Assembly (NCBI RefSeq): GCF_000021745.1
Contig: NC_011666.1
Location: forward strand, 1,426,001 to 1,490,000
Direction of reading: 5' to 3'
Length of the DNA stretch: 64,000 nucleotides
Source of the DNA: Methylocella silvestris BL2
GTDB lineage: Bacteria; Pseudomonadota; Alphaproteobacteria; Rhizobiales; Beijerinckiaceae
The first letter of the stretch is position 1; each line of letters begins with the position of its first letter. The notes under the pieces are model-generated. The model was not told the DNA's origin. It saw only the letters and a list, made by a program, of their open reading frames with translations, and did no database searches. The translations under genes were made by a program, and so were the position numbers. Shown in pieces: positions 1 through 64,000 of this stretch.

Positions 1-65
1 TCGGTCTCGACGAAATCCCGCAAAGCCGTGTCGACGCTTATCGGTCCGATCTGCGCGTAAGCCAT
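1..65 (-). CDS. N-terminal fragment, possibly malate synthase G
   Basis: An ATG on the minus strand at 65-63 opens a frame that runs off the left edge of the window. Only about 21 residues are visible, beginning MAYAQIGPISVDTALRDFVE. The pattern of a short beta-strand-like start followed by L-x-D-F-V-x-x-E resembles the N-terminus of malate synthase G (condenses glyoxylate and acetyl-CoA to malate) as I remember it. The fragment is too short to prove this. It lies upstream of no other visible gene on its strand except across a 219-base gap to rsmB. Confidence 0.35.
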   Translation of the reverse strand, partial: MAYAQIGPISVDTALRDFVET

Positions 66-284
66 GAGCCTCTCGTTTCCTCGAGTTGAGCGCCCTGCCT
101 CGCACGTCTCGCGGCGGCGTTGCGGTGCGGCGGGACAGGCGCGCGCCGATGCCCTGCGTCCAGAGCGAGAATAAAGCAAGGCAGGCGCCAGCCCTCGCAA
201 ATAGACGCAAGGAAGCGCCCAAGATATAGGCCTTTTGGTCTAATCCTCCGCGCGGAATTTCACCGCGTTAAAAATCCCCCTGCA
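66..284. other. Intergenic region upstream of the truncated gene
   Basis: This holds the promoter region of the leftward truncated gene and the sequence after the rsmB stop. I see no convincing ORF, terminator or RNA gene in it. Confidence 0.5.
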
Positions 285-1577
285 TCAGCCACGCTCTAGC
301 ATGGCGACATAAAATCCATCCGTCCCGCTTGACGCTGGCGAGAGCCGAAGTCCCGGCCCGCGCGTCGAGGCGAAGCCGGAAAGCTCGGGCAGACCGGCGC
401 GCTCCGCCATCGCTTGCGCCGGCACAGGGCGGAACTCAGCGTGTCCGGCAAGAAACGCCGCGACGCGTTCTTCATTCTCGTCCAGCAGCAGCGAGCAGGT
501 GACGTACACAATTCTACCCTGAGGCTTTAGAAAGCGCGAGGCCTCGGCGAGCAGTTGATCCTGCTCGGCCATGCGCAGCTCCAGCGCGCCCGGCCGGATC
601 CGCCATTTGGCGTCTGGGTTGCGCCGCCAGGCGCCGATCCCGGTGCAAGGGGCGTCGATCAACACAAGATCGCAGCGCCCTTCGAGATCGGCAAGAAAAT
701 CCTCGCCCTTGCGCGGAGGGCGAACCTGCACATTGCGCGCGCCGGCCCGTGCGAGCCGGGCATAGATCGGCGCCAGCCGGCGTCCTTCGTCGTCGCTGGC
801 GTAGATCTGCCCCTTGTTCTGCATCATCGCGGCGAGCGCGAGCGCCTTCCCGCCGCCGCCGGCGCAAAGATCAAGCGCCTGCTCGCCGGGCGACGCCGCG
901 CAGAGCAGCGCCGCGAGCTGCGAGCCTTCATCCTGAATTTCGACGCGGCCCCTGATGTAATCCGGCTCGCCGGCCAGGGATGGATTGCGTCCATCCGGGG
1001 TCAGCGGGAGCCGCAGTCCGACCGGCGAAAAGCGCGTCGGCGCCGCGTGAAGGCGGGCAAGACGCGCCAGCGCCTTGTCGCGCTCGCCCTTCAATGTGTT
1101 GACGCGGAGATCGAGCGGCGCGCGTTCGGCGAGCGCGGCGGTCTCCGCGATCAGCCGGTCGCCGAAAGCGGCGGCAAGGGCAGGCTCCAGCCAATCGGGA
1201 AAATCGCCGGCGACATGCGCCGGAGCCCCCTCAAGATCGCCCGTCTTCAGCCGGTCGCGCTCGGCGCTGGTCAGCTGCGCCGGCGTATGGCCTTCCCCCG
1301 TAAACAAAGCCTCGATGGTTTCATCGGACAGGCCACGCGCGAGACGCAGCGCGCCGAGCATGATCCCGCGCGAGGCGCCGTCATCCATAAGGAAGGCGCT
1401 CGAGGCCCGCTTGCGCAGCGCGTCGAACACGAGGGAGGCGATCGCCGAGCGGTCTTTCGACCCCGCGAAACGATGGCCGAGGCCCCAATCCTTCAGGGCG
1501 TCCGAGGCTGGCCGCCGGAGCGTCTCGATATCGTCCAGAATCTCGATCGCCGCGGCGACGCGCGCCCCGGGGATCAT
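285..1577 (-). CDS. rsmB: 16S rRNA (cytosine-5)-methyltransferase, RsmB/NOP2 family
   Basis: About 430 residues. It probably makes m5C in 16S rRNA (position 967 in E. coli) using S-adenosylmethionine. The SAM-binding loop appears as LDLCAGGGGKALALAAMM. The two catalytic-cysteine motifs of the family are present: IDAPCTGIG (motif IV) and VYVTCSLLLDENE (motif VI). The N-terminal third matches the NusB-like RNA-binding region typical of RsmB. The frame is open further upstream to 1727, but the ATG at 1577 gives the usual length and overlaps the stop of the MAPEG gene in an ATGA arrangement, suggesting translational coupling. The recognised C-terminus ends in LERG. Confidence in family is high; the exact target base is inferred from the family. 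Confidence 0.9.
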   Translation of the reverse strand: MIPGARVAAAIEILDDIETLRRPASDALKDWGLGHRFAGSKDRSAIASLVFDALRKRASSAFLMDDGASRGIMLGALRLARGLSDETIEALFTGEGHTPAQLTSAERDRLKTGDLEGAPAHVAGDFPDWLEPALAAAFGDRLIAETAALAERAPLDLRVNTLKGERDKALARLARLHAAPTRFSPVGLRLPLTPDGRNPSLAGEPDYIRGRVEIQDEGSQLAALLCAASPGEQALDLCAGGGGKALALAAMMQNKGQIYASDDEGRRLAPIYARLARAGARNVQVRPPRKGEDFLADLEGRCDLVLIDAPCTGIGAWRRNPDAKWRIRPGALELRMAEQDQLLAEASRFLKPQGRIVYVTCSLLLDENEERVAAFLAGHAEFRPVPAQAMAERAGLPELSGFASTRGPGLRLSPASSGTDGFYVAMLERG

Positions 1578-1963
1578 AGCGGCGCCAAGAGAATGCGGAC
1601 CGCAAAGACAATCCACATGACGGCGAGCGTCACAACGCCAAGCAGCCAGAGCGCGCCCCGGTGCGGCTGACGATTCGACGTCGTGTGAACGCCCGCATGG
1701 GCGAGCCGCGACAACACGAAAATCCACGACATGACGACGAACAGAACATCGGCCTTGCGGGTCAAAATCGCCAGCGGAATGAGCGCGAAAAACAGAACCG
1801 GGATCTCGAACTGGTTGGAAAAGCTATCGGCGATGAGTTTTGCGGGCGCCGGTTCGGACGGGTCCGCGGGCTTGCCGTGACGCGCCGCAATCATCCACAG
1901 GCAGAGCGCAAAGATCAACGCCACCTCGACGAAGACGGGCAGGAGGATGGATTGAATCGACAT
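1574..1963 (-). CDS. MAPEG-family membrane protein
   Basis: A 129-residue integral membrane protein with four predicted hydrophobic segments (roughly residues 5-27, 50-68, 72-88 and 105-127). The central FEIPVLFFALIPLAI stretch and the SRLAHAGVHTTSNRQPHRG segment are typical of bacterial MAPEG proteins (membrane-associated proteins in eicosanoid and glutathione metabolism). Eukaryotic relatives are microsomal glutathione transferases; the bacterial role is mostly unknown. It ends in a 4-base overlap with the rsmB start, so the two are probably co-transcribed, though no functional link is evident. Confidence 0.8.
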   Translation of the reverse strand: MSIQSILLPVFVEVALIFALCLWMIAARHGKPADPSEPAPAKLIADSFSNQFEIPVLFFALIPLAILTRKADVLFVVMSWIFVLSRLAHAGVHTTSNRQPHRGALWLLGVVTLAVMWIVFAVRILLAPL

Positions 1964-1967
1964 GCAT

Positions 1968-2303
1968 TTATGACGTGAAGTGAGCTGGGTCGATTGCAGG
2001 AATATCTAAAGGACCCAGAGGACCCCCGTCGAGCCAAGACTCTGCACTTGACCGATTTGGATCGTTTACCAAGGCAAGTAAGCCATCATTAAATTCCTCA
2101 GGCAGAACGAACCAAGTCGGGTAGCCACTAGATACAGGGTTGCCTAAACGATATTCCGCGTCGCCGTTCCATCGCACCAATAGGACCCGCTTTTTTTTAT
2201 CCCAAATACCGATGGCTAGGGACCAGTCAGGAACAACGTGAATTACGTTCACGTTTTCCAATCTGCTCCTAGGAGATTTAACGCTAAGTGGGTTTATAGC
2301 CAT
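1968..2303 (-). CDS. Low-GC orphan protein, function unknown
   Basis: I do not recognise this 111-residue protein. It starts at an ATG at 2303 preceded by AGGG, and reads MAINPLSVKSPRSRLENVNV at its N-terminus. It has no signal peptide or membrane segment and looks like a small soluble alpha/beta protein with a W-rich core (WSLAIGIW, RWNGDAEYR, YPTWFVLPEE). The frame is open upstream into guaB, but that part reads like an antisense shadow. Two sampled 60-base lines are 45% and 53% GC against about 65% nearby, which suggests recent acquisition. It sits between guaB and the MAPEG gene on the same strand. Confidence 0.6.
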   Translation of the reverse strand: MAINPLSVKSPRSRLENVNVIHVVPDWSLAIGIWDKKKRVLLVRWNGDAEYRLGNPVSSGYPTWFVLPEEFNDGLLALVNDPNRSSAESWLDGGPLGPLDIPAIDPAHFTS

Positions 2304-2340
2304 TTTAACGACCCTAAAGCGTGGATTGTGTTGAGATCGC

Positions 2341-3924
<1,584 letters not shown>

Positions 3925-4019
3925 TCATAGCACGTTGATCGCCGGGCGCAAAGCGAAGCGGGTTTGGCGGCGGCGCGCAAACACGCCTATAAGCGCCACA
4001 AAACCTGCTTCGGAGCCGC

Positions 4020-5438
4020 ATGCCCCGCTACGCCGTCACAGCGCTGATCGTCGCCTGCGCGCTCTTCATGGAGACGCTCGACTCCACCGTCATCGCCACC
4101 TCGCTGCCGGCGATCGCCGCCGATCTCGGCGAAGATCCGATCTCGCTGAAGCTGGCGCTGACCTCCTATCTCGTGTCGCTCGCCGTGTTCATTCCGGCGA
4201 GCGGCTGGGTCGCCGACCGCTATGGCGCGCGGCTGGTGTTCCGGCTGGCGATCGCGATCTTCACGCTCGCCTCGATCGGCTGCGGGCTCGCCGGAACATT
4301 GCCGGAGCTCGTGCTCGGCCGCCTTGCGCAGGGCCTCGGCGGCGCCATGATGGTGCCGGTCGGCCGGCTCTTGCTGATGCGTTCGATCGAACGCGGCGAT
4401 CTTGTGCGCGCGCTCTCCTATCTGACCGTCCCGGCCCTGTTCGGCCCCGTAGTCGGACCCTTGTTCGGCGGCTTCATCACCACCTATTTTCATTGGCGTT
4501 GGATTTTCTGGATCAACGCGCCGATCGGCGTCCTCGGAATCGTCCTCGCCTCGATCTTCGTCGAGGACGTTCGGGAAGAAAATCCCGGCCCACTCGACGT
4601 CCTCGGCTTCATCCTGTCCGGCGTCGGCCTTTCCGCCGTCCTCTTCGGCCTCGCGGCGGCCGGCGGCGGCCTCGCCTCGGAGACCGTGATCGCCGCCCTG
4701 ATCGGCGTCGGGGCCGCGGCGCTCGTCGGCTACCTCGTCCACGCCCGGCGCGCCGCCGCGCCCCTGCTCGACCTCAAGCTCTTGCGGCTGCAAACATTTC
4801 GCGCCAGCGTCCTCGGCGGCGCATTGTTCCGGGTCGGCATCGGCTCGCTGCCGTTTCTGCTGCCGCTGATGCTTCAGGTCGGCTTCGGCTATAGCGCCTT
4901 CCAATCCGGCTCGGTCACCTTCATCGCCTCGGCCGGGGCGCTCTTGATGAAGACGACTGCCGCGCCGATCCTGCGCCGCTTTGGCTTCCGCAGCGTGCTT
5001 GTCCGGGCGGCGCTCGCAAGCGGCCTTCTGCTCATGACTTATGGCTTCTTCACGCCGGCCACTCCGACGTTTTTGATGATGGGCGTCCTGCTCGTCAGCG
5101 GCTTTGTCAATTCGCTCCAGTTCACGGGGCTCAACGCGATCGCCTATGCCGAGATCGACACGGCCGATATGAGCCGGGCGGTCAGCTTCTCCTCGGTAAT
5201 CCAGCAATTGTCGCTGAGCCTTGGCATCGCCGCCGGCGCCGCGGCGCTGCAGGGCTGGGCCCATCTTCATCCGGGCGCCGGGGTATTTTCGCCGGGGAGC
5301 TTCACCTTCGCCTTTTTGATGATGGGCCTGCTTGGCGTCGCCTCGGCGGCGGTTTTCATCCGCCTGCCGGCGGATGCGGGCGCTGAACTCAACACGCGGC
5401 CGTCGCGCTCGGGCGGCGACGCGGAGACCGCGCATTGA
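4020..5438 (+). CDS. MFS drug/solute exporter, DHA2-like (14-TM) type
   Basis: A 472-residue polytopic inner-membrane protein of the major facilitator superfamily. The start MPRYAVTALIVACALFMETL and the D-S-T-V-I-A-T-S-L-P motif in helix 1 are the hallmark of the EmrB/QacA (DHA2) exporters. WVADRYGARLVF is the loop 2-3 motif A, and the segment FGPVVGPLFGGFI resembles the motif C antiporter signature. Proton-driven efflux of hydrophobic compounds is the family role; the substrate cannot be told from sequence. No EmrA-type partner or regulator is adjacent. It converges on rlmE with only four bases between stop codons. Confidence 0.9.
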   Translation: MPRYAVTALIVACALFMETLDSTVIATSLPAIAADLGEDPISLKLALTSYLVSLAVFIPASGWVADRYGARLVFRLAIAIFTLASIGCGLAGTLPELVLGRLAQGLGGAMMVPVGRLLLMRSIERGDLVRALSYLTVPALFGPVVGPLFGGFITTYFHWRWIFWINAPIGVLGIVLASIFVEDVREENPGPLDVLGFILSGVGLSAVLFGLAAAGGGLASETVIAALIGVGAAALVGYLVHARRAAAPLLDLKLLRLQTFRASVLGGALFRVGIGSLPFLLPLMLQVGFGYSAFQSGSVTFIASAGALLMKTTAAPILRRFGFRSVLVRAALASGLLLMTYGFFTPATPTFLMMGVLLVSGFVNSLQFTGLNAIAYAEIDTADMSRAVSFSSVIQQLSLSLGIAAGAAALQGWAHLHPGAGVFSPGSFTFAFLMMGLLGVASAAVFIRLPADAGAELNTRPSRSGGDAETAH

Positions 5439-5442
5439 CGTC

Positions 5443-6156
5443 TTATGACGCGTGGCCGCGAAATCCCGTCGCCAGCACATAAAGCTCCGAGGAATCGGCC
5501 CGGCTCGCCTGCGGCTTGACGTGGCGCACGACGGCGAAATCGCGCTTCAGCTTCGCGAGAAGCACATTCTCCGTGCCGCCCTGAAGCACTTTCGCCAGAA
5601 AGGCGCCGCCGGGGGCGAGCGCCTCGCAGGCGAAATCGCCAGCGAGCTCGACCAGCCCGACAATGCGCAGATGGTCGGTTTTCTTATGGCCGGTGGCGTT
5701 CGCGGCCATGTCCGACAGCACGACGTCGGCCTTGCCCCCCAGCCACTCGGTCAGCAGGCGGGGCGCCTCGGGTTCAAGAAAATCCATCACCTTGAATTCG
5801 GCGCCGGGCAGCGTCTCGATCGGCAATAGGTCGATGCCGATGATTCGAGCCCTGCCGGTTTGTCCCTCGCCCTGGGCGGCCCCGGTCCGGACGGCTGCGA
5901 CCTGCGACCAGCCGCCTGGCGCAGCGCCAAGATCGATGATTTTCTGACCCGGTCTTAGAAAATGGAAGCGGTCGTCGATCTCAATGAGCTTATAGGCGGC
6001 GCGGGAGCGAAACCCCTCGCGCTTGGCCTGCGCCACATAGGGATCGTTCAATTGCCGCTGCAGCCAGAGCGTCGAGGACAGGGTGCGCTTGCGCGCGGTC
6101 TTCACGCGGGTTTTGAGGGACCGTCCGCCTTCGCGGCCCGAACTTGCGCCGCTCAT
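5443..6156 (-). CDS. rlmE: 23S rRNA (uridine-2'-O)-methyltransferase RlmE (FtsJ/RrmJ)
   Basis: A 237-residue SAM-dependent enzyme that methylates the ribose of a 23S rRNA A-loop uridine (U2552 in E. coli). The Arg/Lys-rich N-terminus and FRSRAAYKL carry the first lysine of the K-D-K-E catalytic tetrad. The SAM motif is [14 protein letters not shown] (about residues 73-86), followed by [11 protein letters not shown] with the catalytic Asp and [11 protein letters not shown] with the second Lys. Its ATG overlaps the stop of the Ppx/GppA gene by four bases, an arrangement common in alphaproteobacteria, so the pair is likely one operon. Confidence 0.95.
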
Positions 6157-7322
6157 CCGGCGGCCCGCTCGACCGCCCGGTCGCGGGCCAGATCCTCATC
6201 GATCAATTGCATCAAAATGCCTTCGCGCAAGCCGCGGTCTGCGATGCGCACCCGCTCGGCCGGAAAGGAGCGCCGGATCGCTTCGAGAATGGCGCAGCCA
6301 GCGAGCACCAGATCGGCGCGGCCGACGCCGATGCAGCCGTTCATGGCGCGCTCGTCATAGGTCATGTTGCGCAGAGAGGCGATGGCGCCGCTGACCTCCT
6401 CGCTCGACATCCACAGGCCGTCGACCCGGCGGCGATCATAGCGCGACAGACCGAGGAAGACGCCGGCGATGGTCGTCACGGTGCCCGACGTGCCGAGCAG
6501 ATGAAACCGGCCGCAGCGTTGCTCCGCTCCCACCATCGCGACGAAATCCTGCAATTCGCCGGAGACATGTTCGACCATGGCGTCAAAGGTCGCCCCGGAG
6601 ACATTGAGGCCGCCGAACCGCTCGGCCAGAGTGACGACGCCGAGTTTCAGCGAGACCCAGAAGCGCACCCGTTCGCGCAGCGGCGTTTCGGCTGGCTTGT
6701 CGGCCGACGCATCGCCGCGACAGGCCTGCCCGAGCCAGACGATTTCGGACGAGCCGCCGCCGATATCGAACAGCACGACGCTGGCGGCCGCAGCGTCGGC
6801 GAGCGAAGCCGAACCCGCAGCGGCGAGATGGGCCTCCGTCTCGCGATCGACAATTTCGAGGTCGAGCCCCGTTTCGAGGCGCGCGCGGCGCAGGAAATCG
6901 GCTCCGTTCTGCGCCGCGCGGCAGGCTTCGGTCGCGATCAGCCGGGCGCGGGTCACGCCGCGCGCCAGCATCTTCTGCCGGCAGATATCGAGAGCGTCGA
7001 TTGTCCGCTCGATCGCGTCGGCGCTGAGCCGGCCGCTAACCGACAGCCCTTCTCCGAGCCTCACGATGCGGGAGAAGGAATCGATCACGCGAAATCCGGC
7101 GTCGCCATGCTTCGACGGCAGCGGCCGGGCGATCAGGAGGCGGCAATTATTGGTGCCGAGATCAAGCGCGGCGTAGACATGGCCGTCTCTCTCGCGCCGC
7201 TTGGCGCAAGGCTCGGGCGCATGGTCCTCGCGCGGCGGGCGGCAATCCTCACCCCGCAAAGCCGAGTCCGCCGCGGCGTCGATGCGCGAAAAATCCGGGT
7301 CGGCGCGATCTCCTGCTCTCAC
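6153..7322 (-). CDS. Ppx/GppA-family exopolyphosphatase or pppGpp phosphatase
   Basis: A protein of about 389 residues in the ASKHA phosphatase fold. [16 protein letters not shown] is the phosphate 1 motif, RLGEGL follows, and [12 protein letters not shown] is the phosphate 2 motif; EAHLAAAG carries the conserved acidic residue. Family members hydrolyse polyphosphate or convert pppGpp to ppGpp, and the sequence alone does not decide which. I chose the GTG at 7322 because GGGAG lies ten bases upstream; the frame is also open to a TTG at 7370. It is followed immediately by rlmE. Confidence 0.85.
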
Positions 7323-7496
7323 TACGCGCTCCCATGCGCCATCCGCGCAATCTCTACGCCGGAACGACAAGGGCGGCTCCGTTGCATAATTCCCACTGTA
7401 ACAATCGCTTGATCAAACGCCAAGCGCCGTCATTTCCGAGGCAATTGCGCCTTTTGCGGGCGCCGCTCAGCAATGACGGAGCTTGGCGGCTCCTCA

Positions 7497-9971
7497 TCAG
7501 TGATTTTCCTCGCCTGGCTTGGCCGGAGGTTTGCCGGCCGGCTTGCCCTGCTGCTGCATTTGTTGCGGCTGCGGCCTTGGCTGCTGCATTTGTTGCGGTT
7601 GAGGCCTCGGCTGCTGCTGCATTTGCTGAGGCTGGGGCCTCGGCTGCTGCATTTGCTGAGGTTGGGGCCTCGGTTGCTGCATCTGTTGAGGTTGGGGCCT
7701 CGGCTGCTGCATCTGCTGAGGTTGGGGCCTCGGCTGCTGCATCTGTTGAGGCTGAGGCCTCGGCTGCTGCATCTGCTGCGGAGCAGGCTGCGGTCGGGCC
7801 GCCGGCGGCCTTTCCATGGGCGGCGCCTGAGGCCTTTGCGCGGGCGGCGCGAGCCGGTCCCCGGGCTCCGTAGCGGGCCGTCCCGGTCTTGGCGCCCCGC
7901 CGGGCCTCGGGGCAGCAGGAACCGCATCGGAAGGCGCCGGCTGCAGAACCGCCGGGGGCTGGCCGGGGCGCCGTTGCGGACGCCCGCCGCCCCTTGGAGC
8001 TGCGCCGACGGGATTCGGCTCTGCGCCGATAGCGCCCGGCGAAGCGCCAACGGCGCCCGGCTTCACCGCGCCGCCTGGACCCCGCGGCTTGTGACCGCCC
8101 GCGGGCAGCGGAGGCAGATTATTTCCTGCCGGCAAGGCATGATCGGGCGGCGTCGCTGCGCCCCCCGGCGCTGAAACCGCCGCGCCCGGCGATCCCGGGG
8201 GAGTTGGAGCCAGCGGGCCGCCGGGAGCGGCGCCCGGCTGACCGTGGCGCCCTCGCTTTCCAGGACCGCCCTGCCCCGGCTGTCCGGGGACGGATTGGCC
8301 TGGGATGGGTTGACTTGAGATGGGTTGACCTGGCGCAGGCTGGCTTTGAACTGGAGCGCCGGGACCAGGCGGCTGATGCGGGCCGCCGGGACCCGGCAAG
8401 CCATGGATCGGCGGCCCTCCTTGACCGGGACGACCCGGCGCCGGCTGGCCGGGCAGCGGTTGAGCAGGCAGGGGTCGACCAGGCAGCGGTTGGCCGGGCG
8501 CCGGCTGCGCGGGCTGGCCCGGTTGACCCCCCGGTCCTCCCGCCTGCCCTCCACCCGGTCCTCCCGCGCCTCCAAATCCCGCGCCGCCCTGCCGATGACC
8601 GAAATCCGGCTGATCGAAGCGCCCGGCCGGACCGTTGTAGCGTCCGAACGGAATGGGAATCGGAATGGGAATCGGCAGGAATCCGAAGCCCTGCGGCGGG
8701 GGCGGCGGCGGCAGGCTGATGAATTCGACCGGCGGCGGCGGCAGAAAATAGAGCGGCGGCGGCGGAGGCGGTGGATAGCCGGCGTCAAAGATCACCACCG
8801 GACCATCGATGATCTCATATTCGATCGGAGGCGGCGGCGGCAGTCCGCCGAAATCATAGACGTCGAAGGCCGGCGGCGGCTCGACGGGCGCGGCGATGAT
8901 CGAGAGCCTGCGCCGCGCGTCATAATAATGCGGGCCTTTCGGATAGCGTTGCATGTAGCTCCAATAGGCGTCGGCCGAATTGGCGGACACCGCGCGCCGC
9001 CAGGTGATCGCCTCACGCCGCGCCGCGACCAGCGCGCGTACCCGGCGGGCCAGCGGGTCCTTCGGATAAAGGCTCAGGAATTCCTGGTATCCGTCAATCG
9101 TATCGCGTTCGAGCGCCGCGGCGTAAGCCTCGCCCGGCGTCGGAAAAGAGCGCATCGGGCGCGCCTGAAGCGCCGCGTAATTTTCCGCAACCGGCGGGGC
9201 GTTCGGCGCGCCTTCCAGCAAAATCAGCGGCGGCGAAATATTCGCGGCGTCCCAGGGCGCGAACGCCCCCTTTGTCACCTCGTTGACGCGCAGCCGGACC
9301 TGCGAAAAGACGACGTCGATCGGCGCGCCGCCCTGCCGCAGCAATTCCGACAGCGCCTGTGCATAGGCGCCATAGGGCCCCGGCTCGTCCGGCGCGATCG
9401 TGCCGGGCGCGGCGTTGAAGGCGTAGAGCGCGCCGGGGTCGGCGTCGACGAGAGCAAGGCCGCCTGCGATGTGTCCGCCGGCGGCGTAGGAATTGGCGCG
9501 GGCCGCGTCGAGCACGACAATGCGGGCGCGCAGCGGCAGGCTGGCAAGCCCGCGCGTCAGGTCCGAGACCCGGACCGCCTGCAACGCCGCATCGCCCTCG
9601 CGCGAAATCACGGCGTCGATCGGGACGAAATAGTTTTCGCCTTCATATTGAAGGCCTCGACCGGCGAGATAGACGAAGACGATGGCGTTCGGCCCCGCCT
9701 GACTCGCCTTTTCGAGAAAGTCGCGAAAGGCGCGACGCAGCGATTCCTGGTCGAGATTGGCGGCGCCCGTGACATCGAAACCGGCGCCGCGCAGAGTTTC
9801 GGCGACAAGCCCCGCGTCATTGGCCGCGGTCGCGAGCGGCGCGGCATATTGGGCGTTGCCGATGACGAGCGCCAGCCGCGCGCCCCCGCTCTGGGCTCGC
9901 GCCGGCCTGGCGGGGCCAAGGCAAAGCGTCAAAGCGGCTACAAGGAGTCCCGTCAGGACGGATCTGAGCAT
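7497..9971 (-). CDS. Secreted caspase-fold pseudoenzyme with proline/glutamine-rich tail
   Basis: An 824-residue protein from the ATG at 9971 (GGGAAAG upstream). A signal peptide occupies residues 1-26. Residues 30-240 match the peptidase C14 (caspase p20) fold: RLALVIGNAQYAAPL, NDA at 51-53, and the two catalytic segments. The usual catalytic histidine segment (S-G-H-G) reads A-G-R-G with Arg105, and the usual D-A-C-R segment reads D-A-A-R with Ala157. Both catalytic residues are therefore absent, which I checked in the DNA. A middle region has an SLYPKDPLARR-type helical repeat. From about residue 390 to the end the protein is Pro/Gly-rich and ends in QPQQMQQPRP repeats. Likely an exported scaffold or pseudoprotease; role unknown. 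Confidence 0.8.
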   Translation of the reverse strand: MLRSVLTGLLVAALTLCLGPARPARAQSGGARLALVIGNAQYAAPLATAANDAGLVAETLRGAGFDVTGAANLDQESLRRAFRDFLEKASQAGPNAIVFVYLAGRGLQYEGENYFVPIDAVISREGDAALQAVRVSDLTRGLASLPLRARIVVLDAARANSYAAGGHIAGGLALVDADPGALYAFNAAPGTIAPDEPGPYGAYAQALSELLRQGGAPIDVVFSQVRLRVNEVTKGAFAPWDAANISPPLILLEGAPNAPPVAENYAALQARPMRSFPTPGEAYAAALERDTIDGYQEFLSLYPKDPLARRVRALVAARREAITWRRAVSANSADAYWSYMQRYPKGPHYYDARRRLSIIAAPVEPPPAFDVYDFGGLPPPPPIEYEIIDGPVVIFDAGYPPPPPPPLYFLPPPPVEFISLPPPPPPQGFGFLPIPIPIPIPFGRYNGPAGRFDQPDFGHRQGGAGFGGAGGPGGGQAGGPGGQPGQPAQPAPGQPLPGRPLPAQPLPGQPAPGRPGQGGPPIHGLPGPGGPHQPPGPGAPVQSQPAPGQPISSQPIPGQSVPGQPGQGGPGKRGRHGQPGAAPGGPLAPTPPGSPGAAVSAPGGAATPPDHALPAGNNLPPLPAGGHKPRGPGGAVKPGAVGASPGAIGAEPNPVGAAPRGGGRPQRRPGQPPAVLQPAPSDAVPAAPRPGGAPRPGRPATEPGDRLAPPAQRPQAPPMERPPAARPQPAPQQMQQPRPQPQQMQQPRPQPQQMQQPRPQPQQMQQPRPQPQQMQQPRPQPQQMQQQPRPQPQQMQQPRPQPQQMQQQGKPAGKPPAKPGEENH
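7551..7793 (-). repeat. Eight tandem 30-bp coding repeats (QPQQMQQPRP)
   Basis: Eight head-to-tail units of 30 bases (one of 33) begin with CTGCTGCAT or TTGCTGCAT on the plus strand. Each encodes a decapeptide close to QPQQMQQPRP in the minus-strand pseudocaspase gene. One unit carries an extra Gln codon. Units differ at a few synonymous positions, so the array is not brand new, but it is the kind of tract that expands and contracts by slippage. Confidence 0.95.
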
Positions 9972-10166
9972 TGGCTTTCCCAAGGAAAGAGGTTCGCGGC
10001 GGGTCTTAACTATTGGCGCCTTCGCTGCAGGAGCGCCATTCGTCGATACTACAGAATCAAGGACTTTCGGCCTCTTGCTCCGGCCTTCGTTAGAAAGAAG
10101 CATTGCGGCTGAACATTGGCTGAATGCGCAGGACAGATTATGCGTCTGGAAAGTCCTGCGGCGCCG

Positions 10167-10808
10167 TCACGCGATCAACCGCGCAACTTCCTCGCGCAGG
10201 GCCGGCAGAACCTCTGCGTCGAACCAGGGATTGCGCTTCAGCCAACCGCTATTGCGCCAGGACGGATGCGGCAGGGCGATGATTTTTGGCGCGGACCCGG
10301 CGAACTCGCGCCAGCGGCGCACGATCTCGTCGAGCCGGGCTCCCTTGGGCAAGGGACGGCCAAGACGCGCAAAGTGGTAATCCTGCGCATAGCGGCCGAT
10401 CGCCAGCACGCAATCGACCTGCCCCATCGCCGCGAACAATTCGTCGTGCCAGAGCGCGCGGCATTCCGGGCGCGGCGGCAGATCGCTGCGGGCCGGCCCA
10501 TGGCCGGGAAAGCAAAAGCCCATCGGCGCGATCGCGATGCGGCTCTCGTCATAGAAGGCGTCGCGCGACACATTCATCCATAGTCGCAGGCGGTCGCCCG
10601 AGGCGTCGTTGAAGGGCAGGCCGCTTTGATGCACGCGAATGCCCGGCGCCTGGCTCGCGATCAGAAGCCGCGCCGAGCCGGAGACCCGCAGAACTGGCCG
10701 CGGTTCATGCGGCAGCACGGCGCCCCGCGGCGAATCAAGGCATAGCCGACACGCTCTGATTCGCTGCGCGATCGCTGAGAGGCTCGAGGCAGAAGATTTG
10801 TCCGTCAT
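10167..10808 (-). CDS. Uracil-DNA glycosylase family protein
   Basis: A 213-residue member of the UDG superfamily. RLLIASQAPGIRVHQSGLPFNDASGDRLR corresponds to the motif 1 region of family 4/5-like enzymes (G-x-x-P-G), and IIALPHPSWRNSGW is the motif 2 region with the conserved H-P-S. The N-terminal C-x-x-C (CRLC) is present but the full four-cysteine iron-sulfur set is not evident. It could excise uracil from DNA or be an uncharacterised relative. Its ATG at 10808 lies inside the end of the MBL gene (74-base overlap), with GGAGGGG further upstream. Confidence 0.75.
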   Translation of the reverse strand: MTDKSSASSLSAIAQRIRACRLCLDSPRGAVLPHEPRPVLRVSGSARLLIASQAPGIRVHQSGLPFNDASGDRLRLWMNVSRDAFYDESRIAIAPMGFCFPGHGPARSDLPPRPECRALWHDELFAAMGQVDCVLAIGRYAQDYHFARLGRPLPKGARLDEIVRRWREFAGSAPKIIALPHPSWRNSGWLKRNPWFDAEVLPALREEVARLIA

Positions 10809-11526
10809 CGGCGACCGTCAGCCCCTCCCGCTCCATATCGGCGCGCCGCGCCAGAGCTGTCGCGCTCATATGGGTGACGACGATGCGCTTTGCCGAAAAA
10901 CGCGGCAGCTTCGCCTTCAGCGTCGGCCAGTCCATATGATACGGAACGGCGGCGTCGCCCGAATAGCATTCGCAGAGAAAGAGATCGGCGTTGGTGGAAA
11001 TGTCGAACAGCGCCTCCGTCCATTGGGTGTCGCCCGAATAGGCGAAGACGGACTTGCCGTCGCTGAGCCGAACGCCCGCCGAAGCGGAGCCCGAGGAGTG
11101 GACGACGGCGAAGGTTTCGATCGCGAAGCCGCAGAGCTGGCCGGGCTCGCCCGGCGCGATCTCCTCGACGCGCCAGGGAAAGCTCCACTGCATTTTGGCG
11201 CCGCCCGGAAAGAACGCATCGCAGGCCTGGCGCAGACGCTCCCTAAAACCCGGCGGCCCCATCAGCAGCAGAGGCCGCGTGCGGCGTTCGATAAATTGGC
11301 AGTCGAGCAGCAAAAAAGGCAGGCCGCCGAAATGATCCCCGTGCAGATGCGAGATCGCCACGGCGTCGATCTGGTCGAAGGATAGGCCGAGCCTCTTCCA
11401 GGAGGCGATCGAACTCGCACCGAAATCGACGATGGCCGCGCCCGCGGCCGAGTCAATGCGGAAACAGGTGTGCGCGCGGCCGCCGGTGCCAAAGGCGTCT
11501 CCCGACCCAACAATGGTAACTTTCAT
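10735..11526 (-). CDS. MBL-fold metallo-hydrolase (RNase Z-like)
   Basis: A 263-residue metallo-beta-lactamase-fold protein. The zinc motif is SHLHGDHFGGLPF, followed by the conserved histidine in FAVVHSSGSAS, the aspartate in FAYSGDTQWTEAL, and VVTHMS near the C-terminus. The start MKVTIVGSGDAFGTGGR is typical of the RNase Z / beta-lactamase-like group. The substrate is unknown; a phosphodiesterase or tRNA-processing-like activity is possible. It precedes and overlaps the UDG-family gene, so the two are probably co-expressed. Confidence 0.8.
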   Translation of the reverse strand: MKVTIVGSGDAFGTGGRAHTCFRIDSAAGAAIVDFGASSIASWKRLGLSFDQIDAVAISHLHGDHFGGLPFLLLDCQFIERRTRPLLLMGPPGFRERLRQACDAFFPGGAKMQWSFPWRVEEIAPGEPGQLCGFAIETFAVVHSSGSASAGVRLSDGKSVFAYSGDTQWTEALFDISTNADLFLCECYSGDAAVPYHMDWPTLKAKLPRFSAKRIVVTHMSATALARRADMEREGLTVADDGQIFCLEPLSDRAANQSVSAMP

Positions 11527-11860
11527 GAACCGTCCTGTCGCCGGCGCGCGGCCTGGCCGGCGAGAACGACGTCGAGCCGCGCCGACGCTCCCGGACCCGT
11601 CCGTGCGCCGCGCTGCAGAGTGAAAGAAAAAACACTAATCGGTTGCGCCCGATTGAAATGTGCGCTGGCGCACATGCCGGCCGCCTGCCGCTCGATTTTC
11701 CATTTCTCCCTTGCGCCGGGCTTGCCCGTTGCTCGGCCAGCCTCGATCCAGCTTCGACTGCAAACAATGCGAATGATCCGGAGAGCCGCTCCTTAATGCC
11801 TTTGCGGCATAGTGCCGGGCAGTTCGCAAGGGTTCACAGGACGAGCGGAACCGCCCGGCA
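11527..11860. other. Divergent intergenic region, MBL gene / histidine kinase
   Basis: This 334-base gap should hold both promoters. Open frames through it look like shadows of neighbouring sequence. I see no terminator, RNA gene or clear operator. Confidence 0.5.
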
Positions 11861-13417
11861 ATGACGGAAATCGCCGCAGATCTCATCGCCATCCCGCCGG
11901 CGCCGCTGTCCCCCGGGCGCCTCAGAGGCGAAGGACGCGATGGCGCTACCGGAGCAGCTGAGCGAATCGAAGCGCCAACTTTCGATCCGCGCGATTTCGA
12001 CGCCGCCCTGCTCGCCCTGTTCGCCAAGGGACGACGGTCCTCGGCCGTCACCATGGCCACGCTCAGCGCGATTTTCGCAGCGATCGCGCTGACCTGGATC
12101 GAGGTCGACGCCGTCGTGACATGGCTCTGCATCAGCCTCGCGGCGCAGGTTCTGACGCAGCTCATTGCGCGCCGGTTCCCGCAGCAAGACCTCGCGCACG
12201 CCGAAGCGCGGCGCTGGCGGCGCGATTTCATCGCCGCGGAAACCATTCAAGGCGCCATTTTCGCGCTTCTCGTGGCGCTGGTCGGGCATGCGGAGGATCC
12301 CGCCGCGCTCGCCTGCGCGGTGGTGATGGGGCTCCTGGTCGCCGCGATGAACGCGACCATCAGCCCGTCGATTCCCGCGGCGGCGGTCGGCGGCATGGCC
12401 CCTGTCGCCCTCGCCATGCTGAGCCTGCTCGGGGCGCCGCATCTCGCCGACGGCGCCGCGCAGATGATCGTGCTCGGCTTCGGCGCGCAGCTCTGCTTCC
12501 TGATGCTCGCCCGGAAACTCTACGCCAGCGCCCTCGAGGCTCTCTCCTTCCAGGCTGAAAAGGACGATCTCATCGCCGAACTTGAGCAGTCCAAGGCGAA
12601 CAGCGATCTGGCGCGGCGTCGGGCCGAGGAGGCGAACCTCGCCAAATCCCATTTCCTCGCCACCATGAGCCATGAGCTGCGCACGCCGCTCAACGCCATC
12701 CTGGGTTTCTCCGAGGTCATGAAAGGCGAATTGTTCGGGGCCCATATCGTCGCCTCCTACAAGGAATATTCGAACGACATTCACGCCAGCGGCCATCATC
12801 TGCTGATGCTGATCAATGAGATTCTCGATCTCTCCCGCATCGAAGCCGGGCGGCTGGAGCTGAAAGAGGAGGCCGTGGCGCTCGACCATATTGTCGAGGA
12901 TTGCCATCATCTATTGGCGCTGCGGGCCAAGAAGCGCGGCGTCACGATCACCGAGGCGATCGAGGCGGATCTGCCGCGCATTCGGGCGGACGAGCGCGCC
13001 GTGCGGCAGATGACGTTGAATTTGCTCTCGAACGCTGTCAAATTCACTCCGCCGGGCGGCCGCGTCCGGATCCGGATCGGCTGGACCGCCGCCGGGGGCC
13101 AATATCTCGCCGTACGCGATTCAGGGCCCGGCATTCCTGAGGAGGAGATCCCGATCGTCATGTCGTCCTTCGGCCGCGGCGCGCTCGCCCGCAAAAACGC
13201 CGAGGAAGGCTCAGGCCTCGGCCTCCCGATCGTCAAGGGACTCGTCGAGCTGCATGAGGGAACTTTCATCCTGAAATCCAACGTCGGCGAAGGCGCCGAG
13301 GCGATCGTGATCTTTCCGGCCTCCCGCATCATTCCGCCGGGCGCCGGCCTCGACCTGGACCTTGGCGCCGCGCGGCAGCGCCGCCGCGCCCGGCGCGAGG
13401 CGCAGCAGATCGCCTGA
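11861..13417 (+). CDS. Membrane sensor histidine kinase, PleC/PdhS-like
   Basis: A 518-residue kinase. Residues 63-215 form several hydrophobic segments (about five to six membrane helices), followed by a coiled linker at 225-262. The HisKA box is SHELRTPLNAILGFSEVM with the phospho-accepting His271. The ATPase domain shows the N box LNLLSNAVKFTP, the G1 box RDSGPGIPEEEI and the G2 box GSGLGLPIVKGL. The box and ATPase sequences are of the type seen in the cell-cycle kinases PleC and PdhS of alphaproteobacteria. No response regulator gene is adjacent, so it probably acts on an unlinked partner such as DivK. The C-terminus ends in an Arg-rich tail. Confidence 0.85.
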   Translation: MTEIAADLIAIPPAPLSPGRLRGEGRDGATGAAERIEAPTFDPRDFDAALLALFAKGRRSSAVTMATLSAIFAAIALTWIEVDAVVTWLCISLAAQVLTQLIARRFPQQDLAHAEARRWRRDFIAAETIQGAIFALLVALVGHAEDPAALACAVVMGLLVAAMNATISPSIPAAAVGGMAPVALAMLSLLGAPHLADGAAQMIVLGFGAQLCFLMLARKLYASALEALSFQAEKDDLIAELEQSKANSDLARRRAEEANLAKSHFLATMSHELRTPLNAILGFSEVMKGELFGAHIVASYKEYSNDIHASGHHLLMLINEILDLSRIEAGRLELKEEAVALDHIVEDCHHLLALRAKKRGVTITEAIEADLPRIRADERAVRQMTLNLLSNAVKFTPPGGRVRIRIGWTAAGGQYLAVRDSGPGIPEEEIPIVMSSFGRGALARKNAEEGSGLGLPIVKGLVELHEGTFILKSNVGEGAEAIVIFPASRIIPPGAGLDLDLGAARQRRRARREAQQIA

Positions 13418-13604
13418 ACGGGGCGCCCGATTTTTTCCGACGGGATGCCTGATTGCGATCCGCGCGTCCGGCAAATGGAAATAATTCATCGAAAATCGTC
13501 GTGATTTAACGCCTTTGTGGGCGGATCGGCGCGCGAAAAGCTGATAAAGCGCGTGCGATGGCGCGCCAAAGACGGCGCTGCAGGAAAAACAGCAAGGAGA
13601 GGCC

Positions 13605-15206
13605 TTGATCCGCACCGTTTCGGCAGCGCTTCGGCGAGCCGCCGCGCCTGCCGCACTGGCTATCGCCCTTGTGACAGCCTCGCTCACCGCGGCACGCCTT
13701 TTCACAGCGCCGTTCCTGGCGAGCGCCGCGGCTGAAGAAGCCGCGCCTGCGCCGAGCGCGGAGGCGGAATCCGCCCCGGCCGCTGCGTCAAAACCCGCAA
13801 CCGCGGCGCCGACGACGCCGCCTCACCCCCTCCCGCCGCCGGCGACGACGCGGCAAAGCGTCGACCTGCCGGGCCGCGCCCTGCGCTTCAAGGCGGTCGC
13901 CGGTGCGATCCGCCTCAGCGATGCGCAGAGCGGCGAGGCGCAGGCCGACGTCGCCACTGTCGCCTACAGCCTCGAAGGTCAGGACGCGGCCAAACGTCCC
14001 TTGGTCTTCGTCGTCAACGGCGGACCCGGCGCGGCCTCCGCCTGGCTCAACCTCGGCGCCCTCGGTCCATGGCGGCTCGATCTCGGCAAGGATCCGGTCT
14101 CGCCCTCCGCCCCGGCCGCGCTCGTCGGCAATGCCGAGACCTGGCTCGATTTCGCCGATCTGGTGTTCATCGATCCGCCGCTCACTGGCTATAGCCGCAT
14201 CCTCGCCAAGGGCGACGGCGCGCGGCGTCAGTTACTGTCGGTCGACGGCGACATCGAGGCGCTCGCCGTTGTCATCCGCAAATGGCTGACGTCCAATCAA
14301 AGGCTCGAAAGCCCAAAATTCATCGTCGGCGAAAGCTACGGCGGTTTTCGCGCGCCAAAACTCACCCGGCGCCTTCAGGAAAACGAAGGCGTCGGGATCA
14401 AGGGGATTATTCTGATCTCTCCGGTTATCGATTTCAGCTGGTTCGAAGCGGCCAACAGCCCTTTGCCGGTGATGACCCAATTGCCCTCGCTTACTGCCGC
14501 GGCGCGGGGCCTGAGGCCCGCGGACGCCAAGGCGCTTGACGAGGTCGAGAGTTTTGCCTCCGGGCCTTATCTGACCGACCTCTTGCGCTCGGAACGCGAC
14601 CCCGCCGCCCTGACCCGCATCGTCGATGGGGTCGCGCGCCTGACCGGCCTCGAACCCGCCTTTGTCCGCCGCCTGGGCGGCCGGGTGGACCCGTCGAGCT
14701 TTGCGCGCGAGGCGGGCCGCGCGGAAGCGAAAATCTTCAGCCGCTACGACATGACGATAGCCGGCTTCGATCCCTCGCCGCACGCCGCCGACACGAATTT
14801 TTCCGATCCGGTGCTCGATGCGACGAAAACGCCTTTCGCCAGCGCTATGGCCAACCTCACGGCGACAAAGCTCGGCTGGCCGGTCGATGCGCGCTACGAG
14901 ATCCTGAACGAATCCGTGAGCCGCCAGTGGAATTGGGACGGCGGACGCGGCAAGAACCAGTCCTTGAGCGACCTCAGCCAGGCGCTCGCGATCGATGCGG
15001 AGTTTCGCGTGCTGATTGTGCATGGGCTGACCGATCTGGTGACGCCCTATTTCGCCTCAAAGCTGCTGATCGGCCAGATCCCGCCCTTCGGCGATCCCGG
15101 CCGCGTCGCGCTCAAAATCTATGAAGGCGGCCACATGCCCTGGCTCCGCGAAAGCGGCCGGGCCGCCCTGCGCGACGACGCGCGCAAATTGATCGAGGGG
15201 AAATAG
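13605..15206 (+). CDS. Secreted S10 serine carboxypeptidase-like protein
   Basis: A 533-residue alpha/beta-hydrolase. Residues 1-43 are a long signal sequence followed by an Ala/Pro-rich linker to about 80. The S10 signatures are visible: VVNGGPGAASAWLNLGALGP (oxyanion region), VGESYGGFRAPKL with the nucleophile Ser244, VHGLTDLVTPYFASK with the catalytic Asp, and GGHMPWLRES with the catalytic His. It probably trims peptides at the C-terminus in the periplasm. The start is a TTG at 13605 with AAGGAGA upstream. It converges with the restriction gene to its right. Confidence 0.85.
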   Translation: MIRTVSAALRRAAAPAALAIALVTASLTAARLFTAPFLASAAAEEAAPAPSAEAESAPAAASKPATAAPTTPPHPLPPPATTRQSVDLPGRALRFKAVAGAIRLSDAQSGEAQADVATVAYSLEGQDAAKRPLVFVVNGGPGAASAWLNLGALGPWRLDLGKDPVSPSAPAALVGNAETWLDFADLVFIDPPLTGYSRILAKGDGARRQLLSVDGDIEALAVVIRKWLTSNQRLESPKFIVGESYGGFRAPKLTRRLQENEGVGIKGIILISPVIDFSWFEAANSPLPVMTQLPSLTAAARGLRPADAKALDEVESFASGPYLTDLLRSERDPAALTRIVDGVARLTGLEPAFVRRLGGRVDPSSFAREAGRAEAKIFSRYDMTIAGFDPSPHAADTNFSDPVLDATKTPFASAMANLTATKLGWPVDARYEILNESVSRQWNWDGGRGKNQSLSDLSQALAIDAEFRVLIVHGLTDLVTPYFASKLLIGQIPPFGDPGRVALKIYEGGHMPWLRESGRAALRDDARKLIEGK

Positions 15207-15225
15207 GTCGAGGCGATGCCGTCGA

Positions 15226-15810
15226 TCAATGTTCTTCGCCGTTATCGCCTTCGATAGACGTCGCCAGACCGAGAAGCTCGCTGTGATATTTCCTAAGCCT
15301 ATCGAAATGCGCTTGCATAGCTCCTGCGATCTCTCTCGAATTCTTCACGGCAAGGAAGTGCCCTACGATTTGCGAGTAGTGTTCTGCTTGTCTTGGTAAT
15401 CTGAGTGCCGGATCTCTTTTCTCCGCAATCTCGGCATCAGACATGACCTGAACAATTTGAGCAGGTTTTGTGACTATTTCAACACCCGCCGGTTTCGGTG
15501 GGACTTTTCCATTCATCAACGCTGATTTGCCATGATACTCGTGAAAGAGATGACGTTCCAATTCGTTGATCTCAGCTCTGTTAATTACGGGATAGGCCCA
15601 TACCCAAGCTATTTCCCAAACGTCAATCTGGCGATTCGCGATGATGTCGGATCGCGCTGATGTTAAATGCCTATTAACCCTGCTTCTAATGCTGTCTACA
15701 GATTGGCCGACATAAATTGGTATTTCGTCCAGATCGCAAAGAACATAACAGCCAATCTGATTGACCAGCGTGCGAACGGCCTTGCGGCGAAAAACAAGAT
15801 CAATTGCCAA
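15226..15810 (-). CDS. GIY-YIG restriction endonuclease candidate (Eco29kI-like)
   Basis: A 194-residue protein with a GIY-YIG nuclease core near the N-terminus: G20-C-Y22 stands for GIY and Y33-V-G35 for YIG. Arg42/Arg44 and His48 follow in the SIRSRVNRH segment, Glu83/Glu85 are candidates for the metal-binding Glu, and Asn100 fits the conserved Asn of Eco29kI-type enzymes. It follows the C5 methyltransferase gene by 12 bases on the same strand, the usual layout of a type II restriction-modification system. The start is a TTG with no strong ribosome site, suggesting coupling to the methylase, which would favour methylation first. Base composition is low (one sampled line is 45% GC). Recognition site unknown. 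Confidence 0.75.
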   Translation of the reverse strand: MAIDLVFRRKAVRTLVNQIGCYVLCDLDEIPIYVGQSVDSIRSRVNRHLTSARSDIIANRQIDVWEIAWVWAYPVINRAEINELERHLFHEYHGKSALMNGKVPPKPAGVEIVTKPAQIVQVMSDAEIAEKRDPALRLPRQAEHYSQIVGHFLAVKNSREIAGAMQAHFDRLRKYHSELLGLATSIEGDNGEEH

Positions 15811-15822
15811 GAATCGTCACGC

Positions 15823-17022
15823 TCATTCGGCAGCCAGCAGTTCGCCGCTCCGCGCATTGGCCGCCAGCACAGGTTCAAGAAAATTCGCGGCGAGGTGCCT
15901 GACGAGCGGCGCACACACGCCATCTCCGGCTATATGATAGGCGTCGTTATAACGTTCCGGCAGCCTGTAGCTATCGTCCAATCCCATCAGACGCGCAGCT
16001 TCGCGCGGCGAGAGCAATCGCGAGCGAATTTTGTCTCGATCAATGACCAGGATCGTCTGGCGGCTCGAGCCGCCCGCCGGGGTGCGCAGACATCCGGAGA
16101 CGTTGTCAAACCGAACCTCTGCGCGCTGGCATTTTGCTCCATTTTCATCAAGGCGCGTACGCCGGTAAACGCCTCCAACAATTTTCCGTCCAAGCTTTCT
16201 TGCAGCCTCCACCTTTGCCTTGTTGAGGGGAGACATCAGACCGAGCAGATATTTTGTTTGCGTCGAACTGTGCCATGCGACGCCCTTGGGTTCGTCCTCA
16301 ATGAGATCCGCGAAATCATGCTTTCGCGCTTCTGGCGTTTCTAGGCGCCACCAATGCCAGTTCTTCCGAGCCTGGGCCGAAATTCCCGTTTGCGATTTGA
16401 TTAAGGTTTGCGGATGCCAACGCGCATCGGGGGCGTCAGAAATCAGCGTCGCAGGGACGCGCAGATTTTGCGCGACGGCGATAAAGAAAACGCGGGGCCG
16501 ACTCTGCGGCACAAAAAGCCTTGCGTCGATTACCACAGCGCCAAAACGATAGTCCGCGTCCGAAAGAGCCGAGCAGATCGCCGAAAAGTCCTCACCCCCT
16601 CGCGAGGTGAGCGCGCCATATACATTTTCCAGAACGATGAGACGCGGCGGCCTATCTTCTGCCTTCAGCGCTTTGATGAGCGCCCAGAAAGGCCAAAATG
16701 TGCCAGATCTCGTCTGCACATTCGCTTGGGCTTGACCTAACCCGCGGTAATCGCCCGCGAGGGAGAGATCCTGACAGGGAAACGATGCCCAGGCCAGATC
16801 CGCCACGCCCGGCATGTCCGCTGGCCTGATTTTCGCAACATCTCCAAAAATAAAGTGGTTGGAGCCCCAGTTCTGAATGTAGGCTGCAGCCTTCATCTTG
16901 CTGAAGTCATTCGCAAATACGCATTGCCAACCATCGCCAAGACCGGCGCGCGCCATACCGCCGCCAGCAAAGAATTCATAATAAATGGGCGCTATCCGGT
17001 TCAACTTGTATGAATTTCCCAA
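15823..17022 (-). CDS. DNA (cytosine-5) methyltransferase of a type II R-M system
   Basis: A 399-residue m5C methyltransferase. Motif I is EFFAGGGMARAGLG (16-29), motif IV is SFPCQDLS with catalytic Cys83, motif VI is LIVLENVYG, motif VIII is VPQSRPRVFFIAV, and motif X is AYHIAGDGVCAPLVRHLAA near the end. The region between VIII and X is the presumed target-recognition domain. The frame opens at a TTG at 17022; the true start is uncertain because no clear ribosome site precedes it. A sampled line is 53% GC compared with 68% in the neighbouring cobT. It protects DNA from the adjacent GIY-YIG nuclease. Confidence 0.9.
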   Translation of the reverse strand: MGNSYKLNRIAPIYYEFFAGGGMARAGLGDGWQCVFANDFSKMKAAAYIQNWGSNHFIFGDVAKIRPADMPGVADLAWASFPCQDLSLAGDYRGLGQAQANVQTRSGTFWPFWALIKALKAEDRPPRLIVLENVYGALTSRGGEDFSAICSALSDADYRFGAVVIDARLFVPQSRPRVFFIAVAQNLRVPATLISDAPDARWHPQTLIKSQTGISAQARKNWHWWRLETPEARKHDFADLIEDEPKGVAWHSSTQTKYLLGLMSPLNKAKVEAARKLGRKIVGGVYRRTRLDENGAKCQRAEVRFDNVSGCLRTPAGGSSRQTILVIDRDKIRSRLLSPREAARLMGLDDSYRLPERYNDAYHIAGDGVCAPLVRHLAANFLEPVLAANARSGELLAAE

Positions 17023-17087
17023 AAGACTGATTCTTGGGTAGGCGGATCGTTATCAGAAACAAGAATACCGCCCTTTGGAGGATCGGC

Positions 17088-18113
17088 CTACCCCCCGACC
17101 TTGCCCGCCACCTGCGCCTCCGCGAAGGTCGCCATGCCCGTGTGGCAGGCGACGGCCGCCTTGATCAAGCCGACCGCAAGCGCGGCGCCGGACCCCTCGC
17201 CAAGCCGCATGCCAAGGTCCAGCAGCGGAATTTTCCCCAGCCGGCGCAAAACCTCGCCATGGGCGCCTTCGGCCGACAGATGGCCGGCGAGGCAATGGTC
17301 GAGCGCGCTTTTGTCGACTGCATGCAAAATCGCTGCGGCGGCACAAACGACATAGCCGTCGAGCACCACCGGAATATTCTGCATCCGCGCCGCGACGATC
17401 GCCCCCGCCATCGCCGCGATCTCGCGGCCCCCGAGTCGGCGCATCACTTCGAGCGGGTCGCTCAAGAACGGCCGGTGCAAAGCGACGGCCGTCTCGACGG
17501 CCGCCATCTTGCGCGCGAGCGCTTCACCCTCGACCCCGGCGCCGCGCCCGACCCAATCGGCGGCGCTTCCGCCGTAGAGGGCATAGAAAATCGCCGCCGC
17601 GACCGTCGTGTTGCCGATGCCCATTTCACCGACGCAGAGAAGGTCGACGCCGCCATCGATCGCCTCCATGCCGAACGCGAAGGTCGCCGCTGTCTCCGCC
17701 GCCTCCATCGCCGGCTCTTCGGTGATGTCCTTGGTCGGGATGTCGAGCGCGAGTTCGAAAACCTTCAGGCCGACGCCGAACGCGCCGCAAATCTGATTGA
17801 TCGCCGCCCCGCCCGCCGAAAAATTCTGCATCATGGCGCGTGTGACGGAAGGCGGATAGGCCGAGACGCCCTTGGCGACGACCCCATGGTTTGCCGCGAA
17901 AACGGCGACCAACGGCCGGTCGAGCGTCGGCGACGGCTTGCCCTGCCAGCTCGCGAGAAAAGCCGCGATCTCCTCGAGCCGTCCGAGCGAGCCCTGCGGC
18001 TTCGTCAACTCCGCCTGCCGGGCTCTGGCGGCGGCGGCGGCGCGTTCGGATGCAGGAGGCATCTTCCCGATCAGATGGCGGATCGAGTCGAGCGGAGCGG
18101 CGTCTGCGAGCAT
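17088..18113 (-). CDS. cobT: Nicotinate-nucleotide-dimethylbenzimidazole phosphoribosyltransferase
   Basis: A protein of about 341 residues that transfers phosphoribose from nicotinate mononucleotide to 5,6-dimethylbenzimidazole, forming alpha-ribazole phosphate for the lower ligand of cobalamin. Family signatures include KPQGSLGRLEE, VFAANHGVVAKGVSAYP, GEMGIGNTT and LDLGMRLGEGSGAALA with the catalytic Glu in the last segment. I use the ATG at 18113; a TTG at 18134 also opens the frame but has no ribosome site. It is divergent from the small secreted protein and cobS. The restriction-modification pair lies directly downstream. Confidence 0.95.
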   Translation of the reverse strand: MLADAAPLDSIRHLIGKMPPASERAAAAARARQAELTKPQGSLGRLEEIAAFLASWQGKPSPTLDRPLVAVFAANHGVVAKGVSAYPPSVTRAMMQNFSAGGAAINQICGAFGVGLKVFELALDIPTKDITEEPAMEAAETAATFAFGMEAIDGGVDLLCVGEMGIGNTTVAAAIFYALYGGSAADWVGRGAGVEGEALARKMAAVETAVALHRPFLSDPLEVMRRLGGREIAAMAGAIVAARMQNIPVVLDGYVVCAAAAILHAVDKSALDHCLAGHLSAEGAHGEVLRRLGKIPLLDLGMRLGEGSGAALAVGLIKAAVACHTGMATFAEAQVAGKVGG

Positions 18114-18484
18114 GGCGAATCTTTCGGCAGGCAATAGCCGGTCGAAGCCGGCTCATGGGCCCTCCTTAGCATGACGCCAAGAAGTTGCAGCGCTTTTGGG
18201 ATCGACTTCGGCACCGCAGCATTCGCCATCGGCGCCGCGCAATCGCGACATTTGTACGCGGCGGCCCCAAATTTTATTTAGTGAAAGCAAAAGTCACTTT
18301 CACGGAAATTATTAACAGAAACGTTATTGTACAGGCCAAGCAGGGAACCCGCGTCAAACTGTCCCGCAGCCTCTATGTTGCACTGCGACATCTACAGGTC
18401 TACATAACGTCGCAACGGATGAAACGCGTTTCTATGGAAGGAAGCGAATCCTTATCTTCTGAATGCCTATGTGGAGCACCCGAG
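18114..18484. other. Divergent intergenic region upstream of cobT
   Basis: This 371-base region includes an AT-rich stretch at about 18265-18335. I looked for a cobalamin riboswitch (B12 box) on both strands and did not see one. An upstream frame continuing into the next gene reads like non-coding sequence. Confidence 0.5.
18281..18303. promoter_or_regulatory. Inverted repeat, possible operator or hairpin
   Basis: GTGAAAG at 18281-18287 is repeated in inverted form as CTTTCAC at 18297-18303 inside the AT-rich cobT upstream region. It could be a binding site for a regulator or a small RNA hairpin. No factor can be assigned. Confidence 0.3.
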
Positions 18485-18733
18485 ATGATTAACAAATTTT
18501 CCCCCTTCGCCCTTGGTCTCGCGGGCGCTTTTGCGATGATCTCCGCCGTTTGCGCCCAGCCGGCCGCCCAGCAAAATCTCGATCGCGAGCCGACCGGCTC
18601 GATCGCCGCGCCCTCCCCCGAAAAGGACGGCGTCAGGGTCTATTGTTTCAATGGCGCGGCCCGCGACGGGACGAAGACGCAGCGCGGCTGGGTTTGCCAG
18701 CAGGACACCGGCGCCGCGTCCGACGCGCGCTGA
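18485..18733 (+). CDS. Small secreted protein, function unknown
   Basis: An 82-residue protein starting at the ATG at 18485. Residues 1-24 form a signal peptide (MINKFSPFALGLAGAFAMIS and a VCA-Q cleavage site). The mature part of about 58 residues contains two cysteines (VYCFNGA and GWVCQQD) that could form one disulfide in the periplasm. I do not recognise the family. It lies 58 bases upstream of cobS on the same strand, but a cobalamin role is only guilt by position. Confidence 0.7.
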   Translation: MINKFSPFALGLAGAFAMISAVCAQPAAQQNLDREPTGSIAAPSPEKDGVRVYCFNGAARDGTKTQRGWVCQQDTGAASDAR

Positions 18734-18791
18734 GCGTCGCTTTGCGCGATGCGAGCCTCGACAAGGGGCTAACGATCCTTGATGAGAAGCA

Positions 18792-19583
18792 ATGCGCCCC
18801 GGCTCTTTGCTTCTCATCGATCTTCTGACCTGCCTGCGTTTTGCAACGCGACTTCCGCTGCCCGTCTTCGCCTTCGAAGCCGCAGCGCCGCAGGATTTTT
18901 CTGATTTTGGCCGCGCCCTGCGCCTTTTTCCGGTGGCCGGCGCGCTGATCGGTCTTAGCGCCGCCGTCGTTCTGGCCGCCGCTTCCACTCTGGGCCTTGC
19001 GCCCCTCCTCGCCGCGCCTCTCTCTGTCGCCGCCCTCATTGCCGCCAGCGGCGGGCTGCATGAAGACGGGCTGGCCGATTGCGCCGACGCGGCCGGCGGC
19101 GCCACGCGCCCGCGCAAGCTCGAGATCATGGCCGACAGCCGAATCGGCGCCTACGGCGCTCTCGCGCTCGGCCTCTCTCTGTTCATCCGCATCGTCGCGC
19201 TCGCCGCCATCGCCGAACGGTCGCTGTTTCTGGCCGGGACGGTGTTGATCGGGGCGGCGGCGGCGGCGCGCGCGGCCGCTCTCATTCCGCTCTCTGTTCT
19301 GCCGCCGGCGCGAAGCAGCGGCGCCGGTTTTTCGGCCGGGCGCCTGCGCGCGCCAACTCTCGTCGTCGCAACGATGCTCGGAGCCATCTTCGCCGCTCTA
19401 ACGATTTCTGCCGGGGCGAACCCCTTGCGGCCGGCGTTCGCCGTCGCCGCTTGCGTCCTTGCGGGACTTGCGGCGAGCGCACTGGCCAGGGTGGCGCTAG
19501 GCGGACAGACCGGCGACGTCGCCGGCGCCGCCGAGCAGATGGCCGAGATTCTGTTCTATCTCGTTTTCGCCGCGCAGATCTGA
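18792..19583 (+). CDS. cobS: Adenosylcobinamide-GDP ribazoletransferase (cobalamin synthase)
   Basis: A 263-residue membrane enzyme (also called CobV) that joins adenosylcobinamide-GDP and alpha-ribazole to make adenosylcobalamin. The start LLIDLLTCLRFATRLPLP and the GGLHEDGLADCADA motif, with the acidic residues needed for Mg2+ binding, are diagnostic, followed by RKLEIMADSRIGAYGALAL. There are several hydrophobic helices after residue 60. Together with the divergent cobT it supplies the last steps of nucleotide-loop assembly; the other cob genes are not in the window. Confidence 0.95.
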   Translation: MRPGSLLLIDLLTCLRFATRLPLPVFAFEAAAPQDFSDFGRALRLFPVAGALIGLSAAVVLAAASTLGLAPLLAAPLSVAALIAASGGLHEDGLADCADAAGGATRPRKLEIMADSRIGAYGALALGLSLFIRIVALAAIAERSLFLAGTVLIGAAAAARAAALIPLSVLPPARSSGAGFSAGRLRAPTLVVATMLGAIFAALTISAGANPLRPAFAVAACVLAGLAASALARVALGGQTGDVAGAAEQMAEILFYLVFAAQI

Positions 19584-19589
19584 CGCGCG

Positions 19590-20843
19590 TCAGAGACCCG
19601 CGAGATATTGCGTCGGATCGACCGGCGTCGCGCCCTTGCGCAATTCAAAATGCAGCTGCGGCGACGCGACATTGCCGCTCTGGCCCGATTTGGCGATGGT
19701 CTGGCCGCGCTTGACGGTCTCGCCGCGCTTGACCTCGATGTCGCCATTGTTGGCGTAGGCCGAGACGAAGCCGTTCGGATGGCGGATCAGGATGAGATTG
19801 CCATAGCCCTTCAATTCGCTGCCGGCATAGGCGACGACGCCGCTCTCCGCCGCCTTCACCGAGGTGCCTTCCGGCACGGCGATGTTGATGCCGTCATTGC
19901 CGCCGGGCTTGAACGCCTGGATGATGCGGCCGCGCGCCGGCCAGCGGAATTCGGGGTTGGCGCCCGCCGCCTTGCCGGAGTCGCCCTCGTCCTCAGCCGC
20001 CGCTTTCGCCTCGACGGCTGGGGCCGCGGATTTCGCCGTCTCAGCCTTGGGCGTATCCGCCTTTGTCAAAGCGGCGGTCTTGACCGGCTCCGTCTTTATG
20101 GATGCCGCTTTCGTGCTCACGGCAGGCTGCGCAGCGGCGGCCTTGGCGGCGGCTTCAGCTGTTTTCTTCGGGGTTTCAGGGACAAAAGCCGCCGAACGCG
20201 GCGGAGCGCCCAGCTTTTCGCTCTTTGCCGCGCTATTGGCGGAAGCGCTCGCGAACTGCTGCGTCGCCGGGGCGCCCTTCAGAAGCTTGATCTTTTGCGC
20301 ATGCATCTCGTCGGGCGTGCGCGCCGGCTTGGGGGCAGAGACGGGCGCGGCAGCCGGCGCCTGCGCGACCGCCATCGGCGCGCCAACCGCATGATAAACG
20401 GGAATGATGACGCGCGCGCCGGGCTGCACCTGCGCCGCGTTCGAAAAGCCATTGGCCTTGAGCAGCGCGTCGGTCGGAACGCCGTAGCGGCGGGCGATGA
20501 GGTCGGCGCTCTCGCCCTGCGCGATGGAGATCGGCGTGCCTCCCGCAGCCGTCCAGCCGGCGGGGCCCTGTGCGCCATGCGCCGGCAGGGAGGCGACGAC
20601 GGCGGGGCGCTGCGATGAGGCCGCCGCGAGCGGACGGGACTGCACCGGCGTCACGGGCGCGCCCGGATTGATGCTCGACGTCGGCGCGGGATCGGTCGGC
20701 GCCTGCGCCGTCGAAAACGGATTGGAGAAAGGATCGGCCATGCGCTCCGATCCTGCGCAGCCGGCAAGCACGCTGGCGGAGACGCCGATGAGCGCGAACC
20801 GGAACGCGAGGCGTGAGCGATAAACCAATGCAATGTGACTCAT
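19590..20843 (-). CDS. nlpD: NlpD-like lipoprotein with LysM and degenerate LytM (M23) domain
   Basis: A 417-residue lipoprotein. The lipobox L-A-G-C near residue 30 predicts lipidation. A LysM domain (ISIAQGESADLIARRYGVPT to VIIPVYH) binds peptidoglycan. A long Ala/Lys-rich linker follows, then a C-terminal LytM domain starting at FRWPARGRIIQAF. In active enzymes the metal ligands are H-x3-D and H-x-H; here the first region reads GGNDGINIA and the second SPQLHFELR, so at least two ligands are missing, as in E. coli NlpD. It is therefore probably an amidase activator, not a peptidase. I chose the ATG at 20843 over a GTG at 20855. It lies downstream of pcm, as in the classic surE-pcm-nlpD order. 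Confidence 0.85.
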   Translation of the reverse strand: MSHIALVYRSRLAFRFALIGVSASVLAGCAGSERMADPFSNPFSTAQAPTDPAPTSSINPGAPVTPVQSRPLAAASSQRPAVVASLPAHGAQGPAGWTAAGGTPISIAQGESADLIARRYGVPTDALLKANGFSNAAQVQPGARVIIPVYHAVGAPMAVAQAPAAAPVSAPKPARTPDEMHAQKIKLLKGAPATQQFASASANSAAKSEKLGAPPRSAAFVPETPKKTAEAAAKAAAAQPAVSTKAASIKTEPVKTAALTKADTPKAETAKSAAPAVEAKAAAEDEGDSGKAAGANPEFRWPARGRIIQAFKPGGNDGINIAVPEGTSVKAAESGVVAYAGSELKGYGNLILIRHPNGFVSAYANNGDIEVKRGETVKRGQTIAKSGQSGNVASPQLHFELRKGATPVDPTQYLAGL

Positions 20844-20975
20844 GACGCAACCCACCGACGCAGCAGCTATGACCGCATTAAGGGCTACGCGAGTTAAGGG
20901 AGCGTTTAAGATGAACGCAACTTCAACAAAAAGAGAGAATGATTAAGCTTATCGTCCGGAAGTCTTCGCGCAGCC

Positions 20976-21680
20976 TCAAAGCGCGCGGGATTTACCGGCA
21001 AGGATCGGCTGCATCCGGCACGGGCAGACCGGCGCGACATCGAATCCGCCCCCGCCGTTGCGGGTCACGCGCACAATATGCTGGCGCCGCGGCTCGCCGC
21101 GATCGGGGCGCGCCATGACGAGAACGCCGCCGTCCGCCAGAACGCCGAGGAGCGCATCCGGCGGCTCGGCCAGGGCGCCCTGCACAATGATTTTGTCGAA
21201 GGGCCCGAATGCAGCGGCGCCAGCGAGGCCGTCGCCCCAGATCACACGCGCATTTTGAACGCCGAGCTGTTCCAGCCGCGCGCCGGCTTCCACCGCGAGG
21301 GTCTGAAAGCGCTCGAACGACACGATCCGGCTGGCGATGCGGGCGATCAGCGCGGCGGCGTAGCCGGAGCCGGCGCCGATCTCAAGCACAACACAGCGCG
21401 GCGAGAGAGACAGCGCTTCGATCATCCGCGCGCAGAGCCAGGGCTCGGGCAGAGTCTGGCCGCAGCGCAGCGGCAGGGCGAGATTGCGCCGGGCCAGGTC
21501 GCGGTAACGGTGCGGCACAAAAGTCTCGCGCGGAACCGTCTCGAGCGCGCGCAAAAGATTGACGTCCTGGATGCCGCGCGCCCGCATCTCGAGAAGAAAC
21601 GCCGCCTTCGATTGCGGGCGCAGAGCCGGAAATCCGGCGGCGGCGATCGGATCGGGCGGCGCCCCGTCGATTTGGCGCAT
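20976..21680 (-). CDS. pcm: Protein-L-isoaspartate O-methyltransferase
   Basis: A 234-residue SAM-dependent enzyme that repairs isoaspartyl residues in damaged proteins. ALETVPRETFVPH, the substrate loop with LPLRCGQTLPEPWLCARM (usually I-G-x-G-Q-T-I-S-x-P), the SAM motif VLEIGAGSGYAAALIA and the acidic FERF segment are present. I use the ATG at 21680, which has GAGGGGAG eight bases upstream; an ATG at 21716 is also in frame. The substrate loop is somewhat divergent from E. coli (CGQTLPEP). It is followed 132 bases later by the NlpD-like gene. Confidence 0.85.
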   Translation of the reverse strand: MRQIDGAPPDPIAAAGFPALRPQSKAAFLLEMRARGIQDVNLLRALETVPRETFVPHRYRDLARRNLALPLRCGQTLPEPWLCARMIEALSLSPRCVVLEIGAGSGYAAALIARIASRIVSFERFQTLAVEAGARLEQLGVQNARVIWGDGLAGAAAFGPFDKIIVQGALAEPPDALLGVLADGGVLVMARPDRGEPRRQHIVRVTRNGGGGFDVAPVCPCRMQPILAGKSRAL

Positions 21681-21860
21681 GCTTCGGGCTCCCCTCTGGC
21701 GGAGCCCGGCGCACATCGTCTGGCGTCGAATCGCGGGCGCTTCGCCCGACCGCTCATATCATTCGCGGCCGAATTGGCACAGCCATGCCGCGGATCGCGA
21801 TTCCGCGAGCGTCAGGCTGGATCTCGACGCTCCCGGCTCTATTTTTGCGGCAATTCGATT

Positions 21861-22193
21861 TCAGGCGGACTGAAACGCGTCCATCGCCCGCGCCGAATAG
21901 ATGAGCGCCGCGCCCTCGTTCAGCGCGATCGCGACGCCCAAGGCTTCAACGACTTCTTCTTTCGTGGCCCCGGCCTTGCGCGCGAGGTCGGAATGAAACG
22001 CGATACAGCCGTCGCACCGAGTCGTGACCGCCACGGCCAGCGCGATGAGCTCGCGCGTTTTGGCGCCAAGGCCGGCGCCGGCCGGAGCCGCGTCGGAGAG
22101 TATTTGGTTTCCCTTCAATATTCCCGGACTGATCTCACCGATCGTCGAGAGAGTTCCCATGAGCTGTTCGCGATAGGCGGCCCAATTCAACAT
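21861..22193 (-). CDS. AhpD-like carboxymuconolactone decarboxylase family protein
   Basis: A 110-residue all-helical protein of the CMD/AhpD family. The C-x-x-C redox motif is in TTRCDGCIAFHSDLARKAGAT, with the conserved His four residues after the second Cys, the arrangement of peroxidase-type AhpD proteins. The following EEVVEALGVAIALNEGAA helix is typical. It probably acts as a small thiol peroxidase or disulfide reductase. It is transcribed divergently from a TetR regulator across 86 bases that hold a perfect palindrome, so it is the likely regulated target. Confidence 0.85.
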   Translation of the reverse strand: MLNWAAYREQLMGTLSTIGEISPGILKGNQILSDAAPAGAGLGAKTRELIALAVAVTTRCDGCIAFHSDLARKAGATKEEVVEALGVAIALNEGAALIYSARAMDAFQSA

Positions 22194-22224
22194 ATCCGGC
22201 GTCTCCCTTGTTAATTTCTAGTGT

Positions 22225-22242
22225 CTACCTATTAATAGGTAG
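22225..22242. promoter_or_regulatory. Perfect 18-bp palindrome, probable TetR operator
   Basis: CTACCTATTAATAGGTAG is a perfect inverted repeat located between the divergent starts of the AhpD-like gene (22193) and the TetR gene (22280). Size and position fit a TetR-family operator that would control both genes. Confidence 0.75.
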
Positions 22243-22279
22243 TTGCCTTGGAGGCAAGCCTCATCCCAAGAATTATCCG

Positions 22280-22897
22280 ATGACAAAAACGTCAACAGCG
22301 ACAGCGGCTGGCCTGCGGCCGAAAGCGGCCACAGGCGACACGCGCCAGCGTCTCCTCGTTTGCGGAGAGGCATTGGTTCGCACGCGCGGCTTCAACGGGT
22401 TTAGCTATGCCGATCTCGCCTCAGCGGTCGGCGTGCGCACCGCAAGCATTCACTATTATTTTCCGAGCAAGACAGACCTCGGCGTGGCGCTGATCGCGTC
22501 ATATGACCAAAGATATGACGCCGCGATGGCGCAGATTGTCCGCTCCACCGAGGATGGCGTGCGCCGCATCCGCGCCTATGCTGACCTTTACCTCGACGGG
22601 CTGGAGCAAAATCTCGGCTGCCTTTGCGCCATTCTGGCGATAACGCCCGATTTTCTTCCGGTGGAAATGCGCGACGCCGTCGGGCGCTTCTTCAAAAAGC
22701 ATTTCCATTGGCTGGAACAGATGATTGAGGAAGGCCGGGCCAATGGATCTATTCGGGCCGACGCCGATCCGCAGCGCCAGGCGCGCATAATCATCGCCCT
22801 GCTCGAAGGCGCATTGTTGATGGAGCGCATGCTCGACGGCGAGAAAGGATTTCGCAGCGTCGTCGCGGCGATGGAGAGCCAGCTTCGTCCGCGCTGA
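22280..22897 (+). CDS. TetR/AcrR family transcriptional regulator
   Basis: A 205-residue regulator. The N-terminal helix-turn-helix spans TRQRLLVCGEALVRTRGFNG to VGVRTASIHYYFPSKTDLG, the usual TetR DNA-binding domain (about residues 20-68). The C-terminal ligand domain has Cys residues in NLGCLCAI, which might sense thiol-reactive or oxidising compounds, but this is inference. I use the ATG at 22280; an upstream ATG at 22208 would place the palindrome inside the gene. It probably represses itself and the AhpD-like gene. Confidence 0.9.
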   Translation: MTKTSTATAAGLRPKAATGDTRQRLLVCGEALVRTRGFNGFSYADLASAVGVRTASIHYYFPSKTDLGVALIASYDQRYDAAMAQIVRSTEDGVRRIRAYADLYLDGLEQNLGCLCAILAITPDFLPVEMRDAVGRFFKKHFHWLEQMIEEGRANGSIRADADPQRQARIIIALLEGALLMERMLDGEKGFRSVVAAMESQLRPR

Positions 22898-22956
22898 TCC
22901 CCGTAGGGTCAGCTCAAGGCATCGCGCGGCGCAAAGAAGCGGCGCGACAAATGAAT

Positions 22957-23715
22957 TTAGAGCAACGCCTGCGCGTAGCGAGTCAGCGTCGGCGTGTCGG
23001 TGATATCGAGGCGCAGCGGCGTCACCGAAATGCGGTTGTGCGCGAGCGCCTCGACGTCGGTTCCCTTCCCCGGCTCCGAAAAAGGACGATCAAAGGCGAT
23101 CCAGTAATAGGGGTTGCCGCGGCCGTCCGAGCGCGCGTCGACATTGACGAGATAGCCGCGCCGGCCCTGCGCCGTCACCGCGACGCCCTCGACCGCATCT
23201 GGCGGACAATCGGGGAAATTGACGTTGACCACGGTGTTCGCAGGAACGCCCGTCGCCAGGATTTTCTCGATGAGGCCCGGCGCATGAGCCTGCGCGCAGC
23301 TCCAGAAGGCCTTCTCGCGGCCCGCGCGGCCATAGGCCTGCGACAGGGCGATCGCCGGAATGCCGAGAATGGCGCCTTCCATGGCGCCCGCCACCGTTCC
23401 CGAATAGATCACGTCCTCGGCGACATTCTGCCCGGAATTGACGCCGGAGAGCACGACGTCGGGCTCGCGCCCGTCAAGAATGCGGCGCACCCCCATGATG
23501 ACGCAATCGGTGGGCGTTCCCTTCACGGCGTAGCGCCGCTCGGAGATCCTGCGCAGCCGCAGCGGATCGTTCAGCGATAGCGAATGGGCGACGCCGGACT
23601 GATCGCTTTCGGGCGCGACGACATAAACATCATCCGAGAGCGCTGCGGCGATCTCCTCCAGCACGCGAAGCCCGGGCGCATGGACGCCGTCGTCATTGGT
23701 CACGAGAATGCGCAT
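22957..23715 (-). CDS. surE: 5'/3'-nucleotidase SurE
   Basis: A 252-residue metal-dependent nucleotidase and survival protein. The start MRILVTNDDGVHAPGL carries the D-D metal ligands, VAPESDQSG and HSLSLNDPLRLR follow, and DVVLSGVNSGQNVAEDVIYSG carries the conserved Asn. The ATG at 23715 has AGGAG upstream and matches the family start; the frame extends further but without support. It dephosphorylates nucleoside monophosphates and may act on exopolyphosphate. In many proteobacteria it is directly followed by pcm and nlpD; here a TetR/AhpD-like module lies in between. Confidence 0.95.
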   Translation of the reverse strand: MRILVTNDDGVHAPGLRVLEEIAAALSDDVYVVAPESDQSGVAHSLSLNDPLRLRRISERRYAVKGTPTDCVIMGVRRILDGREPDVVLSGVNSGQNVAEDVIYSGTVAGAMEGAILGIPAIALSQAYGRAGREKAFWSCAQAHAPGLIEKILATGVPANTVVNVNFPDCPPDAVEGVAVTAQGRRGYLVNVDARSDGRGNPYYWIAFDRPFSEPGKGTDVEALAHNRISVTPLRLDITDTPTLTRYAQALL

Positions 23716-23912
23716 CAATTCGCTCCTGTAACCGCCGGCGGCATGACGCCAACGCCGCGCCGAAGCGGTCCGGCCGGCCATGTGTCAATCGAAAGCGTTA
23801 AAGGACGGGGGAGCCGATCGCGTCCGCTCTATAGGAGCAGGAAGGCTCGCGCGTCAAACGGAATGAGGGCTGGTCCTGCGGCCCGATCGCCGCAGCCTTA
23901 CGCCGCGGCCGG

Positions 23913-24821
23913 CTATTTCGCGCAGGCGGATTCGGTTATGATGTCGAGGCTTGAGAGCTCGCCCGAGAGGATAAAATCGCCATAATCGAGCTTGAGCGCC
24001 CGCGATATTCCGTTCTGATATAGGTCAAAAGCAAGAATATAGCTTGGGCTTTCATCCTTTTTGCCCGTTTCGAAATAGCTGATCGAAACCGGCCATCGCG
24101 TCATCCCGGCAAGTTCGCCAATCTGCGCCGCCTTTTCCGGAACCGGCGTATTGATTGGACGGCCGATATAGGTCGTCGTCTCGAAGAGCTTTTCACCGGT
24201 GTCCGAACCGTCGAAGACTTTGAGTTCGAGAAGATTCTTTCCGGCTTCTGCCGCGGCGATGATGCGCTTCAGGTGCTCGGTTGGAAAGACCACGTCGTCG
24301 CCGAGTTCGAGCTTGCTGCGCTTCGGCTTGGCGAGATTGACGAGCAGCGGACCGCGGCCGGCCTTCACCGCCTTGCCGTCGATCGATTCGGCAAGGCCAT
24401 TGTCGACGCGAGTCTGCATCTTGAAATCGAACGTCTTGCCGTCCGAATCCTCGAAGGTCGCCGAAAGCATATCCGAGACGCGGGTCGGACCTTCGGCCGG
24501 CTGCAATTCGGTCATCTGCCGGAAGTTCTGCACATAGCCTTCGCAAGGAGAGCCGGTGAAATCAAACGCAATGCGGCCATGCGCGGCGGTCGGGCTCTTG
24601 GCGCCGACGGATTTTGAAAGGCTCAACTCATAGACGGCGCGATGCGGCGTCAGCGAGATGGCGGCTGCTGGATCGGCGTCCTTCAGCTGATCCATCTTGA
24701 CGTGATCGGGCTTGATCTGATCCGGCGCCGTTCGGCCGGCCTCGGCGCGGACAACGGCCCCGCCAGCGACTAGACAAATAAACGCGCCGGAAATCAGGAG
24801 CCGTGCATGTGAGTAAGACAT
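23913..24821 (-). CDS. eipB: EipB-like periplasmic envelope integrity protein (DUF1849)
   Basis: A 302-residue exported protein with a signal peptide over residues 1-26 (MSYSHARLLISGAFICLVAG start, V-R-A-E cleavage). The segments ISLTPHRAVYELSLSKS, GRIAFDFTGSPCEGYVQNFRQ and SYFETGKKDESPSYILAFDLYQNG match the DUF1849/EipB family of alphaproteobacteria. In Brucella this family forms a spiral-shaped beta-barrel in the periplasm and is needed for envelope integrity. One Cys in SPCEGY and one near the C-terminus (ESACAK) could form the conserved disulfide. AAGGA precedes the ATG. Confidence 0.85.
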   Translation of the reverse strand: MSYSHARLLISGAFICLVAGGAVVRAEAGRTAPDQIKPDHVKMDQLKDADPAAAISLTPHRAVYELSLSKSVGAKSPTAAHGRIAFDFTGSPCEGYVQNFRQMTELQPAEGPTRVSDMLSATFEDSDGKTFDFKMQTRVDNGLAESIDGKAVKAGRGPLLVNLAKPKRSKLELGDDVVFPTEHLKRIIAAAEAGKNLLELKVFDGSDTGEKLFETTTYIGRPINTPVPEKAAQIGELAGMTRWPVSISYFETGKKDESPSYILAFDLYQNGISRALKLDYGDFILSGELSSLDIITESACAK

Positions 24822-25433
24822 GTTCGTTGATCCTTGATGATGGCGACGGCCAAACGGTTCCCTCCCCAGGAAACGAATCTTGCCAAGGCGTGCAGCCTAA
24901 GGTGATTGGACGGCGCTTGCAACTTATACAGGCCGATGGCGCGCTGGGCAGGCCCTCGCGCGCAGCGCCGGCCGGGGTTTTACTGCTCTGCGTCCGGGGC
25001 GGAGCGCCCATAATGTCACGGATGGCGCGATGTTTGCTTGGCGTTTCTTGAATGAACGGTGGACATCTTCGAGAGGCCGTGTCCCGCGGCTTTGAACGCG
25101 AATCGATCCGCGGCGTTACAATGCTGGCGCCGGAAGGCTGCCCCAAACTGGCAAAATTGGTCGCGCTTCGTTAAATTTCCCTTACAGAGAGCCGCTATTT
25201 GAACGATTCATCTGGCAATTAACCAAGCCCGGCGATTTGCCGGTCGGGAGGCTTGCGAGCAAAGCAAAAGGATTGCGCGACCGCTAACGAAGATTTCACG
25301 CCAGGCTCACACAATAAGCGAGTTGCGCCCAATCCTCTCCGCGGAGCGGCGGGGCTGTCATTGTCAGGGTGCTCGAACTGTTGTATTTATCATCGGCGAA
25401 TGACCTCAATCTTTGAGGCGCAAGGGCTATCTG
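24822..25433. other. Large intergenic region
   Basis: A gap of about 610 bases between the divergent eipB and the next rightward gene. No ORF in it looks coding, no tRNA-like fold or terminator is visible, and it contains an AT-richer stretch around 25150-25230 that may carry promoters. Confidence 0.5.
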
Positions 25434-26399
25434 ATGCTGTATGGAACTTTCATCTACTTCAGAGATTCTATTCGGCGGTTCCCGGCTCTACATCGATTGG
25501 TTTGGCGGACGCGCAAGGCCATCTGGGCGTTGCAGAATATCGGACAGCCAAAACGGCCGATCGTCGACGCCGGCCCGGTCGTGATCGAAGCCATTCGCAC
25601 TGGGCGGCCAATGGCCGCAGGAAAAATCGGCTTCACGGAATTGCTGGGCGTCCGGCATTACGTCAAGCGCAGGGAAGCGCGCGCGAAGCGGCAACCCTTG
25701 CCGCCCTATCCCCCCTATGCGGCGGATACGCTGTTCATCAATTCGGGCGTGTTTCCAAAGACCGACGAATTCTACGACCGCTTCGGCGCCTTCTTCATCG
25801 AAGCTATCGCTAATATGGACGTCTTGGCGTCCTGGGGCCTCGCCGGAGAAGCCAACATCTTCAACACGGTCGCGCCCGAGGCGACTCTTGTGACGCGGAT
25901 GAGCCTTGAGCCCTATCTGCAGTCTGCTCCCTGGACGGCGGCTCTCGAAGGCAAGCGGGTCCTGATCGTCTCGCCCTTCATCGACACGATTTCGCAGCAA
26001 TACCAGCGTCGTGAGGAGATCTGGGAGGACAAGAGCATCCTGCCCGCCTTCACCATGCTCTCGCTCCGGGCCCCGTTCAGCGCAGGGTTGGTCCCGCCGA
26101 AACAACCGGACTGGATCGCCGCGGTCGAGGAGCTGAAGGCGCAGATGGACGCGATCGATTTCGACGTCGCGCTGATCGGAGCCGGCGCTTTTTCGTTGCC
26201 GCTCGCGACCCACGCCAAGAAGCGCGGCGGCGTCGGCATTCATATGGGCGGATCGCTGCAGCTGCTGTTCGGCGTCTATGGCAACAGGTGGAAAGAAGAC
26301 AAGGAATTCCAGCGCTTCTTCAACGACAGCTGGGTGCGGCCGAGCGCCGCCGAAACGCCCGAAGAAGTCCATAAGAACGAGAACGCCTGCTACTGGTAG
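25434..26399 (+). CDS. Uncharacterised protein, possible GT-D-fold glycosyltransferase
   Basis: A 321-residue cytosolic protein without membrane segments. The C-terminal part (FDVALIGAGAFSLPLATHAKKR and GVGIHMGGSLQLLFGVYGNRW) resembles the GT-D fold domain found in DUF1792-type glycosyltransferases, as I recall it. A central WTAALEGKRVLIVSPFIDTI segment looks Rossmann-like. The true start is unsure: a TTG at 25413 opens the frame, but the ATG at 25434 has an AAGGG nearby. No sugar or polysaccharide genes flank it, so the donor and acceptor are unknown. Confidence 0.5.
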   Translation: MLYGTFIYFRDSIRRFPALHRLVWRTRKAIWALQNIGQPKRPIVDAGPVVIEAIRTGRPMAAGKIGFTELLGVRHYVKRREARAKRQPLPPYPPYAADTLFINSGVFPKTDEFYDRFGAFFIEAIANMDVLASWGLAGEANIFNTVAPEATLVTRMSLEPYLQSAPWTAALEGKRVLIVSPFIDTISQQYQRREEIWEDKSILPAFTMLSLRAPFSAGLVPPKQPDWIAAVEELKAQMDAIDFDVALIGAGAFSLPLATHAKKRGGVGIHMGGSLQLLFGVYGNRWKEDKEFQRFFNDSWVRPSAAETPEEVHKNENACYW

Positions 26400-26520
26400 G
26401 CGGACCGAAGAAATCGCCAGCAGTGCGAGGCGTTGACGAAAGCTGAAATTTTCGTCTCCGGGCGCTACTGGCCGGCGCCAATATGCTCTATATGCTCCGC
26501 AAAACAAACGGAGCCTGAGC

Positions 26521-26994
26521 ATGAGCAAGACGGAAGCAAAACTGGCGGCGCTTGGCGTTACTCTGCCGACCCCGGCCGCGCCGGTCGCCAATTACCTCGG
26601 CTATGTGGCGACAGGCTCGCTGCTCGTCATTTCCGGTCAACTGCCCTTTGGCGCCGACGGCAAGATCGATCCCGCGCATGCGGGCAAGATCGGCGCGGAA
26701 GTCTCGGCTGAGGCGGCCAAGGCGGCGGCGCGGCTCTGCGTCATCAATGTTCTGGCTCAGGCCAGGGCCGCCCTCGGCGATCTCGACCGGATCGTGCGGT
26801 GCGTGCGGCTCGGCGGTTTCATGAACGCCGGCCCCGGCTATTTCAATCTGCCGCCTGTGATGAACGGCGCATCCAATTTCATCGTCGAGGTTTTGGGTGA
26901 GGCCGGACGCCACGCGCGCTCAACCGTCGGCGTCGCCGAACTACCGCTGAACAGCGCGGTCGAAGTCGAGGCCATGTTCGAATTTTCGGCCTGA
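26521..26994 (+). CDS. RidA/YjgF family protein
   Basis: A 157-residue protein of the longer RidA subgroup. VATGSLLVISGQLPFGADG, AAKAAARLCVINVLAQARAALGDLDR and GYFNLPPVMNGASNFIVEVLGEAGRHARSTVG are the family blocks, with the conserved Arg in the final H-A-R-S-T segment that binds the carboxylate of imine intermediates. RidA proteins hydrolyse reactive enamines and imines formed by PLP enzymes. GGAG precedes the ATG. The glycerophosphodiesterase starts nine bases after its stop, so they form an operon. Confidence 0.9.
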   Translation: MSKTEAKLAALGVTLPTPAAPVANYLGYVATGSLLVISGQLPFGADGKIDPAHAGKIGAEVSAEAAKAAARLCVINVLAQARAALGDLDRIVRCVRLGGFMNAGPGYFNLPPVMNGASNFIVEVLGEAGRHARSTVGVAELPLNSAVEVEAMFEFSA

Positions 26995-27003
26995 CGGCGA
27001 GCG

Positions 27004-27771
27004 ATGAAACGCCACCGCGCGACGGTAGACGCTCCGGCCTGGCTGACGGCGCGCCCGATCGCCCATCGCGGGCTGCACTGCATCGCGCGCGGCGTCGTCG
27101 AAAACAGCATCGCCGCGGCGGAAGCGGCGATCGCTAAAGCCTACGCCATCGAATGCGACCTCGAACTGGCGGGCGATGGCGAAGCTGTGGTGTTTCACGA
27201 CGAAACGCTGGACCGGCTAACCCATGCCGAGGGCCGCGTCGCTCAGTTCTCCAGCGCCGAACTCGAAACTGTGGGTTTTCGCGGCGCCGACGCCCATATC
27301 AAAACCCTGCGCGCCTTCCTCGCCGCGGTCGCCGGCCGGACGCCCCTCATCATCGAAATCAAGAGCCGCTTCGACAGCGATTTCCGCCTCGCCGAACGCG
27401 CGCTCGAAGCGTTGTCCTCCTACGCCGGACCCGCCGCGCTGAAAAGCTTCGATCCCGTTATCGTCGCCTTCCTGCGGGCGCGCCGGCCGGGACGGCCGGT
27501 CGGCCTGATCGCCGAGGCGCATTTTACGGCCGCCGACTGGCCGCGTCTTTCGGTCAAGCAGCGCGTCGGCCTGGAAGCGTTCACGGATTTCGCGCTGGCG
27601 CGGCCGGATTTTCTCTCCTGGAATGTCGCCGATCTGCCGCATGCGGCGCCGCAACTCTGCCGCCACAGCCTTGGGCTTCCCGTCATGACCTGGACAGTTC
27701 GGACGGACGAAGAACGGCGCCGGGCCGCCCATTTCGCCGACCAGATCATCTTTGAAGGCTTTGAGCCATAA
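27004..27771 (+). CDS. Glycerophosphodiester phosphodiesterase family protein
   Basis: A 255-residue TIM-barrel phosphodiesterase without a signal peptide, so probably cytosolic. The catalytic residues are visible as PIAHRGLH (His21, Arg22), AIECDLELAGDG (Glu50, Asp52) and VVFHDETLDRLT (His65), with LIIEIKSRFD as the second acidic segment. It likely cleaves glycerophosphodiesters to glycerol-3-phosphate and an alcohol. A conserved WTVRTDEE segment lies near the C-terminus. It is co-transcribed with the RidA gene. Confidence 0.9.
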   Translation: MKRHRATVDAPAWLTARPIAHRGLHCIARGVVENSIAAAEAAIAKAYAIECDLELAGDGEAVVFHDETLDRLTHAEGRVAQFSSAELETVGFRGADAHIKTLRAFLAAVAGRTPLIIEIKSRFDSDFRLAERALEALSSYAGPAALKSFDPVIVAFLRARRPGRPVGLIAEAHFTAADWPRLSVKQRVGLEAFTDFALARPDFLSWNVADLPHAAPQLCRHSLGLPVMTWTVRTDEERRRAAHFADQIIFEGFEP

Positions 27772-27968
27772 AATCATCCGGCTCCAACGAGCGGATTTGT
27801 CAGCGCGCCTTTGCGTATCCGAGATGAAACTGACATCGCCTGGAGCGACACTGTTTACTGCCGAGATCTCGTTGTTCGCACCGCGCGCGGCTACTGTATT
27901 CTTTCATGCATAGCTAAAAGCGCGTGAACAATAAATTCCAAAGAAAAGCTAGCTGAAAAAACATTTAT

Positions 27969-27986
27969 GAGTTGTTATAGCAACTC
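27969..27986. promoter_or_regulatory. Short inverted repeat upstream of the S1 protease
   Basis: GAGTTG and CAACTC flank a six-base centre in the AT-rich 284-base region before the protease gene. It could be an operator or a 5' hairpin in the mRNA; no regulator can be named. Confidence 0.3.
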
Positions 27987-28055
27987 CAAAGGATAGAGTC
28001 GTATAGTGGCGTTATCTGCATTCAACAATGATATTCGTGAATTCGGGGAGAGGTA

Positions 28056-29237
28056 ATGAAATTCAGCAAAAGCGGCCTTGCAAAAATGGCCGGCCCAGCG
28101 AGTTTATCTGTGCTGATTTGCGGACTTGCCTCGCAAGTCCAGGCGCAGGCGGTGTCGTCGTCGCGCGTGCAGCCCCTTTCCGGCAACCCCAATGGCGTCA
28201 TCGATTTCGCCAACGCAAAGCCAATGCCGCTTCCTCGTATCGACAAGGCCCCCGCGCCAGGAGCGCCGCGCGCTCCCTCCGCGGCAAAAAAATCATCGGT
28301 TGGCGTGGTTCCCGGCTCTGATTCGGGGGACGGCCAGACGAGCCCAATTCAGCTCGCGCCGGCGAAATCTTCGCTGAAGGCTGTAACGCCTTCGCTTGGC
28401 GTGACGCAGGCGAATGGAGTGACGTCGCAGGCGAATGGACAGGCCGCTCCCTATCACCCTTACACGATCGCCCAGGCGAGCGCGCTCAAGGACAAAACGC
28501 AGAATTCCTTTCCCTATCGCGCAGCAGGGAAGCTGTTCTTCCTGGACAATGGCCAAACCTTTGTCTGCTCGGCGTCGCTCATCAAGTCCGGACTTCTTGT
28601 CACCGCTGCGCATTGCGTGGCAAATTTCGGCACGGGCCAATATTATTCCGACTGGGTCTATGTCCCGGCCTACGATAATGGCAAGGCGCCTTATGGGAAA
28701 TGGAAAGGCGTTCAGGCTTTCGCGCTGCCAAGCTATGTGAATGGGAGCGATTCCTGCGCCACTCCCGGCGTCGTCTGCGAAAATGACGTCGCGGTCATCA
28801 CCCTCTACAAAGGCCGGTCGCTGCCGGGCAAGCGGACAGGCTGGCTCGGCTACGCATATGGCGGATTTGGCGTAAACCCATCAGGCCAGGCGCACATCAC
28901 GCAGCTCGGATATCCCGTCGGCCTCGACAAAGGCGCTGTCATGGAGCGTGGCGATTCGCAAAGCTACATTGATCCGGCTAACTCCAACAACACGATCATC
29001 GGATCCAACATGGACGGCGGCTCCAGCGGCGGTCCTTGGATCCTCAATTTCGGCATCGGCCCAACGTTTACGGGCGAAGACGCCGGCGTCGATCCAGATC
29101 CCAACACCGTCGTCGGCGTGACCAGTTGGGGCTACACCGTCACCTCTCCCAAGGAGCAGGGAGCGTCGCCCTTCACGAGCAATAATATCGTCAACCTTGT
29201 CAACGCCGCTTGCGCCGCCTCGCCGTTGGTGTGCTAG
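28056..29237 (+). CDS. Secreted trypsin-like serine protease (S1)
   Basis: A 393-residue exported protease. Residues 1-31 form a signal peptide ending V-Q-A-Q. Residues 32-135 are a Pro/Ala/Ser-rich low-complexity segment, perhaps a propeptide or spacer. The catalytic triad is present: LVTAAHCVA with His186, ENDVAVITL with Asp244 and GGSSGGPWI with Ser324. Two more Cys pairs (DSCATPGVVC and AACAASPLVC) suggest disulfides. GGGGAGAGG lies just before the ATG. The long non-conserved N-terminus is unusual for the family. Its substrate is unknown. Confidence 0.9.
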   Translation: MKFSKSGLAKMAGPASLSVLICGLASQVQAQAVSSSRVQPLSGNPNGVIDFANAKPMPLPRIDKAPAPGAPRAPSAAKKSSVGVVPGSDSGDGQTSPIQLAPAKSSLKAVTPSLGVTQANGVTSQANGQAAPYHPYTIAQASALKDKTQNSFPYRAAGKLFFLDNGQTFVCSASLIKSGLLVTAAHCVANFGTGQYYSDWVYVPAYDNGKAPYGKWKGVQAFALPSYVNGSDSCATPGVVCENDVAVITLYKGRSLPGKRTGWLGYAYGGFGVNPSGQAHITQLGYPVGLDKGAVMERGDSQSYIDPANSNNTIIGSNMDGGSSGGPWILNFGIGPTFTGEDAGVDPDPNTVVGVTSWGYTVTSPKEQGASPFTSNNIVNLVNAACAASPLVC

Positions 29238-29300
29238 AGCATCTACCGCAAAAGTCGCAGACTCTTGCGATGGGAAGATATGTTATTTCAAACGGATAAG

Positions 29301-29331
29301 GCGTTTCACGATTCCACAGATCGTAAAACGC
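29301..29331. repeat. Imperfect palindromic intergenic element
   Basis: Arms of 12 bases (GCGTTTCACGAT and ATCGTAAAACGC, one mismatch) surround a seven-base loop just downstream of the S1 protease. It looks like the dispersed palindromic elements common in intergenic DNA of Hyphomicrobiales, but I see only this one copy here. Confidence 0.4.
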
Positions 29332-29340
29332 TCCAGGCAA

Positions 29341-29375
29341 AAATAAAGGGCGCCGCTTTATTTTAAGCGGCGCCC
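29341..29375 (-). terminator. Rho-independent terminator of the desaturase gene
   Basis: An 11-base stem (GGGCGCCGCTT with AAGCGGCGCCC) with a short AT loop at 29348-29375 is followed on the minus strand by a T-rich run. It lies downstream of the leftward desaturase gene and probably ends the sphingolipid transcript. Confidence 0.7.
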
Positions 29376-29466
29376 TGGATTTCCCGGCCGGCGCATTTAA
29401 TTGCCGCCGGCCGCTTGTAAATTTGATGATCGCGTAAAGCCCCGCTTCGCCGACGCCAGAGGCGAT

Positions 29467-30504
29467 CTACCCGTCGACCTTCGCAGCCGCCGGCTTGTTT
29501 GCGGCGCTGCGGTCGACGCGGGTGTAGAGCGTATAGGCCGGGTCGAAGATGAATTTGACCAACAGGCCAGCCCAGGATTTATGCGTCTTCAGCCCATCGT
29601 AGAATTCAGGCGCCATGCGCTTCAGCTCCGGCAGCCGCCGCCACGGAATGTCGGGAAAATCATGATGCTCATTGTGATAGCCGATGTTCAGCGCGACGAA
29701 ATTGAGCGGGCCGTAATAATCGAACGTCTCCTGAGCCGGATCATTGGTGAAATGCTCCTGCACCCAGCGCGCGCCGAGCGGATGCAGGCCGCCGACCGAG
29801 AACCAGAATGAGGCGAGGAGATACACCAGCGCGTTCGGCCCGAACGCCAGCAAGATCGCGACGTCGAACAGGATGACGCAGGCGGCGTTGATGAAAGTCC
29901 AGCGTCCCCACATCGGCACCGTGCCCCGCAGCCGCCCGAGCCGGGCGAGCTGGAAGGCCGCGAAGAAGAACATCCACGCCGCCTTGCCGTACCAGCTGTG
30001 GCCAAACGTGCGCGCTTCCCAATGGCTCGGCAGATCGGCGTCGTAATCGTAGTCGCCGAGATGGGAGTGATGCTTGATGTGATAATAGCGAAAGCCCATC
30101 GCGGTCGGCACGCCATTGGGAAGATCGGCGAGAATGCCGGCCCATTTGTTCCACACCGGCCCCTTGAAGATGGCGTTGTGGCAGGCGTCATGGATAACGA
30201 CGAACATCGCGTGATTGGCGAAGGCGCCGACGCAGAAGGCGACGATGAGCGCCAGCCACCAATAGCCGATGCCGAGCGAGCCCATGAAGGCTGCGATCGC
30301 GACCTGCAGGGCCACGACGCAGAGGGTGATGACCGCCGTCAGCGGGTCATAGCCGACAAGCTGCGCGACCTCGGGATGGGCCGCGAGGATCGCGCGCCGC
30401 CGGATCGGATGGGGACGCGGCTCAGCGGTTTTGAGAAAACCGTCCGCGGCAGGCGCTGCAGCGTCGACGCCGACGCCTCGGAACTCTGATGCGTGCAGGT
30501 TCAT
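29467..30504 (-). CDS. Fatty acid desaturase, sphingolipid delta-4 (DES1)-like
   Basis: A 345-residue membrane desaturase. The three histidine boxes are HDACH (105-109), HIKHH (142-146) and HNEHH (277-281). Sequence around them closely follows eukaryotic dihydroceramide delta-4 desaturase as I remember it: RRRAILAAHPEV near the start, FANHAMFVVIHDACHNA, the GLHPLGARWVQEHF region, and ETFDYYGPLNFVALNIGYHN followed by EHHDFPDIP. Hydrophobic segments at about 55-100 and 205-235 fit four to six membrane passes. AGGAG precedes the ATG. It lies 195 bases downstream of the ceramide synthase candidate and of the serine palmitoyltransferase-like gene, all on the minus strand, which supports a sphingoid substrate. 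Delta-4 regiochemistry is inferred. Confidence 0.85.
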   Translation of the reverse strand: MNLHASEFRGVGVDAAAPAADGFLKTAEPRPHPIRRRAILAAHPEVAQLVGYDPLTAVITLCVVALQVAIAAFMGSLGIGYWWLALIVAFCVGAFANHAMFVVIHDACHNAIFKGPVWNKWAGILADLPNGVPTAMGFRYYHIKHHSHLGDYDYDADLPSHWEARTFGHSWYGKAAWMFFFAAFQLARLGRLRGTVPMWGRWTFINAACVILFDVAILLAFGPNALVYLLASFWFSVGGLHPLGARWVQEHFTNDPAQETFDYYGPLNFVALNIGYHNEHHDFPDIPWRRLPELKRMAPEFYDGLKTHKSWAGLLVKFIFDPAYTLYTRVDRSAANKPAAAKVDG

Positions 30505-30699
30505 TTTTGTCTCCTGAAGATGGATCGCGCCAAGATTAGAGCGAGCCGCTTCATGTCGATCTGATCCAGCTCATATCATACTTCAAATCATGCGACAGTC
30601 TTGCGCCATTTCGTGCGGCGGCGTGATCGGCGAACACTTGGAATAACTCTAGTTCGCCGGCAAGTTGCGCGCCTTCCCGAGGGATATAGACGGCCCGCG

Positions 30700-31872
30700 T
30701 CAGGCGGCGAGACTTTTCTCGTAAATCCGGTGCACCTTGTCGATGCGCGCGCCGGCAAGTTCGATCGGCCGGCGCATGCCCATATTGTCTTCAAGCACCC
30801 AGCCGAATTCGACGTTCGAATAGGAGCTGTCGGCGCTACGGCGCCTGATTTCCTCGATGAAGGCGAGGATGACCGCGCCGCCCACGGCTTTGCGCTGCAG
30901 CGCCCGGCGCACGCCAAACAGCAGCAGCCGTCCCGACGTGAATTTATGCTTCCTGATGCGCGAAATGACTTTCGGCAATCCGAACGGAAACAGACGTCCG
31001 CCGAGGTCGGCGGTGATTTCATGCAGATTGGGCAGCACCACCGCAAAGGCCTGGGGCACGCCGTCGAGCTCGATCATGACGCCGCCTTCAGGCGGCATGA
31101 TATAGCGCAGGCTTTCGGCGCTCGACATGAATTCTTCCAAGGTGAACGGAACAAAACCCCAATTGTCCGCCCAGGCGTCGTTGAAGATATCGATGATGAT
31201 CTTGGCCTCTTCCGCCATATCGTTGAGGCGGAGCTCGCGGATCTTCAGCCGGTCGCGCCATTCCGGCCGCGTGATCACGCTCGGGCGCGCCTCACGGTCC
31301 TTTTGCGTGACGTCGTAACGGTAGGAGATCAGATCGCGCGCCTTGACATAGCCGAGCCGCTCGAGCGCCGCGACGAGATAGGGCGGGTTCCAGGTCATGA
31401 AGACCATCGGCTGAGAGTTAAATCCCTCAACGAGCAGCCCGAGTTCCCCATTGATCGACGGCGAGAACGGTCCGTAGATCAGTTTTTCGCCGCGACCCTG
31501 CAACCAGCCTTCGGCGGTTTGCGTCAGGGCCGCGACGACTTCATCATCGTCGATGGCGTCGAGGCAGCCGAATTGCGCCCGCGACGCCCCGAGCGGCGCG
31601 GGAACCTCCGGCTTGTAGATCTGCGCCATGATGCGGCCGACCGGCTTGCCATCCTTCAGCGCGAGCCAGCCCTGCCAGTCGACCAGCTTGAAATGCGGGT
31701 TGAGCCGCGCGCCATACAGGGTCCAGCGCTCGGCGTCGAGCGGGGGCGCAAAACCCTCCATGCCCTTGTAAAGCTGGCGCGGCAGGCGGCAAAAGCTCAG
31801 AAAATTCTTCACGCCGTCGGCCACAACGATTTCGACCGCGCCCGTCTTTGCGGCTTGGGATCTAGCGTCCAA
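30700..31872 (-). CDS. GNAT-type N-acyltransferase, candidate bacterial ceramide synthase
   Basis: About 390 residues with two GNAT-like halves. VKNFLSFCRLPRQLYKGMEGFAPPL opens the first half, and FEEFMS-like and FNDAWADNWGFVPFTLEEF mark the second. SGRLLLFGVRRALQRKAVGGAV resembles an acyl-CoA binding segment. This architecture and length match the protein shown to N-acylate sphingoid bases in Caulobacter (bCerS), as I recall it; the family is otherwise annotated hypothetical. I chose the TTG at 31872 because TAGGAG lies ten bases upstream; a TTG at 31983 is also possible. It sits between the serine palmitoyltransferase-like and desaturase genes. Confidence 0.65.
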   Translation of the reverse strand: MDARSQAAKTGAVEIVVADGVKNFLSFCRLPRQLYKGMEGFAPPLDAERWTLYGARLNPHFKLVDWQGWLALKDGKPVGRIMAQIYKPEVPAPLGASRAQFGCLDAIDDDEVVAALTQTAEGWLQGRGEKLIYGPFSPSINGELGLLVEGFNSQPMVFMTWNPPYLVAALERLGYVKARDLISYRYDVTQKDREARPSVITRPEWRDRLKIRELRLNDMAEEAKIIIDIFNDAWADNWGFVPFTLEEFMSSAESLRYIMPPEGGVMIELDGVPQAFAVVLPNLHEITADLGGRLFPFGLPKVISRIRKHKFTSGRLLLFGVRRALQRKAVGGAVILAFIEEIRRRSADSSYSNVEFGWVLEDNMGMRRPIELAGARIDKVHRIYEKSLAA

Positions 31873-31999
31873 AAGAGAAGCGCTCCTACGCGATTTCGCG
31901 ATTCTCCGGCCGGGATTCGGGAACAATCCCCGCCCCAGGAGCGGACCGGCGCGCAAGGTGTCAGCTGGGCGCGAAGGCGTCAAGCGCGGCCAAAATGCG

Positions 32000-33229
32000 T
32001 CAGGTTGCGCTCACGGCTTCGACGGCCTGAACCGCCGCCGCGATCGACGGGCGTTTGGCGAGGAGATCGATCACCGCCTTGATCTCTTCCTGCGTATGCG
32101 AGGCGGAGATGAAGAAGCGCAGCCGCGGCTGGTCCTTTGGCACGCCGATCTGGATGATTGGCGGCACATAGAAACCATTTTCCATCAAATGGCGTGACGC
32201 GTCGAGGGTCTCGAGGCTGTCGGCGAACAGGATCGGAACGACGCCGCGTCCGATCGCGGGGCCGGTGTCGAGCCCGGCCTCATGCGCCAGCGTGACGAAC
32301 AGTTCGGCGTTGGCGCGCAGACGCTCGATGCGCCAGTGTTCCTCCTGCATCAGCCGGAGAGCGGCGGCGGCGGCGGCGGAGATCACCGGCGACAGGCCGA
32401 CCGAATAGACAAAGCCCGGCAATGTGTAGCGCATCCAGTCGATCACGGCGGATTTGCCGGCGATGAAGCCGCCGCAGGACGCAAGCGCTTTAGATAGCGT
32501 GCCGACCATCAGATCGACCCGCTTCGGATCGACGCCGCAATGCTCGCAAAGGCCGCGGCCCTCCTCGCCGAGAACGCCGAGCGAATGCGCCTCGTCGATC
32601 ATCAGCCAGGCGTTGTGCTGTTCCTTGATCTCGACAAGGCGCGGCAGGTCGGCGATGTCGCCGTCCATGCTGTAAAGGCCCTCGACGACGATCATCACAT
32701 TGCGATAGCGATCGCGGCGTTCGCGCAGCAGGAAATCGAGATGATCGAAATCATTGTGCCGGAACATAATGGTTTCGGCGACGGCGCTTTTGGCCCCGCT
32801 GACAATGCTATTATGCGACAGTTCGTCGATGAACAGAGCGTCGCGCGAGCCGAGCAGGTGTGAAATTGTCGTCACATTGGCGAGATAGCCTGACACGAGA
32901 GTGACGGCTGATTCCGCGCCGATGAATTTGGCGATGTCGTCTTCCAGAATATGGTGCAGCGAACGCTGGCCGCCGACGAGGCGGGACGCGAGCGCGCCGA
33001 CGCCGAATGTGTCGAGCGCCGCCGCCGCAGCGCTTTTCACCGCAGGATGAGTGGAGAGGCCAAGGTAGTCATAATTGGCGAAACTCGTGAAGCGTCGGCC
33101 GCTTGCCGCTGCTTCCTGGCGCAGACTGTCGATCGGAGCGAAAAAGGGGTCGCCGCTTTCGAGGTACGCCTTGCCGGCGAGACGAAAGCGCCGCGTCGCG
33201 TGATCTTCGAGGCTGTTGAACTTGGTCAC
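32000..33229 (-). CDS. Serine palmitoyltransferase-like PLP enzyme (alpha-oxoamine synthase)
   Basis: A 409-residue fold-type I PLP enzyme of the alpha-oxoamine synthase family (serine palmitoyltransferase, KBL, BioF, ALAS). FANYDYLGLSTHPAV, VGALASRLVGGQRSLHHILE, the cofactor segment MIDEAHSLGVLG (Asp212) and the PLP-binding Lys247 in GTLSKALASCGG are clear. Specificity within the family is not certain from sequence. The adjacent N-acyltransferase and DES1-like genes favour serine palmitoyltransferase, which condenses serine with an acyl thioester to 3-ketosphinganine. The start is a GTG at 33229. No acyl carrier protein or ketosphinganine reductase is seen nearby. Confidence 0.75.
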   Translation of the reverse strand: MTKFNSLEDHATRRFRLAGKAYLESGDPFFAPIDSLRQEAAASGRRFTSFANYDYLGLSTHPAVKSAAAAALDTFGVGALASRLVGGQRSLHHILEDDIAKFIGAESAVTLVSGYLANVTTISHLLGSRDALFIDELSHNSIVSGAKSAVAETIMFRHNDFDHLDFLLRERRDRYRNVMIVVEGLYSMDGDIADLPRLVEIKEQHNAWLMIDEAHSLGVLGEEGRGLCEHCGVDPKRVDLMVGTLSKALASCGGFIAGKSAVIDWMRYTLPGFVYSVGLSPVISAAAAAALRLMQEEHWRIERLRANAELFVTLAHEAGLDTGPAIGRGVVPILFADSLETLDASRHLMENGFYVPPIIQIGVPKDQPRLRFFISASHTQEEIKAVIDLLAKRPSIAAAVQAVEAVSAT

Positions 33230-33672
33230 TTAGCTCGGATGTCCAATGGTTCAAGGAAAGGTTTTTCGTCGCCGCGGCGCGCCGGTTGAAAATTTCAATC
33301 GGATCGCCATGATGAACGCGAGCAATAGCATCGAGTTTTCAAGGCGGCAAAAGCCAAACTGTAACCTTGCCGCGCCCTCGCCGCGTAAACATCTATAAAC
33401 ATATATTTTTCAAAATGTTAACAAGCTTCTCAATTCAAGTTACAAATCGTAACAGAAGCCTTGGACGCCCCAGTCGGCCGCCAAAACCTCCCCACCGCGG
33501 AAAAATATCCTCCCCTCGAATCGACCTTTTCGCCGCCTCGCATCGAGAAAAAACACTTCGTGATCGGGATGAGAAGCTCAAGCTTTGCTGATCGCTTCCG
33601 CGCCTTTCGGTCGGCTGCCTTTTGACTTAATGATGGGCGGTCCGGCCGCGCTTCAACTTGAAGGATTACGCC
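33230..33672. other. Divergent AT-rich promoter region
   Basis: A 443-base gap between the leftward sphingolipid cluster and the rightward four-gene operon. The part at 33360-33450 is clearly AT-rich and probably carries promoters for one or both. Open frames in it do not look coding and I see no RNA gene. Confidence 0.5.
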
Positions 33673-34851
33673 ATGAATGATGTCGTCCTGCGCACTCCAA
33701 TGCAATATCTCGACAGGGCCAATGGCGCGCTGCGCGAGCTTGGACTGCTGCCGGCCAGAATCGAGGCCGCGCCCATCAACGCGCTGCTGGAGAAAATCTC
33801 CGATCTCGATCCCGAAAAGATCGCCGTCATCGCCAAGACCCTTGGCGAAGCCTCGGTGTTCAACGAAGTGGTGCGCAATGAGACCGCAGCGATGTCGATC
33901 GGCCAGCGCTACCAGGAGATCGCCAAAAGCTTCGACTCCATCCGCGACGACGCCAAGATGATGGTCGATCAGCTCGATGACGGCAAAATCGATCTGATGG
34001 AGCGCGTCAACAACGTCTGGATGAAGGTCAGCCGCGGCGACATTGGCGTCCGCTTCGACAAGATCAGATCGGTCTATCTCGAGGTGACCGCGGCGACCCA
34101 CGATCAGATCGATCGCGAGGGCCGCATTCTCGAAGCCTATCGCGATTTCCGCGGCGCGATGAAGCAGTCCGAAGTGATGGCGCTCGAGGTTCAGGAATCG
34201 GCCGAGGCGAAGCTTGCGGCCGCCAAGGCCGGCCTCAAAACCGCGGCCGAGGCGGTCGCCAATTTTGCCGGAACAGCGCCGGCGGAACGCGCCAATCTGG
34301 AGCTCGTGCGCGATGAGCATCTTCGCCGCGTCCAGAACGAGGAGAAGCGCTATCAGATCGCCAAGGATCTCGCCGACAATCTGACCATCAGCTACAACAC
34401 CTCCGAGGTCATCATGGCCCGGCTGATGCAGACGACCAACGCCAAGGAGCGGGTCTATGCGCAGTCGGTCAGCTTCTTCTCGACCAATGACAGCGTGCTG
34501 ACGGCGCTCCGCGCCTCCTTTACCGGCCTGTTCGGCCTGCATGAATCGACCGCGACGCTCGATGCGATGAAAGAAGGGGTGTCAAAGTCGATCGAGGTGC
34601 TGGCCGAGATCGGCGGATCGGTGCAGGAGGCGGCGCTGCGCAGCGGCTACGGCCCGACCATCCGCGCCGACGCGGTGAAGAAACTCGTCGACAGCGTCGT
34701 TAATTATCAGGAGCGGGCGATCGGCATCGTCGACGAAATGCGCGACATGGCGACGAAAAACTCCACCGAGATCCGCGACGCGGTGGAGGCCGGCAACCGG
34801 CGCATCGCCAAGCTGATTACGGAAGGGAAGGCGTTCGACGTCAATGGCTGA
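33673..34851 (+). CDS. Coiled-coil protein, first gene of an uncharacterised operon
   Basis: A 392-residue predominantly helical protein without signal or membrane segments. I do not recognise it firmly; the long amphipathic helices (about residues 150-250) and overall layout recall TelA-type toxic-anion-resistance or PspA-like proteins, but no diagnostic motif is seen. The ATG at 33673 has AAGGA upstream; a TTG at 33658 is less likely. It overlaps the next gene by eight bases, and the four genes to 38220 are closely spaced, so they form one transcription unit. Confidence 0.7.
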   Translation: MNDVVLRTPMQYLDRANGALRELGLLPARIEAAPINALLEKISDLDPEKIAVIAKTLGEASVFNEVVRNETAAMSIGQRYQEIAKSFDSIRDDAKMMVDQLDDGKIDLMERVNNVWMKVSRGDIGVRFDKIRSVYLEVTAATHDQIDREGRILEAYRDFRGAMKQSEVMALEVQESAEAKLAAAKAGLKTAAEAVANFAGTAPAERANLELVRDEHLRRVQNEEKRYQIAKDLADNLTISYNTSEVIMARLMQTTNAKERVYAQSVSFFSTNDSVLTALRASFTGLFGLHESTATLDAMKEGVSKSIEVLAEIGGSVQEAALRSGYGPTIRADAVKKLVDSVVNYQERAIGIVDEMRDMATKNSTEIRDAVEAGNRRIAKLITEGKAFDVNG

Positions 34852-35779
34852 CAGCGCCGCCGTCGCAGGTTCCGCCGAAGTAAAACTCAACGACCTCATG
34901 CTCGCCATGGACGTCGTCGACACGCTGCGGCATCAGGAAGCTTTTGTCGCGCGCGAGCTTGACGAGGAGGGCCGCGAGCAGGAGCTGACCGCGCGGCTGC
35001 GCAAGATTTACCGTGACCAGGGCATCGAGGTGTCGGATGCGGTGATCGCCGAGGGCGTCAAAGCCCTGAAGGACAGCCGCTTCGTCTATACCCCGCCCCG
35101 GCCGGGCCTCGGCGTCACGCTTGCGCGTCTGTGGGTGCGGCGCGGACGCGTCGGCGCATTCGCAGCTGGACTGCTCGGCCTCTTCGGCCTTGCCTGGATC
35201 GGCTATTACATTCTGGCCGAGCGGCCGGCTCAGCAGAGACAGATCGAGCTTTCGACCAATCTGCCGAAAGCGCTCGAGGCGGCCTATGCCGACGCCAGCG
35301 CGGAGGCGAAGGCCCCCGCCGCCCGCGACAGAGCCGCAGAATTGCTCGCCGACGGACGGCGCGCGGCGCAGAACGCCGATCCGGCCGCAGCCAAGTCGGC
35401 CCTCGACGGCCTCAAAACGCTGAGCGCGGATTTGCGCCAATCGTATCAGATCAGGGTCGTCGCCAGCCCAGGCGAGAAGAGCGGCGTTTTTCGCATTCCG
35501 GACCGCAACACCAATGCGCGCAATTACTATCTTATTGTCGAAGCGGTCGGCGCGGACGGACAGCCGATCGCGCTGCCGATCAAGAGCGAGGAAGACGGGA
35601 CGACGAAAATGACGACCAAATGGGGCCTGCGGGTCGACAAGCAGACCTACGACCGGGTCGGCGCCGACAAGGCCGATGACGGCATCATCCAGAATCGGAC
35701 CCTCGGCGAGAAACGGCGCGGCTTCCTCGACGTCGATTATTCCGTGCCGGCCTCCGGCGCGGCGATTACCCAATGGTGA
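34844..35779 (+). CDS. DUF6384-like protein with one membrane helix
   Basis: A 311-residue protein. The N-terminal helical part begins KLNDLMLAMDVVDTLRHQE, which I associate with DUF6384. A single hydrophobic segment follows an Arg-rich stretch at about residues 104-125 (GAFAAGLLGLFGLAWIGYYI), so the N-terminus is probably cytosolic and the rest periplasmic. The C-terminal portion has a beta-rich domain with DRNTNARNYYLIVEAVG and WGLRVDKQTYDRV. It overlaps the first gene of the operon and is four bases from the third. Function unknown; it could anchor the coiled-coil partners to the membrane. Confidence 0.7.
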   Translation: MADSAAVAGSAEVKLNDLMLAMDVVDTLRHQEAFVARELDEEGREQELTARLRKIYRDQGIEVSDAVIAEGVKALKDSRFVYTPPRPGLGVTLARLWVRRGRVGAFAAGLLGLFGLAWIGYYILAERPAQQRQIELSTNLPKALEAAYADASAEAKAPAARDRAAELLADGRRAAQNADPAAAKSALDGLKTLSADLRQSYQIRVVASPGEKSGVFRIPDRNTNARNYYLIVEAVGADGQPIALPIKSEEDGTTKMTTKWGLRVDKQTYDRVGADKADDGIIQNRTLGEKRRGFLDVDYSVPASGAAITQW

Positions 35780-35783
35780 GCGC

Positions 35784-37223
35784 ATGATCACTGGCCAGCA
35801 GGCGCTGTGGCGGCTGGAGCAGGCGACCGCGGCCGTCCGCGCCGAGGAAACGCAAAGCGCGAATGCGCTTGCGGCGGCGGACCGGGAGCTTGCGGGGCTG
35901 CGCGCCGGCCGCACGGCCCTGCTGCGGCAGCTCGCCGGAGCCCGGCTCGACGCCATGCAAAGCGAAAAGATCGCCGGCGATCTCGCCTCCGCCGAACAGC
36001 GGGCCCTCAAGATGCTGGATGACGGCCGGGCGGCGCTGGAGCAGTTGATGGCGAAGATCGCCGCGGCGCAGGCGGCGCGCATGGCGGCCGAAGGCGCGCG
36101 CCGCGCCAAATCCGACGAGGTCGCGGAAATCCTCAATGCGCTCGAAGATCTCCAGGCCGGCGTTGAGGCGAAGGTGCGCGCCTCGGGCGATTGGATCGCC
36201 AGCAAGGAGGCGGTCGACCGCGCGCAAAAAATTTTCGCAGCGGCGGAGTCGAAAGCCACCGCTGCCACGGACGATAGCGCGGCCAAGGCCAAGCCCTATG
36301 AGGACGACCCGCTGTTTATGTATTTGTGGTCGCGCGGCTTCGGCACGTCAGCCTATCGCGCCGGGCTGTTCGTCCGCTTCATCGACGAAAAGGTCGCGCA
36401 GCTGGTCGGCTTTCAGAATGCGCGGCCGAATTACGCCATGCTGAAGGAAATCCCGGCGCGGCTGCGCCAGCACGCCGAGCGTTGTCGCGCAGCCGTCGAC
36501 GAGGAGCGGCGCAAGCAGGCCGCGATCGAGGCGGCGGGCCTCGACGCCGCCGGCGCAAAGCCGCTGAACGAGCGCCTCGACGCGGCGCGGCTGGCGCTGA
36601 GCGAGGCCGACAGCCGGCTGAAGGCGGCAGACGCGACGCTGCAAAAGCTCGACGCAGAGCACGACAGGACCCTCAAATCCGCCGCGCAAACGACCGGGGC
36701 CGAGGCGGTCGCAATCGTTTCGGACGCGGATTCCCGCGCCTCCATCGCCGAGCTCTATCGCAAGGCGGCGATGACCATGTCGCCGGCGGACGACAGCCTG
36801 GTGCGGCAGATCGAGGCCGGCGACAAGACCCTTGCGGCGGCGGAGCGGCGGCGCGTCGATCTTTTGGGCAAGGCGCAGGCGATCGCGCAGCGCCGCCACG
36901 AGATTGAGACGGAGCGGGCGCGCTTCTATCGCCGCGGCTATGACAATCCGATGGGCGGCTTCTCCAATGAATCGGCGATTTCCGATGCGCTCGGCGGATT
37001 TCTCAAAGGCGCGATCACGGGCGCCGTCCTCGGCCAGGTGTTTCAGGGCGGCTTTCAGGAGCGCGACCGGCGCGCCGACAGCGGCTTTGGCGGCGACGGC
37101 GGCTTCAATTTTCCGGGCGGCGCGGGCGGCGGCTGGATCGATCCCGGCAGCGGCGGTTTTGGCGGTGATGGCGGCGGAGGCTTTGGCGGCGACGACGGCT
37201 TCCGCACCGGCGGCGGCTTCTGA
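35784..37223 (+). CDS. Long coiled-coil protein with Gly-rich tail
   Basis: A 479-residue protein starting at an ATG four bases after the previous stop. Most of it is Ala/Glu/Arg-rich coiled coil (residues 5-170 and 230-390). A short conserved block EDDPLFMYLWSRGFGTSAYRAG lies between them. Residues 400-440 contain GFLKGAITGAVLGQVFQGGF, a glycine-zipper-like membrane or oligomerisation segment, and the last 45 residues are Gly/Asp/Phe-rich (GFGGDGG repeats). No known domain is recognised. The context suggests a membrane-associated scaffold working with its neighbours. Confidence 0.65.
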   Translation: MITGQQALWRLEQATAAVRAEETQSANALAAADRELAGLRAGRTALLRQLAGARLDAMQSEKIAGDLASAEQRALKMLDDGRAALEQLMAKIAAAQAARMAAEGARRAKSDEVAEILNALEDLQAGVEAKVRASGDWIASKEAVDRAQKIFAAAESKATAATDDSAAKAKPYEDDPLFMYLWSRGFGTSAYRAGLFVRFIDEKVAQLVGFQNARPNYAMLKEIPARLRQHAERCRAAVDEERRKQAAIEAAGLDAAGAKPLNERLDAARLALSEADSRLKAADATLQKLDAEHDRTLKSAAQTTGAEAVAIVSDADSRASIAELYRKAAMTMSPADDSLVRQIEAGDKTLAAAERRRVDLLGKAQAIAQRRHEIETERARFYRRGYDNPMGGFSNESAISDALGGFLKGAITGAVLGQVFQGGFQERDRRADSGFGGDGGFNFPGGAGGGWIDPGSGGFGGDGGGGFGGDDGFRTGGGF

Positions 37224-37248
37224 AACGCTCTGCTTCGAGAGCTGACGC

Positions 37249-38220
37249 ATGAAGGCGCTCGCCAAAGCCAGCTTTCCAATCTTCGCCATCGCCGGTTTCG
37301 CCCTTGCCGCCGCCGCGTTTTTCGCGGCGCGCGGGGCGGACGCCCTCTGCGGCGGCGAGCGGTTCGCAATCGAGCGCGCGGGCGGCGGCGCCTCGCCCTA
37401 TATCCGGCTCACCGCCGGCTCCGTAACCGGCGCCTTCCTTCTGGACTATGGCGCGACCGAGAGCCTGATGTCCTCCGCCGCGCTCCCGCCCGGGGCCGGA
37501 TCGACGGAGATTTCCAATTTTTCGCTTCCCAGTTTTTCGCATGGGCGCTTCAAGCCGGGCTCGTTCGAGCGCCTGTCGCTCCAGCCTGAGGGAGGCCAGC
37601 TTGGCGTCGTCGGGACCGATTTCCTGGCGCGGCTCAGCGCGCAATTCAGCGGGGACAAGGTTTTTCTCGGACCAGAGGCTTGCGCGGCGTCGGCGCTCGC
37701 GGCGAAGGGCCTTAAACCGATCGCGCAGGCCGGATTCTTTTCGTCGGACCCCTCACGGCTTCCCGCCGGCCGGCCCAATGTGCCGGTGGTTTTCCTGAAT
37801 TTTGGCGGCGGCTCGTCAATATTTGCGCAAATCGACACCGGCTATGAGGATGTGAAATATCGCCACAGCGTCGATATCAACCGGCCGCTGTTCGAGCGGC
37901 TCGCAGCGAGCGGAGCCGCGCTAGAGCTTGTCGAGCAAGCGACGATCACGACTTGCAGCGGGTCGGAGCCGCGCGCCGTCTACCGGCTCAAGGACCGGCC
38001 GCTCGTGATCGAATCGGAGGCCGGCGCGCCGATCCGGCGCATCGCGGATTTTTATCTGACAGTGAAGGCGCCGAACAGCTGCGGCGGCATCGCGACGATG
38101 CAGGCCCCCGCGGCCCAACTCGGCGCATCTTTTCTCAAAAGCTTTGGGACGATCGTGTTCGATCCAAAGTCCGAAACCGTATGGATCGAGGCTGAGAGCG
38201 GGCCGGACTCCGGCCGCTAA
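37249..38220 (+). CDS. Exported bilobal retropepsin-like aspartic protease homologue
   Basis: A 323-residue protein with an N-terminal hydrophobic signal (residues 9-28). It shows two aspartic-protease-like halves in one chain. The first has FLLDYGATESLM (D66-Y-G, normally D-T/S-G) and a matching VVGTDFLARLSAQFSGDKVFL strand block. The second has IFAQIDTGYEDVKY (D196-T-G) and LGASFLKSFGTIVFDP near the C-terminus. The Thr-to-Tyr change in the first motif could impair catalysis. It is the last gene of the four-gene operon, 25 bases after the Gly-rich coiled-coil gene. Protease activity is unproven. Confidence 0.6.
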   Translation: MKALAKASFPIFAIAGFALAAAAFFAARGADALCGGERFAIERAGGGASPYIRLTAGSVTGAFLLDYGATESLMSSAALPPGAGSTEISNFSLPSFSHGRFKPGSFERLSLQPEGGQLGVVGTDFLARLSAQFSGDKVFLGPEACAASALAAKGLKPIAQAGFFSSDPSRLPAGRPNVPVVFLNFGGGSSIFAQIDTGYEDVKYRHSVDINRPLFERLAASGAALELVEQATITTCSGSEPRAVYRLKDRPLVIESEAGAPIRRIADFYLTVKAPNSCGGIATMQAPAAQLGASFLKSFGTIVFDPKSETVWIEAESGPDSGR

Positions 38221-38396
38221 CCCTCCCGTCGCATCACGAACTTGATCTCTCCGCGCCGGGCCGCAAACCTAAGTATAATGGACCAAAAGCGCCGCATTGC
38301 CCAATGTTGCGAGGACTTCAGATCCTCGGAAAGGACGAGAAGGCCCATCGCGCCGCCGACGGCGGCGGATATTTTGCTTCACAACGGAGAACTCAC

Positions 38397-38633
38397 ATGC
38401 GGAAGAACTTCATCTATGCTTCGACAGCGCTGCTTATGCTCGCCTTTACCGGCGCAGCTTCAGCCGAGGGCCAGAACGCCTCGGAGCGTAACCAGACGTC
38501 GGAATCGCGCAGCAGCGCCACGACCGAGAGCTCCGGTAATCCCCACAAGACATTGAGCCCCAGCGATGAAGTCGGCGACCATACCAGCGCCTATGACTCA
38601 AAGCACGGCTACGACAGCGACGACGCGCATTGA
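38397..38633 (+). CDS. Small secreted acidic/Ser-rich protein
   Basis: A 78-residue protein starting at the ATG at 38397, which has GGAGA upstream. Residues 1-23 form a signal peptide (MRKNFIYASTALLMLAFTGA start, A-S-A-E cleavage). The mature part is hydrophilic, rich in Ser, Asp, Glu and His, and probably disordered. I recognise no domain. It lies 176 bases after the four-gene operon and may be transcribed separately. Confidence 0.7.
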   Translation: MRKNFIYASTALLMLAFTGAASAEGQNASERNQTSESRSSATTESSGNPHKTLSPSDEVGDHTSAYDSKHGYDSDDAH

Positions 38634-38695
38634 GGCGGACGCCACATAGCGTCTGACGAAAGGCGGGGCGGCGCTGTCCTGCCTCCAGGCTCGCC

Positions 38696-39802
38696 TCAAC
38701 CCTGCACGATAAGCAAAAGGAAGGTGACGAACAGCAGAACATGCACGCCGCCCTGCAGCGCATTGGTCCGGCCGCTGGAGAAGGTCACGATGCTGAGGCC
38801 GAGAGTCAACAGCAAGACGACGAGATCAGCATGCTCGACGCCAAGGGTGATCGGCAAACCGTACCAGTAGACGATGAGCAGCATGATCGGCACCGTGAGG
38901 CCGATCGACGAGAGAACCGATCCAAAAAGGATGTTGATCGAGCGCTGCAGATGGTTGGCTCTTGCGGCGCGCACCGCGCTCACGCCCTCGGGCGACGTCA
39001 CCAGAAGCGCGATCGCGACGCCGCCGAGAATGGTCGGCTGTTTCAAGGTCTCGATCACATAATCGACTGGATGAGCCATCTGTTCGGCGAGATAGACGAC
39101 TGGAACGAGATAGGCTGTCAGCATCGCGACATGAAACGGAACCGTACTCCCTCCCGCGCCGCGCTGTTCGTGCCCCGGCTCCTCGCCAAGAGTGAAATAA
39201 CCGCGGTGACGCCCTGTTTGAATAAGGAGAAAACCACAGTAGAGGGCGATGGAGAACAGGGCCAACACAAATCGCTGCTGCGTCGAGAGCGTTGGTCCCG
39301 CCGACGTGACTGTATAGTCAGGCAGCACGACGCTCATCACGGCGAGCGGTAATATCAGACCGAGATAGGCGTTCGCGCCCTGCAGATTATAGCTCTGCTC
39401 CTTATGGCGCAGCGCGCCGGTGAGGAGCGACAGCCCGACCAGCCCGTTGAGGCTGATCATGATCACTGAGAGCAGCGTGTCGCGCACGAGCGTCGGGTTC
39501 GGATCGCCGTGCAGCATGATGGCGGAAATGCTCATGACCTCGATGAAGGTCACCGCGAGCGTCAGGATCAGCGTGCCGAACGGCTCGCCAAAATGGGCGG
39601 CGAGGTGATCCGCGTGCCGGACCGCCGAGAGCGCCGAGCCAAGAATCACAACGAAGAGCAGGCCAAAGATCGCCGCGAGAATAAGGGGATTGGAGAGGCT
39701 GGCGAAAAACGCGCCGCCCGACCACCAAAATAGCGCGCAGGTCGCCACCGCCACGGCGAAAAACCAGTCGGACCGCCAAAAAGCGCGACCGTCAGCCGCC
39801 AT
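38696..39802 (-). CDS. ChaA-type calcium/cation:proton antiporter
   Basis: A 368-residue inner-membrane protein of the CaCA superfamily with about eleven hydrophobic segments. The two alpha-repeats are visible: GEPFGTLILTLAVTFIEVMS in the first half and LLVTSPEGVSAVRAARANHL with NILFGSVLSSIGLT in the second, each carrying the key acidic residue. It probably exports Ca2+, or Na+/K+ at high pH, in exchange for protons. I use the ATG at 39802, which has GAGGAG upstream, over a TTG at 39841. It lies downstream of pyc on the same strand, 52 bases from the pyc stop. Confidence 0.85.
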   Translation of the reverse strand: MAADGRAFWRSDWFFAVAVATCALFWWSGGAFFASLSNPLILAAIFGLLFVVILGSALSAVRHADHLAAHFGEPFGTLILTLAVTFIEVMSISAIMLHGDPNPTLVRDTLLSVIMISLNGLVGLSLLTGALRHKEQSYNLQGANAYLGLILPLAVMSVVLPDYTVTSAGPTLSTQQRFVLALFSIALYCGFLLIQTGRHRGYFTLGEEPGHEQRGAGGSTVPFHVAMLTAYLVPVVYLAEQMAHPVDYVIETLKQPTILGGVAIALLVTSPEGVSAVRAARANHLQRSINILFGSVLSSIGLTVPIMLLIVYWYGLPITLGVEHADLVVLLLTLGLSIVTFSSGRTNALQGGVHVLLFVTFLLLIVQG

Positions 39803-39854
39803 TACGGTTTTCTCCTCAACCCCGTTATTGAGCTTCGCCAAAAAGCGCTCTGCC

Positions 39855-42800
39855 CTATTCCAGCACCATCAACAGATCGCGCGCATCGATCTGCTGACCC
39901 GGCGCGACAAGAATCTCCTTGATCTTGCCGTTGCAGGGCGCGTGCAGCGAGGTCTCCATCTTCATCGCCTCGAGGGTCGCAACGACGTCGCCGGCCTTGA
40001 CCTCCTGGCCCTGGCGGACCGCGATCGTCGAGACCGCTCCCGGCATCGGCGCGGCGACATGATGATCATTGCCCTCCTCCGCCTTGCGCCGGACCACGGC
40101 GGTGACCGCCGCCAGCCGGTCCTTGACCCGGACGATGCGCTGCTGGCCGTTGAGCTCGAAAAAGACCTTCTTGTGGCCTTCCTCGTCCACTTCGCCGATG
40201 GTTACGAGCAGCAGCACCAGCGTCTTGCCGGGCTCGATCTCGATCGCGATCTCGTCGCCCGGCTGCATGCCGTAGAAAAACACCGGCGTCGGCAGCGTCG
40301 AAACCGGGCCGAAGCGGCGCACGGTCGCCGAAAACTCGGTGAACACTTTCGGATACATAAGGTAGGAGGCGAGGTCGTCGTCGGAAAGATGACGGCCGCA
40401 ATGCTTTTCCGCCTCGATCCGCGCCGCGCCAAGATCGGTCGGCGGAAGCAGCGCCCCGGGGCGTCCTTCGATCGGCTTCTCGCCCTTCAGCGCTTTTGCC
40501 TGCAAGGCCGGCGGCCAGCCGCCCGGCGGCTGACCGAGATCGCCGGCGAGCATGTCGACGACGGAGGTCGGAAAGGCGATGTCGCGCTCGGGGTCGAGCA
40601 CATCCTGCGGCGTCAGGTTCTGGCTCACCATCATCAAGGCCATGTCGCCGACGACTTTGGACGAGGGCGTCACCTTGACGATGTCGCCAAACAGATCGTT
40701 CGCGGCGCGATAGGCTTTCGCGACTTCGTGCCAGCGCGTCTCGAGCCCAAGGCCGCGCGCCTGTTCGCGCAGATTGGTGAACTGGCCGCCCGGCATTTCA
40801 TGCAGATAGACTTCCGAGGTGCCGGCCTTGAGGTCGCTCTCGAAGGCGGCGTATTGCAGGCGCACCGCCTCCCAGTAAAAACTCAGCTGGCGGATGATTT
40901 CGGGATCAAGCCCGGTATCGCGCGGGCTGTGGCGGAGCGCCGAGACGATCGAGCCAAGGCAGGGTTGCGAGGTCATGCCCGACATCGAATCGATCGCCGC
41001 ATCGACCGCGTCGATCCCGGCGTCGACCGCGGCGAGCACGGTCGCCGCCGACAGCCCCGACGTGTCATGCGTATGGAGGTGCAGCGGCAGCCCGACCTCT
41101 TCACGCAAGGCCTTGACCAGGATTCTCGCGCCGGCAGGCTGGAGCAGGCCGGCCATGTCCTTGATCGCCAGAATATGACACCCGGCCTTTTCAAGATCCT
41201 TGGCGACGCCGACGTAATAGTTGAGCGAATATTTGGCGCGGTCGGGATCCAAAATGTCGCCGGTGTAGCAGATCGCGCCTTCAGCCAGCTTGCCGGTCTC
41301 GACCACGGCGTCGATCGAGACGCGCATATTCTCGACCCAGTTGAGGCAATCGAAGATGCGGAACAGATCGATGCCCTGCGCGGCGCGGCGCACGAAATAT
41401 TTGACGACATTGTCCGGGTAGTTGGTGTAGCCGACGCCGTTTGCGCCGCGCAGCAGCATCTGCGTCAGCAAATTCGGCGCGCGTTCGCGCACGAGCGCAA
41501 GCCGCTCCCACGGATCTTCCGAAAGGAAGCGCATCGAAACGTCGAAGGTGGCGCCGCCCCAGCATTCGAGCGAGAGCAGCTGCGGCAATCCCTTGGCGTA
41601 GGCGTCCGCGACGGCGACGATGTCACGCGTGCGCATGCGCGTCGCAATCAGCGATTGATGCGCGTCGCGCATGGTGGTGTCGGTGACGAGCACGCGTTCC
41701 TCGGCGCGCATCCATTCGGCGAAGCCCTTGGCGCCGAGTTCCTCGAAGCGCTGGCGCGTTCCGTCCGGGATCGGGCGATCCGGGAAATAGGGCGCGACCG
41801 GCGCGCGCGCGGACGCCGGCGGCTTCGCCCTGCCCCGCGTCTCCGGATGGCCGTTGATGGTGACGTCGGCGACCCAGGTCAGAAGCTTGGTCGCGCGGTC
41901 CTTGCGCTTCTTGAAGTCGAACAGCGACGGCGTGTCGTCGATGAAGCGGGTTGTGTAGTCATTCGCTACAAAATGCGGATCGTTGATGATGTTGTGCAGA
42001 AAGGCGAGATTGGTGGCGACGCCGCGGATGCGATATTCGAGCAGAGCGCGGTCCATGCGCCGGATGACCTCTTCCGGCGTCGGCGCCCAGGCGGTGACCT
42101 TCTCCAGCATCGGATCGTAAAAACGGGTGACGATCGCGCCCGAATAGGCCGTGCCGCCGTCGACGCGAATGCCAAAGCCCATCGCGCCGCGATAGGCTGT
42201 AATGCGGCCGTAATCGGGAATGAAATTATTTTCCGGATTTTCGGTGGTGATGCGGCATTGCAGGGCATGGCCGGAGAGGCGGATATCCTTCTGCTCGGGG
42301 ATCCCGGTCTCCTCGAGGCGGCCGATGCGCTTGCCTTCGGCGATTTTGATCTGCGCCTTGACAATATCGAGGCCGGTCACGACTTCGGTCACCGTATGCT
42401 CGACCTGAATGCGCGGATTGACCTCGATGAAGTAAAATTGGTTGGTGTCGGCGTCGAGCAGGAATTCAACGGTGCCGGCGCCGCAATATTTGGTCGCCCG
42501 GCCAATTTTCAGCGCCGCCTCGCAAAGGCCCTGGCGGGTCGCCTCGTCGAGATAGGGCGCGGGGGCGCGTTCGACCACTTTCTGATGGCGGCGCTGGATC
42601 GAGCAGTCGCGCTCGAAGAGATGCACGAGATTGCCGTGCGAATCGCCCAAAATCTGAACCTCGACGTGGCGCGCGCGGAGCACCAGCTTTTCGAGATAGA
42701 CTTCATCCTTGCCGAAGGCGTTCTTGGCCTCGCGCTTGGCGCTGAGCACCGCGTCGAGCAGCTTGTCCTCGCTCTCGATCGGGCGCATGCCGCGCCCGCC

Positions 42801-43298
42801 GCCGCCCCACGACGCCTTCAGCATGACGGGATAGCCGACCCCGAGCGCGAGGCGCTTGATTTCCGCCGGATCGTCCGGGAGGGGGTCCGTGGCCGGCATG
42901 ACCGGAGCGCCGGACCGAACGGCGATATTGCGCGCGGCGACCTTATTGCCGAGTTCGCGCATCGTCTGCGGCGAAGGGCCGATGAAAATGATTCCCGCCT
43001 CGGCGCAGGCGTCGGCGAATTCCGGGCTCTCCGACAGGAAGCCATAGCCGGGATGGATCGCGTCGACCTTGGCTTCCCGCGCGACGCGGATGACTTCCTC
43101 GATCGAGAGATAGGCTTCGAGCGGACCCTTGCCGGCGCCAACCTGATAGGCTTCGTCGGCCTTGAAGCGATGCAGCGAAAGCTTGTCTTCCTCGGCGTAA
43201 ATCGCCACCGTCCTTATGCCGAGCTCCGTCGCCGCGCGAAACACGCGGATGGCGATTTCAGAACGATTGGCGACCAATAGACGACGAATTCGGGCCAT
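39855..43298 (-). CDS. pyc: Pyruvate carboxylase
   Basis: A 1147-residue single-chain biotin enzyme that carboxylates pyruvate to oxaloacetate. The biotin carboxylase domain (about 1-450) starts RIRRLLVANRSEIAIRVFRA and contains KASWGGGGRGMRP and FIEVNPRIQVEHTVTE. The carboxyltransferase barrel (about 530-820) shows RDAHQSLIATRMRTRDI and LECWGGATFDVSMRFL. The biotinyl domain at the end has EAMKMET with the biotinylated Lys1113. The ATG at 43298 gives the standard N-terminus; the open frame further upstream is not conserved-looking. It feeds the same node as pckA later in the window. Confidence 0.97.
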   Translation of the reverse strand: MARIRRLLVANRSEIAIRVFRAATELGIRTVAIYAEEDKLSLHRFKADEAYQVGAGKGPLEAYLSIEEVIRVAREAKVDAIHPGYGFLSESPEFADACAEAGIIFIGPSPQTMRELGNKVAARNIAVRSGAPVMPATDPLPDDPAEIKRLALGVGYPVMLKASWGGGGRGMRPIESEDKLLDAVLSAKREAKNAFGKDEVYLEKLVLRARHVEVQILGDSHGNLVHLFERDCSIQRRHQKVVERAPAPYLDEATRQGLCEAALKIGRATKYCGAGTVEFLLDADTNQFYFIEVNPRIQVEHTVTEVVTGLDIVKAQIKIAEGKRIGRLEETGIPEQKDIRLSGHALQCRITTENPENNFIPDYGRITAYRGAMGFGIRVDGGTAYSGAIVTRFYDPMLEKVTAWAPTPEEVIRRMDRALLEYRIRGVATNLAFLHNIINDPHFVANDYTTRFIDDTPSLFDFKKRKDRATKLLTWVADVTINGHPETRGRAKPPASARAPVAPYFPDRPIPDGTRQRFEELGAKGFAEWMRAEERVLVTDTTMRDAHQSLIATRMRTRDIVAVADAYAKGLPQLLSLECWGGATFDVSMRFLSEDPWERLALVRERAPNLLTQMLLRGANGVGYTNYPDNVVKYFVRRAAQGIDLFRIFDCLNWVENMRVSIDAVVETGKLAEGAICYTGDILDPDRAKYSLNYYVGVAKDLEKAGCHILAIKDMAGLLQPAGARILVKALREEVGLPLHLHTHDTSGLSAATVLAAVDAGIDAVDAAIDSMSGMTSQPCLGSIVSALRHSPRDTGLDPEIIRQLSFYWEAVRLQYAAFESDLKAGTSEVYLHEMPGGQFTNLREQARGLGLETRWHEVAKAYRAANDLFGDIVKVTPSSKVVGDMALMMVSQNLTPQDVLDPERDIAFPTSVVDMLAGDLGQPPGGWPPALQAKALKGEKPIEGRPGALLPPTDLGAARIEAEKHCGRHLSDDDLASYLMYPKVFTEFSATVRRFGPVSTLPTPVFFYGMQPGDEIAIEIEPGKTLVLLLVTIGEVDEEGHKKVFFELNGQQRIVRVKDRLAAVTAVVRRKAEEGNDHHVAAPMPGAVSTIAVRQGQEVKAGDVVATLEAMKMETSLHAPCNGKIKEILVAPGQQIDARDLLMVLE

Positions 43299-43398
43299 GG
43301 CTACTCGCTGCCGGTTCGGGGAGGCGGATCCGCGATGGCGGGATCCATAAGGAAGGCCAAGATCAAGACGGCGCCCATTTAGACGCAAGCCCAGGGAA

Positions 43399-44451
43399 AT
43401 GAAAACGCCATCGTCGTCGGACGGGAGCCCGCAAACAGCGATGAAGATAAGTCGAAGCAAAAAGCAGGCCTTGCGCGCGGCGAGGCCGCCAGGCTCCGGA
43501 CCCGCGCCCGCCAAGCGGGAAGCCGAGGCTCGCGTCACGGGCCTGATCGCAGCGCTCGTCGCGGGTTTTGCGCTCAACGCCGCGCCAGGGAGGGCGTCGG
43601 CGGAGGGGATTCAAGCCGCGCAAGCGGCGCAGGCCAATCAAGCGGCGAACTCGGCTGAGGACTGCGCCATTCCGCCGGCAAGCCAGGGCCGGCGGCGCGT
43701 CGACCTCGAAAAAGCCCGTGTCAAAAGCGTCGACGAACGACTGGAGCTGACGCTCGACGACGGCCGCAGGCTGAAGATCGCCGGCCTCGATCCGCCGCGC
43801 CCGACGCCGGGCGCCCCCGAGCTCGACATTGAAACGGGACAAAAGCTCGGCGCCTGGCTCTCCGGCAAGGCGGTGATCTTCCGGCCCGTCTTCACCGCGC
43901 CGGATCGCTGGGGGCGCATCAATGCCGAAGTGTTCGCGCCGGCCGGCGAGGACGACGGGTCGCCGCCGATCTCCGTCGCGGGCGCGGCGCTCGACGCCGG
44001 ACTGGCGCGATTTGAGTCCGGCGCGGCGGGACGGCGGTGCCGCGCCTTTCTGCTTGCCGCCGAAGGCGCGGCGCGCGCCGCCGCGCTTGGCCTTTGGGGC
44101 GATCCATATTATGCGGTAATCGCCGCCAGCGACCGCGCCTCCTTTGCTGAAAAGACCGGGACAAGCGTCATCGTCGAGGGCCGCGTCGCCCGTGTCGAGG
44201 AGGATAAATTCCGTACCCTGCTGCTGTTTGGCGAGCGCCGCGGCTGGGATTTTTCCGTTACAATATTGCAACGCAATCGGAAACTCTTTACGGCCGCGGG
44301 GTTGGATGTCTCGACGCTGAAAGACAAAACAGTGAGGGTGCGAGGCTTGCTCGATATGCGGTTCGGGCCGCAGATCGAGATTGAACGCCCTGACGAAATC
44401 GAAGCGATGACGCCAGGGCAGGACGCCGCCGCCGCTTCGTCCCGGCGGTAA
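43399..44451 (+). CDS. Thermonuclease (SNase)-like exported protein
   Basis: A protein of up to 350 residues. A basic N-terminus and hydrophobic stretch at about 46-66 (GLIAALVAGFALNAAPGRAS) act as a signal. The SNase-like domain follows: DLEKARVKSVDERLELTLDDG, LKIAGLDPPR (the G-x-D-x-P-E site reads G-L-D-P-P-R) and ALGLWGDPYYAV. Some catalytic positions of SNase look altered, so activity is doubtful. A C-terminal extension (about 245-345) has an OB-like VIVEGRVARVEEDKFRTLLL segment. An ATG at 43441 is an alternative start. It is divergent from pyc and followed by the M48 gene. Confidence 0.7.
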   Translation: MKTPSSSDGSPQTAMKISRSKKQALRAARPPGSGPAPAKREAEARVTGLIAALVAGFALNAAPGRASAEGIQAAQAAQANQAANSAEDCAIPPASQGRRRVDLEKARVKSVDERLELTLDDGRRLKIAGLDPPRPTPGAPELDIETGQKLGAWLSGKAVIFRPVFTAPDRWGRINAEVFAPAGEDDGSPPISVAGAALDAGLARFESGAAGRRCRAFLLAAEGAARAAALGLWGDPYYAVIAASDRASFAEKTGTSVIVEGRVARVEEDKFRTLLLFGERRGWDFSVTILQRNRKLFTAAGLDVSTLKDKTVRVRGLLDMRFGPQIEIERPDEIEAMTPGQDAAAASSRR

Positions 44452-44469
44452 GACAGGTCTTCGAGCGCG

Positions 44470-46020
44470 ATGCCTTTCATGAGAATTGTTGGCGCTCGAC
44501 ATCTTGCCGGCGTCGCTCCCCGCCGCAAAGCCCTGACGACCCGGCCTCCCGCGTCCTCGCTGCGCGCCGCGATCCTCGTCGCATTCGCCGCATCCCTCGG
44601 GCTCGCGGGCTGCGCGTCGATCGAGCCGCAGGGCGAGCAATCCTTCAAACTCGAGACGCCGCCGCTGCCGCCGCGCCCGCCAAAGCCGGAAAGCGAGGCG
44701 AGCGCCGAGCACAACCGCATGGTCGCCCTGTTCGACGGCGAGTACAAGGACCCCGCCGCCGAGCGCTATCTCAATGATATTCTGGCGAAGCTCGCCAAGG
44801 CCGACGACCGCCGCAGCGAGCCCTATAAGGTGACGATTCTCGATTCGCCGATCGTCAACGCTTTCGCGCTGCCGCCGCACGATCTCTTCATCACCCGCGG
44901 CCTGCTGGCGCTCGCCAATGACGCGTCGGAAGTCGCGGCCGTCATGGCCCATGAGATCGCCCATCTCACTGCAAAGCACGCGGTCCGTCGGGAGGAAGAG
45001 GAAAAGCGCGCGGCGGTGATCAGCCGGGCCGCGAGCGTCGTCCAGAACAAGGAAAAGGGCCAGGAGATCGAAGCCTCCGCGCGGCGCACGATCGCGACCT
45101 TCTCGCGCCAGCAGGAGCTCGACGCCGACCAGATGGGCATCAAGGGGATCGCCAAGGCTGGCTTCGACCCTTACGGCGCCTCGCGTTTCCTTGGCGCGCT
45201 CGGACGATCCGCCGTCCTGCGCACCTCGCTGATCGGCCAGAACGCCAGCGCGGACAAGCCGGATATCCTCGCAACCCACCCTTCGACGCCGGAGCGCGTG
45301 ACGCAGGCGATCGCCGTCGCGCGCCAGATCGCCGCCCCGGGCATCGGCGTCACGGACCGCGACGCCTATCTTTCCGCCATCGACGGCATGGTGTTCGGCG
45401 ACAGTCCAACGGAAGGAACGGTGCGCGGACGCAACTTCCTTCACGCCCGGCTCGGCTTCGCCTTTGCCGCTCCCGAAGGCTTTGTCCTCGAGAATGCGTC
45501 GAAGGCGCTGCTGGGCGTCTCGGCCGACGGCAATCAGGCGCTGCGGCTCGACAGCGTCAAGGCCCCGCCGGGCATGTCGCTTGAGGCCTATATGGCCTCC
45601 GACTGGATCGACGGTCTGGAACAGGGCTCGATCGAGACCGTCGACGTCAACGGTTCGCCGGCGGCCATCGCCAGAGCCAAAGCCGGCGACTGGAGTTTTC
45701 GGCTCGCCGTGATCCGCTTCGAGGCGGGCGAGTTCTACCGGCTGATCTTCGCGACCCGCATCGAAAGCCAAGACAGCGAGCGGCAGTTCAAGGACGCGCT
45801 CTCGTCGTTCCATCGCGCAAGTCCGGAGGAAATCCGCGCCGTACACCCGCTGCGAATCGAAATCGTCACGGCAAAGCCCGGCGAGCGCGCGGAAGATCTC
45901 GCGGAGAAAATGGCGACGCCCGACCGCACGCTCGAATTCTTCCGGCTGATCAACGGCCTTGAGGCCTCGGCGCCGCTGCAGGCGGGCGAGCGCTACAAGA
46001 TCGTCGCCGAGCAGAAATAG
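44470..46020 (+). CDS. M48-family metalloprotease lipoprotein
   Basis: A 516-residue protein with a lipobox (GLAGC, Cys48) after a basic, hydrophobic N-terminus. The peptidase M48 zinc site is AAVMAHEIAHLTAKH (HEIAH at 161-165), with the downstream Glu ligand in FSRQQELDADQMG. It resembles BepA/LoiP-type periplasmic proteases that look after outer-membrane proteins. The C-terminal half (from about 330) is a separate domain ending in a LysM-like FFRLINGLEASAPLQAGERY segment. It starts 18 bases after the SNase-like gene, so they are probably co-transcribed. Confidence 0.85.
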   Translation: MPFMRIVGARHLAGVAPRRKALTTRPPASSLRAAILVAFAASLGLAGCASIEPQGEQSFKLETPPLPPRPPKPESEASAEHNRMVALFDGEYKDPAAERYLNDILAKLAKADDRRSEPYKVTILDSPIVNAFALPPHDLFITRGLLALANDASEVAAVMAHEIAHLTAKHAVRREEEEKRAAVISRAASVVQNKEKGQEIEASARRTIATFSRQQELDADQMGIKGIAKAGFDPYGASRFLGALGRSAVLRTSLIGQNASADKPDILATHPSTPERVTQAIAVARQIAAPGIGVTDRDAYLSAIDGMVFGDSPTEGTVRGRNFLHARLGFAFAAPEGFVLENASKALLGVSADGNQALRLDSVKAPPGMSLEAYMASDWIDGLEQGSIETVDVNGSPAAIARAKAGDWSFRLAVIRFEAGEFYRLIFATRIESQDSERQFKDALSSFHRASPEEIRAVHPLRIEIVTAKPGERAEDLAEKMATPDRTLEFFRLINGLEASAPLQAGERYKIVAEQK

Positions 46021-46200
46021 ACGCGCGGGGCGGGCCGGCGGCCGCCTCTCGCGCCCGAAAGGCGGTCGAAGTGGAGACCATCAACGGCCACGCGCCCGCC
46101 TGCTTAAGCGAACATGTAAAATCTGGACAAACAGGCCCGGAGGATGGATGCTGGCGAAAACGACCGGGGCGACAATCCGTGTCGAGCGATGGGGGAGACA

Positions 46201-48261
46201 ATGACGCTGCAAGCGAAGCTGATATGGGCTGCGGTGGCAGTCGTCGGCGCATTTTCTTTCGGGGTCGTCGCCCTGACTCGCGGAGAATCGGTCAACGCCG
46301 CCTGGCTGGTCGTCGCATCGGTCTGCATCTATGTCATCGCCTTCCGCTTTTATGGTCTGTTCATCGCCCATACAGCGCTGGGCATCGATCCGACGCGGAA
46401 GACGCCGGCCTATCGCCACAATGACGGTCTCGACTACGTCCCAACCAACCGTTACGTGGTCTTCGGCCACCATTTCGCCGCCATAGCCGGCGCCGGGCCG
46501 CTGGTCGGTCCGGTTCTGGCGGTGCAATTGGGCTATCTGCCCGGCACCTTGTGGATTCTCGTTGGCGTCGTGTTCGCCGGCGCGGTCCAGGACATGACCG
46601 TGCTGTTCTTGTCCACCAGGCGCGACGGCCGCTCGCTCGGCGACATGGTCCGCTCCGAGATGGGTCCAGTCGCCGGAAGCATTGCCGGCTTCGGCGTGAT
46701 GTTGATCTGCGTCATTGTCCTTGCCGTGCTCGCCCTCGTCGTCGTCAAGGCTCTGATCGGAAGCCCTTGGGGGACCTTCACCGTTTTCTGCACGATTCCG
46801 ATCGCATTGTTCATGGGCGTGTACAGCCGCTACATCCGCCCGGGACGCATTGGCGAGATGTCCATCCTTGGCGCGATCCTTTTGCTGCTCTCGCTGGTCT
46901 TCGGTCGCGCCGTCTCCGAGAACCCGGCGATTGGACCCTATTTCGATCTCTCCGGCACGACGCTGGCGCTGAGCATCATCGCCTATGGCTTCGTCGCCTC
47001 TGTGCTGCCTGTCTGGCTTTTGCTGGCGCCGCGGGACTATCTGTCGACCTTCCTGAAGATCGGCACGATCGCCGTTTTGGCGGTCGGCATCATCCTCGTG
47101 CATCCCAATCTTGAAATGCCGCCGGTGACGAAATTTATCGATGGAACCGGACCGGTCTGGGCCGGCGGGCTGTTTCCCTTCCTGTTTATCACGATCGCCT
47201 GCGGCGCCGTCTCAGGCTGGCACTCGCTCATCGCATCGGGCACCACGCCGAAAATGCTTGAGAACGAGAGCCAGATTCCGTTGATCGGCTATGGCGGCAT
47301 GTTGATGGAATCTTTCGTCGCCATCATGGCCCTGATCGGCGCCTCGATTTTGCATCCGGGCATCTACTTCGCGATGAACAGTGGGGCGGGGCTCATCGGC
47401 ACGACCGCCGAGCAGGCGGCGCAGACGATCTCGAACTGGGGCTTCGTCGTGACGCCCGACATGCTGACCCAGATTGCCCGAGATGTCGGCGAGACCAGCA
47501 TCCTATCGCGCACCGGCGGCGCGCCCACCCTCGCCGTCGGCATGGCGACCATCCTGTCGAGTTTCCTCGGCGGACGGGCGATGATGGGCCTCTGGTATCA
47601 TTTCATCATTCTGTTTGAGGCTTTGTTCATCCTGACCACGGTCGACGCGGGCACCCGCGTGCTGCGGTTCATGATCCAGGATTACGTCGGCGCCGTCGTT
47701 CCCTCCTTCAAGGCGACGAACTCCTGGGCGAACACGATCATCGGCTCGGCGCTGGCCTGCGTCTTGTGGGGCTACATCCTGTATCAGGGCGTGATCGATC
47801 CCTATGGCGGCATCTGGACGCTATGGCCGCTGTTTGGAACAGCCAATCAGATGCTTGCCGCGATCGCTTTGATGTTCTGCACCGTTGTCCTGTTCAAGAT
47901 GAAGCGCCAGCGCTACGCTTGGGTGACGATTGCGCCGACCGCCTGGCTCGTCGTGGTCACGGTCACCGCGGGGCTGGAAAAGGTGTTCAGTCCCAACCCC
48001 GCCGTCGGGTTCCTGAGCCACGCCCGGAAGTTCTCCGAGGCGTTGGCTGCGGGTAACGTGCTCGCGCCGGCGAAAGATCTGGAAACCATGCGGCGGGTGA
48101 TCTTCAACGACTATCTGGACGCGACGCTTGCCGCCTTGTTTGTCGGCGTCGTCCTGACGACCCTGTTCTATGCGGTGGTTCATATCCGCAAGGCGCTGGG
48201 CAGCTCGAAGAGCACCGCGGTCGAGATCGGCGGCGCGGCAATGGCGGGAGGCCAGAGTTGA
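46201..48261 (+). CDS. cstA: Carbon starvation protein A, peptide/pyruvate transporter
   Basis: A 686-residue polytopic membrane protein of the CstA/BtsT family. Diagnostic segments include RHNDGLDYVPTNRYVVFGHH, FAAIAGAGPLVGPVLAVQ, GAVQDMTVLFLSTRRDGRSL and VDAGTRVLRFMIQDYVG. CstA members take up peptides or pyruvate, often under carbon limitation. The ATG at 46201 has GGGGGAG upstream; the frame extends to 46144 but less plausibly. The next gene, ybdD, overlaps its stop codon, as in E. coli. Confidence 0.95.
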   Translation: MTLQAKLIWAAVAVVGAFSFGVVALTRGESVNAAWLVVASVCIYVIAFRFYGLFIAHTALGIDPTRKTPAYRHNDGLDYVPTNRYVVFGHHFAAIAGAGPLVGPVLAVQLGYLPGTLWILVGVVFAGAVQDMTVLFLSTRRDGRSLGDMVRSEMGPVAGSIAGFGVMLICVIVLAVLALVVVKALIGSPWGTFTVFCTIPIALFMGVYSRYIRPGRIGEMSILGAILLLLSLVFGRAVSENPAIGPYFDLSGTTLALSIIAYGFVASVLPVWLLLAPRDYLSTFLKIGTIAVLAVGIILVHPNLEMPPVTKFIDGTGPVWAGGLFPFLFITIACGAVSGWHSLIASGTTPKMLENESQIPLIGYGGMLMESFVAIMALIGASILHPGIYFAMNSGAGLIGTTAEQAAQTISNWGFVVTPDMLTQIARDVGETSILSRTGGAPTLAVGMATILSSFLGGRAMMGLWYHFIILFEALFILTTVDAGTRVLRFMIQDYVGAVVPSFKATNSWANTIIGSALACVLWGYILYQGVIDPYGGIWTLWPLFGTANQMLAAIALMFCTVVLFKMKRQRYAWVTIAPTAWLVVVTVTAGLEKVFSPNPAVGFLSHARKFSEALAAGNVLAPAKDLETMRRVIFNDYLDATLAALFVGVVLTTLFYAVVHIRKALGSSKSTAVEIGGAAMAGGQS

Positions 48262-48467
48262 CTGAGACGACAGGGCTCCGATTCGTCTGCGAGATGGTGA
48301 CCAAGACCGCCCGCCTGATGGTCGGCGTCCCGGACTATGAGACCTATGTCGCGCATCGTCAGCTCAATCATCCAGACAAGCCGATCATGACCCACACGGA
48401 ATTTTTCCGCGAGCGTCAGGAGGCGCGCTACGCAGTCGGCAAGGGGCGGTTCCGCGGCTGCTGCTGA
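48258..48467 (+). CDS. ybdD: YbdD/YjiX family small protein
   Basis: A 69-residue protein with the family core YETYVAHRQLNHPDKPIMTH and TEFFRERQEARYAVGKGRFRGCC. It starts at a TTG that overlaps the cstA stop (TTGA), with GGGAGG at the right distance, so translation is coupled to cstA. Members are small partners always found with CstA/BtsT transporters and needed for their activity. The Cys-Cys end is typical. Confidence 0.9.
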   Translation: MTETTGLRFVCEMVTKTARLMVGVPDYETYVAHRQLNHPDKPIMTHTEFFRERQEARYAVGKGRFRGCC

Positions 48468-48799
48468 GCGCGCCCGCGCTGGTCTTTCCGGCTGGCGTTC
48501 GAGGGCTCGAAGCTCGCCACTTCTTCCGGCCCTCTCGCGCTCGCGGCCAATGTCCCTGTCGCAGTCATCGTCAACGGCTTTTACCGCAGCCGCGACGACG
48601 CGGTTCGCTTCTGACGCAAAGGGGGCCCGCCGCGGATTCGATCTTGGCCCTTGCCGCCGCGCGCTCCTGACGGCTGGGGCGAAGCTTTGCGGCCCCGCCG
48701 AACCCGCGCCGCGCAACAAGAATTTGTCGCAAAACACGATTGGCATTCGCCTTGCTCCCGGTTTTTTGTATATTTGTCCGGTCAAAAGGAGCGCCCTAA
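48468..48799. other. Intergenic region with a coding-like tail after ybdD
   Basis: In the ybdD frame, after its TGA, the bases up to about 48614 read as 49 further residues without a stop, including LAANVPVAVIVNGFYRSRDD. This looks coding-like, but no start is visible. The rest is non-coding and should contain the promoter of the next small gene. Confidence 0.35.
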
Positions 48800-49018
48800 A
48801 TGGACAAGTTCGATCGCCCGCGCGAAATCATTGAATTCTGCCTGAAGCCTTTGAACCTCGACGCCTCAACCAACGAATATAAAGACGCCTATCGCCGGCT
48901 TGAGCATGTCATCAAGACTTATCAGCTCATGATCATCAAAGAGAAGATGCCGGTCGCGGTCGATTTCTCGAAGATGAAAACGATCACCATCAATGAATCG
49001 GCGCATGGCGACGACTGA
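48800..49018 (+). CDS. Small conserved-looking protein, function unknown
   Basis: A 72-residue soluble protein beginning MDKFDRPREIIEFCLKPLNL, with GGAG upstream of the ATG. It is mostly helical (two helices around 5-45) followed by a short strand-like VAVDFSKMKTITINES. There is no signal or membrane segment. I cannot assign a family. A strong terminator follows, so it is a monocistronic transcript. Confidence 0.7.
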   Translation: MDKFDRPREIIEFCLKPLNLDASTNEYKDAYRRLEHVIKTYQLMIIKEKMPVAVDFSKMKTITINESAHGDD

Positions 49019-49097
49019 GCTTTGCCGCTGGCTTTCACGGCGGTCGCTTGCGGGCGCCGTCGCGGCGCGGGCGCTCGGCGCATAATGCGATCAACCT

Positions 49098-49126
49098 AAG
49101 GCTGGCGCGACGCCGGCCTTTTTTGT
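49098..49126 (+). terminator. Rho-independent terminator
   Basis: AAGGCTGGCG and CGCCGGCCTT pair (one G-T) around a CGA loop and are followed by a T run, 80 bases after the small gene at 48800. Confidence 0.85.
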
Positions 49127-49338
49127 TTGTTCGTCCCCGAAATCCATTGGTCGGCCTCGCCTCCCTTCTCCCTTCTCGGCCTTGGCTAAAATAGGCGCCT
49201 GTTCTCCCGCCGCCGCGTTAACCATTTTTGGTTAGATTTCCCCCACTCATTGAGACAGTCGGCGCATGCGCGTCCGGCTGAACAGGTCTTGCGGGGGGCG
49301 CATAATTCGCGCGCCGCCGCCCGAAGGAGGGGCGCAGC

Positions 49339-50595
49339 TTGGAGCATCGTGAAGACAATGTTTCGCCGCGCGGCGGCGCGCATGATCTGTCGTGCCGCTG
49401 CTGCGTCGTCGGCGGCGGCCCAGCGGGAATGATGCTCGGGCTGCTGCTCGCCCGCGCCGGAATCGACGTCATCGTCCTGGAGAAGCACGCCGATTTCCTG
49501 CGTGATTTCCGCGGCGACACGATCCATCCCTCGACGCTCGAGGCGCTGCATGACCTCGGTTTCCTAGATGAGTTCTTGCGCTTGCCGCATCAGGAGGCGC
49601 GCGAACTCGCCGCCGTGATCGGCGATACGCGCATTCCCCTCGCGGATTTCTCCCATCTGCCGACGCAGGCCAAATTCATCGCTTTCATGCCGCAGTGGGA
49701 TTTTCTCAATTTTCTGGCGCGCAAAGCGGCGGACTATCCGACCTTCCGTCTGCTCATGTCGACGGAGGCTGTCGGCCTCGTCACCGAGGGCGGCCGGATC
49801 GCCGGCGTCCGAGCGAAGACGAAGGACGACGGCGCCTTTACGATCCGCGCCGATCTCACCTTTGGCGCAGACGGGCGCCATTCGCTGGTGCGCGCGGAGG
49901 CGGGTTTTGCGCCAATCGAAATCGGCGCCCCGATGGACGTGCTCTGGTTCAAATTGTCCCGCCGCGCCGATGATCCGAATGAAACCTTCGGCCGGCTCGA
50001 AAGCGGCCAGATGCTCGTTCTCATCAACCGCGGCGAGCATTGGCAATGCGGCTATGTCATCGCCAAGGGCTCGGCCGACGCGTTGAAGGCCGAGGGAATC
50101 GAGGCATTGCGCGCGCGGATCCGGGCGCTGGCGCCTTTCATGAGCGATCGCCTCGCGGAGCTTGCCAGCGTCGACGACGCAAAGCTCCTCAGCGTTGCGA
50201 TCGACCGGCTGCCGCTATGGCACCGGCCAGGGCTGCTTTGCATCGGCGATTGCGCGCATGCGATGTCGCCGGTTGGCGGAGTTGGCATTAATCTGGCGAT
50301 CCAGGACGCGATCGCGGCGGCCAATCTGCTGTCGGTCCCGCTCTTGAGCCAGCCGCGGCCGCCGGACGAGTGCCTCGCCCGCGTGCAGGCCCGGCGCGAA
50401 TTTCCAGCCAAGGTCACGCAAGAGATGCAAGCTTTCATTCAAACTCGGGTGATCTCCCAGGTTCTTTCGGGCAAAAAGCTGACGCCGCCGCTGTTTTTGC
50501 GTCTGTTTACGATCTGGCCGCCGCTGCGGCGGCTGCCGGCGCGCCTGATTGGGCTTGGCGTCAGGCCGGAACGGGTCCGATCGCCGAGAGCGTGA
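49339..50595 (+). CDS. FAD-dependent monooxygenase (PheA/TfdB/UbiH-like)
   Basis: A 418-residue class A flavoprotein. The dinucleotide-binding motif CCVVGGGPAGMMLGLLLARAG (G-x-G-x-x-G) lies near residue 22, an LTFGADGRHSLVR segment carries the D-G motif, and LLCIGDCAHAMSPVGGVGIN carries the G-D motif for FAD ribose binding. Substrates of the family are phenols or quinone precursors; this one cannot be assigned. The start is a TTG with AAGGAGG nine bases upstream. It stands alone, with long gaps on both sides. Confidence 0.85.
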   Translation: MEHREDNVSPRGGAHDLSCRCCVVGGGPAGMMLGLLLARAGIDVIVLEKHADFLRDFRGDTIHPSTLEALHDLGFLDEFLRLPHQEARELAAVIGDTRIPLADFSHLPTQAKFIAFMPQWDFLNFLARKAADYPTFRLLMSTEAVGLVTEGGRIAGVRAKTKDDGAFTIRADLTFGADGRHSLVRAEAGFAPIEIGAPMDVLWFKLSRRADDPNETFGRLESGQMLVLINRGEHWQCGYVIAKGSADALKAEGIEALRARIRALAPFMSDRLAELASVDDAKLLSVAIDRLPLWHRPGLLCIGDCAHAMSPVGGVGINLAIQDAIAAANLLSVPLLSQPRPPDECLARVQARREFPAKVTQEMQAFIQTRVISQVLSGKKLTPPLFLRLFTIWPPLRRLPARLIGLGVRPERVRSPRA

Positions 50596-51060
50596 TGCGG
50601 GGAAGTTGCGGCCTTTTCGAGCCCGCATGCTGTAAGCTTTTAAAATCGATCGCGTTTGTGAGTTTGGATCGATTTCGATTCAAAAATCATCGTGATCCAA
50701 GGCATGAGCGCCCGAACATCGTGGGCAAAGTTCGGGCGAGCGCCATAATATCGCTGCATCATAACCGCAAAGTCCCTGCTTCAGCGGGATTTCGGCGAAC
50801 CTACTCGCCGGCGTTCAGGTCATGAAACGGATGGCGGAGCGGATAAAATCAAGCGCTTCAGGGCGAAGCGGCTGCTCCTGCGCAAAGCTTATGGAAGCTG
50901 GTCGTGTAAGACGGTGTTTTGCGGCTCGGCGCTGTCTCGTTAATAATTAGGGCGTGAGGGCGCGCGAAAACTGGTTTTTCGCCCGCGTCCCGCTCTAGAC
51001 TAGGAAATCGATCGCGTCGGATTTGGTTGATTCGCGCGGCCTAAAGAAGCGTCAAGGATC
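50596..51060. other. Intergenic region with palindromic elements
   Basis: A 465-base gap before the D,D-carboxypeptidase gene. It contains a palindromic element at 50957-50990 and other AT-rich repeats-like sequence around 50640-50700. No ORF looks coding. Confidence 0.5.
50957..50990. repeat. Palindromic intergenic element
   Basis: Arms built on GGGCG...CGAAAA and TTTTTCGCCC form a hairpin just upstream of the D,D-carboxypeptidase gene. It resembles dispersed intergenic palindromes of this bacterial order; the T-run sits inside the arm, so it is not a standard terminator. Confidence 0.35.
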
Positions 51061-52671
51061 ATGGACTTCTCATCGCGGGACTGTTCGCAATTTTCGGCGC
51101 ATCGGCGCAGCCGCGGCGGTCTCGTCGGCCGGGCAGCCGCGCTGCTTCTTGCCGCGCTTGCCTGCCTCGCCATCCCGCTGCGCGCCGAGGCCGCGCCATC
51201 CCTCCTCATGGATCTCGCCAGCGGCGCGGTGCTTTATGAGGATCATGCGACGCAGCCCTGGTTTCCCGCCTCGCTGACGAAGCTGATGACCGTTTATGTC
51301 GCGCTTCAGGCCGTGCGCGATCATCGCATCTCGCTCGATACGCCCTTGGTGGTTTCGCGCCGCGCCGCGGCGATGCCGCCGTCGAAAATGGGCTTTCGTC
51401 CCGGCACGATGGTGACGCTCGACACGGCGCTGAAAATTCTCATGGTGAAATCGGCCAATGACGTGTCCGTCACCGTGGCGGAGGGCGTATCCGGGTCGGT
51501 CGAAGCTTTCGCCGCCGAAATGAACGCCACGGCGGCGGCGCTCGGCATGCAGCAATCGCATTTCGTCAATCCAAACGGCCTGCCCGATCCGCAGCATTAT
51601 TCCTCGGCGCGCGATCTCGCGCTGCTGGCGCGGGCGCTCTATGTGACCTTCCCTGAACATGCCGATCTGTTCAGCATCGGCGCGCTGGAAATCGGCGGCA
51701 GGGTCATGGCCAACCACAATAATCTGCTTGGGCGCTACCCCGGCGTCGACGGCATGAAGACCGGCTTCACCTGCGCCGCCGGCTTCAATGTCGTCGCCAG
51801 CGCGACGCAGGGCGGCCGCAAGCTCGTCGCCGTCATTCTCGGCGCGCCCAATGTCGCGCTTCGGACGGTCAAAGCCGCCGCCCTTTTCGATCGCGGCTTT
51901 GCCGGGATCGACCGGCCCTCGATCCAGGTGGCTGCGCTGCCGCTGCAAGGCGGCGCTCCGCCCGACAATGGCGCCTCCGTCTGCCGCAGCCGCGGCGCGG
52001 CGATGGTCGCCTTCAATGCCGAAAACGAGCGCCTGCTGGCCCCGCTGGAAGCAGCGACCAATCAAGCCTTCTCCTCGACGCAGGGGTCCTCCTTCTATGA
52101 TTCCAGCGCGCTGTCGCGCATTTCGCCGATGGCGACCCGGATCGCGCTTGTGCCGCCGCCGAATTTCGAGCCGGTGCCGATCCGGATCGCCGGCTATGCC
52201 GGCGCAGACGGCGCAACGGAGAGCCGCGGCGGCGACGCCGACGAAGAACCGGCCTCGGTCAGCGCCTTCGCGCCGAAAACCGGCGCAATCGCCGGCGCGG
52301 CGAAGCTTGCGCCCGACGCGAAGGCGCTGCCGATGAAAGGCGCGAAAGCCGCCGCCCGCGAGAAATCGGCCCAGCGCGCTGCGACCCGTCATCGCCATCA
52401 TGGCGCAGCGGCGACCGCCAGCGCGAAGCCGCATGGCAAGGCCGCCGCGGCGAAGGAGGCCAAGATCCGGCGCCATGGCGCGGCCAAGGAAGAAGCGTCC
52501 GTCGAGACGCCAGAGGCCAAGCCAGCGCCGTCGCACAAAGGGAAGCACGGCGCGGCCGAGGCGAAACCCGCGCCGGGCAAAGCCGCCGCAACAAAGGGCG
52601 CGCAGGCCCCTGCCGGGAAGGGCGCACAAGCCCCCGCCGGCAAGAAAGCACAAGCCGCCGCGACCCAATGA
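51061..52671 (+). CDS. D-alanyl-D-alanine carboxypeptidase (S11) with Lys/Ala-rich tail
   Basis: A 536-residue penicillin-binding protein of the PBP5/DacF type. A signal peptide covers residues 1-44. The active-site motifs are PASLTKLMT (Ser71, Lys74), SAND (Ser131, Asn133) and DGMKTGFTC (Lys233). It removes the terminal D-Ala from peptidoglycan pentapeptides in the periplasm. Unlike PBP5 it lacks an obvious C-terminal amphipathic anchor; instead residues from about 400 to 536 are low-complexity Ala/Lys/Gly/Pro. The last four bases overlap the start of the CobW-type GTPase gene. Confidence 0.9.
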   Translation: MDFSSRDCSQFSAHRRSRGGLVGRAAALLLAALACLAIPLRAEAAPSLLMDLASGAVLYEDHATQPWFPASLTKLMTVYVALQAVRDHRISLDTPLVVSRRAAAMPPSKMGFRPGTMVTLDTALKILMVKSANDVSVTVAEGVSGSVEAFAAEMNATAAALGMQQSHFVNPNGLPDPQHYSSARDLALLARALYVTFPEHADLFSIGALEIGGRVMANHNNLLGRYPGVDGMKTGFTCAAGFNVVASATQGGRKLVAVILGAPNVALRTVKAAALFDRGFAGIDRPSIQVAALPLQGGAPPDNGASVCRSRGAAMVAFNAENERLLAPLEAATNQAFSSTQGSSFYDSSALSRISPMATRIALVPPPNFEPVPIRIAGYAGADGATESRGGDADEEPASVSAFAPKTGAIAGAAKLAPDAKALPMKGAKAAAREKSAQRAATRHRHHGAAATASAKPHGKAAAAKEAKIRRHGAAKEEASVETPEAKPAPSHKGKHGAAEAKPAPGKAAATKGAQAPAGKGAQAPAGKKAQAAATQ

Positions 52672-53894
52672 GCGACACGGATTCGTCCCGAAACGAGAGG
52701 GAAGCCGACGCCGCGGCGGCTCGCGAGGCGGACCCCGCTGCGCGCCGGCCGCCGCTGCCGATCCCGCTGACGGTCATCACCGGCTTTCTCGGCGCCGGCA
52801 AGACGACGCTGCTCAATCGCCTCCTGCGCGACGAGGCGCTGTCCGACGCGCTAGTGATCATCAACGAATTCGGCGAAATCGGCCTCGATCATCTGCTTGT
52901 CGAAACGGCGGGCGACGATCTCATTGTCATGACCTCGGGCTGTCTTTGCTGCTCGATCCGCGGCGATCTCGTGACGACCCTCGAGGATACCTTGCGGCGG
53001 CGCGATAATGACCGCATCGCGCCCTTCAACCGCGTCGTGATCGAGACGACCGGCCTCGCCGATCCGGCGCCCGTGCTGCACACCATCATGTATCATCCCT
53101 ATCTGATGCTGCGCTTTCGCCTCGACGGCGTGCTGACGCTGGTCGACGCCGTCAATGGCGCGGCGACGCTCGACGCCCATGAAGAGGCTGTCAAACAGGC
53201 CGCCATGGCCGACCGCATCATCCTTTCAAAAACCGACCTTCTGACCGGCGAAGCGGGAGAGCGCTCGGCTTTGGCCCTGCGCGAGCGCCTCGCCCGTCTG
53301 AACCCCGGCGCGCGCGTGCTCGATGCGGCCAAGGGCGAGGCCGGCGCCGGCGCCCTGCTCGACGCGGGGCTCTATAATCCTGAGCGGAAGACGCTCGACG
53401 TGCGCCGCTGGCTCAACGCCGAGGCTTTCGCGGCCGATCACGATCATGACGACCGTCATGGTCATCACGACGGACACCGCCATGAGCACGCCAAACCCGA
53501 CGTCAACCGCCATGATGAGCGCATCCGCGCCTTTTGCATGCGATTCGAAGCGCCGATCGCGCCGGCGGCGTTCGATCTCTTTCTTGAATTGCTGCGCAAC
53601 GCCCACGGCCCCAGCCTGCTGAGGGTCAAGGGAATCGTCGCGCTCAGCGACGATCCTATGCGCCCGGTGGTGATCCATGGCGTCCAGCATGTGTTCCATC
53701 CGCCGGTGCGGCTGGCGGCCTGGCCCGACGCCGATCATGCGACGCGGATCGTCTTCATCCTGCGCGATATGGAGCCCGCTTTCGTCGAGGGACTGTGGCG
53801 GGCTTTCGCCAATGTTCCGGGGCTTGACCGCCCCGACGCCGCGGCGCTGCAGGACAATCCGCTGGCGCCCGCCCGATCCGGCCTGCTTGGTTAA
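52668..53894 (+). CDS. CobW/COG0523-family metal-chaperone GTPase
   Basis: A 408-residue GTPase. Walker A is GFLGAGKTTLLN (39-50), the metal motif is GCLCCSIRGD (Cys92, Cys94, Cys95), and SKTDL supplies the guanine-specificity motif. A histidine-rich segment at 258-282 (D-H-D-H, H-G-H-H, H-R-H-E-H) can bind zinc or cobalt. A CobW C-terminal domain follows (GIVALSDDPMRPVVIHGVQH). Cobaltochelatase genes are not adjacent, so a zinc chaperone role is likelier than cobalamin synthesis. It is translationally coupled to the carboxypeptidase gene by an ATGA overlap. Confidence 0.9.
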   Translation: MSDTDSSRNEREADAAAAREADPAARRPPLPIPLTVITGFLGAGKTTLLNRLLRDEALSDALVIINEFGEIGLDHLLVETAGDDLIVMTSGCLCCSIRGDLVTTLEDTLRRRDNDRIAPFNRVVIETTGLADPAPVLHTIMYHPYLMLRFRLDGVLTLVDAVNGAATLDAHEEAVKQAAMADRIILSKTDLLTGEAGERSALALRERLARLNPGARVLDAAKGEAGAGALLDAGLYNPERKTLDVRRWLNAEAFAADHDHDDRHGHHDGHRHEHAKPDVNRHDERIRAFCMRFEAPIAPAAFDLFLELLRNAHGPSLLRVKGIVALSDDPMRPVVIHGVQHVFHPPVRLAAWPDADHATRIVFILRDMEPAFVEGLWRAFANVPGLDRPDAAALQDNPLAPARSGLLG

Positions 53895-53977
53895 ATTTTA
53901 TTGAATCCCCGCGCATTCCCTTGAATCCAGGCCCGCCATGACCAATTGAGCGGCCTGCCCGCAGATTCAGGGAAGGC

Positions 53978-54292
53978 ATGGCTGCGACGCAACGTCTCGA
54001 CAAATGGCTGTGGTTCGCCCGCGTCACTAAGACGCGAACGCTGGCAGCGCGGCTGGTCCTCGATGGCCACGTCCGGCTGAATGCGCGCCGTATCGACGCG
54101 CCGGCCAAGCCGGTTGCAGCAGGCGACGTCCTGACCGTTGCGCTGGAGCGCCAGGTGCGGGTCTTGAGAGTGCTGCAGCCGGGCGCACGCCGCGGCCCGT
54201 TTCCGGAAGCGCGGCTGCTGTTCGAGGAATTGAGCGAGAGCGTGACTGCGCCAGGCGACGACCATGACGGCGGGCAGTCATCCAATCCTTGA
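53978..54292 (+). CDS. S4-domain RNA-binding protein, Hsp15 (HslR)-like
   Basis: A 104-residue protein made of one S4 RNA-binding domain: RLDKWLWFARVTKTRTLAAR and VLDGHVRLNARRIDAPAKPV. This is the HslR/Hsp15 type, which binds stalled 50S subunits carrying nascent peptide after heat stress. GGGAAGG precedes the ATG. The order S4 protein, fdxA, carD is widespread in Hyphomicrobiales and supports the assignment. Confidence 0.85.
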   Translation: MAATQRLDKWLWFARVTKTRTLAARLVLDGHVRLNARRIDAPAKPVAAGDVLTVALERQVRVLRVLQPGARRGPFPEARLLFEELSESVTAPGDDHDGGQSSNP

Positions 54293-54491
54293 TTATCGGC
54301 CGCAAAGGCGCTAGTGGGGCGCTCCCGCCGGAGGGAAAGCCGTTTCCGCCTGGCCGTTGGCGTCTTCGCGACGCCTCGCGCGTTTGGGTTTCGGCGCGCG
54401 GCGGCTGATCAGCAAGTTGGAGCGGCTGCGCGCCGCATAAATCCCCGGACCCGCCGGGGCGGCGGACTCTGTCCGCAAGGGAGCGTTTGTG

Positions 54492-54830
54492 ATGACCTAT
54501 GTCGTCCTCGAGAACTGCATCAAGTGTAAATATATGGATTGCGTCGAAGTTTGTCCGGTCGACTGCTTCTATGAGGGCGAGAACATGCTCGTCATTCATC
54601 CGGACGAATGTATCGATTGCGGCGTTTGCGAGCCTGAGTGCCCGGCCGAGGCGATCAAGCCGGACACCGAGCCGGGAATTGAGCAATGGATCACGCTCAA
54701 CGCTGATATGGCGCAGTCCTGGCCCAATATAACCATGAAGCGGGAAGCCGCGCCCGACGCGAAGCAGTTCGACGGCAGACCCGGCAAGTTCAAAGAGTTT
54801 TTCTCGCCCGAGCCCGGCAAGGGTGATTAG
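54492..54830 (+). CDS. fdxA: 7Fe ferredoxin FdxA
   Basis: A 112-residue ferredoxin. The cluster ligands are in [20 protein letters not shown] (3Fe-4S plus one ligand of the 4Fe-4S cluster) and [17 protein letters not shown] (4Fe-4S). The C-terminal extension with [19 protein letters not shown] is typical of the FdxA group. It transfers single electrons in the cytosol; the partner is not visible. The ATG at 54492 matches the family start; a GTG at 54489 is directly in front of it. AAGGGAG precedes it. Confidence 0.95.
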
Positions 54831-55011
54831 ATCGTGATGACTTTGGATCTGGAATGTTGAGCGACCGGGTCCATATGTTTAGGCTAGATCGTCCGTTTCC
54901 GGCGCGCATCGAGGCTTTTTTGCGACGTGGTTCGCTGCCGCACGCTTGACATCGGGGATCGCGCAGCTTTGCGCATTTAGAGGATAAGAGCGGCGCGCGG
55001 ACTCGAATCCT

Positions 55012-55040
55012 TTGATTCTTTTCAACCTCTGTGCTATACA
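55012..55040 (+). promoter_or_regulatory. Sigma-70-like promoter
   Basis: TTGATT (-35) and TATACA (-10) are spaced by exactly 17 bases, one of the best matches in the window. Transcription would start near 55047, about 270 bases before carD. Confidence 0.55.
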
Positions 55041-55046
55041 CTTATG

Positions 55047-55160
55047 TGACAGTTGCAGTTTCGGGATCTTAAAAATTCGCCATCGTCCGCGTCCTGGTTT
55101 GCCTAATACCTAATGACGATAGTTTTATGATGCTGCGCCCCCGCTTCTGTCGGGGGTTTT
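55047..55160 (+). ncRNA. Candidate small RNA or attenuated carD leader
   Basis: The stretch from the predicted start to a terminator-like hairpin (CCCCCG at 55138, loop, CGGGGG to 55156, then TTTT) would give a transcript of about 110 bases with no ORF. It could be a free-standing sRNA or a leader that attenuates carD. Only sequence signals support it. Confidence 0.35.
55138..55160 (+). terminator. Terminator-like hairpin upstream of carD
   Basis: A six-base G/C stem with a seven-base loop followed by TTTT. It lies between a predicted promoter and carD. Confidence 0.5.
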
Positions 55161-55317
55161 CCAGCGCATAACGGACGGTCTTCGTTCAGAACGCCCTGTA
55201 AGGGCTCTTGCGTGAGCGGCTTGCGCCGGTCGTCGCGATACGCGTCAGCGACGAATTCCCCGGTTCGTCGCTGATTGTTTGTTCCGTCTCCAACGCGGAA
55301 CGAGAAAGGGAGCGCAG

Positions 55318-56688
55318 ATGAGGTCCGTCAAGAAGACCCTACAGCCGTCAAAAATCAAATCAGCGGCGCCTGCCAATGCATCGAAACAATTAAAGGCGTC
55401 TTCGTCCACGATTAAGGCGAAGACCGGCCAGGATGCGGGGGAGCCCAAGATCAAGGCGCGGAGCGCCGCGGCGCCGTCAAAGCGCGCGGCGGCGGCGGAT
55501 TCGTCTCGCGCAAAGAGCGCTCCAAAGAGCGCCGCCAAGATCATCGCCGACGCCGCGGCTGTAACCAAAGATAGCGCGGCGGGCAAAGAAAGAAGAACTG
55601 CGGACCAAAGAAAAGCGGAGCGGGAGACGGTCAAGAGAACCGCGCCCGAGGCGAAAGCCGACGCTTCAGTGAAACCCTCTTCTTCGGACAAGAGCTTGTC
55701 GACTAAAAACACTTCGATCAAAAACAGTTCAGCTAAAAACGCTTCGGCCAAGAAAACGTCAGCCGGAAAGAATTCGGCGAATCCGGCCCCCGAAGACGCC
55801 GATAAGAAATCGGAGCCTGCGCCGAGCGTCTCGGCGGTTTCCGTCGCCCGCTTTCAGGCCGCCAGAACGGCTGCGGCGGCCGCGCAGCAAAAAATTACGA
55901 GCCACGCAGCAGCGCCTCTTCGCGCCGCGGCGTTTTCATTGTCGCCCCCGGACCCAGACGAGCGAGATATAGTGACAAAGAAAGTGGAAAAGAAAACGAC
56001 CGCCCTTGAAGTAGCGGTCAAGGTCGAGGCTCCTGCCGAGACCGTGGTGGTCGAGGCCGCTGTCGCCCCGGTTGCGGCCATTGACCCGAAGGCTGCGCTC
56101 GCCAAGCCGGCCAAGGCCTCCGGCTCGCGCCAGAGCGGATTCAAGCCGAACGAATACATCGTTTATCCGGCGCATGGGGTCGGTCAGATCGTCGCGATCG
56201 AAGAACAGGAAGTGGCTGGCTTCAAGCTCGAACTGTTCGTCATCAGCTTCGTCAAGGACAAGATGATTCTCAAGGTGCCGACGCCCAAGGTGACGAGCGT
56301 CGGGATGCGCAAACTCGCCGAGGCCGATGTCGTCCGCCGTTCCCTCGACACGCTGGCCGGCCGGGCGCGCATCAAGCGCACCATGTGGTCGCGCCGGGCG
56401 CAGGAATATGAGGCGAAGATCAATTCGGGCGATTTGATCGCGATCGCTGAAGTCGTTCGCGATCTTTACCGTTCGGATTCGCAGCCGGAGCAGTCCTATT
56501 CGGAGCGTCAGCTCTATGAGGCCGCGCTCGACCGCATGGCGCGGGAAGTCGTCATCGTGGAGAAGCTGACGGAGACCGAAGCGCTGAAGGCGATCGAGGC
56601 GCAGCTGCAGAAGGGTCCGCGCCGCGGCGGCAAGGCGGAAGAGATTGAAGTCGACGACACGGAAACGGAGATCGAGCAAGCCGCCTGA
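55318..56688 (+). CDS. carD: CarD-family transcription regulator with long basic N-terminal extension
   Basis: A 456-residue protein from the ATG at 55318 (AGGGAG upstream). The CarD module is the last 182 residues: FKPNEYIVYPAHGVGQIVAI is the RNA polymerase-interacting (RID/Tudor-like) domain, and RRSLDTLAGRARIKRTMWSR begins the helical DNA-binding part. CarD stabilises open promoter complexes, especially at rRNA promoters. The first 274 residues are an unusual Lys/Ala/Ser-rich, histone H1-like disordered segment with many SAK/NSSAKN-type repeats. An in-frame GTG at 55972 could start a 238-residue shorter form closer to the usual length. The sequence is continuous, with no stop between the two parts. 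Confidence 0.85.
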   Translation: MRSVKKTLQPSKIKSAAPANASKQLKASSSTIKAKTGQDAGEPKIKARSAAAPSKRAAAADSSRAKSAPKSAAKIIADAAAVTKDSAAGKERRTADQRKAERETVKRTAPEAKADASVKPSSSDKSLSTKNTSIKNSSAKNASAKKTSAGKNSANPAPEDADKKSEPAPSVSAVSVARFQAARTAAAAAQQKITSHAAAPLRAAAFSLSPPDPDERDIVTKKVEKKTTALEVAVKVEAPAETVVVEAAVAPVAAIDPKAALAKPAKASGSRQSGFKPNEYIVYPAHGVGQIVAIEEQEVAGFKLELFVISFVKDKMILKVPTPKVTSVGMRKLAEADVVRRSLDTLAGRARIKRTMWSRRAQEYEAKINSGDLIAIAEVVRDLYRSDSQPEQSYSERQLYEAALDRMAREVVIVEKLTETEALKAIEAQLQKGPRRGGKAEEIEVDDTETEIEQAA

Positions 56689-56729
56689 CGGCTTACTTCC
56701 ATCCGCGCGCTACGCCGCGCGTTCAAGAC

Positions 56730-56761
56730 AAAAGGCCCGGCGCCGTGACGCCGGGCCTTTT
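56730..56761 (+). terminator. Rho-independent terminator of carD
   Basis: AAAAGGCCCGGCG pairs with CGCCGGGCCTTTT around a short loop, 42 bases after the carD stop. The stem is very strong and could work in both directions. Confidence 0.9.
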
Positions 56762-56889
56762 GCGTTCGGGGCCTCGCCGCCGCGAACGCCCTTGAATCGG
56801 CGCCGCGTCGCGCCATATGCGAGAAGGCGGCAAACGCCGCGGGACGCCTCTCGAGGGTTCCTTTGTCGAAGGCTTCGAGAGCTTCGCTG

Positions 56890-57288
56890 ATGTCGCGTGG
56901 GTCGAACTCACATTCCCCTTTTGTGCTGGGCTTTAGCGCAATAGAGCGCAGCTTTCCGCGCGGCGTCAAAGCGAGCTCCGACGGCTATCCGCCCTATAAT
57001 ATCGAGCGCGTGCTAGGCGACAGCGCCGGGCCTGCGAGGCTTCGCGTCATTATCGCCGTCGCGGGTTTCACCGCGGATCAGCTTGAAGTCGTCGAGCAGC
57101 AGGAACAACTCGTCATTCGCGGCCGTCAGACCGAGGAGCGAGAACGCTCCCATCTTCACAGGGGCATTGCGACGCGTCAGTTTCAGCGCGTTTTTCTACT
57201 CGGCGAAGCCATGCAAGTGGCGCATGCCAGTCTCGACCGGGGCCTGCTTTCGGTTGAGCTGACGCCGCGCGCGTCGAAGCAGGATTGA
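56890..57288 (+). CDS. Small heat-shock protein, Hsp20/IbpA family
   Basis: A 132-residue holdase chaperone. The ATG at 56890 gives the start MSRGSNSHSPFVLGF seen in relatives; a TTG at 56863 is also open. GYPPYNIERV and the alpha-crystallin core (LRVIIAVAGFTADQLEVVEQ, LVIRGRQ, RQFQRVFLLGEAMQV) are complete, and the region LLSVELTPR carries the shortened I-x-I-like tail. It is followed by a DUF1150 gene, the standard arrangement in alphaproteobacteria. Confidence 0.9.
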   Translation: MSRGSNSHSPFVLGFSAIERSFPRGVKASSDGYPPYNIERVLGDSAGPARLRVIIAVAGFTADQLEVVEQQEQLVIRGRQTEERERSHLHRGIATRQFQRVFLLGEAMQVAHASLDRGLLSVELTPRASKQD

Positions 57289-57326
57289 GCCGGCCGGCGC
57301 GGGAAAGGATAAAAAGGAGATAGACG

Positions 57327-57593
57327 ATGGTTTCGCATGGCGAGAATGAAAATTTTGGACAGTTGACCGACGAACAATTGGCGGGCCTTGGCGGCGGCCA
57401 GGTCGCTTATGTGCGCACGATGCAATCGGAAGAGGTGAACAGGCTGTTTCCGCAAGCGCCTGTGATGCAGCCGGGAATGCGTCTGTTCGCTCTGCTTGCC
57501 GCCGACGGCTCGCCGATCGCAGTTACCCAGTCGCGCGACGCGGCCGTGGCCAATGCGATGGAGCGTGAGCTCGAAATGGTGAGCTTGCATTGA
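57327..57593 (+). CDS. DUF1150 family protein
   Basis: An 88-residue protein of the DUF1150 family, with the conserved VAYVRTMQSEEVNRLFP and LFALLAADGSPIAVTQSRD segments. It is soluble and has no signal peptide. Function is unknown, but the gene nearly always follows an Hsp20 gene, 38 bases here, so it probably acts in the same stress response. Confidence 0.85.
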   Translation: MVSHGENENFGQLTDEQLAGLGGGQVAYVRTMQSEEVNRLFPQAPVMQPGMRLFALLAADGSPIAVTQSRDAAVANAMERELEMVSLH

Positions 57594-57729
57594 TCCAAAC
57601 GCGGCGGCTGCGGCGCGGGCGCGCCCGGCTTGCCTAGACCTCCAAGGACATATCGCCGCCGAAAGAACGGGAACTTTCCAGTATTTCGCGACGTTTGGCG
57701 CGCAATACAGTTCTTTCAAGGAGGCGATC

Positions 57730-57807
57730 ATGGGACGCAGCGTTCTGCTTTGGCTTGTCGGCGTGCCGATACCGGTTATTCTGTTGCTCTATTTTCTTTG
57801 GCACTGA
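57730..57807 (+). CDS. 25-residue membrane peptide
   Basis: A short ORF starting MGRSVLLWLVGVPIP and ending in a hydrophobic stretch with YFLWH, so almost the whole peptide is one membrane helix. AAGGAGG lies five bases before the ATG, one of the best ribosome sites in the window. I recall similar tiny LLWLLGVPIPI-type proteins in other Hyphomicrobiales, usually unannotated. Function unknown. Confidence 0.65.
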   Translation: MGRSVLLWLVGVPIPVILLLYFLWH

Positions 57808-57942
57808 CCTTTGTCTTGAGCGCATTGACGGTGCCCACCCGTACTCTTGCTTAAATGGCAAACTCCGGCGCATAGATCTTTTAGGCGGCGCCGGGGTTCG
57901 CCATGGTTTGAAATCGCGCCGCAGGTCGCTTAGTCTGGCGCG

Positions 57943-58713
57943 ATGATTCAAGAGCCTGCCGCCACGACGCGACCCACGCCGGATGATTACGACCCGCTTG
58001 CCGAAGCCAAGCTGCTGCTGCGCGTCGGCCGCGCAGCTTCGCTCGCCACTTTGACGGCGGAGGGCGCCCCCTTCGCCACTCTGGTCAATATAGCGACCGC
58101 GCCCGACGGGGCGCCGATCCTCCTGATGTCGCGGCTTGCGGCGCACACCCGCCAGCTTGAGCGCGATCCGCGCCTCTCGTTGCTCATCGTTCAGACGGGC
58201 GAGGGCGATCCCCTTGCTCATCCTCGCCTGACGGTTTCGGGGCGCGCCGCGCGCGCGGAAGACGCCGACGCCCGCGACCGCCTGCGCGCGCGCTTTCTCG
58301 CGCGGCACCCAAAGTCGGCGCTTTACGCCGATTTCGGCGATTTTTCATTCTGGCGGGTCGAGGTCGCGCTGGCTCATCTCAACGGCGGCTTCGGCCGCAC
58401 CGGCAATTTCAACGCCGCAACGATCCTGACCTCGGTCGGCGACGCCGACGCGCTGCTGGCGTCCGAACAGGGCGCGCTGGCTCATATGAACGCCGATCAC
58501 GCCGACGCGCTCGCGCTTTACGCTGCCGCTTTCACCGGAAAAAGCGGCGCGGATTGGGTCGCGACCGGCCTCGACCCCGAGGGTCTCGACCTTATGCGCG
58601 GCGATGAGGCGGCGCGGATCGTGTTCCCACGGCGGGCGCAAACGCCAGGAGAGTTGCGCGCTGTTCTGGTAGAACTTGCCGAAGTGGCGCGCGAATTGCT
58701 GCAGCCATCTTGA
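57943..58713 (+). CDS. HugZ-like pyridoxamine 5'-phosphate oxidase-fold protein (DUF2470)
   Basis: A 256-residue protein with a split-barrel flavin/haem domain first (GRAASLATLTAEGAPFATLVN, LERDPRLSLLIV, RLTVSGRA) and a DUF2470 domain last (HMNADHADALALYAAAF). This arrangement is that of HugZ-type haem oxygenases and their paralogues, which bind haem through a His in the C-terminal part. It may degrade haem or bind it; no haem uptake genes are adjacent. Confidence 0.8.
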   Translation: MIQEPAATTRPTPDDYDPLAEAKLLLRVGRAASLATLTAEGAPFATLVNIATAPDGAPILLMSRLAAHTRQLERDPRLSLLIVQTGEGDPLAHPRLTVSGRAARAEDADARDRLRARFLARHPKSALYADFGDFSFWRVEVALAHLNGGFGRTGNFNAATILTSVGDADALLASEQGALAHMNADHADALALYAAAFTGKSGADWVATGLDPEGLDLMRGDEAARIVFPRRAQTPGELRAVLVELAEVARELLQPS

Positions 58714-59025
58714 AACCGGACGCGTTCGACGCCCGGCCTTATAACATCCTCACCTGATGCGTGATCTCAAGCAAAATAAGCTCGGCGGCGCCAAGTTGAA
58801 GCCGAGCATTGATGAAGCTTGAGCGCGCCTAGTCTAACGCAAGCGCTCGCCTGCTCTGCGAACTATGGCGCTTGGGCAGAATTAATCATCAAATCCGCAT
58901 AGCCTAAACGTCGGATATTGGCCGGGAAATTAATCGGCTATTCTGCGCGTCTACCTTGCTCATGCGTGGGAGCTTGGCGCTTTGCCGCAAGCTGCCTGCG
59001 ACACCGACCTATTGGCGGAGAGACG
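58714..59025. other. Intergenic region upstream of pckA
   Basis: A 312-base region that should hold the pckA promoter. The pckA frame is open upstream to 58918, but that extension is not conserved-looking. No other feature is apparent. Confidence 0.5.
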
Positions 59026-60636
59026 ATGTCTAACGAGACCGGTTTGTTCAATCCTTCCTTCGGAGTCGACCAGTTCGGCCTCAAAGAGGCGAAGTCGATT
59101 TTTTATAATCTTGAAGCGCCGCAGCTTTATGAGGAAGCAATCCGCCGCGGTGAAGCAAAGCTCGCGAAAGACGGCCCGCTCGTCGCCGACACCGGCGTCC
59201 ATACCGGCCGCTCCCCCAAGGATAAGTTCGTTGTCCGCGACGCGGTGACGGAAAGCTCTATCTGGTGGGACAACAGCAATTCGATCACGCCCGCGCAGTT
59301 TGACGTTCTTTACGCCGACATGCTCGCCCATACGGCCGGACGCGACGTTTTCGTGCAGGATCTTTTCGGCGGCGCCGAGCCGGCCAACCGCGTCAAGGCG
59401 CGCGTCATCACCGAATATGCCTGGCACTCGCTGTTCATCCGCAACCTGCTGATTCGCCCAGCAACGGACGAGGTTCAATCTTTCGTCAGCGATCTCACCA
59501 TTCTCGACCTGCCTTCGTTCCAGGCGGATCCCGCGCGCCATGGCTGCCGCTCGCAAACGGTGGTCGCGATCGATTTTACGCGCAAGATCGTACTGATCGG
59601 CGGCACGAGCTACGCCGGCGAAATCAAGAAGTCGGTGTTCAGCTATTTGAATTTCGTGCTGCCTGCGGTGGGCGTCATGCCGATGCACTGCTCCGCCAAT
59701 GTGAGCAAGGAGGGCGCCTCGACGGTGTTCTTTGGCCTCTCGGGCACCGGCAAGACCACCCTTTCGGCCGACGCCTCGCGCACGCTTGTCGGCGACGACG
59801 AACATGGCTGGAGCCAGGACGGGATCTTCAATTTCGAGGGCGGCTGCTACGCCAAGGCGATCAAGCTGTCGCGCGAGGCCGAGCCCGAAATCTTCGCGAC
59901 CACCGAGCGCTTCGGCTCGATCATGGAAAATGTGGTGCTCGATCCGCGCACGCGAAAGCCCGATTTCGACGATGCGTCGAAGACCGAGAACACCCGCATC
60001 GCCTATCCGCTGTATTTCATCGCCAATGCATCGGAAACCGGGCGCGCCGGCCATCCGACCAATATCGTCATGCTGACCTGCGACGCTTTCGGCGTATTGC
60101 CGCCGATCGCCAAGCTCGAATCGGCGCAAGCGATGTATCATTTTCTGTCCGGCTACACCGCCAAGGTCGCCGGGACGGAAAAGGGCGTCAGCGAACCGCA
60201 GGCGACTTTCTCGACCTGTTTCGGCGCGCCTTTCATGTCGCGCCACCCGAGCGTCTACGGCAATCTTCTGCGCGATCTCGTCGCCAAACACGGCGTCAAT
60301 TGCTGGCTCGTCAATACCGGCTGGACCGGAGGCAAATATGGCGTCGGCCGGCGAATGCCGATCAAGGTGACGCGCGCTTTGCTTGCCGCCGCCCTGGATG
60401 GATCCTTGGCGAAGGCGGCCTATCGCGTCGATCCCTATTTCGGCCTGTCGACGCCGCTCGCCGTTCCGGGAATCGAATCGGCGATCTTGAATCCGGTCGA
60501 GACCTGGGCCTCGAAGGAAGAATTCGCCGCGCAGGCAACGAAGCTGGTCGACATGTTCCGCGAAAATTTCGTGAAATTCGCCTCCCACGTCGATCCCGAA
60601 ATCATGAAAGCGCAGCCCGCCGCCGCTGCGGCGTAA
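59026..60636 (+). CDS. pckA: Phosphoenolpyruvate carboxykinase (ATP)
   Basis: A 536-residue enzyme that converts oxaloacetate and ATP to PEP, CO2 and ADP, the first step of gluconeogenesis. [18 protein letters not shown] binds oxaloacetate, [15 protein letters not shown] is the P-loop (kinase-1a), LVGDDEHGW is kinase-2, and [10 protein letters not shown] follows. GGAGAG precedes the ATG at 59026. Together with pyc this gives control over flux between pyruvate, oxaloacetate and PEP. A strong hairpin follows. Confidence 0.97.
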
Positions 60637-60666
60637 GCGAGCTCCAAAGCGCTTTTGCCTCAAAAA

Positions 60667-60694
60667 TAAAGGCCGCCCAAAAGGCGGCCTTTTT
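60667..60694. terminator. Bidirectional terminator between pckA and serA
   Basis: AAGGCCGCC and GGCGGCCTT form a stem, with T runs on both sides, between the convergent pckA and serA genes. Confidence 0.85.
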
Positions 60695-60718
60695 CAAAGT
60701 TTCGCCGGCCGCCTCCAG

Positions 60719-62305
60719 CTAAAACCGCAGCGCCTTGGCCTCTTTGACGCCGGGAAGCCGCCGCACCGCATCCAGCACTTTTTCCGGCACGTTCTCGTCG
60801 ACCTCAACGAGCGCGATCGACGATCCGCCCTCGCGATCGCGCCCGAGCGCGAAAGTCGCGATATTAATGCCCGCATTGCCGAGAATGCTGGCGAAGCGGC
60901 CGATGAATCCCGGCCTGTCCTCATTGGTGACATAGACCATCGACGGCCCGACCGCGGCGTCGACCTTGATCCCGTTGATCATGATGATGCGCGGCTTGCC
61001 GTCGTTGAACACCGTGCCGGCGATGCAGCGCTCCTGGCCCCCCGCCTCGACGCAGAGCGTGACGATTGATTCAAAATCGGCCTCCGCCGCGCGCGTCACC
61101 TCGTCGATGACGACGCCAAGCTCGCGCGCCACCGTCGGCGCGGACACCACATTGACGTCAGCCAAAAGCGGGCGCAGCAGCGCCGCAATCATCGAGGCCG
61201 ACAGCGCCTTGATCTTGAGGTCGGCAACCTCGCCCTCATAGGTAATCGAAACCTTGACGATATTGCTCTCGATCAGCTGGCCGGCAAAGGAGCCGAGACG
61301 ATCGGCGAGCGCGATGAAGGGTTTGAGCTTCGGGGCCTCCTCGGCCGTGATCGAGGGGAAATTGACCGCATTCGAAATGGCGTCGCGCGTCAGATAGTCC
61401 GACATCTGCTCGGCGATCTGCGCCGCGACATTCTCCTGCGCCTCCTTGGTCGATGCGCCAAGATGCGGCGTTACGATCATATTGGGGTGGCTGAACAGCG
61501 GATGGCCGGAGGGCTGCTCCTTTTCCAGGATGTCCATCGCGGCGGCGGCAATATGTCCCGACTCAAGCAGGGCGAGCAGCGCCTCCTCGTCGATCAAAGC
61601 GGCGCGGCAGCTGTTAATGATCATGACGCCGGGCTTCGTCCGCGCGAGATTTTCAGCCGAAAGGATGTTCTTCGTTTGCGGCGTCACCGGCGTATGCAGC
61701 GATATGAAATCGGCGCGCGCGAGCAATTCGTCGAGCTCCACCTTTTCGACGCCGAGATCGAAGGCGCGATCCGGCGACAAGAACGGATCGAAGGCGATGA
61801 CGCGCATGCGCAGGCCAATGGCGCGGTCCGCGACGATCGAGCCAACATTGCCGCAACCGATCAGGCCGAGGCATTTGCCGGTGATCTCGACGCCGAGAAA
61901 GCGCGCCTTCTCCCATTTGCCCTGCCGGGTGGAGGCGTCCGCCGCGGGAATGCGCCGCGCCAGCGCGAACATCAACGCGATGGCGTGCTCGGCCGTCGTG
62001 ATCGAATTGCCGAAGGGCGTGTTCATCACGATGACGCCCTTGGCGGTCGCCGCGGCAAGGTCGATATTGTCAACGCTGACGCCGGCGCGGCCGATGACCT
62101 TGAGCCGTTCCGCGCGTTCGAGAACCTTCGCGGTCACTTTTGTCACGGAGCGGATCGCCAGCCCGTCATAATCGCCGATAATTTCGGCAAGCCGCGAGCG
62201 GTCCTTGCCAAGCTCCGGCTGAAAATCGACCTCGACCCCGCGCGCTTTGAAAATGGCGAGCGCGGCCGGCGAGAGCGAATCGGAAATGAGGACGCGAGGC
62301 GCCAA
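60719..62305 (-). CDS. serA: D-3-phosphoglycerate dehydrogenase
   Basis: A protein of about 528 residues that starts serine synthesis by oxidising 3-phosphoglycerate. APRVLISDSLSPAALAIF is the usual N-terminus. The NAD site is LGLIGCGNVGSIVADRA, and the catalytic Arg, Glu and His are in INSCRAALIDEE, MDILEKEQ and TPHLGAST. The C-terminal ASB and ACT domains (VYVTNEDRPGFIGRFASILG) make it the long form, which may be feedback-regulated. I chose the TTG at 62305 because it gives the family N-terminus; an ATG at 62383 would add 26 residues. Confidence 0.95.
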   Translation of the reverse strand: MAPRVLISDSLSPAALAIFKARGVEVDFQPELGKDRSRLAEIIGDYDGLAIRSVTKVTAKVLERAERLKVIGRAGVSVDNIDLAAATAKGVIVMNTPFGNSITTAEHAIALMFALARRIPAADASTRQGKWEKARFLGVEITGKCLGLIGCGNVGSIVADRAIGLRMRVIAFDPFLSPDRAFDLGVEKVELDELLARADFISLHTPVTPQTKNILSAENLARTKPGVMIINSCRAALIDEEALLALLESGHIAAAAMDILEKEQPSGHPLFSHPNMIVTPHLGASTKEAQENVAAQIAEQMSDYLTRDAISNAVNFPSITAEEAPKLKPFIALADRLGSFAGQLIESNIVKVSITYEGEVADLKIKALSASMIAALLRPLLADVNVVSAPTVARELGVVIDEVTRAAEADFESIVTLCVEAGGQERCIAGTVFNDGKPRIIMINGIKVDAAVGPSMVYVTNEDRPGFIGRFASILGNAGINIATFALGRDREGGSSIALVEVDENVPEKVLDAVRRLPGVKEAKALRF

Positions 62306-62626
62306 GCGGGTGCGATCTCCAGCGATTCCATAGGGCGTCGTCGCGCCGAGACCGGCCCAAAGCAGATTGGACCGTCCCGGCATCTATGGGATGCGAAGGG
62401 CGCATGCGCAAGGGAGCGGCGGCGTGGGTAGGGCCACAGTTTGAAGTTCGGCTTTGGGCGGGTTTCTGCCTGTCCGCTTGAGGGCCGCTACGCGCCGAGC
62501 CACACATTCCGTTCGCGGCCGGGCGCGGACAGTCCCTTCGGATCACCAGAAAGTCAAAGCGGACATTCTCGCGGGACTTCGGCAACAGCTAAACTTGCGC
62601 CCCGATCGCGCCTCCCGCGGAAAAGG
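62306..62626. other. Intergenic region upstream of serA
   Basis: A 321-base gap between serA and the DUF308 gene, both leftward. It should contain the serA promoter. I see no ORF, hairpin or RNA gene of note. Confidence 0.5.
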
Positions 62627-63223
62627 TTAAGCTGTGGGTTTGACAGCGGTCCTGCGTGTTTGCGCCACGGTCAGCCACACGGCCGAAACGAGGAAGTAGA
62701 AGGCGCCGAACGCGGCGTAAGGCGCGATATCCGTGATGCTGGGAGCAGCGTCGCCGGTCGCCAGTTTGACGAAGAAGGCGCCGGCAAGCGCCGACTGCGC
62801 CCCGCTCAGAATCATCGCCCACTGCGCGCCCGCCCTCCAGCGGCGCACGCCGGTCGCCAACTGGAGCAGACCGGAGAGAATGGCCCAGACGCCGAACACC
62901 GCCAGCACCGCGTACAGGCTTTGTCCAAGGGCGATGACGACCGCGATTGTAGTTACGATGCTAACCGCTGCGTTGAGCGCCTGGCTTGGATTGGCCTTCA
63001 CGCCGCCGCTGCGCTGCGCGTCGCCGATATTGGCGATCGCGTCCCACGCGGGGTAGGCGACGAGAAGCGCCGCCGCGACCGGCGGCGAGCTCTTCCCGAG
63101 GGTAAAGGCCGCCGCCACCCAGCCCACCGAAAAGGCGGCGCGGACGAAATAGTAAGATCTCAGCCATTGCGATGCGGCGTCCGAATTGGTCGTCTGGATC
63201 GTTTGATTGCTCACTGGAAACAT
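62627..63223 (-). CDS. DUF308-like membrane protein
   Basis: A 198-residue protein with about six hydrophobic segments in the usual HdeD/DUF308 layout: YYFVRAAFSVGWVAAAFTLG, AVSIVTTIAVVIALGQSLYA, VFGVWAILSGLLQLATGVRRW and AFGAFYFLVSAVWLTV. The R-R-W loop between helices is typical. I use the ATG at 63223. Members are acid-stress or uncharacterised inner-membrane proteins. It is divergent from an AraC-type regulator 199 bases away, which may control it. Confidence 0.75.
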   Translation of the reverse strand: MFPVSNQTIQTTNSDAASQWLRSYYFVRAAFSVGWVAAAFTLGKSSPPVAAALLVAYPAWDAIANIGDAQRSGGVKANPSQALNAAVSIVTTIAVVIALGQSLYAVLAVFGVWAILSGLLQLATGVRRWRAGAQWAMILSGAQSALAGAFFVKLATGDAAPSITDIAPYAAFGAFYFLVSAVWLTVAQTRRTAVKPTA

Positions 63224-63422
63224 CCTGTTCTGTTGGTGGAAAGGGGAGCGCCCGGTCGTGGGAGGGACGACGGGTGCGCGGGTCTGTCGCCGCATCGGTC
63301 CGGATGATTGGCAAACGCGGACCGCGCCGGATTCCGAGGACGGCATTTTATTTCAGGCCTTTTTATCGTGTAGAAACGTGCTCTTATGCTGTCTAATCTG
63401 CAGGCAGAAGCCCGGATGCGCC

Positions 63423-64000
63423 ATGATGGAAATGCTGGAAAATTTGATTGTTCGTCCGGAAGGAGAGTCGAGTGGCGCTATCTCCGGCGATCTGCTGTCC
63501 CATGTGCTGGCGCAGATCCGCCTTACCGGGGATCAGGTCTTTTCGCGGGCGCTTGCGGAGGCGGAGCAATTGGACATCGATGCTGGAGAGGCCCATGTCA
63601 TCGTGGTCACCGCTGGCGCGTTACATATTGAAAGCGATAATCAGACGCGCGCCGTCATCGACACAGGCGACTTGGTGCTGCTGCCTCGTGGCCCTGGTGA
63701 ATCGCGGCTGGTCGCGTCGCATCAACGCGTGACGCTTGTCGTCTGCCGCTTTTGGTTCGATCCAGATAGCCTTCGAAGCATGATCTTCGCTCTACCGCAG
63801 CGCATTCATATCCAGCGCGCCGATGCGGCAGGTTGGATTGATGGCATGCTGCGTTTCTTGATGATCGAGGCAGGCGACATCCAGCCCGGCGCGGCCTTGA
63901 TGATTTCCCGGATCATCGACCTTCTCGTCATCCGCGTCCTGCGCAGTTGGGTCCATAAAGGACAGACGTCCGGGTGGCTCGGAGGACTGACCGATGCGCG
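63423..64000 (+). CDS. AraC-family regulator with cupin domain (truncated by window)
   Basis: The first 192 residues of a regulator; the frame is still open at the window end. The N-terminal cupin_6-type sensing domain shows SGDLLSHVLAQIRLTGDQVF, HVIVVTAGALHIES and GDLVLLPRGPGESRL. The following IDLLVIRVLRSWVHKGQTSG segment leads, in relatives, straight into the AraC helix-turn-helix. The ligand is unknown. Its position opposite the DUF308 gene suggests that gene as a target. Confidence 0.8.
   Translation, partial: MMEMLENLIVRPEGESSGAISGDLLSHVLAQIRLTGDQVFSRALAEAEQLDIDAGEAHVIVVTAGALHIESDNQTRAVIDTGDLVLLPRGPGESRLVASHQRVTLVVCRFWFDPDSLRSMIFALPQRIHIQRADAAGWIDGMLRFLMIEAGDIQPGAALMISRIIDLLVIRVLRSWVHKGQTSGWLGGLTDA

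What the first reader, a model, noticed from the sequence alone, without database searches (positions are those of the whole stretch)
29467..33229. Bacterial sphingolipid cluster containing a DES1-like delta-4 desaturase
A serine palmitoyltransferase-like enzyme, a GNAT-type ceramide synthase candidate and a desaturase lie together on one strand. The desaturase follows the eukaryotic dihydroceramide desaturase pattern throughout, including the three His boxes and the ETFDYYGPLN...GYHN block. Bacterial sphingolipids are normally saturated (dihydroceramides), so this predicts a bacterium that makes ceramides with a 4,5-double bond. Whether this has been described is not known to me.
Basis: partly seen in the sequence, partly recalled or inferred. 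Interest (0 to 1): 0.8.

Follow-up and report, generated by a model that had tools for sequence, protein, structure and literature searches.

The report
Bacterial sphingolipid cluster with Δ4-type desaturase
A methane-oxidising soil bacterium and its relatives carry a gene set that predicts membrane ceramides with the double bond typical of animal, plant and fungal sphingolipids, which bacteria are generally said to lack.

Summary
In detail: on the minus strand lie a PLP α-oxoamine synthase (33229-32000), a GNAT-type protein (31983-30700) and a desaturase (30504-29467), in a Methylocella-like genome. The desaturase carries the Pfam sphingolipid Δ4-desaturase signature PF08557 (41.9 bits, cut-off 23), as do 36 of 36 bacterial relatives scanned. 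The GNAT protein is 36-37% identical to proteins in the ceramide-synthase position of two alphaproteobacterial sphingolipid clusters. The PLP enzyme is not a canonical serine palmitoyltransferase (SPT); it groups with synthases encoded beside polyketide synthases, the kind of which PfSgaB has proven SPT activity (2025 paper). The trio is linked in 54 of 57 Beijerinckiaceae-type loci. In relatives its neighbours include a ceramide-2-hydroxylase-like protein, a family 21 glycosyltransferase, and a module of ACP, ketoacyl synthase, dehydratases, ketoreductase (SDR) and GT2; the window's genome holds all of these elsewhere. The SDR occurs in 33 of 36 desaturase-bearing family genomes and 0 of 113 others (shared descent contributes). 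Best reading: a eukaryote-like route to Δ4-unsaturated, possibly 2-hydroxylated and glycosylated ceramides. There are no lipid data, no eukaryotic sequences were available for a tree, and Δ4-desaturation versus C4-hydroxylation is undecided.

The parts
32000..33229 (-). P0003: PLP-dependent α-oxoamine synthase of the polyketide-linked (SgaB-like) clade; proposed long-chain-base synthase (serine plus acyl thioester)
   Evidence: function inferred from PfSgaB in PMC12134224
30700..31983 (-). P0002: GNAT-type N-acyltransferase of the bacterial ceramide synthase kind; start codon uncertain (homology from about residue 48)
   Evidence: no Pfam or NCBIfam family
29467..30504 (-). P0001: membrane desaturase of the sphingolipid Δ4-desaturase (DES) family, three His boxes, Lipid_DES N-terminal signature

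Best explanation
The three genes are the core of a sphingolipid pathway. P0003 condenses an amino acid, probably serine, with an acyl thioester to a 3-ketosphinganine. An SDR encoded elsewhere (G000:C1:1305270-1306067) is the likely ketone reductase. P0002 N-acylates the base and P0001 introduces a 4,5 double bond into it. A remote Scs7-like hydroxylase and a family 21 glycosyltransferase probably hydroxylate the acyl chain and add a sugar, and the ACP/ketoacyl-synthase/dehydratase module around the SDR may supply the acyl chain. Shown here: homology, conserved linkage, co-occurrence. Inferred: every enzyme activity, the order of steps and the product.
For: Lipid_DES over cut-off in P0001 and in 36 of 36 relatives. 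P0002 is 37% and 36% identical to proteins in the ceramide-synthase position of two SPT clusters, and a relative sits beside an SPT over cut-off in a Saprospiraceae genome. P0003 lies in a 22-row clade (100/99) with polyketide-linked synthases; PfSgaB of that kind makes 3-ketosphinganines from serine (PMC12134224 section 8). All three linked in 54 of 57 Beijerinckiaceae-type loci. Scs7-like hydroxylase gene in 36, SDR in 15, GT2 in 17, GT21 in 4 of those 57 loci; the hydroxylase's only PDB hits at E<=0.01 are two Scs7 entries. SDR in 33 of the 36 desaturase-positive and 0 of the 113 desaturase-negative family genomes. 10 of 11 Bacteroidota genomes with the desaturase hold an SPT-type enzyme at 486-674 bits.
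Against: P0003 passes no SPT cut-off and scores highest for BioF; AU tests do not exclude a BioF/ALAS or KBL sister relation of its clade. P0002 relatives were found in only 2 of 5 canonical SPT loci fetched. No CerR was found in the genome. In Bacteroidota the desaturase is not beside a synthase. The co-occurring genera are the same nine, so shared descent explains part of the SDR pattern. DES-family enzymes may hydroxylate C4 (recalled). No structure model could be made, and no lipid data were found.
Confidence: 0.65

Rival explanations
1. Same pathway, but P0001 hydroxylates C4 of the sphingoid base (phytoceramide, DES2-like) or is bifunctional, instead of making a pure Δ4 desaturase.
For: DES2-type enzymes belong to the same family (recalled); PF08557 does not separate them; Caulobacter uses a DesA-family protein, CC_0202, as a hydroxylase on the amide-linked acyl chain (PMC11324152 passage).
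Against: No direct evidence either way; the family name in Pfam is Δ4-desaturase.
Confidence: 0.2
2. The synthase uses alanine, glycine or another amino acid, so the product is a 1-deoxy or other sphingoid-like amide lipid, which P0001 then desaturates or hydroxylates.
For: P0003 is outside canonical SPT and below all SPT cut-offs; 1-deoxyceramides are abundant in Black Sea bacterial communities (PMC11334938 section 19).
Against: PfSgaB, of the polyketide-linked kind with which P0003 groups, prefers serine almost exclusively; a GT21 and GT2 in the associated gene sets suggest a head group.
Confidence: 0.12
3. A sphingolipid pathway in which P0001 modifies the N-acyl chain, not the base.
For: CC_0202 of Caulobacter is reported to hydroxylate the amide-linked acyl chain of sphingolipids.
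Against: P0001 has the Lipid_DES signature, which was not found in the Caulobacter control genome (0 of 14 controls); a separate Scs7-like candidate for acyl hydroxylation is encoded in the genome.
Confidence: 0.08
4. BioF/KBL-type metabolism beside an unrelated acyl-lipid desaturase; no sphingolipids.
For: Highest NCBIfam score of P0003 is BioF; weak sister position of BioF in one tree (86/63); AU tests do not reject it.
Against: Conserved three-gene linkage, a separate BioF-type gene and two ALAS, the ceramide-synthase homology, PF08557.
Confidence: 0.03

Closest known systems
Eukaryotic dihydroceramide Δ4-desaturase (DES1/DEGS1, Pfam Lipid_DES + FA_desaturase)
   Same: Both Pfam domains over cut-off; three His boxes; HNEHHDFP region as in DES (resemblance recalled)
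Caulobacter/Sphingomonas-type ceramide pathway (spt, cerS, cerR, acpR, aasR)
   Same: N-acyltransferase P0002 is homologous to the protein in the cerS position; a dedicated ACP exists in the associated module
   Different: Synthase from another clade, no CerR found, an SDR instead; desaturase, Scs7-like hydroxylase and GT21 added
PfSgaABC polyketide-linked sphingolipid cluster of Pseudomonas fluorescens MYb115 (PMC12134224)
   Same: Synthase clade shared with a plasmid relative of this arrangement; the SDR is 42% identical to the SDR of that plasmid cluster
   Different: No polyketide synthase beside the trio; ceramide synthase and desaturase present
Yeast ceramide fatty-acid hydroxylase Scs7
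   Same: Only PDB relatives of the remote hydroxylase (4zr0, 4zr1)
   Different: 222 aa, matches from Scs7 residue 177 on in 4zr0, so without its N-terminal part

Membership tests
Sphingolipid Δ4-desaturase (DES, Lipid_DES) | PF08557 N-terminal signature over gathering cut-off | tested here: met
   41.9 bits of 23; 37 of 37 members of A2 match
Sphingolipid Δ4-desaturase (DES, Lipid_DES) | FA_desaturase domain with three His boxes | tested here: met
   103.1 bits of 29.7; eight His invariant
Sphingolipid Δ4-desaturase (DES, Lipid_DES) | Phylogenetic placement with eukaryotic DES | not testable with these tools
   No eukaryotic sequences held; none in PDB or viral contigs
Sphingolipid Δ4-desaturase (DES, Lipid_DES) | Δ4 double bond formed in the base | not testable with these tools
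   Needs lipid analysis or expression
Bacterial ceramide synthase (bCerS/CerS) | Full-length homology to the protein in the cerS position of canonical SPT clusters | tested here: met
   37% over 379 and 36% over 369 columns; but relatives seen in 2 of 5 canonical SPT loci fetched
Bacterial ceramide synthase (bCerS/CerS) | Direct comparison with Caulobacter CC_1154 | not tested
   Sequence not fetched by name
Canonical serine palmitoyltransferase | Score over an NCBIfam SPT cut-off | tested here: not met
   305.6/640, 303.3/500, 212.9/670
Canonical serine palmitoyltransferase | Inside the SPT clade | tested here: not met
   Outside in both trees; sister relation not rejected, p-AU 0.271
BioF / KBL / ALAS | Score over the family's cut-off | tested here: not met
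   BioF 356.1/426.45, glycine C-acetyltransferase 294.6/460 and 244.7/493, ALAS 249/338.55
BioF / KBL / ALAS | Inside one of these clades | tested here: inconclusive
   Separate clade (100/99) in both trees, but sister relations not rejected (p-AU 0.303-0.439)
SgaB-like polyketide-linked synthase | Same clade as synthases beside a type I PKS | tested here: met
   22-row clade 100/99 with L084, L144, L196, L198; PKS beside the synthase in L196 and L198 by annotation and near it in the own genome; not checked for L144; PfSgaB itself not held
SgaB-like polyketide-linked synthase | PKS gene beside it | tested here: not met
   No PKS beside the trio among the window ORFs at 24000-40000

The most novel reading that the evidence does not exclude
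Beijerinckiaceae bacteria (Methylocella, Methylocapsa, Methylocystis, Methylosinus, Beijerinckia) make Δ4-unsaturated, 2-hydroxylated, glycosylated ceramides by an all-bacterial counterpart of the eukaryotic glucosylceramide pathway, built from an SgaB-like synthase, an SDR, a bacterial ceramide synthase, a DES-family desaturase, an Scs7-like hydroxylase and a GT21, fed by a dedicated acyl-carrier module.
Probability: 0.45. Interest if true: 0.87.

Novelty: new variant of a known kind. Interest (0 to 1): 0.72.

Why it matters
Bacterial sphingolipids are described as simple, largely for want of complex glycosyltransferases and desaturases (PMC12724326, one passage). If the reading is right, cultured methanotrophs make the sphingosine-type double bond themselves. 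Unsaturated sphingoid bases in environmental samples (a median of 46% of Black Sea ceramide structures carry one double-bond equivalent in the base; PMC11334938 section 19) could then have bacterial sources. The spread of the desaturase over at least three bacterial phyla makes the origin of eukaryotic DES directly testable.

Tried and rejected
CerR: the own genome was searched with the CerR-like protein of L158; the best of three hits (71.7 bits) looks to me like a complex-I-associated NAD-binding protein, so I rejected it. Mobile origin: the desaturase has no close relative on plasmids (10 records, at most 26.5% identity) and none in viral contigs. Solved structures: no relative of the desaturase (one search gave two hits at E 0.71-0.75 that I treat as chance). 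Long reading frames antisense to GC-rich genes (such as family 3) were set aside. The PKS-synthase-GNAT locus of the same genome was considered as the real sphingolipid locus; it is probably a second, separate pathway. Papers: 30 of 89 listed; 20 of 94; 16 of 17; 12 of 21; 12 of 19; 15 of 697,101, useless. I saw no report of a bacterial dihydroceramide Δ4-desaturase in the titles and abstract beginnings listed; this is partial and covers open-licence papers only. [quoted passage not shown]
Full report
What is there. The window is part of a 4.305 Mb single-contig genome; the closest named relative in the desaturase search is Methylocella silvestris TVC at 96% identity. Sixteen bases separate the synthase stop from the GNAT reading frame as listed, and 195 bases separate the GNAT gene from the desaturase, which has a good ribosome site.

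The desaturase. P0001 passes the Pfam cut-offs for FA_desaturase and for Lipid_DES, the short N-terminal signature of sphingolipid Δ4-desaturases. P0001 and 36 relatives, chosen from the 80 fetched, all match both. PF08557 was found in 1 of 190 genomes drawn from the class (the window's own) and in 0 of 14 control genomes, Caulobacter among them; the draw was sparse. In the family, relatives of P0001 at E<=1e-30 occur in 36 of 149 genomes and 9 of 43 genera. Of 575 stretches encoding relatives in GTDB genomes, the best 80 are mostly Beijerinckiaceae/Methylocystaceae, then Bacteroidota, with two Verrucomicrobiota and three other Alphaproteobacteria. In a tree of 37 rows the 17 Beijerinckiaceae-type rows, P0001 included, lie on one side of a branch (100/100) and the 20 others on the other. 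Without eukaryotic sequences, origin and direction of transfer stay open.

The GNAT protein. No Pfam or NCBIfam family recognises P0002. It is homologous to a protein in two of the five canonical SPT loci that I fetched: L158 (SPT 835 bits, over the cut-off of 670) and L160 (548 bits, below it); no relative was seen in L161, L162 or the 3-kb L101. Identities are 37% and 36% over nearly the full length. The gene order in L160, as I read the sequences (acyl-ACP synthetase-like, CerR-like, ACP-like, SPT, two LptFG-like genes, a flippase-like gene, this protein), resembles the Caulobacter order given in PMC11324152 (passages), where cerS is separate from spt and lies past lptG2/F2. A relative also lies beside an SPT over cut-off (673.6 of 640) in a Saprospiraceae genome (L128), but not in the nine other short Bacteroidota SPT loci (L129-L137).

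The synthase. P0003 scores 356.1 for BioF, 305.6 and 303.3 for two SPT models, 294.6 and 244.7 for two glycine C-acetyltransferase models, 249 for ALAS and 212.9 for the third SPT model, all below cut-off. By sequence, its best solved relative is an SPT (8guh, 3a2b; 233 bits), with a 2-amino-3-ketobutyrate CoA ligase at 216. The own genome holds five full-length synthases and one weak partial match: this one; a PKS-linked one (47% identical); a BioF-type one (422.7 of 426.45, from a frame that begins late) beside bioD-like and bioA-like genes recognised by eye; and two ALAS over cut-off. The best score in the genome with the alphaproteobacterial SPT model is 224 of 670. In two trees the canonical SPTs form a clade without P0003 (100/99; 100/96). 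P0003 belongs to another clade (100/99 in both) with PKS-linked synthases. Five of the 23 non-Beijerinckiaceae loci have a synthase near the desaturase; four were put in the trees, of which L078, L080 and L082 fall in this clade and L069 does not. AU tests reject none of SPT (p 0.271), KBL (0.303), ALAS/BioF (0.439) or BioF alone (0.305) as sister of this clade, and BioF is the nearest named row at 86/63.

Why SPT-like. PMC12134224 (abstract, outline, passages, sections 8 and 9 read) shows that PfSgaB, a PKS-linked synthase, makes 3-ketosphinganines from serine and hardly uses alanine or glycine, and proposes the SDR PfSgaC as ketone reductase. PfSgaB is not held here. As a stand-in, a plasmid of Pseudomonas sp. 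TMW 2.1634 carries a PKS, a synthase beside it, and an SDR as the fifth gene after the synthase; by locus-tag steps that is also the spacing printed for MYb115. Its synthase lies in the clade of P0003.

The rest of the pathway. Of 57 Beijerinckiaceae-type loci, 36 hold a PF04116 hydroxylase of this kind, 17 a GT2, 16 a MaoC dehydratase, 15 the SDR, 12 the ketoacyl synthase, 11 the ACP and 4 a GT21; of the 23 other loci, one holds the GT2 and none the others (my thresholds; Pfam). The own genome has ACP, ketoacyl synthase, two MaoC-like genes (one without a Pfam match), SDR and GT2 together at about 1.303-1.309 Mb, a GT21 beside the hydroxylase at about 3.348-3.350 Mb, and a second close GT21 at 1.62 Mb. 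In Methylocystis rosea the module includes a GT21. The hydroxylase hit two PDB sequences at E<=0.01, both the yeast ceramide hydroxylase Scs7. The SDR occurs at E<=1e-60 in 33 of 149 family genomes, all among the 36 with the desaturase; the three desaturase genomes without it are 84-88% complete; none of the 113 genomes without the desaturase has it. Two of the 33, in one genus, are only 48-49% identical. The genera are the same nine, so shared descent explains part of the pattern. In 11 of the 33 the SDR and the desaturase lie within 10 kb on one contig (places). The SDR is 42% identical to the Pseudomonas SDR and 37% to the SDR beside the Acidisoma plasmid synthase, which is 54% identical to P0003. 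This is the best candidate for the ketone reduction, for which no CerR was found.

Bacteroidota. Their desaturase genes are not beside a synthase in the fetched loci, but 10 of 11 such genomes searched hold an SPT-type enzyme at 486-674 bits, one of them over the cut-off; the eleventh, G195, had no match. This again ties the desaturase family to probable sphingolipid producers.

Mechanism. Most likely order: serine plus acyl thioester to 3-ketosphinganine (P0003), reduction (SDR), N-acylation (P0002), Δ4-desaturation (P0001), 2-hydroxylation, glycosylation. Reduction and acylation may be swapped, as suggested for Caulobacter. The part of the ACP/ketoacyl-synthase module is a guess. All activities are inferred.

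Novelty. [quoted passage not shown] My partial paper searches listed no report of a bacterial dihydroceramide Δ4-desaturase or of methanotroph sphingolipids by title or abstract beginning. Each enzyme kind is known; the combination in bacteria looks like a new variant.

Noticed in passing
L092 (G000:C1:2985000-3004900), 2787-16411: A second α-oxoamine synthase and a second P0002-like protein lie near a 2518-aa type I polyketide synthase frame, a CDP-alcohol phosphatidyltransferase and glycosyltransferase-like genes: probably a separate polyketide-derived sphingolipid-like pathway in the same genome.
   Followed up: partly
L191 (G000:C1:1613000-1631000), 8536-9894: A second close GT21 copy (65% identical to the Methylocapsa acidiphila one), away from the hydroxylase, with transposase-like genes some 7 kb away.
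   Followed up: no
L197 (Acidisoma sp. PAMC 29798 plasmid), 11142-13927: The closest plasmid relative of P0003 (54%) sits between an SDR and a sterol-desaturase-family protein, next to capsule genes: perhaps a sphingolipid-type capsule anchor.
   Followed up: partly
L078 (Opitutaceae MAG), 3085-10677: A Verrucomicrobiota locus with GT2, ceramide-synthase-like, synthase, desaturase and ketoacyl synthase genes together.
   Followed up: partly
window 27004-27771 and 28056-29237: A glycerophosphodiester-phosphodiesterase-family gene and a trypsin-like protease gene follow the desaturase on the other strand; no link to the pathway was looked for.
   Followed up: no
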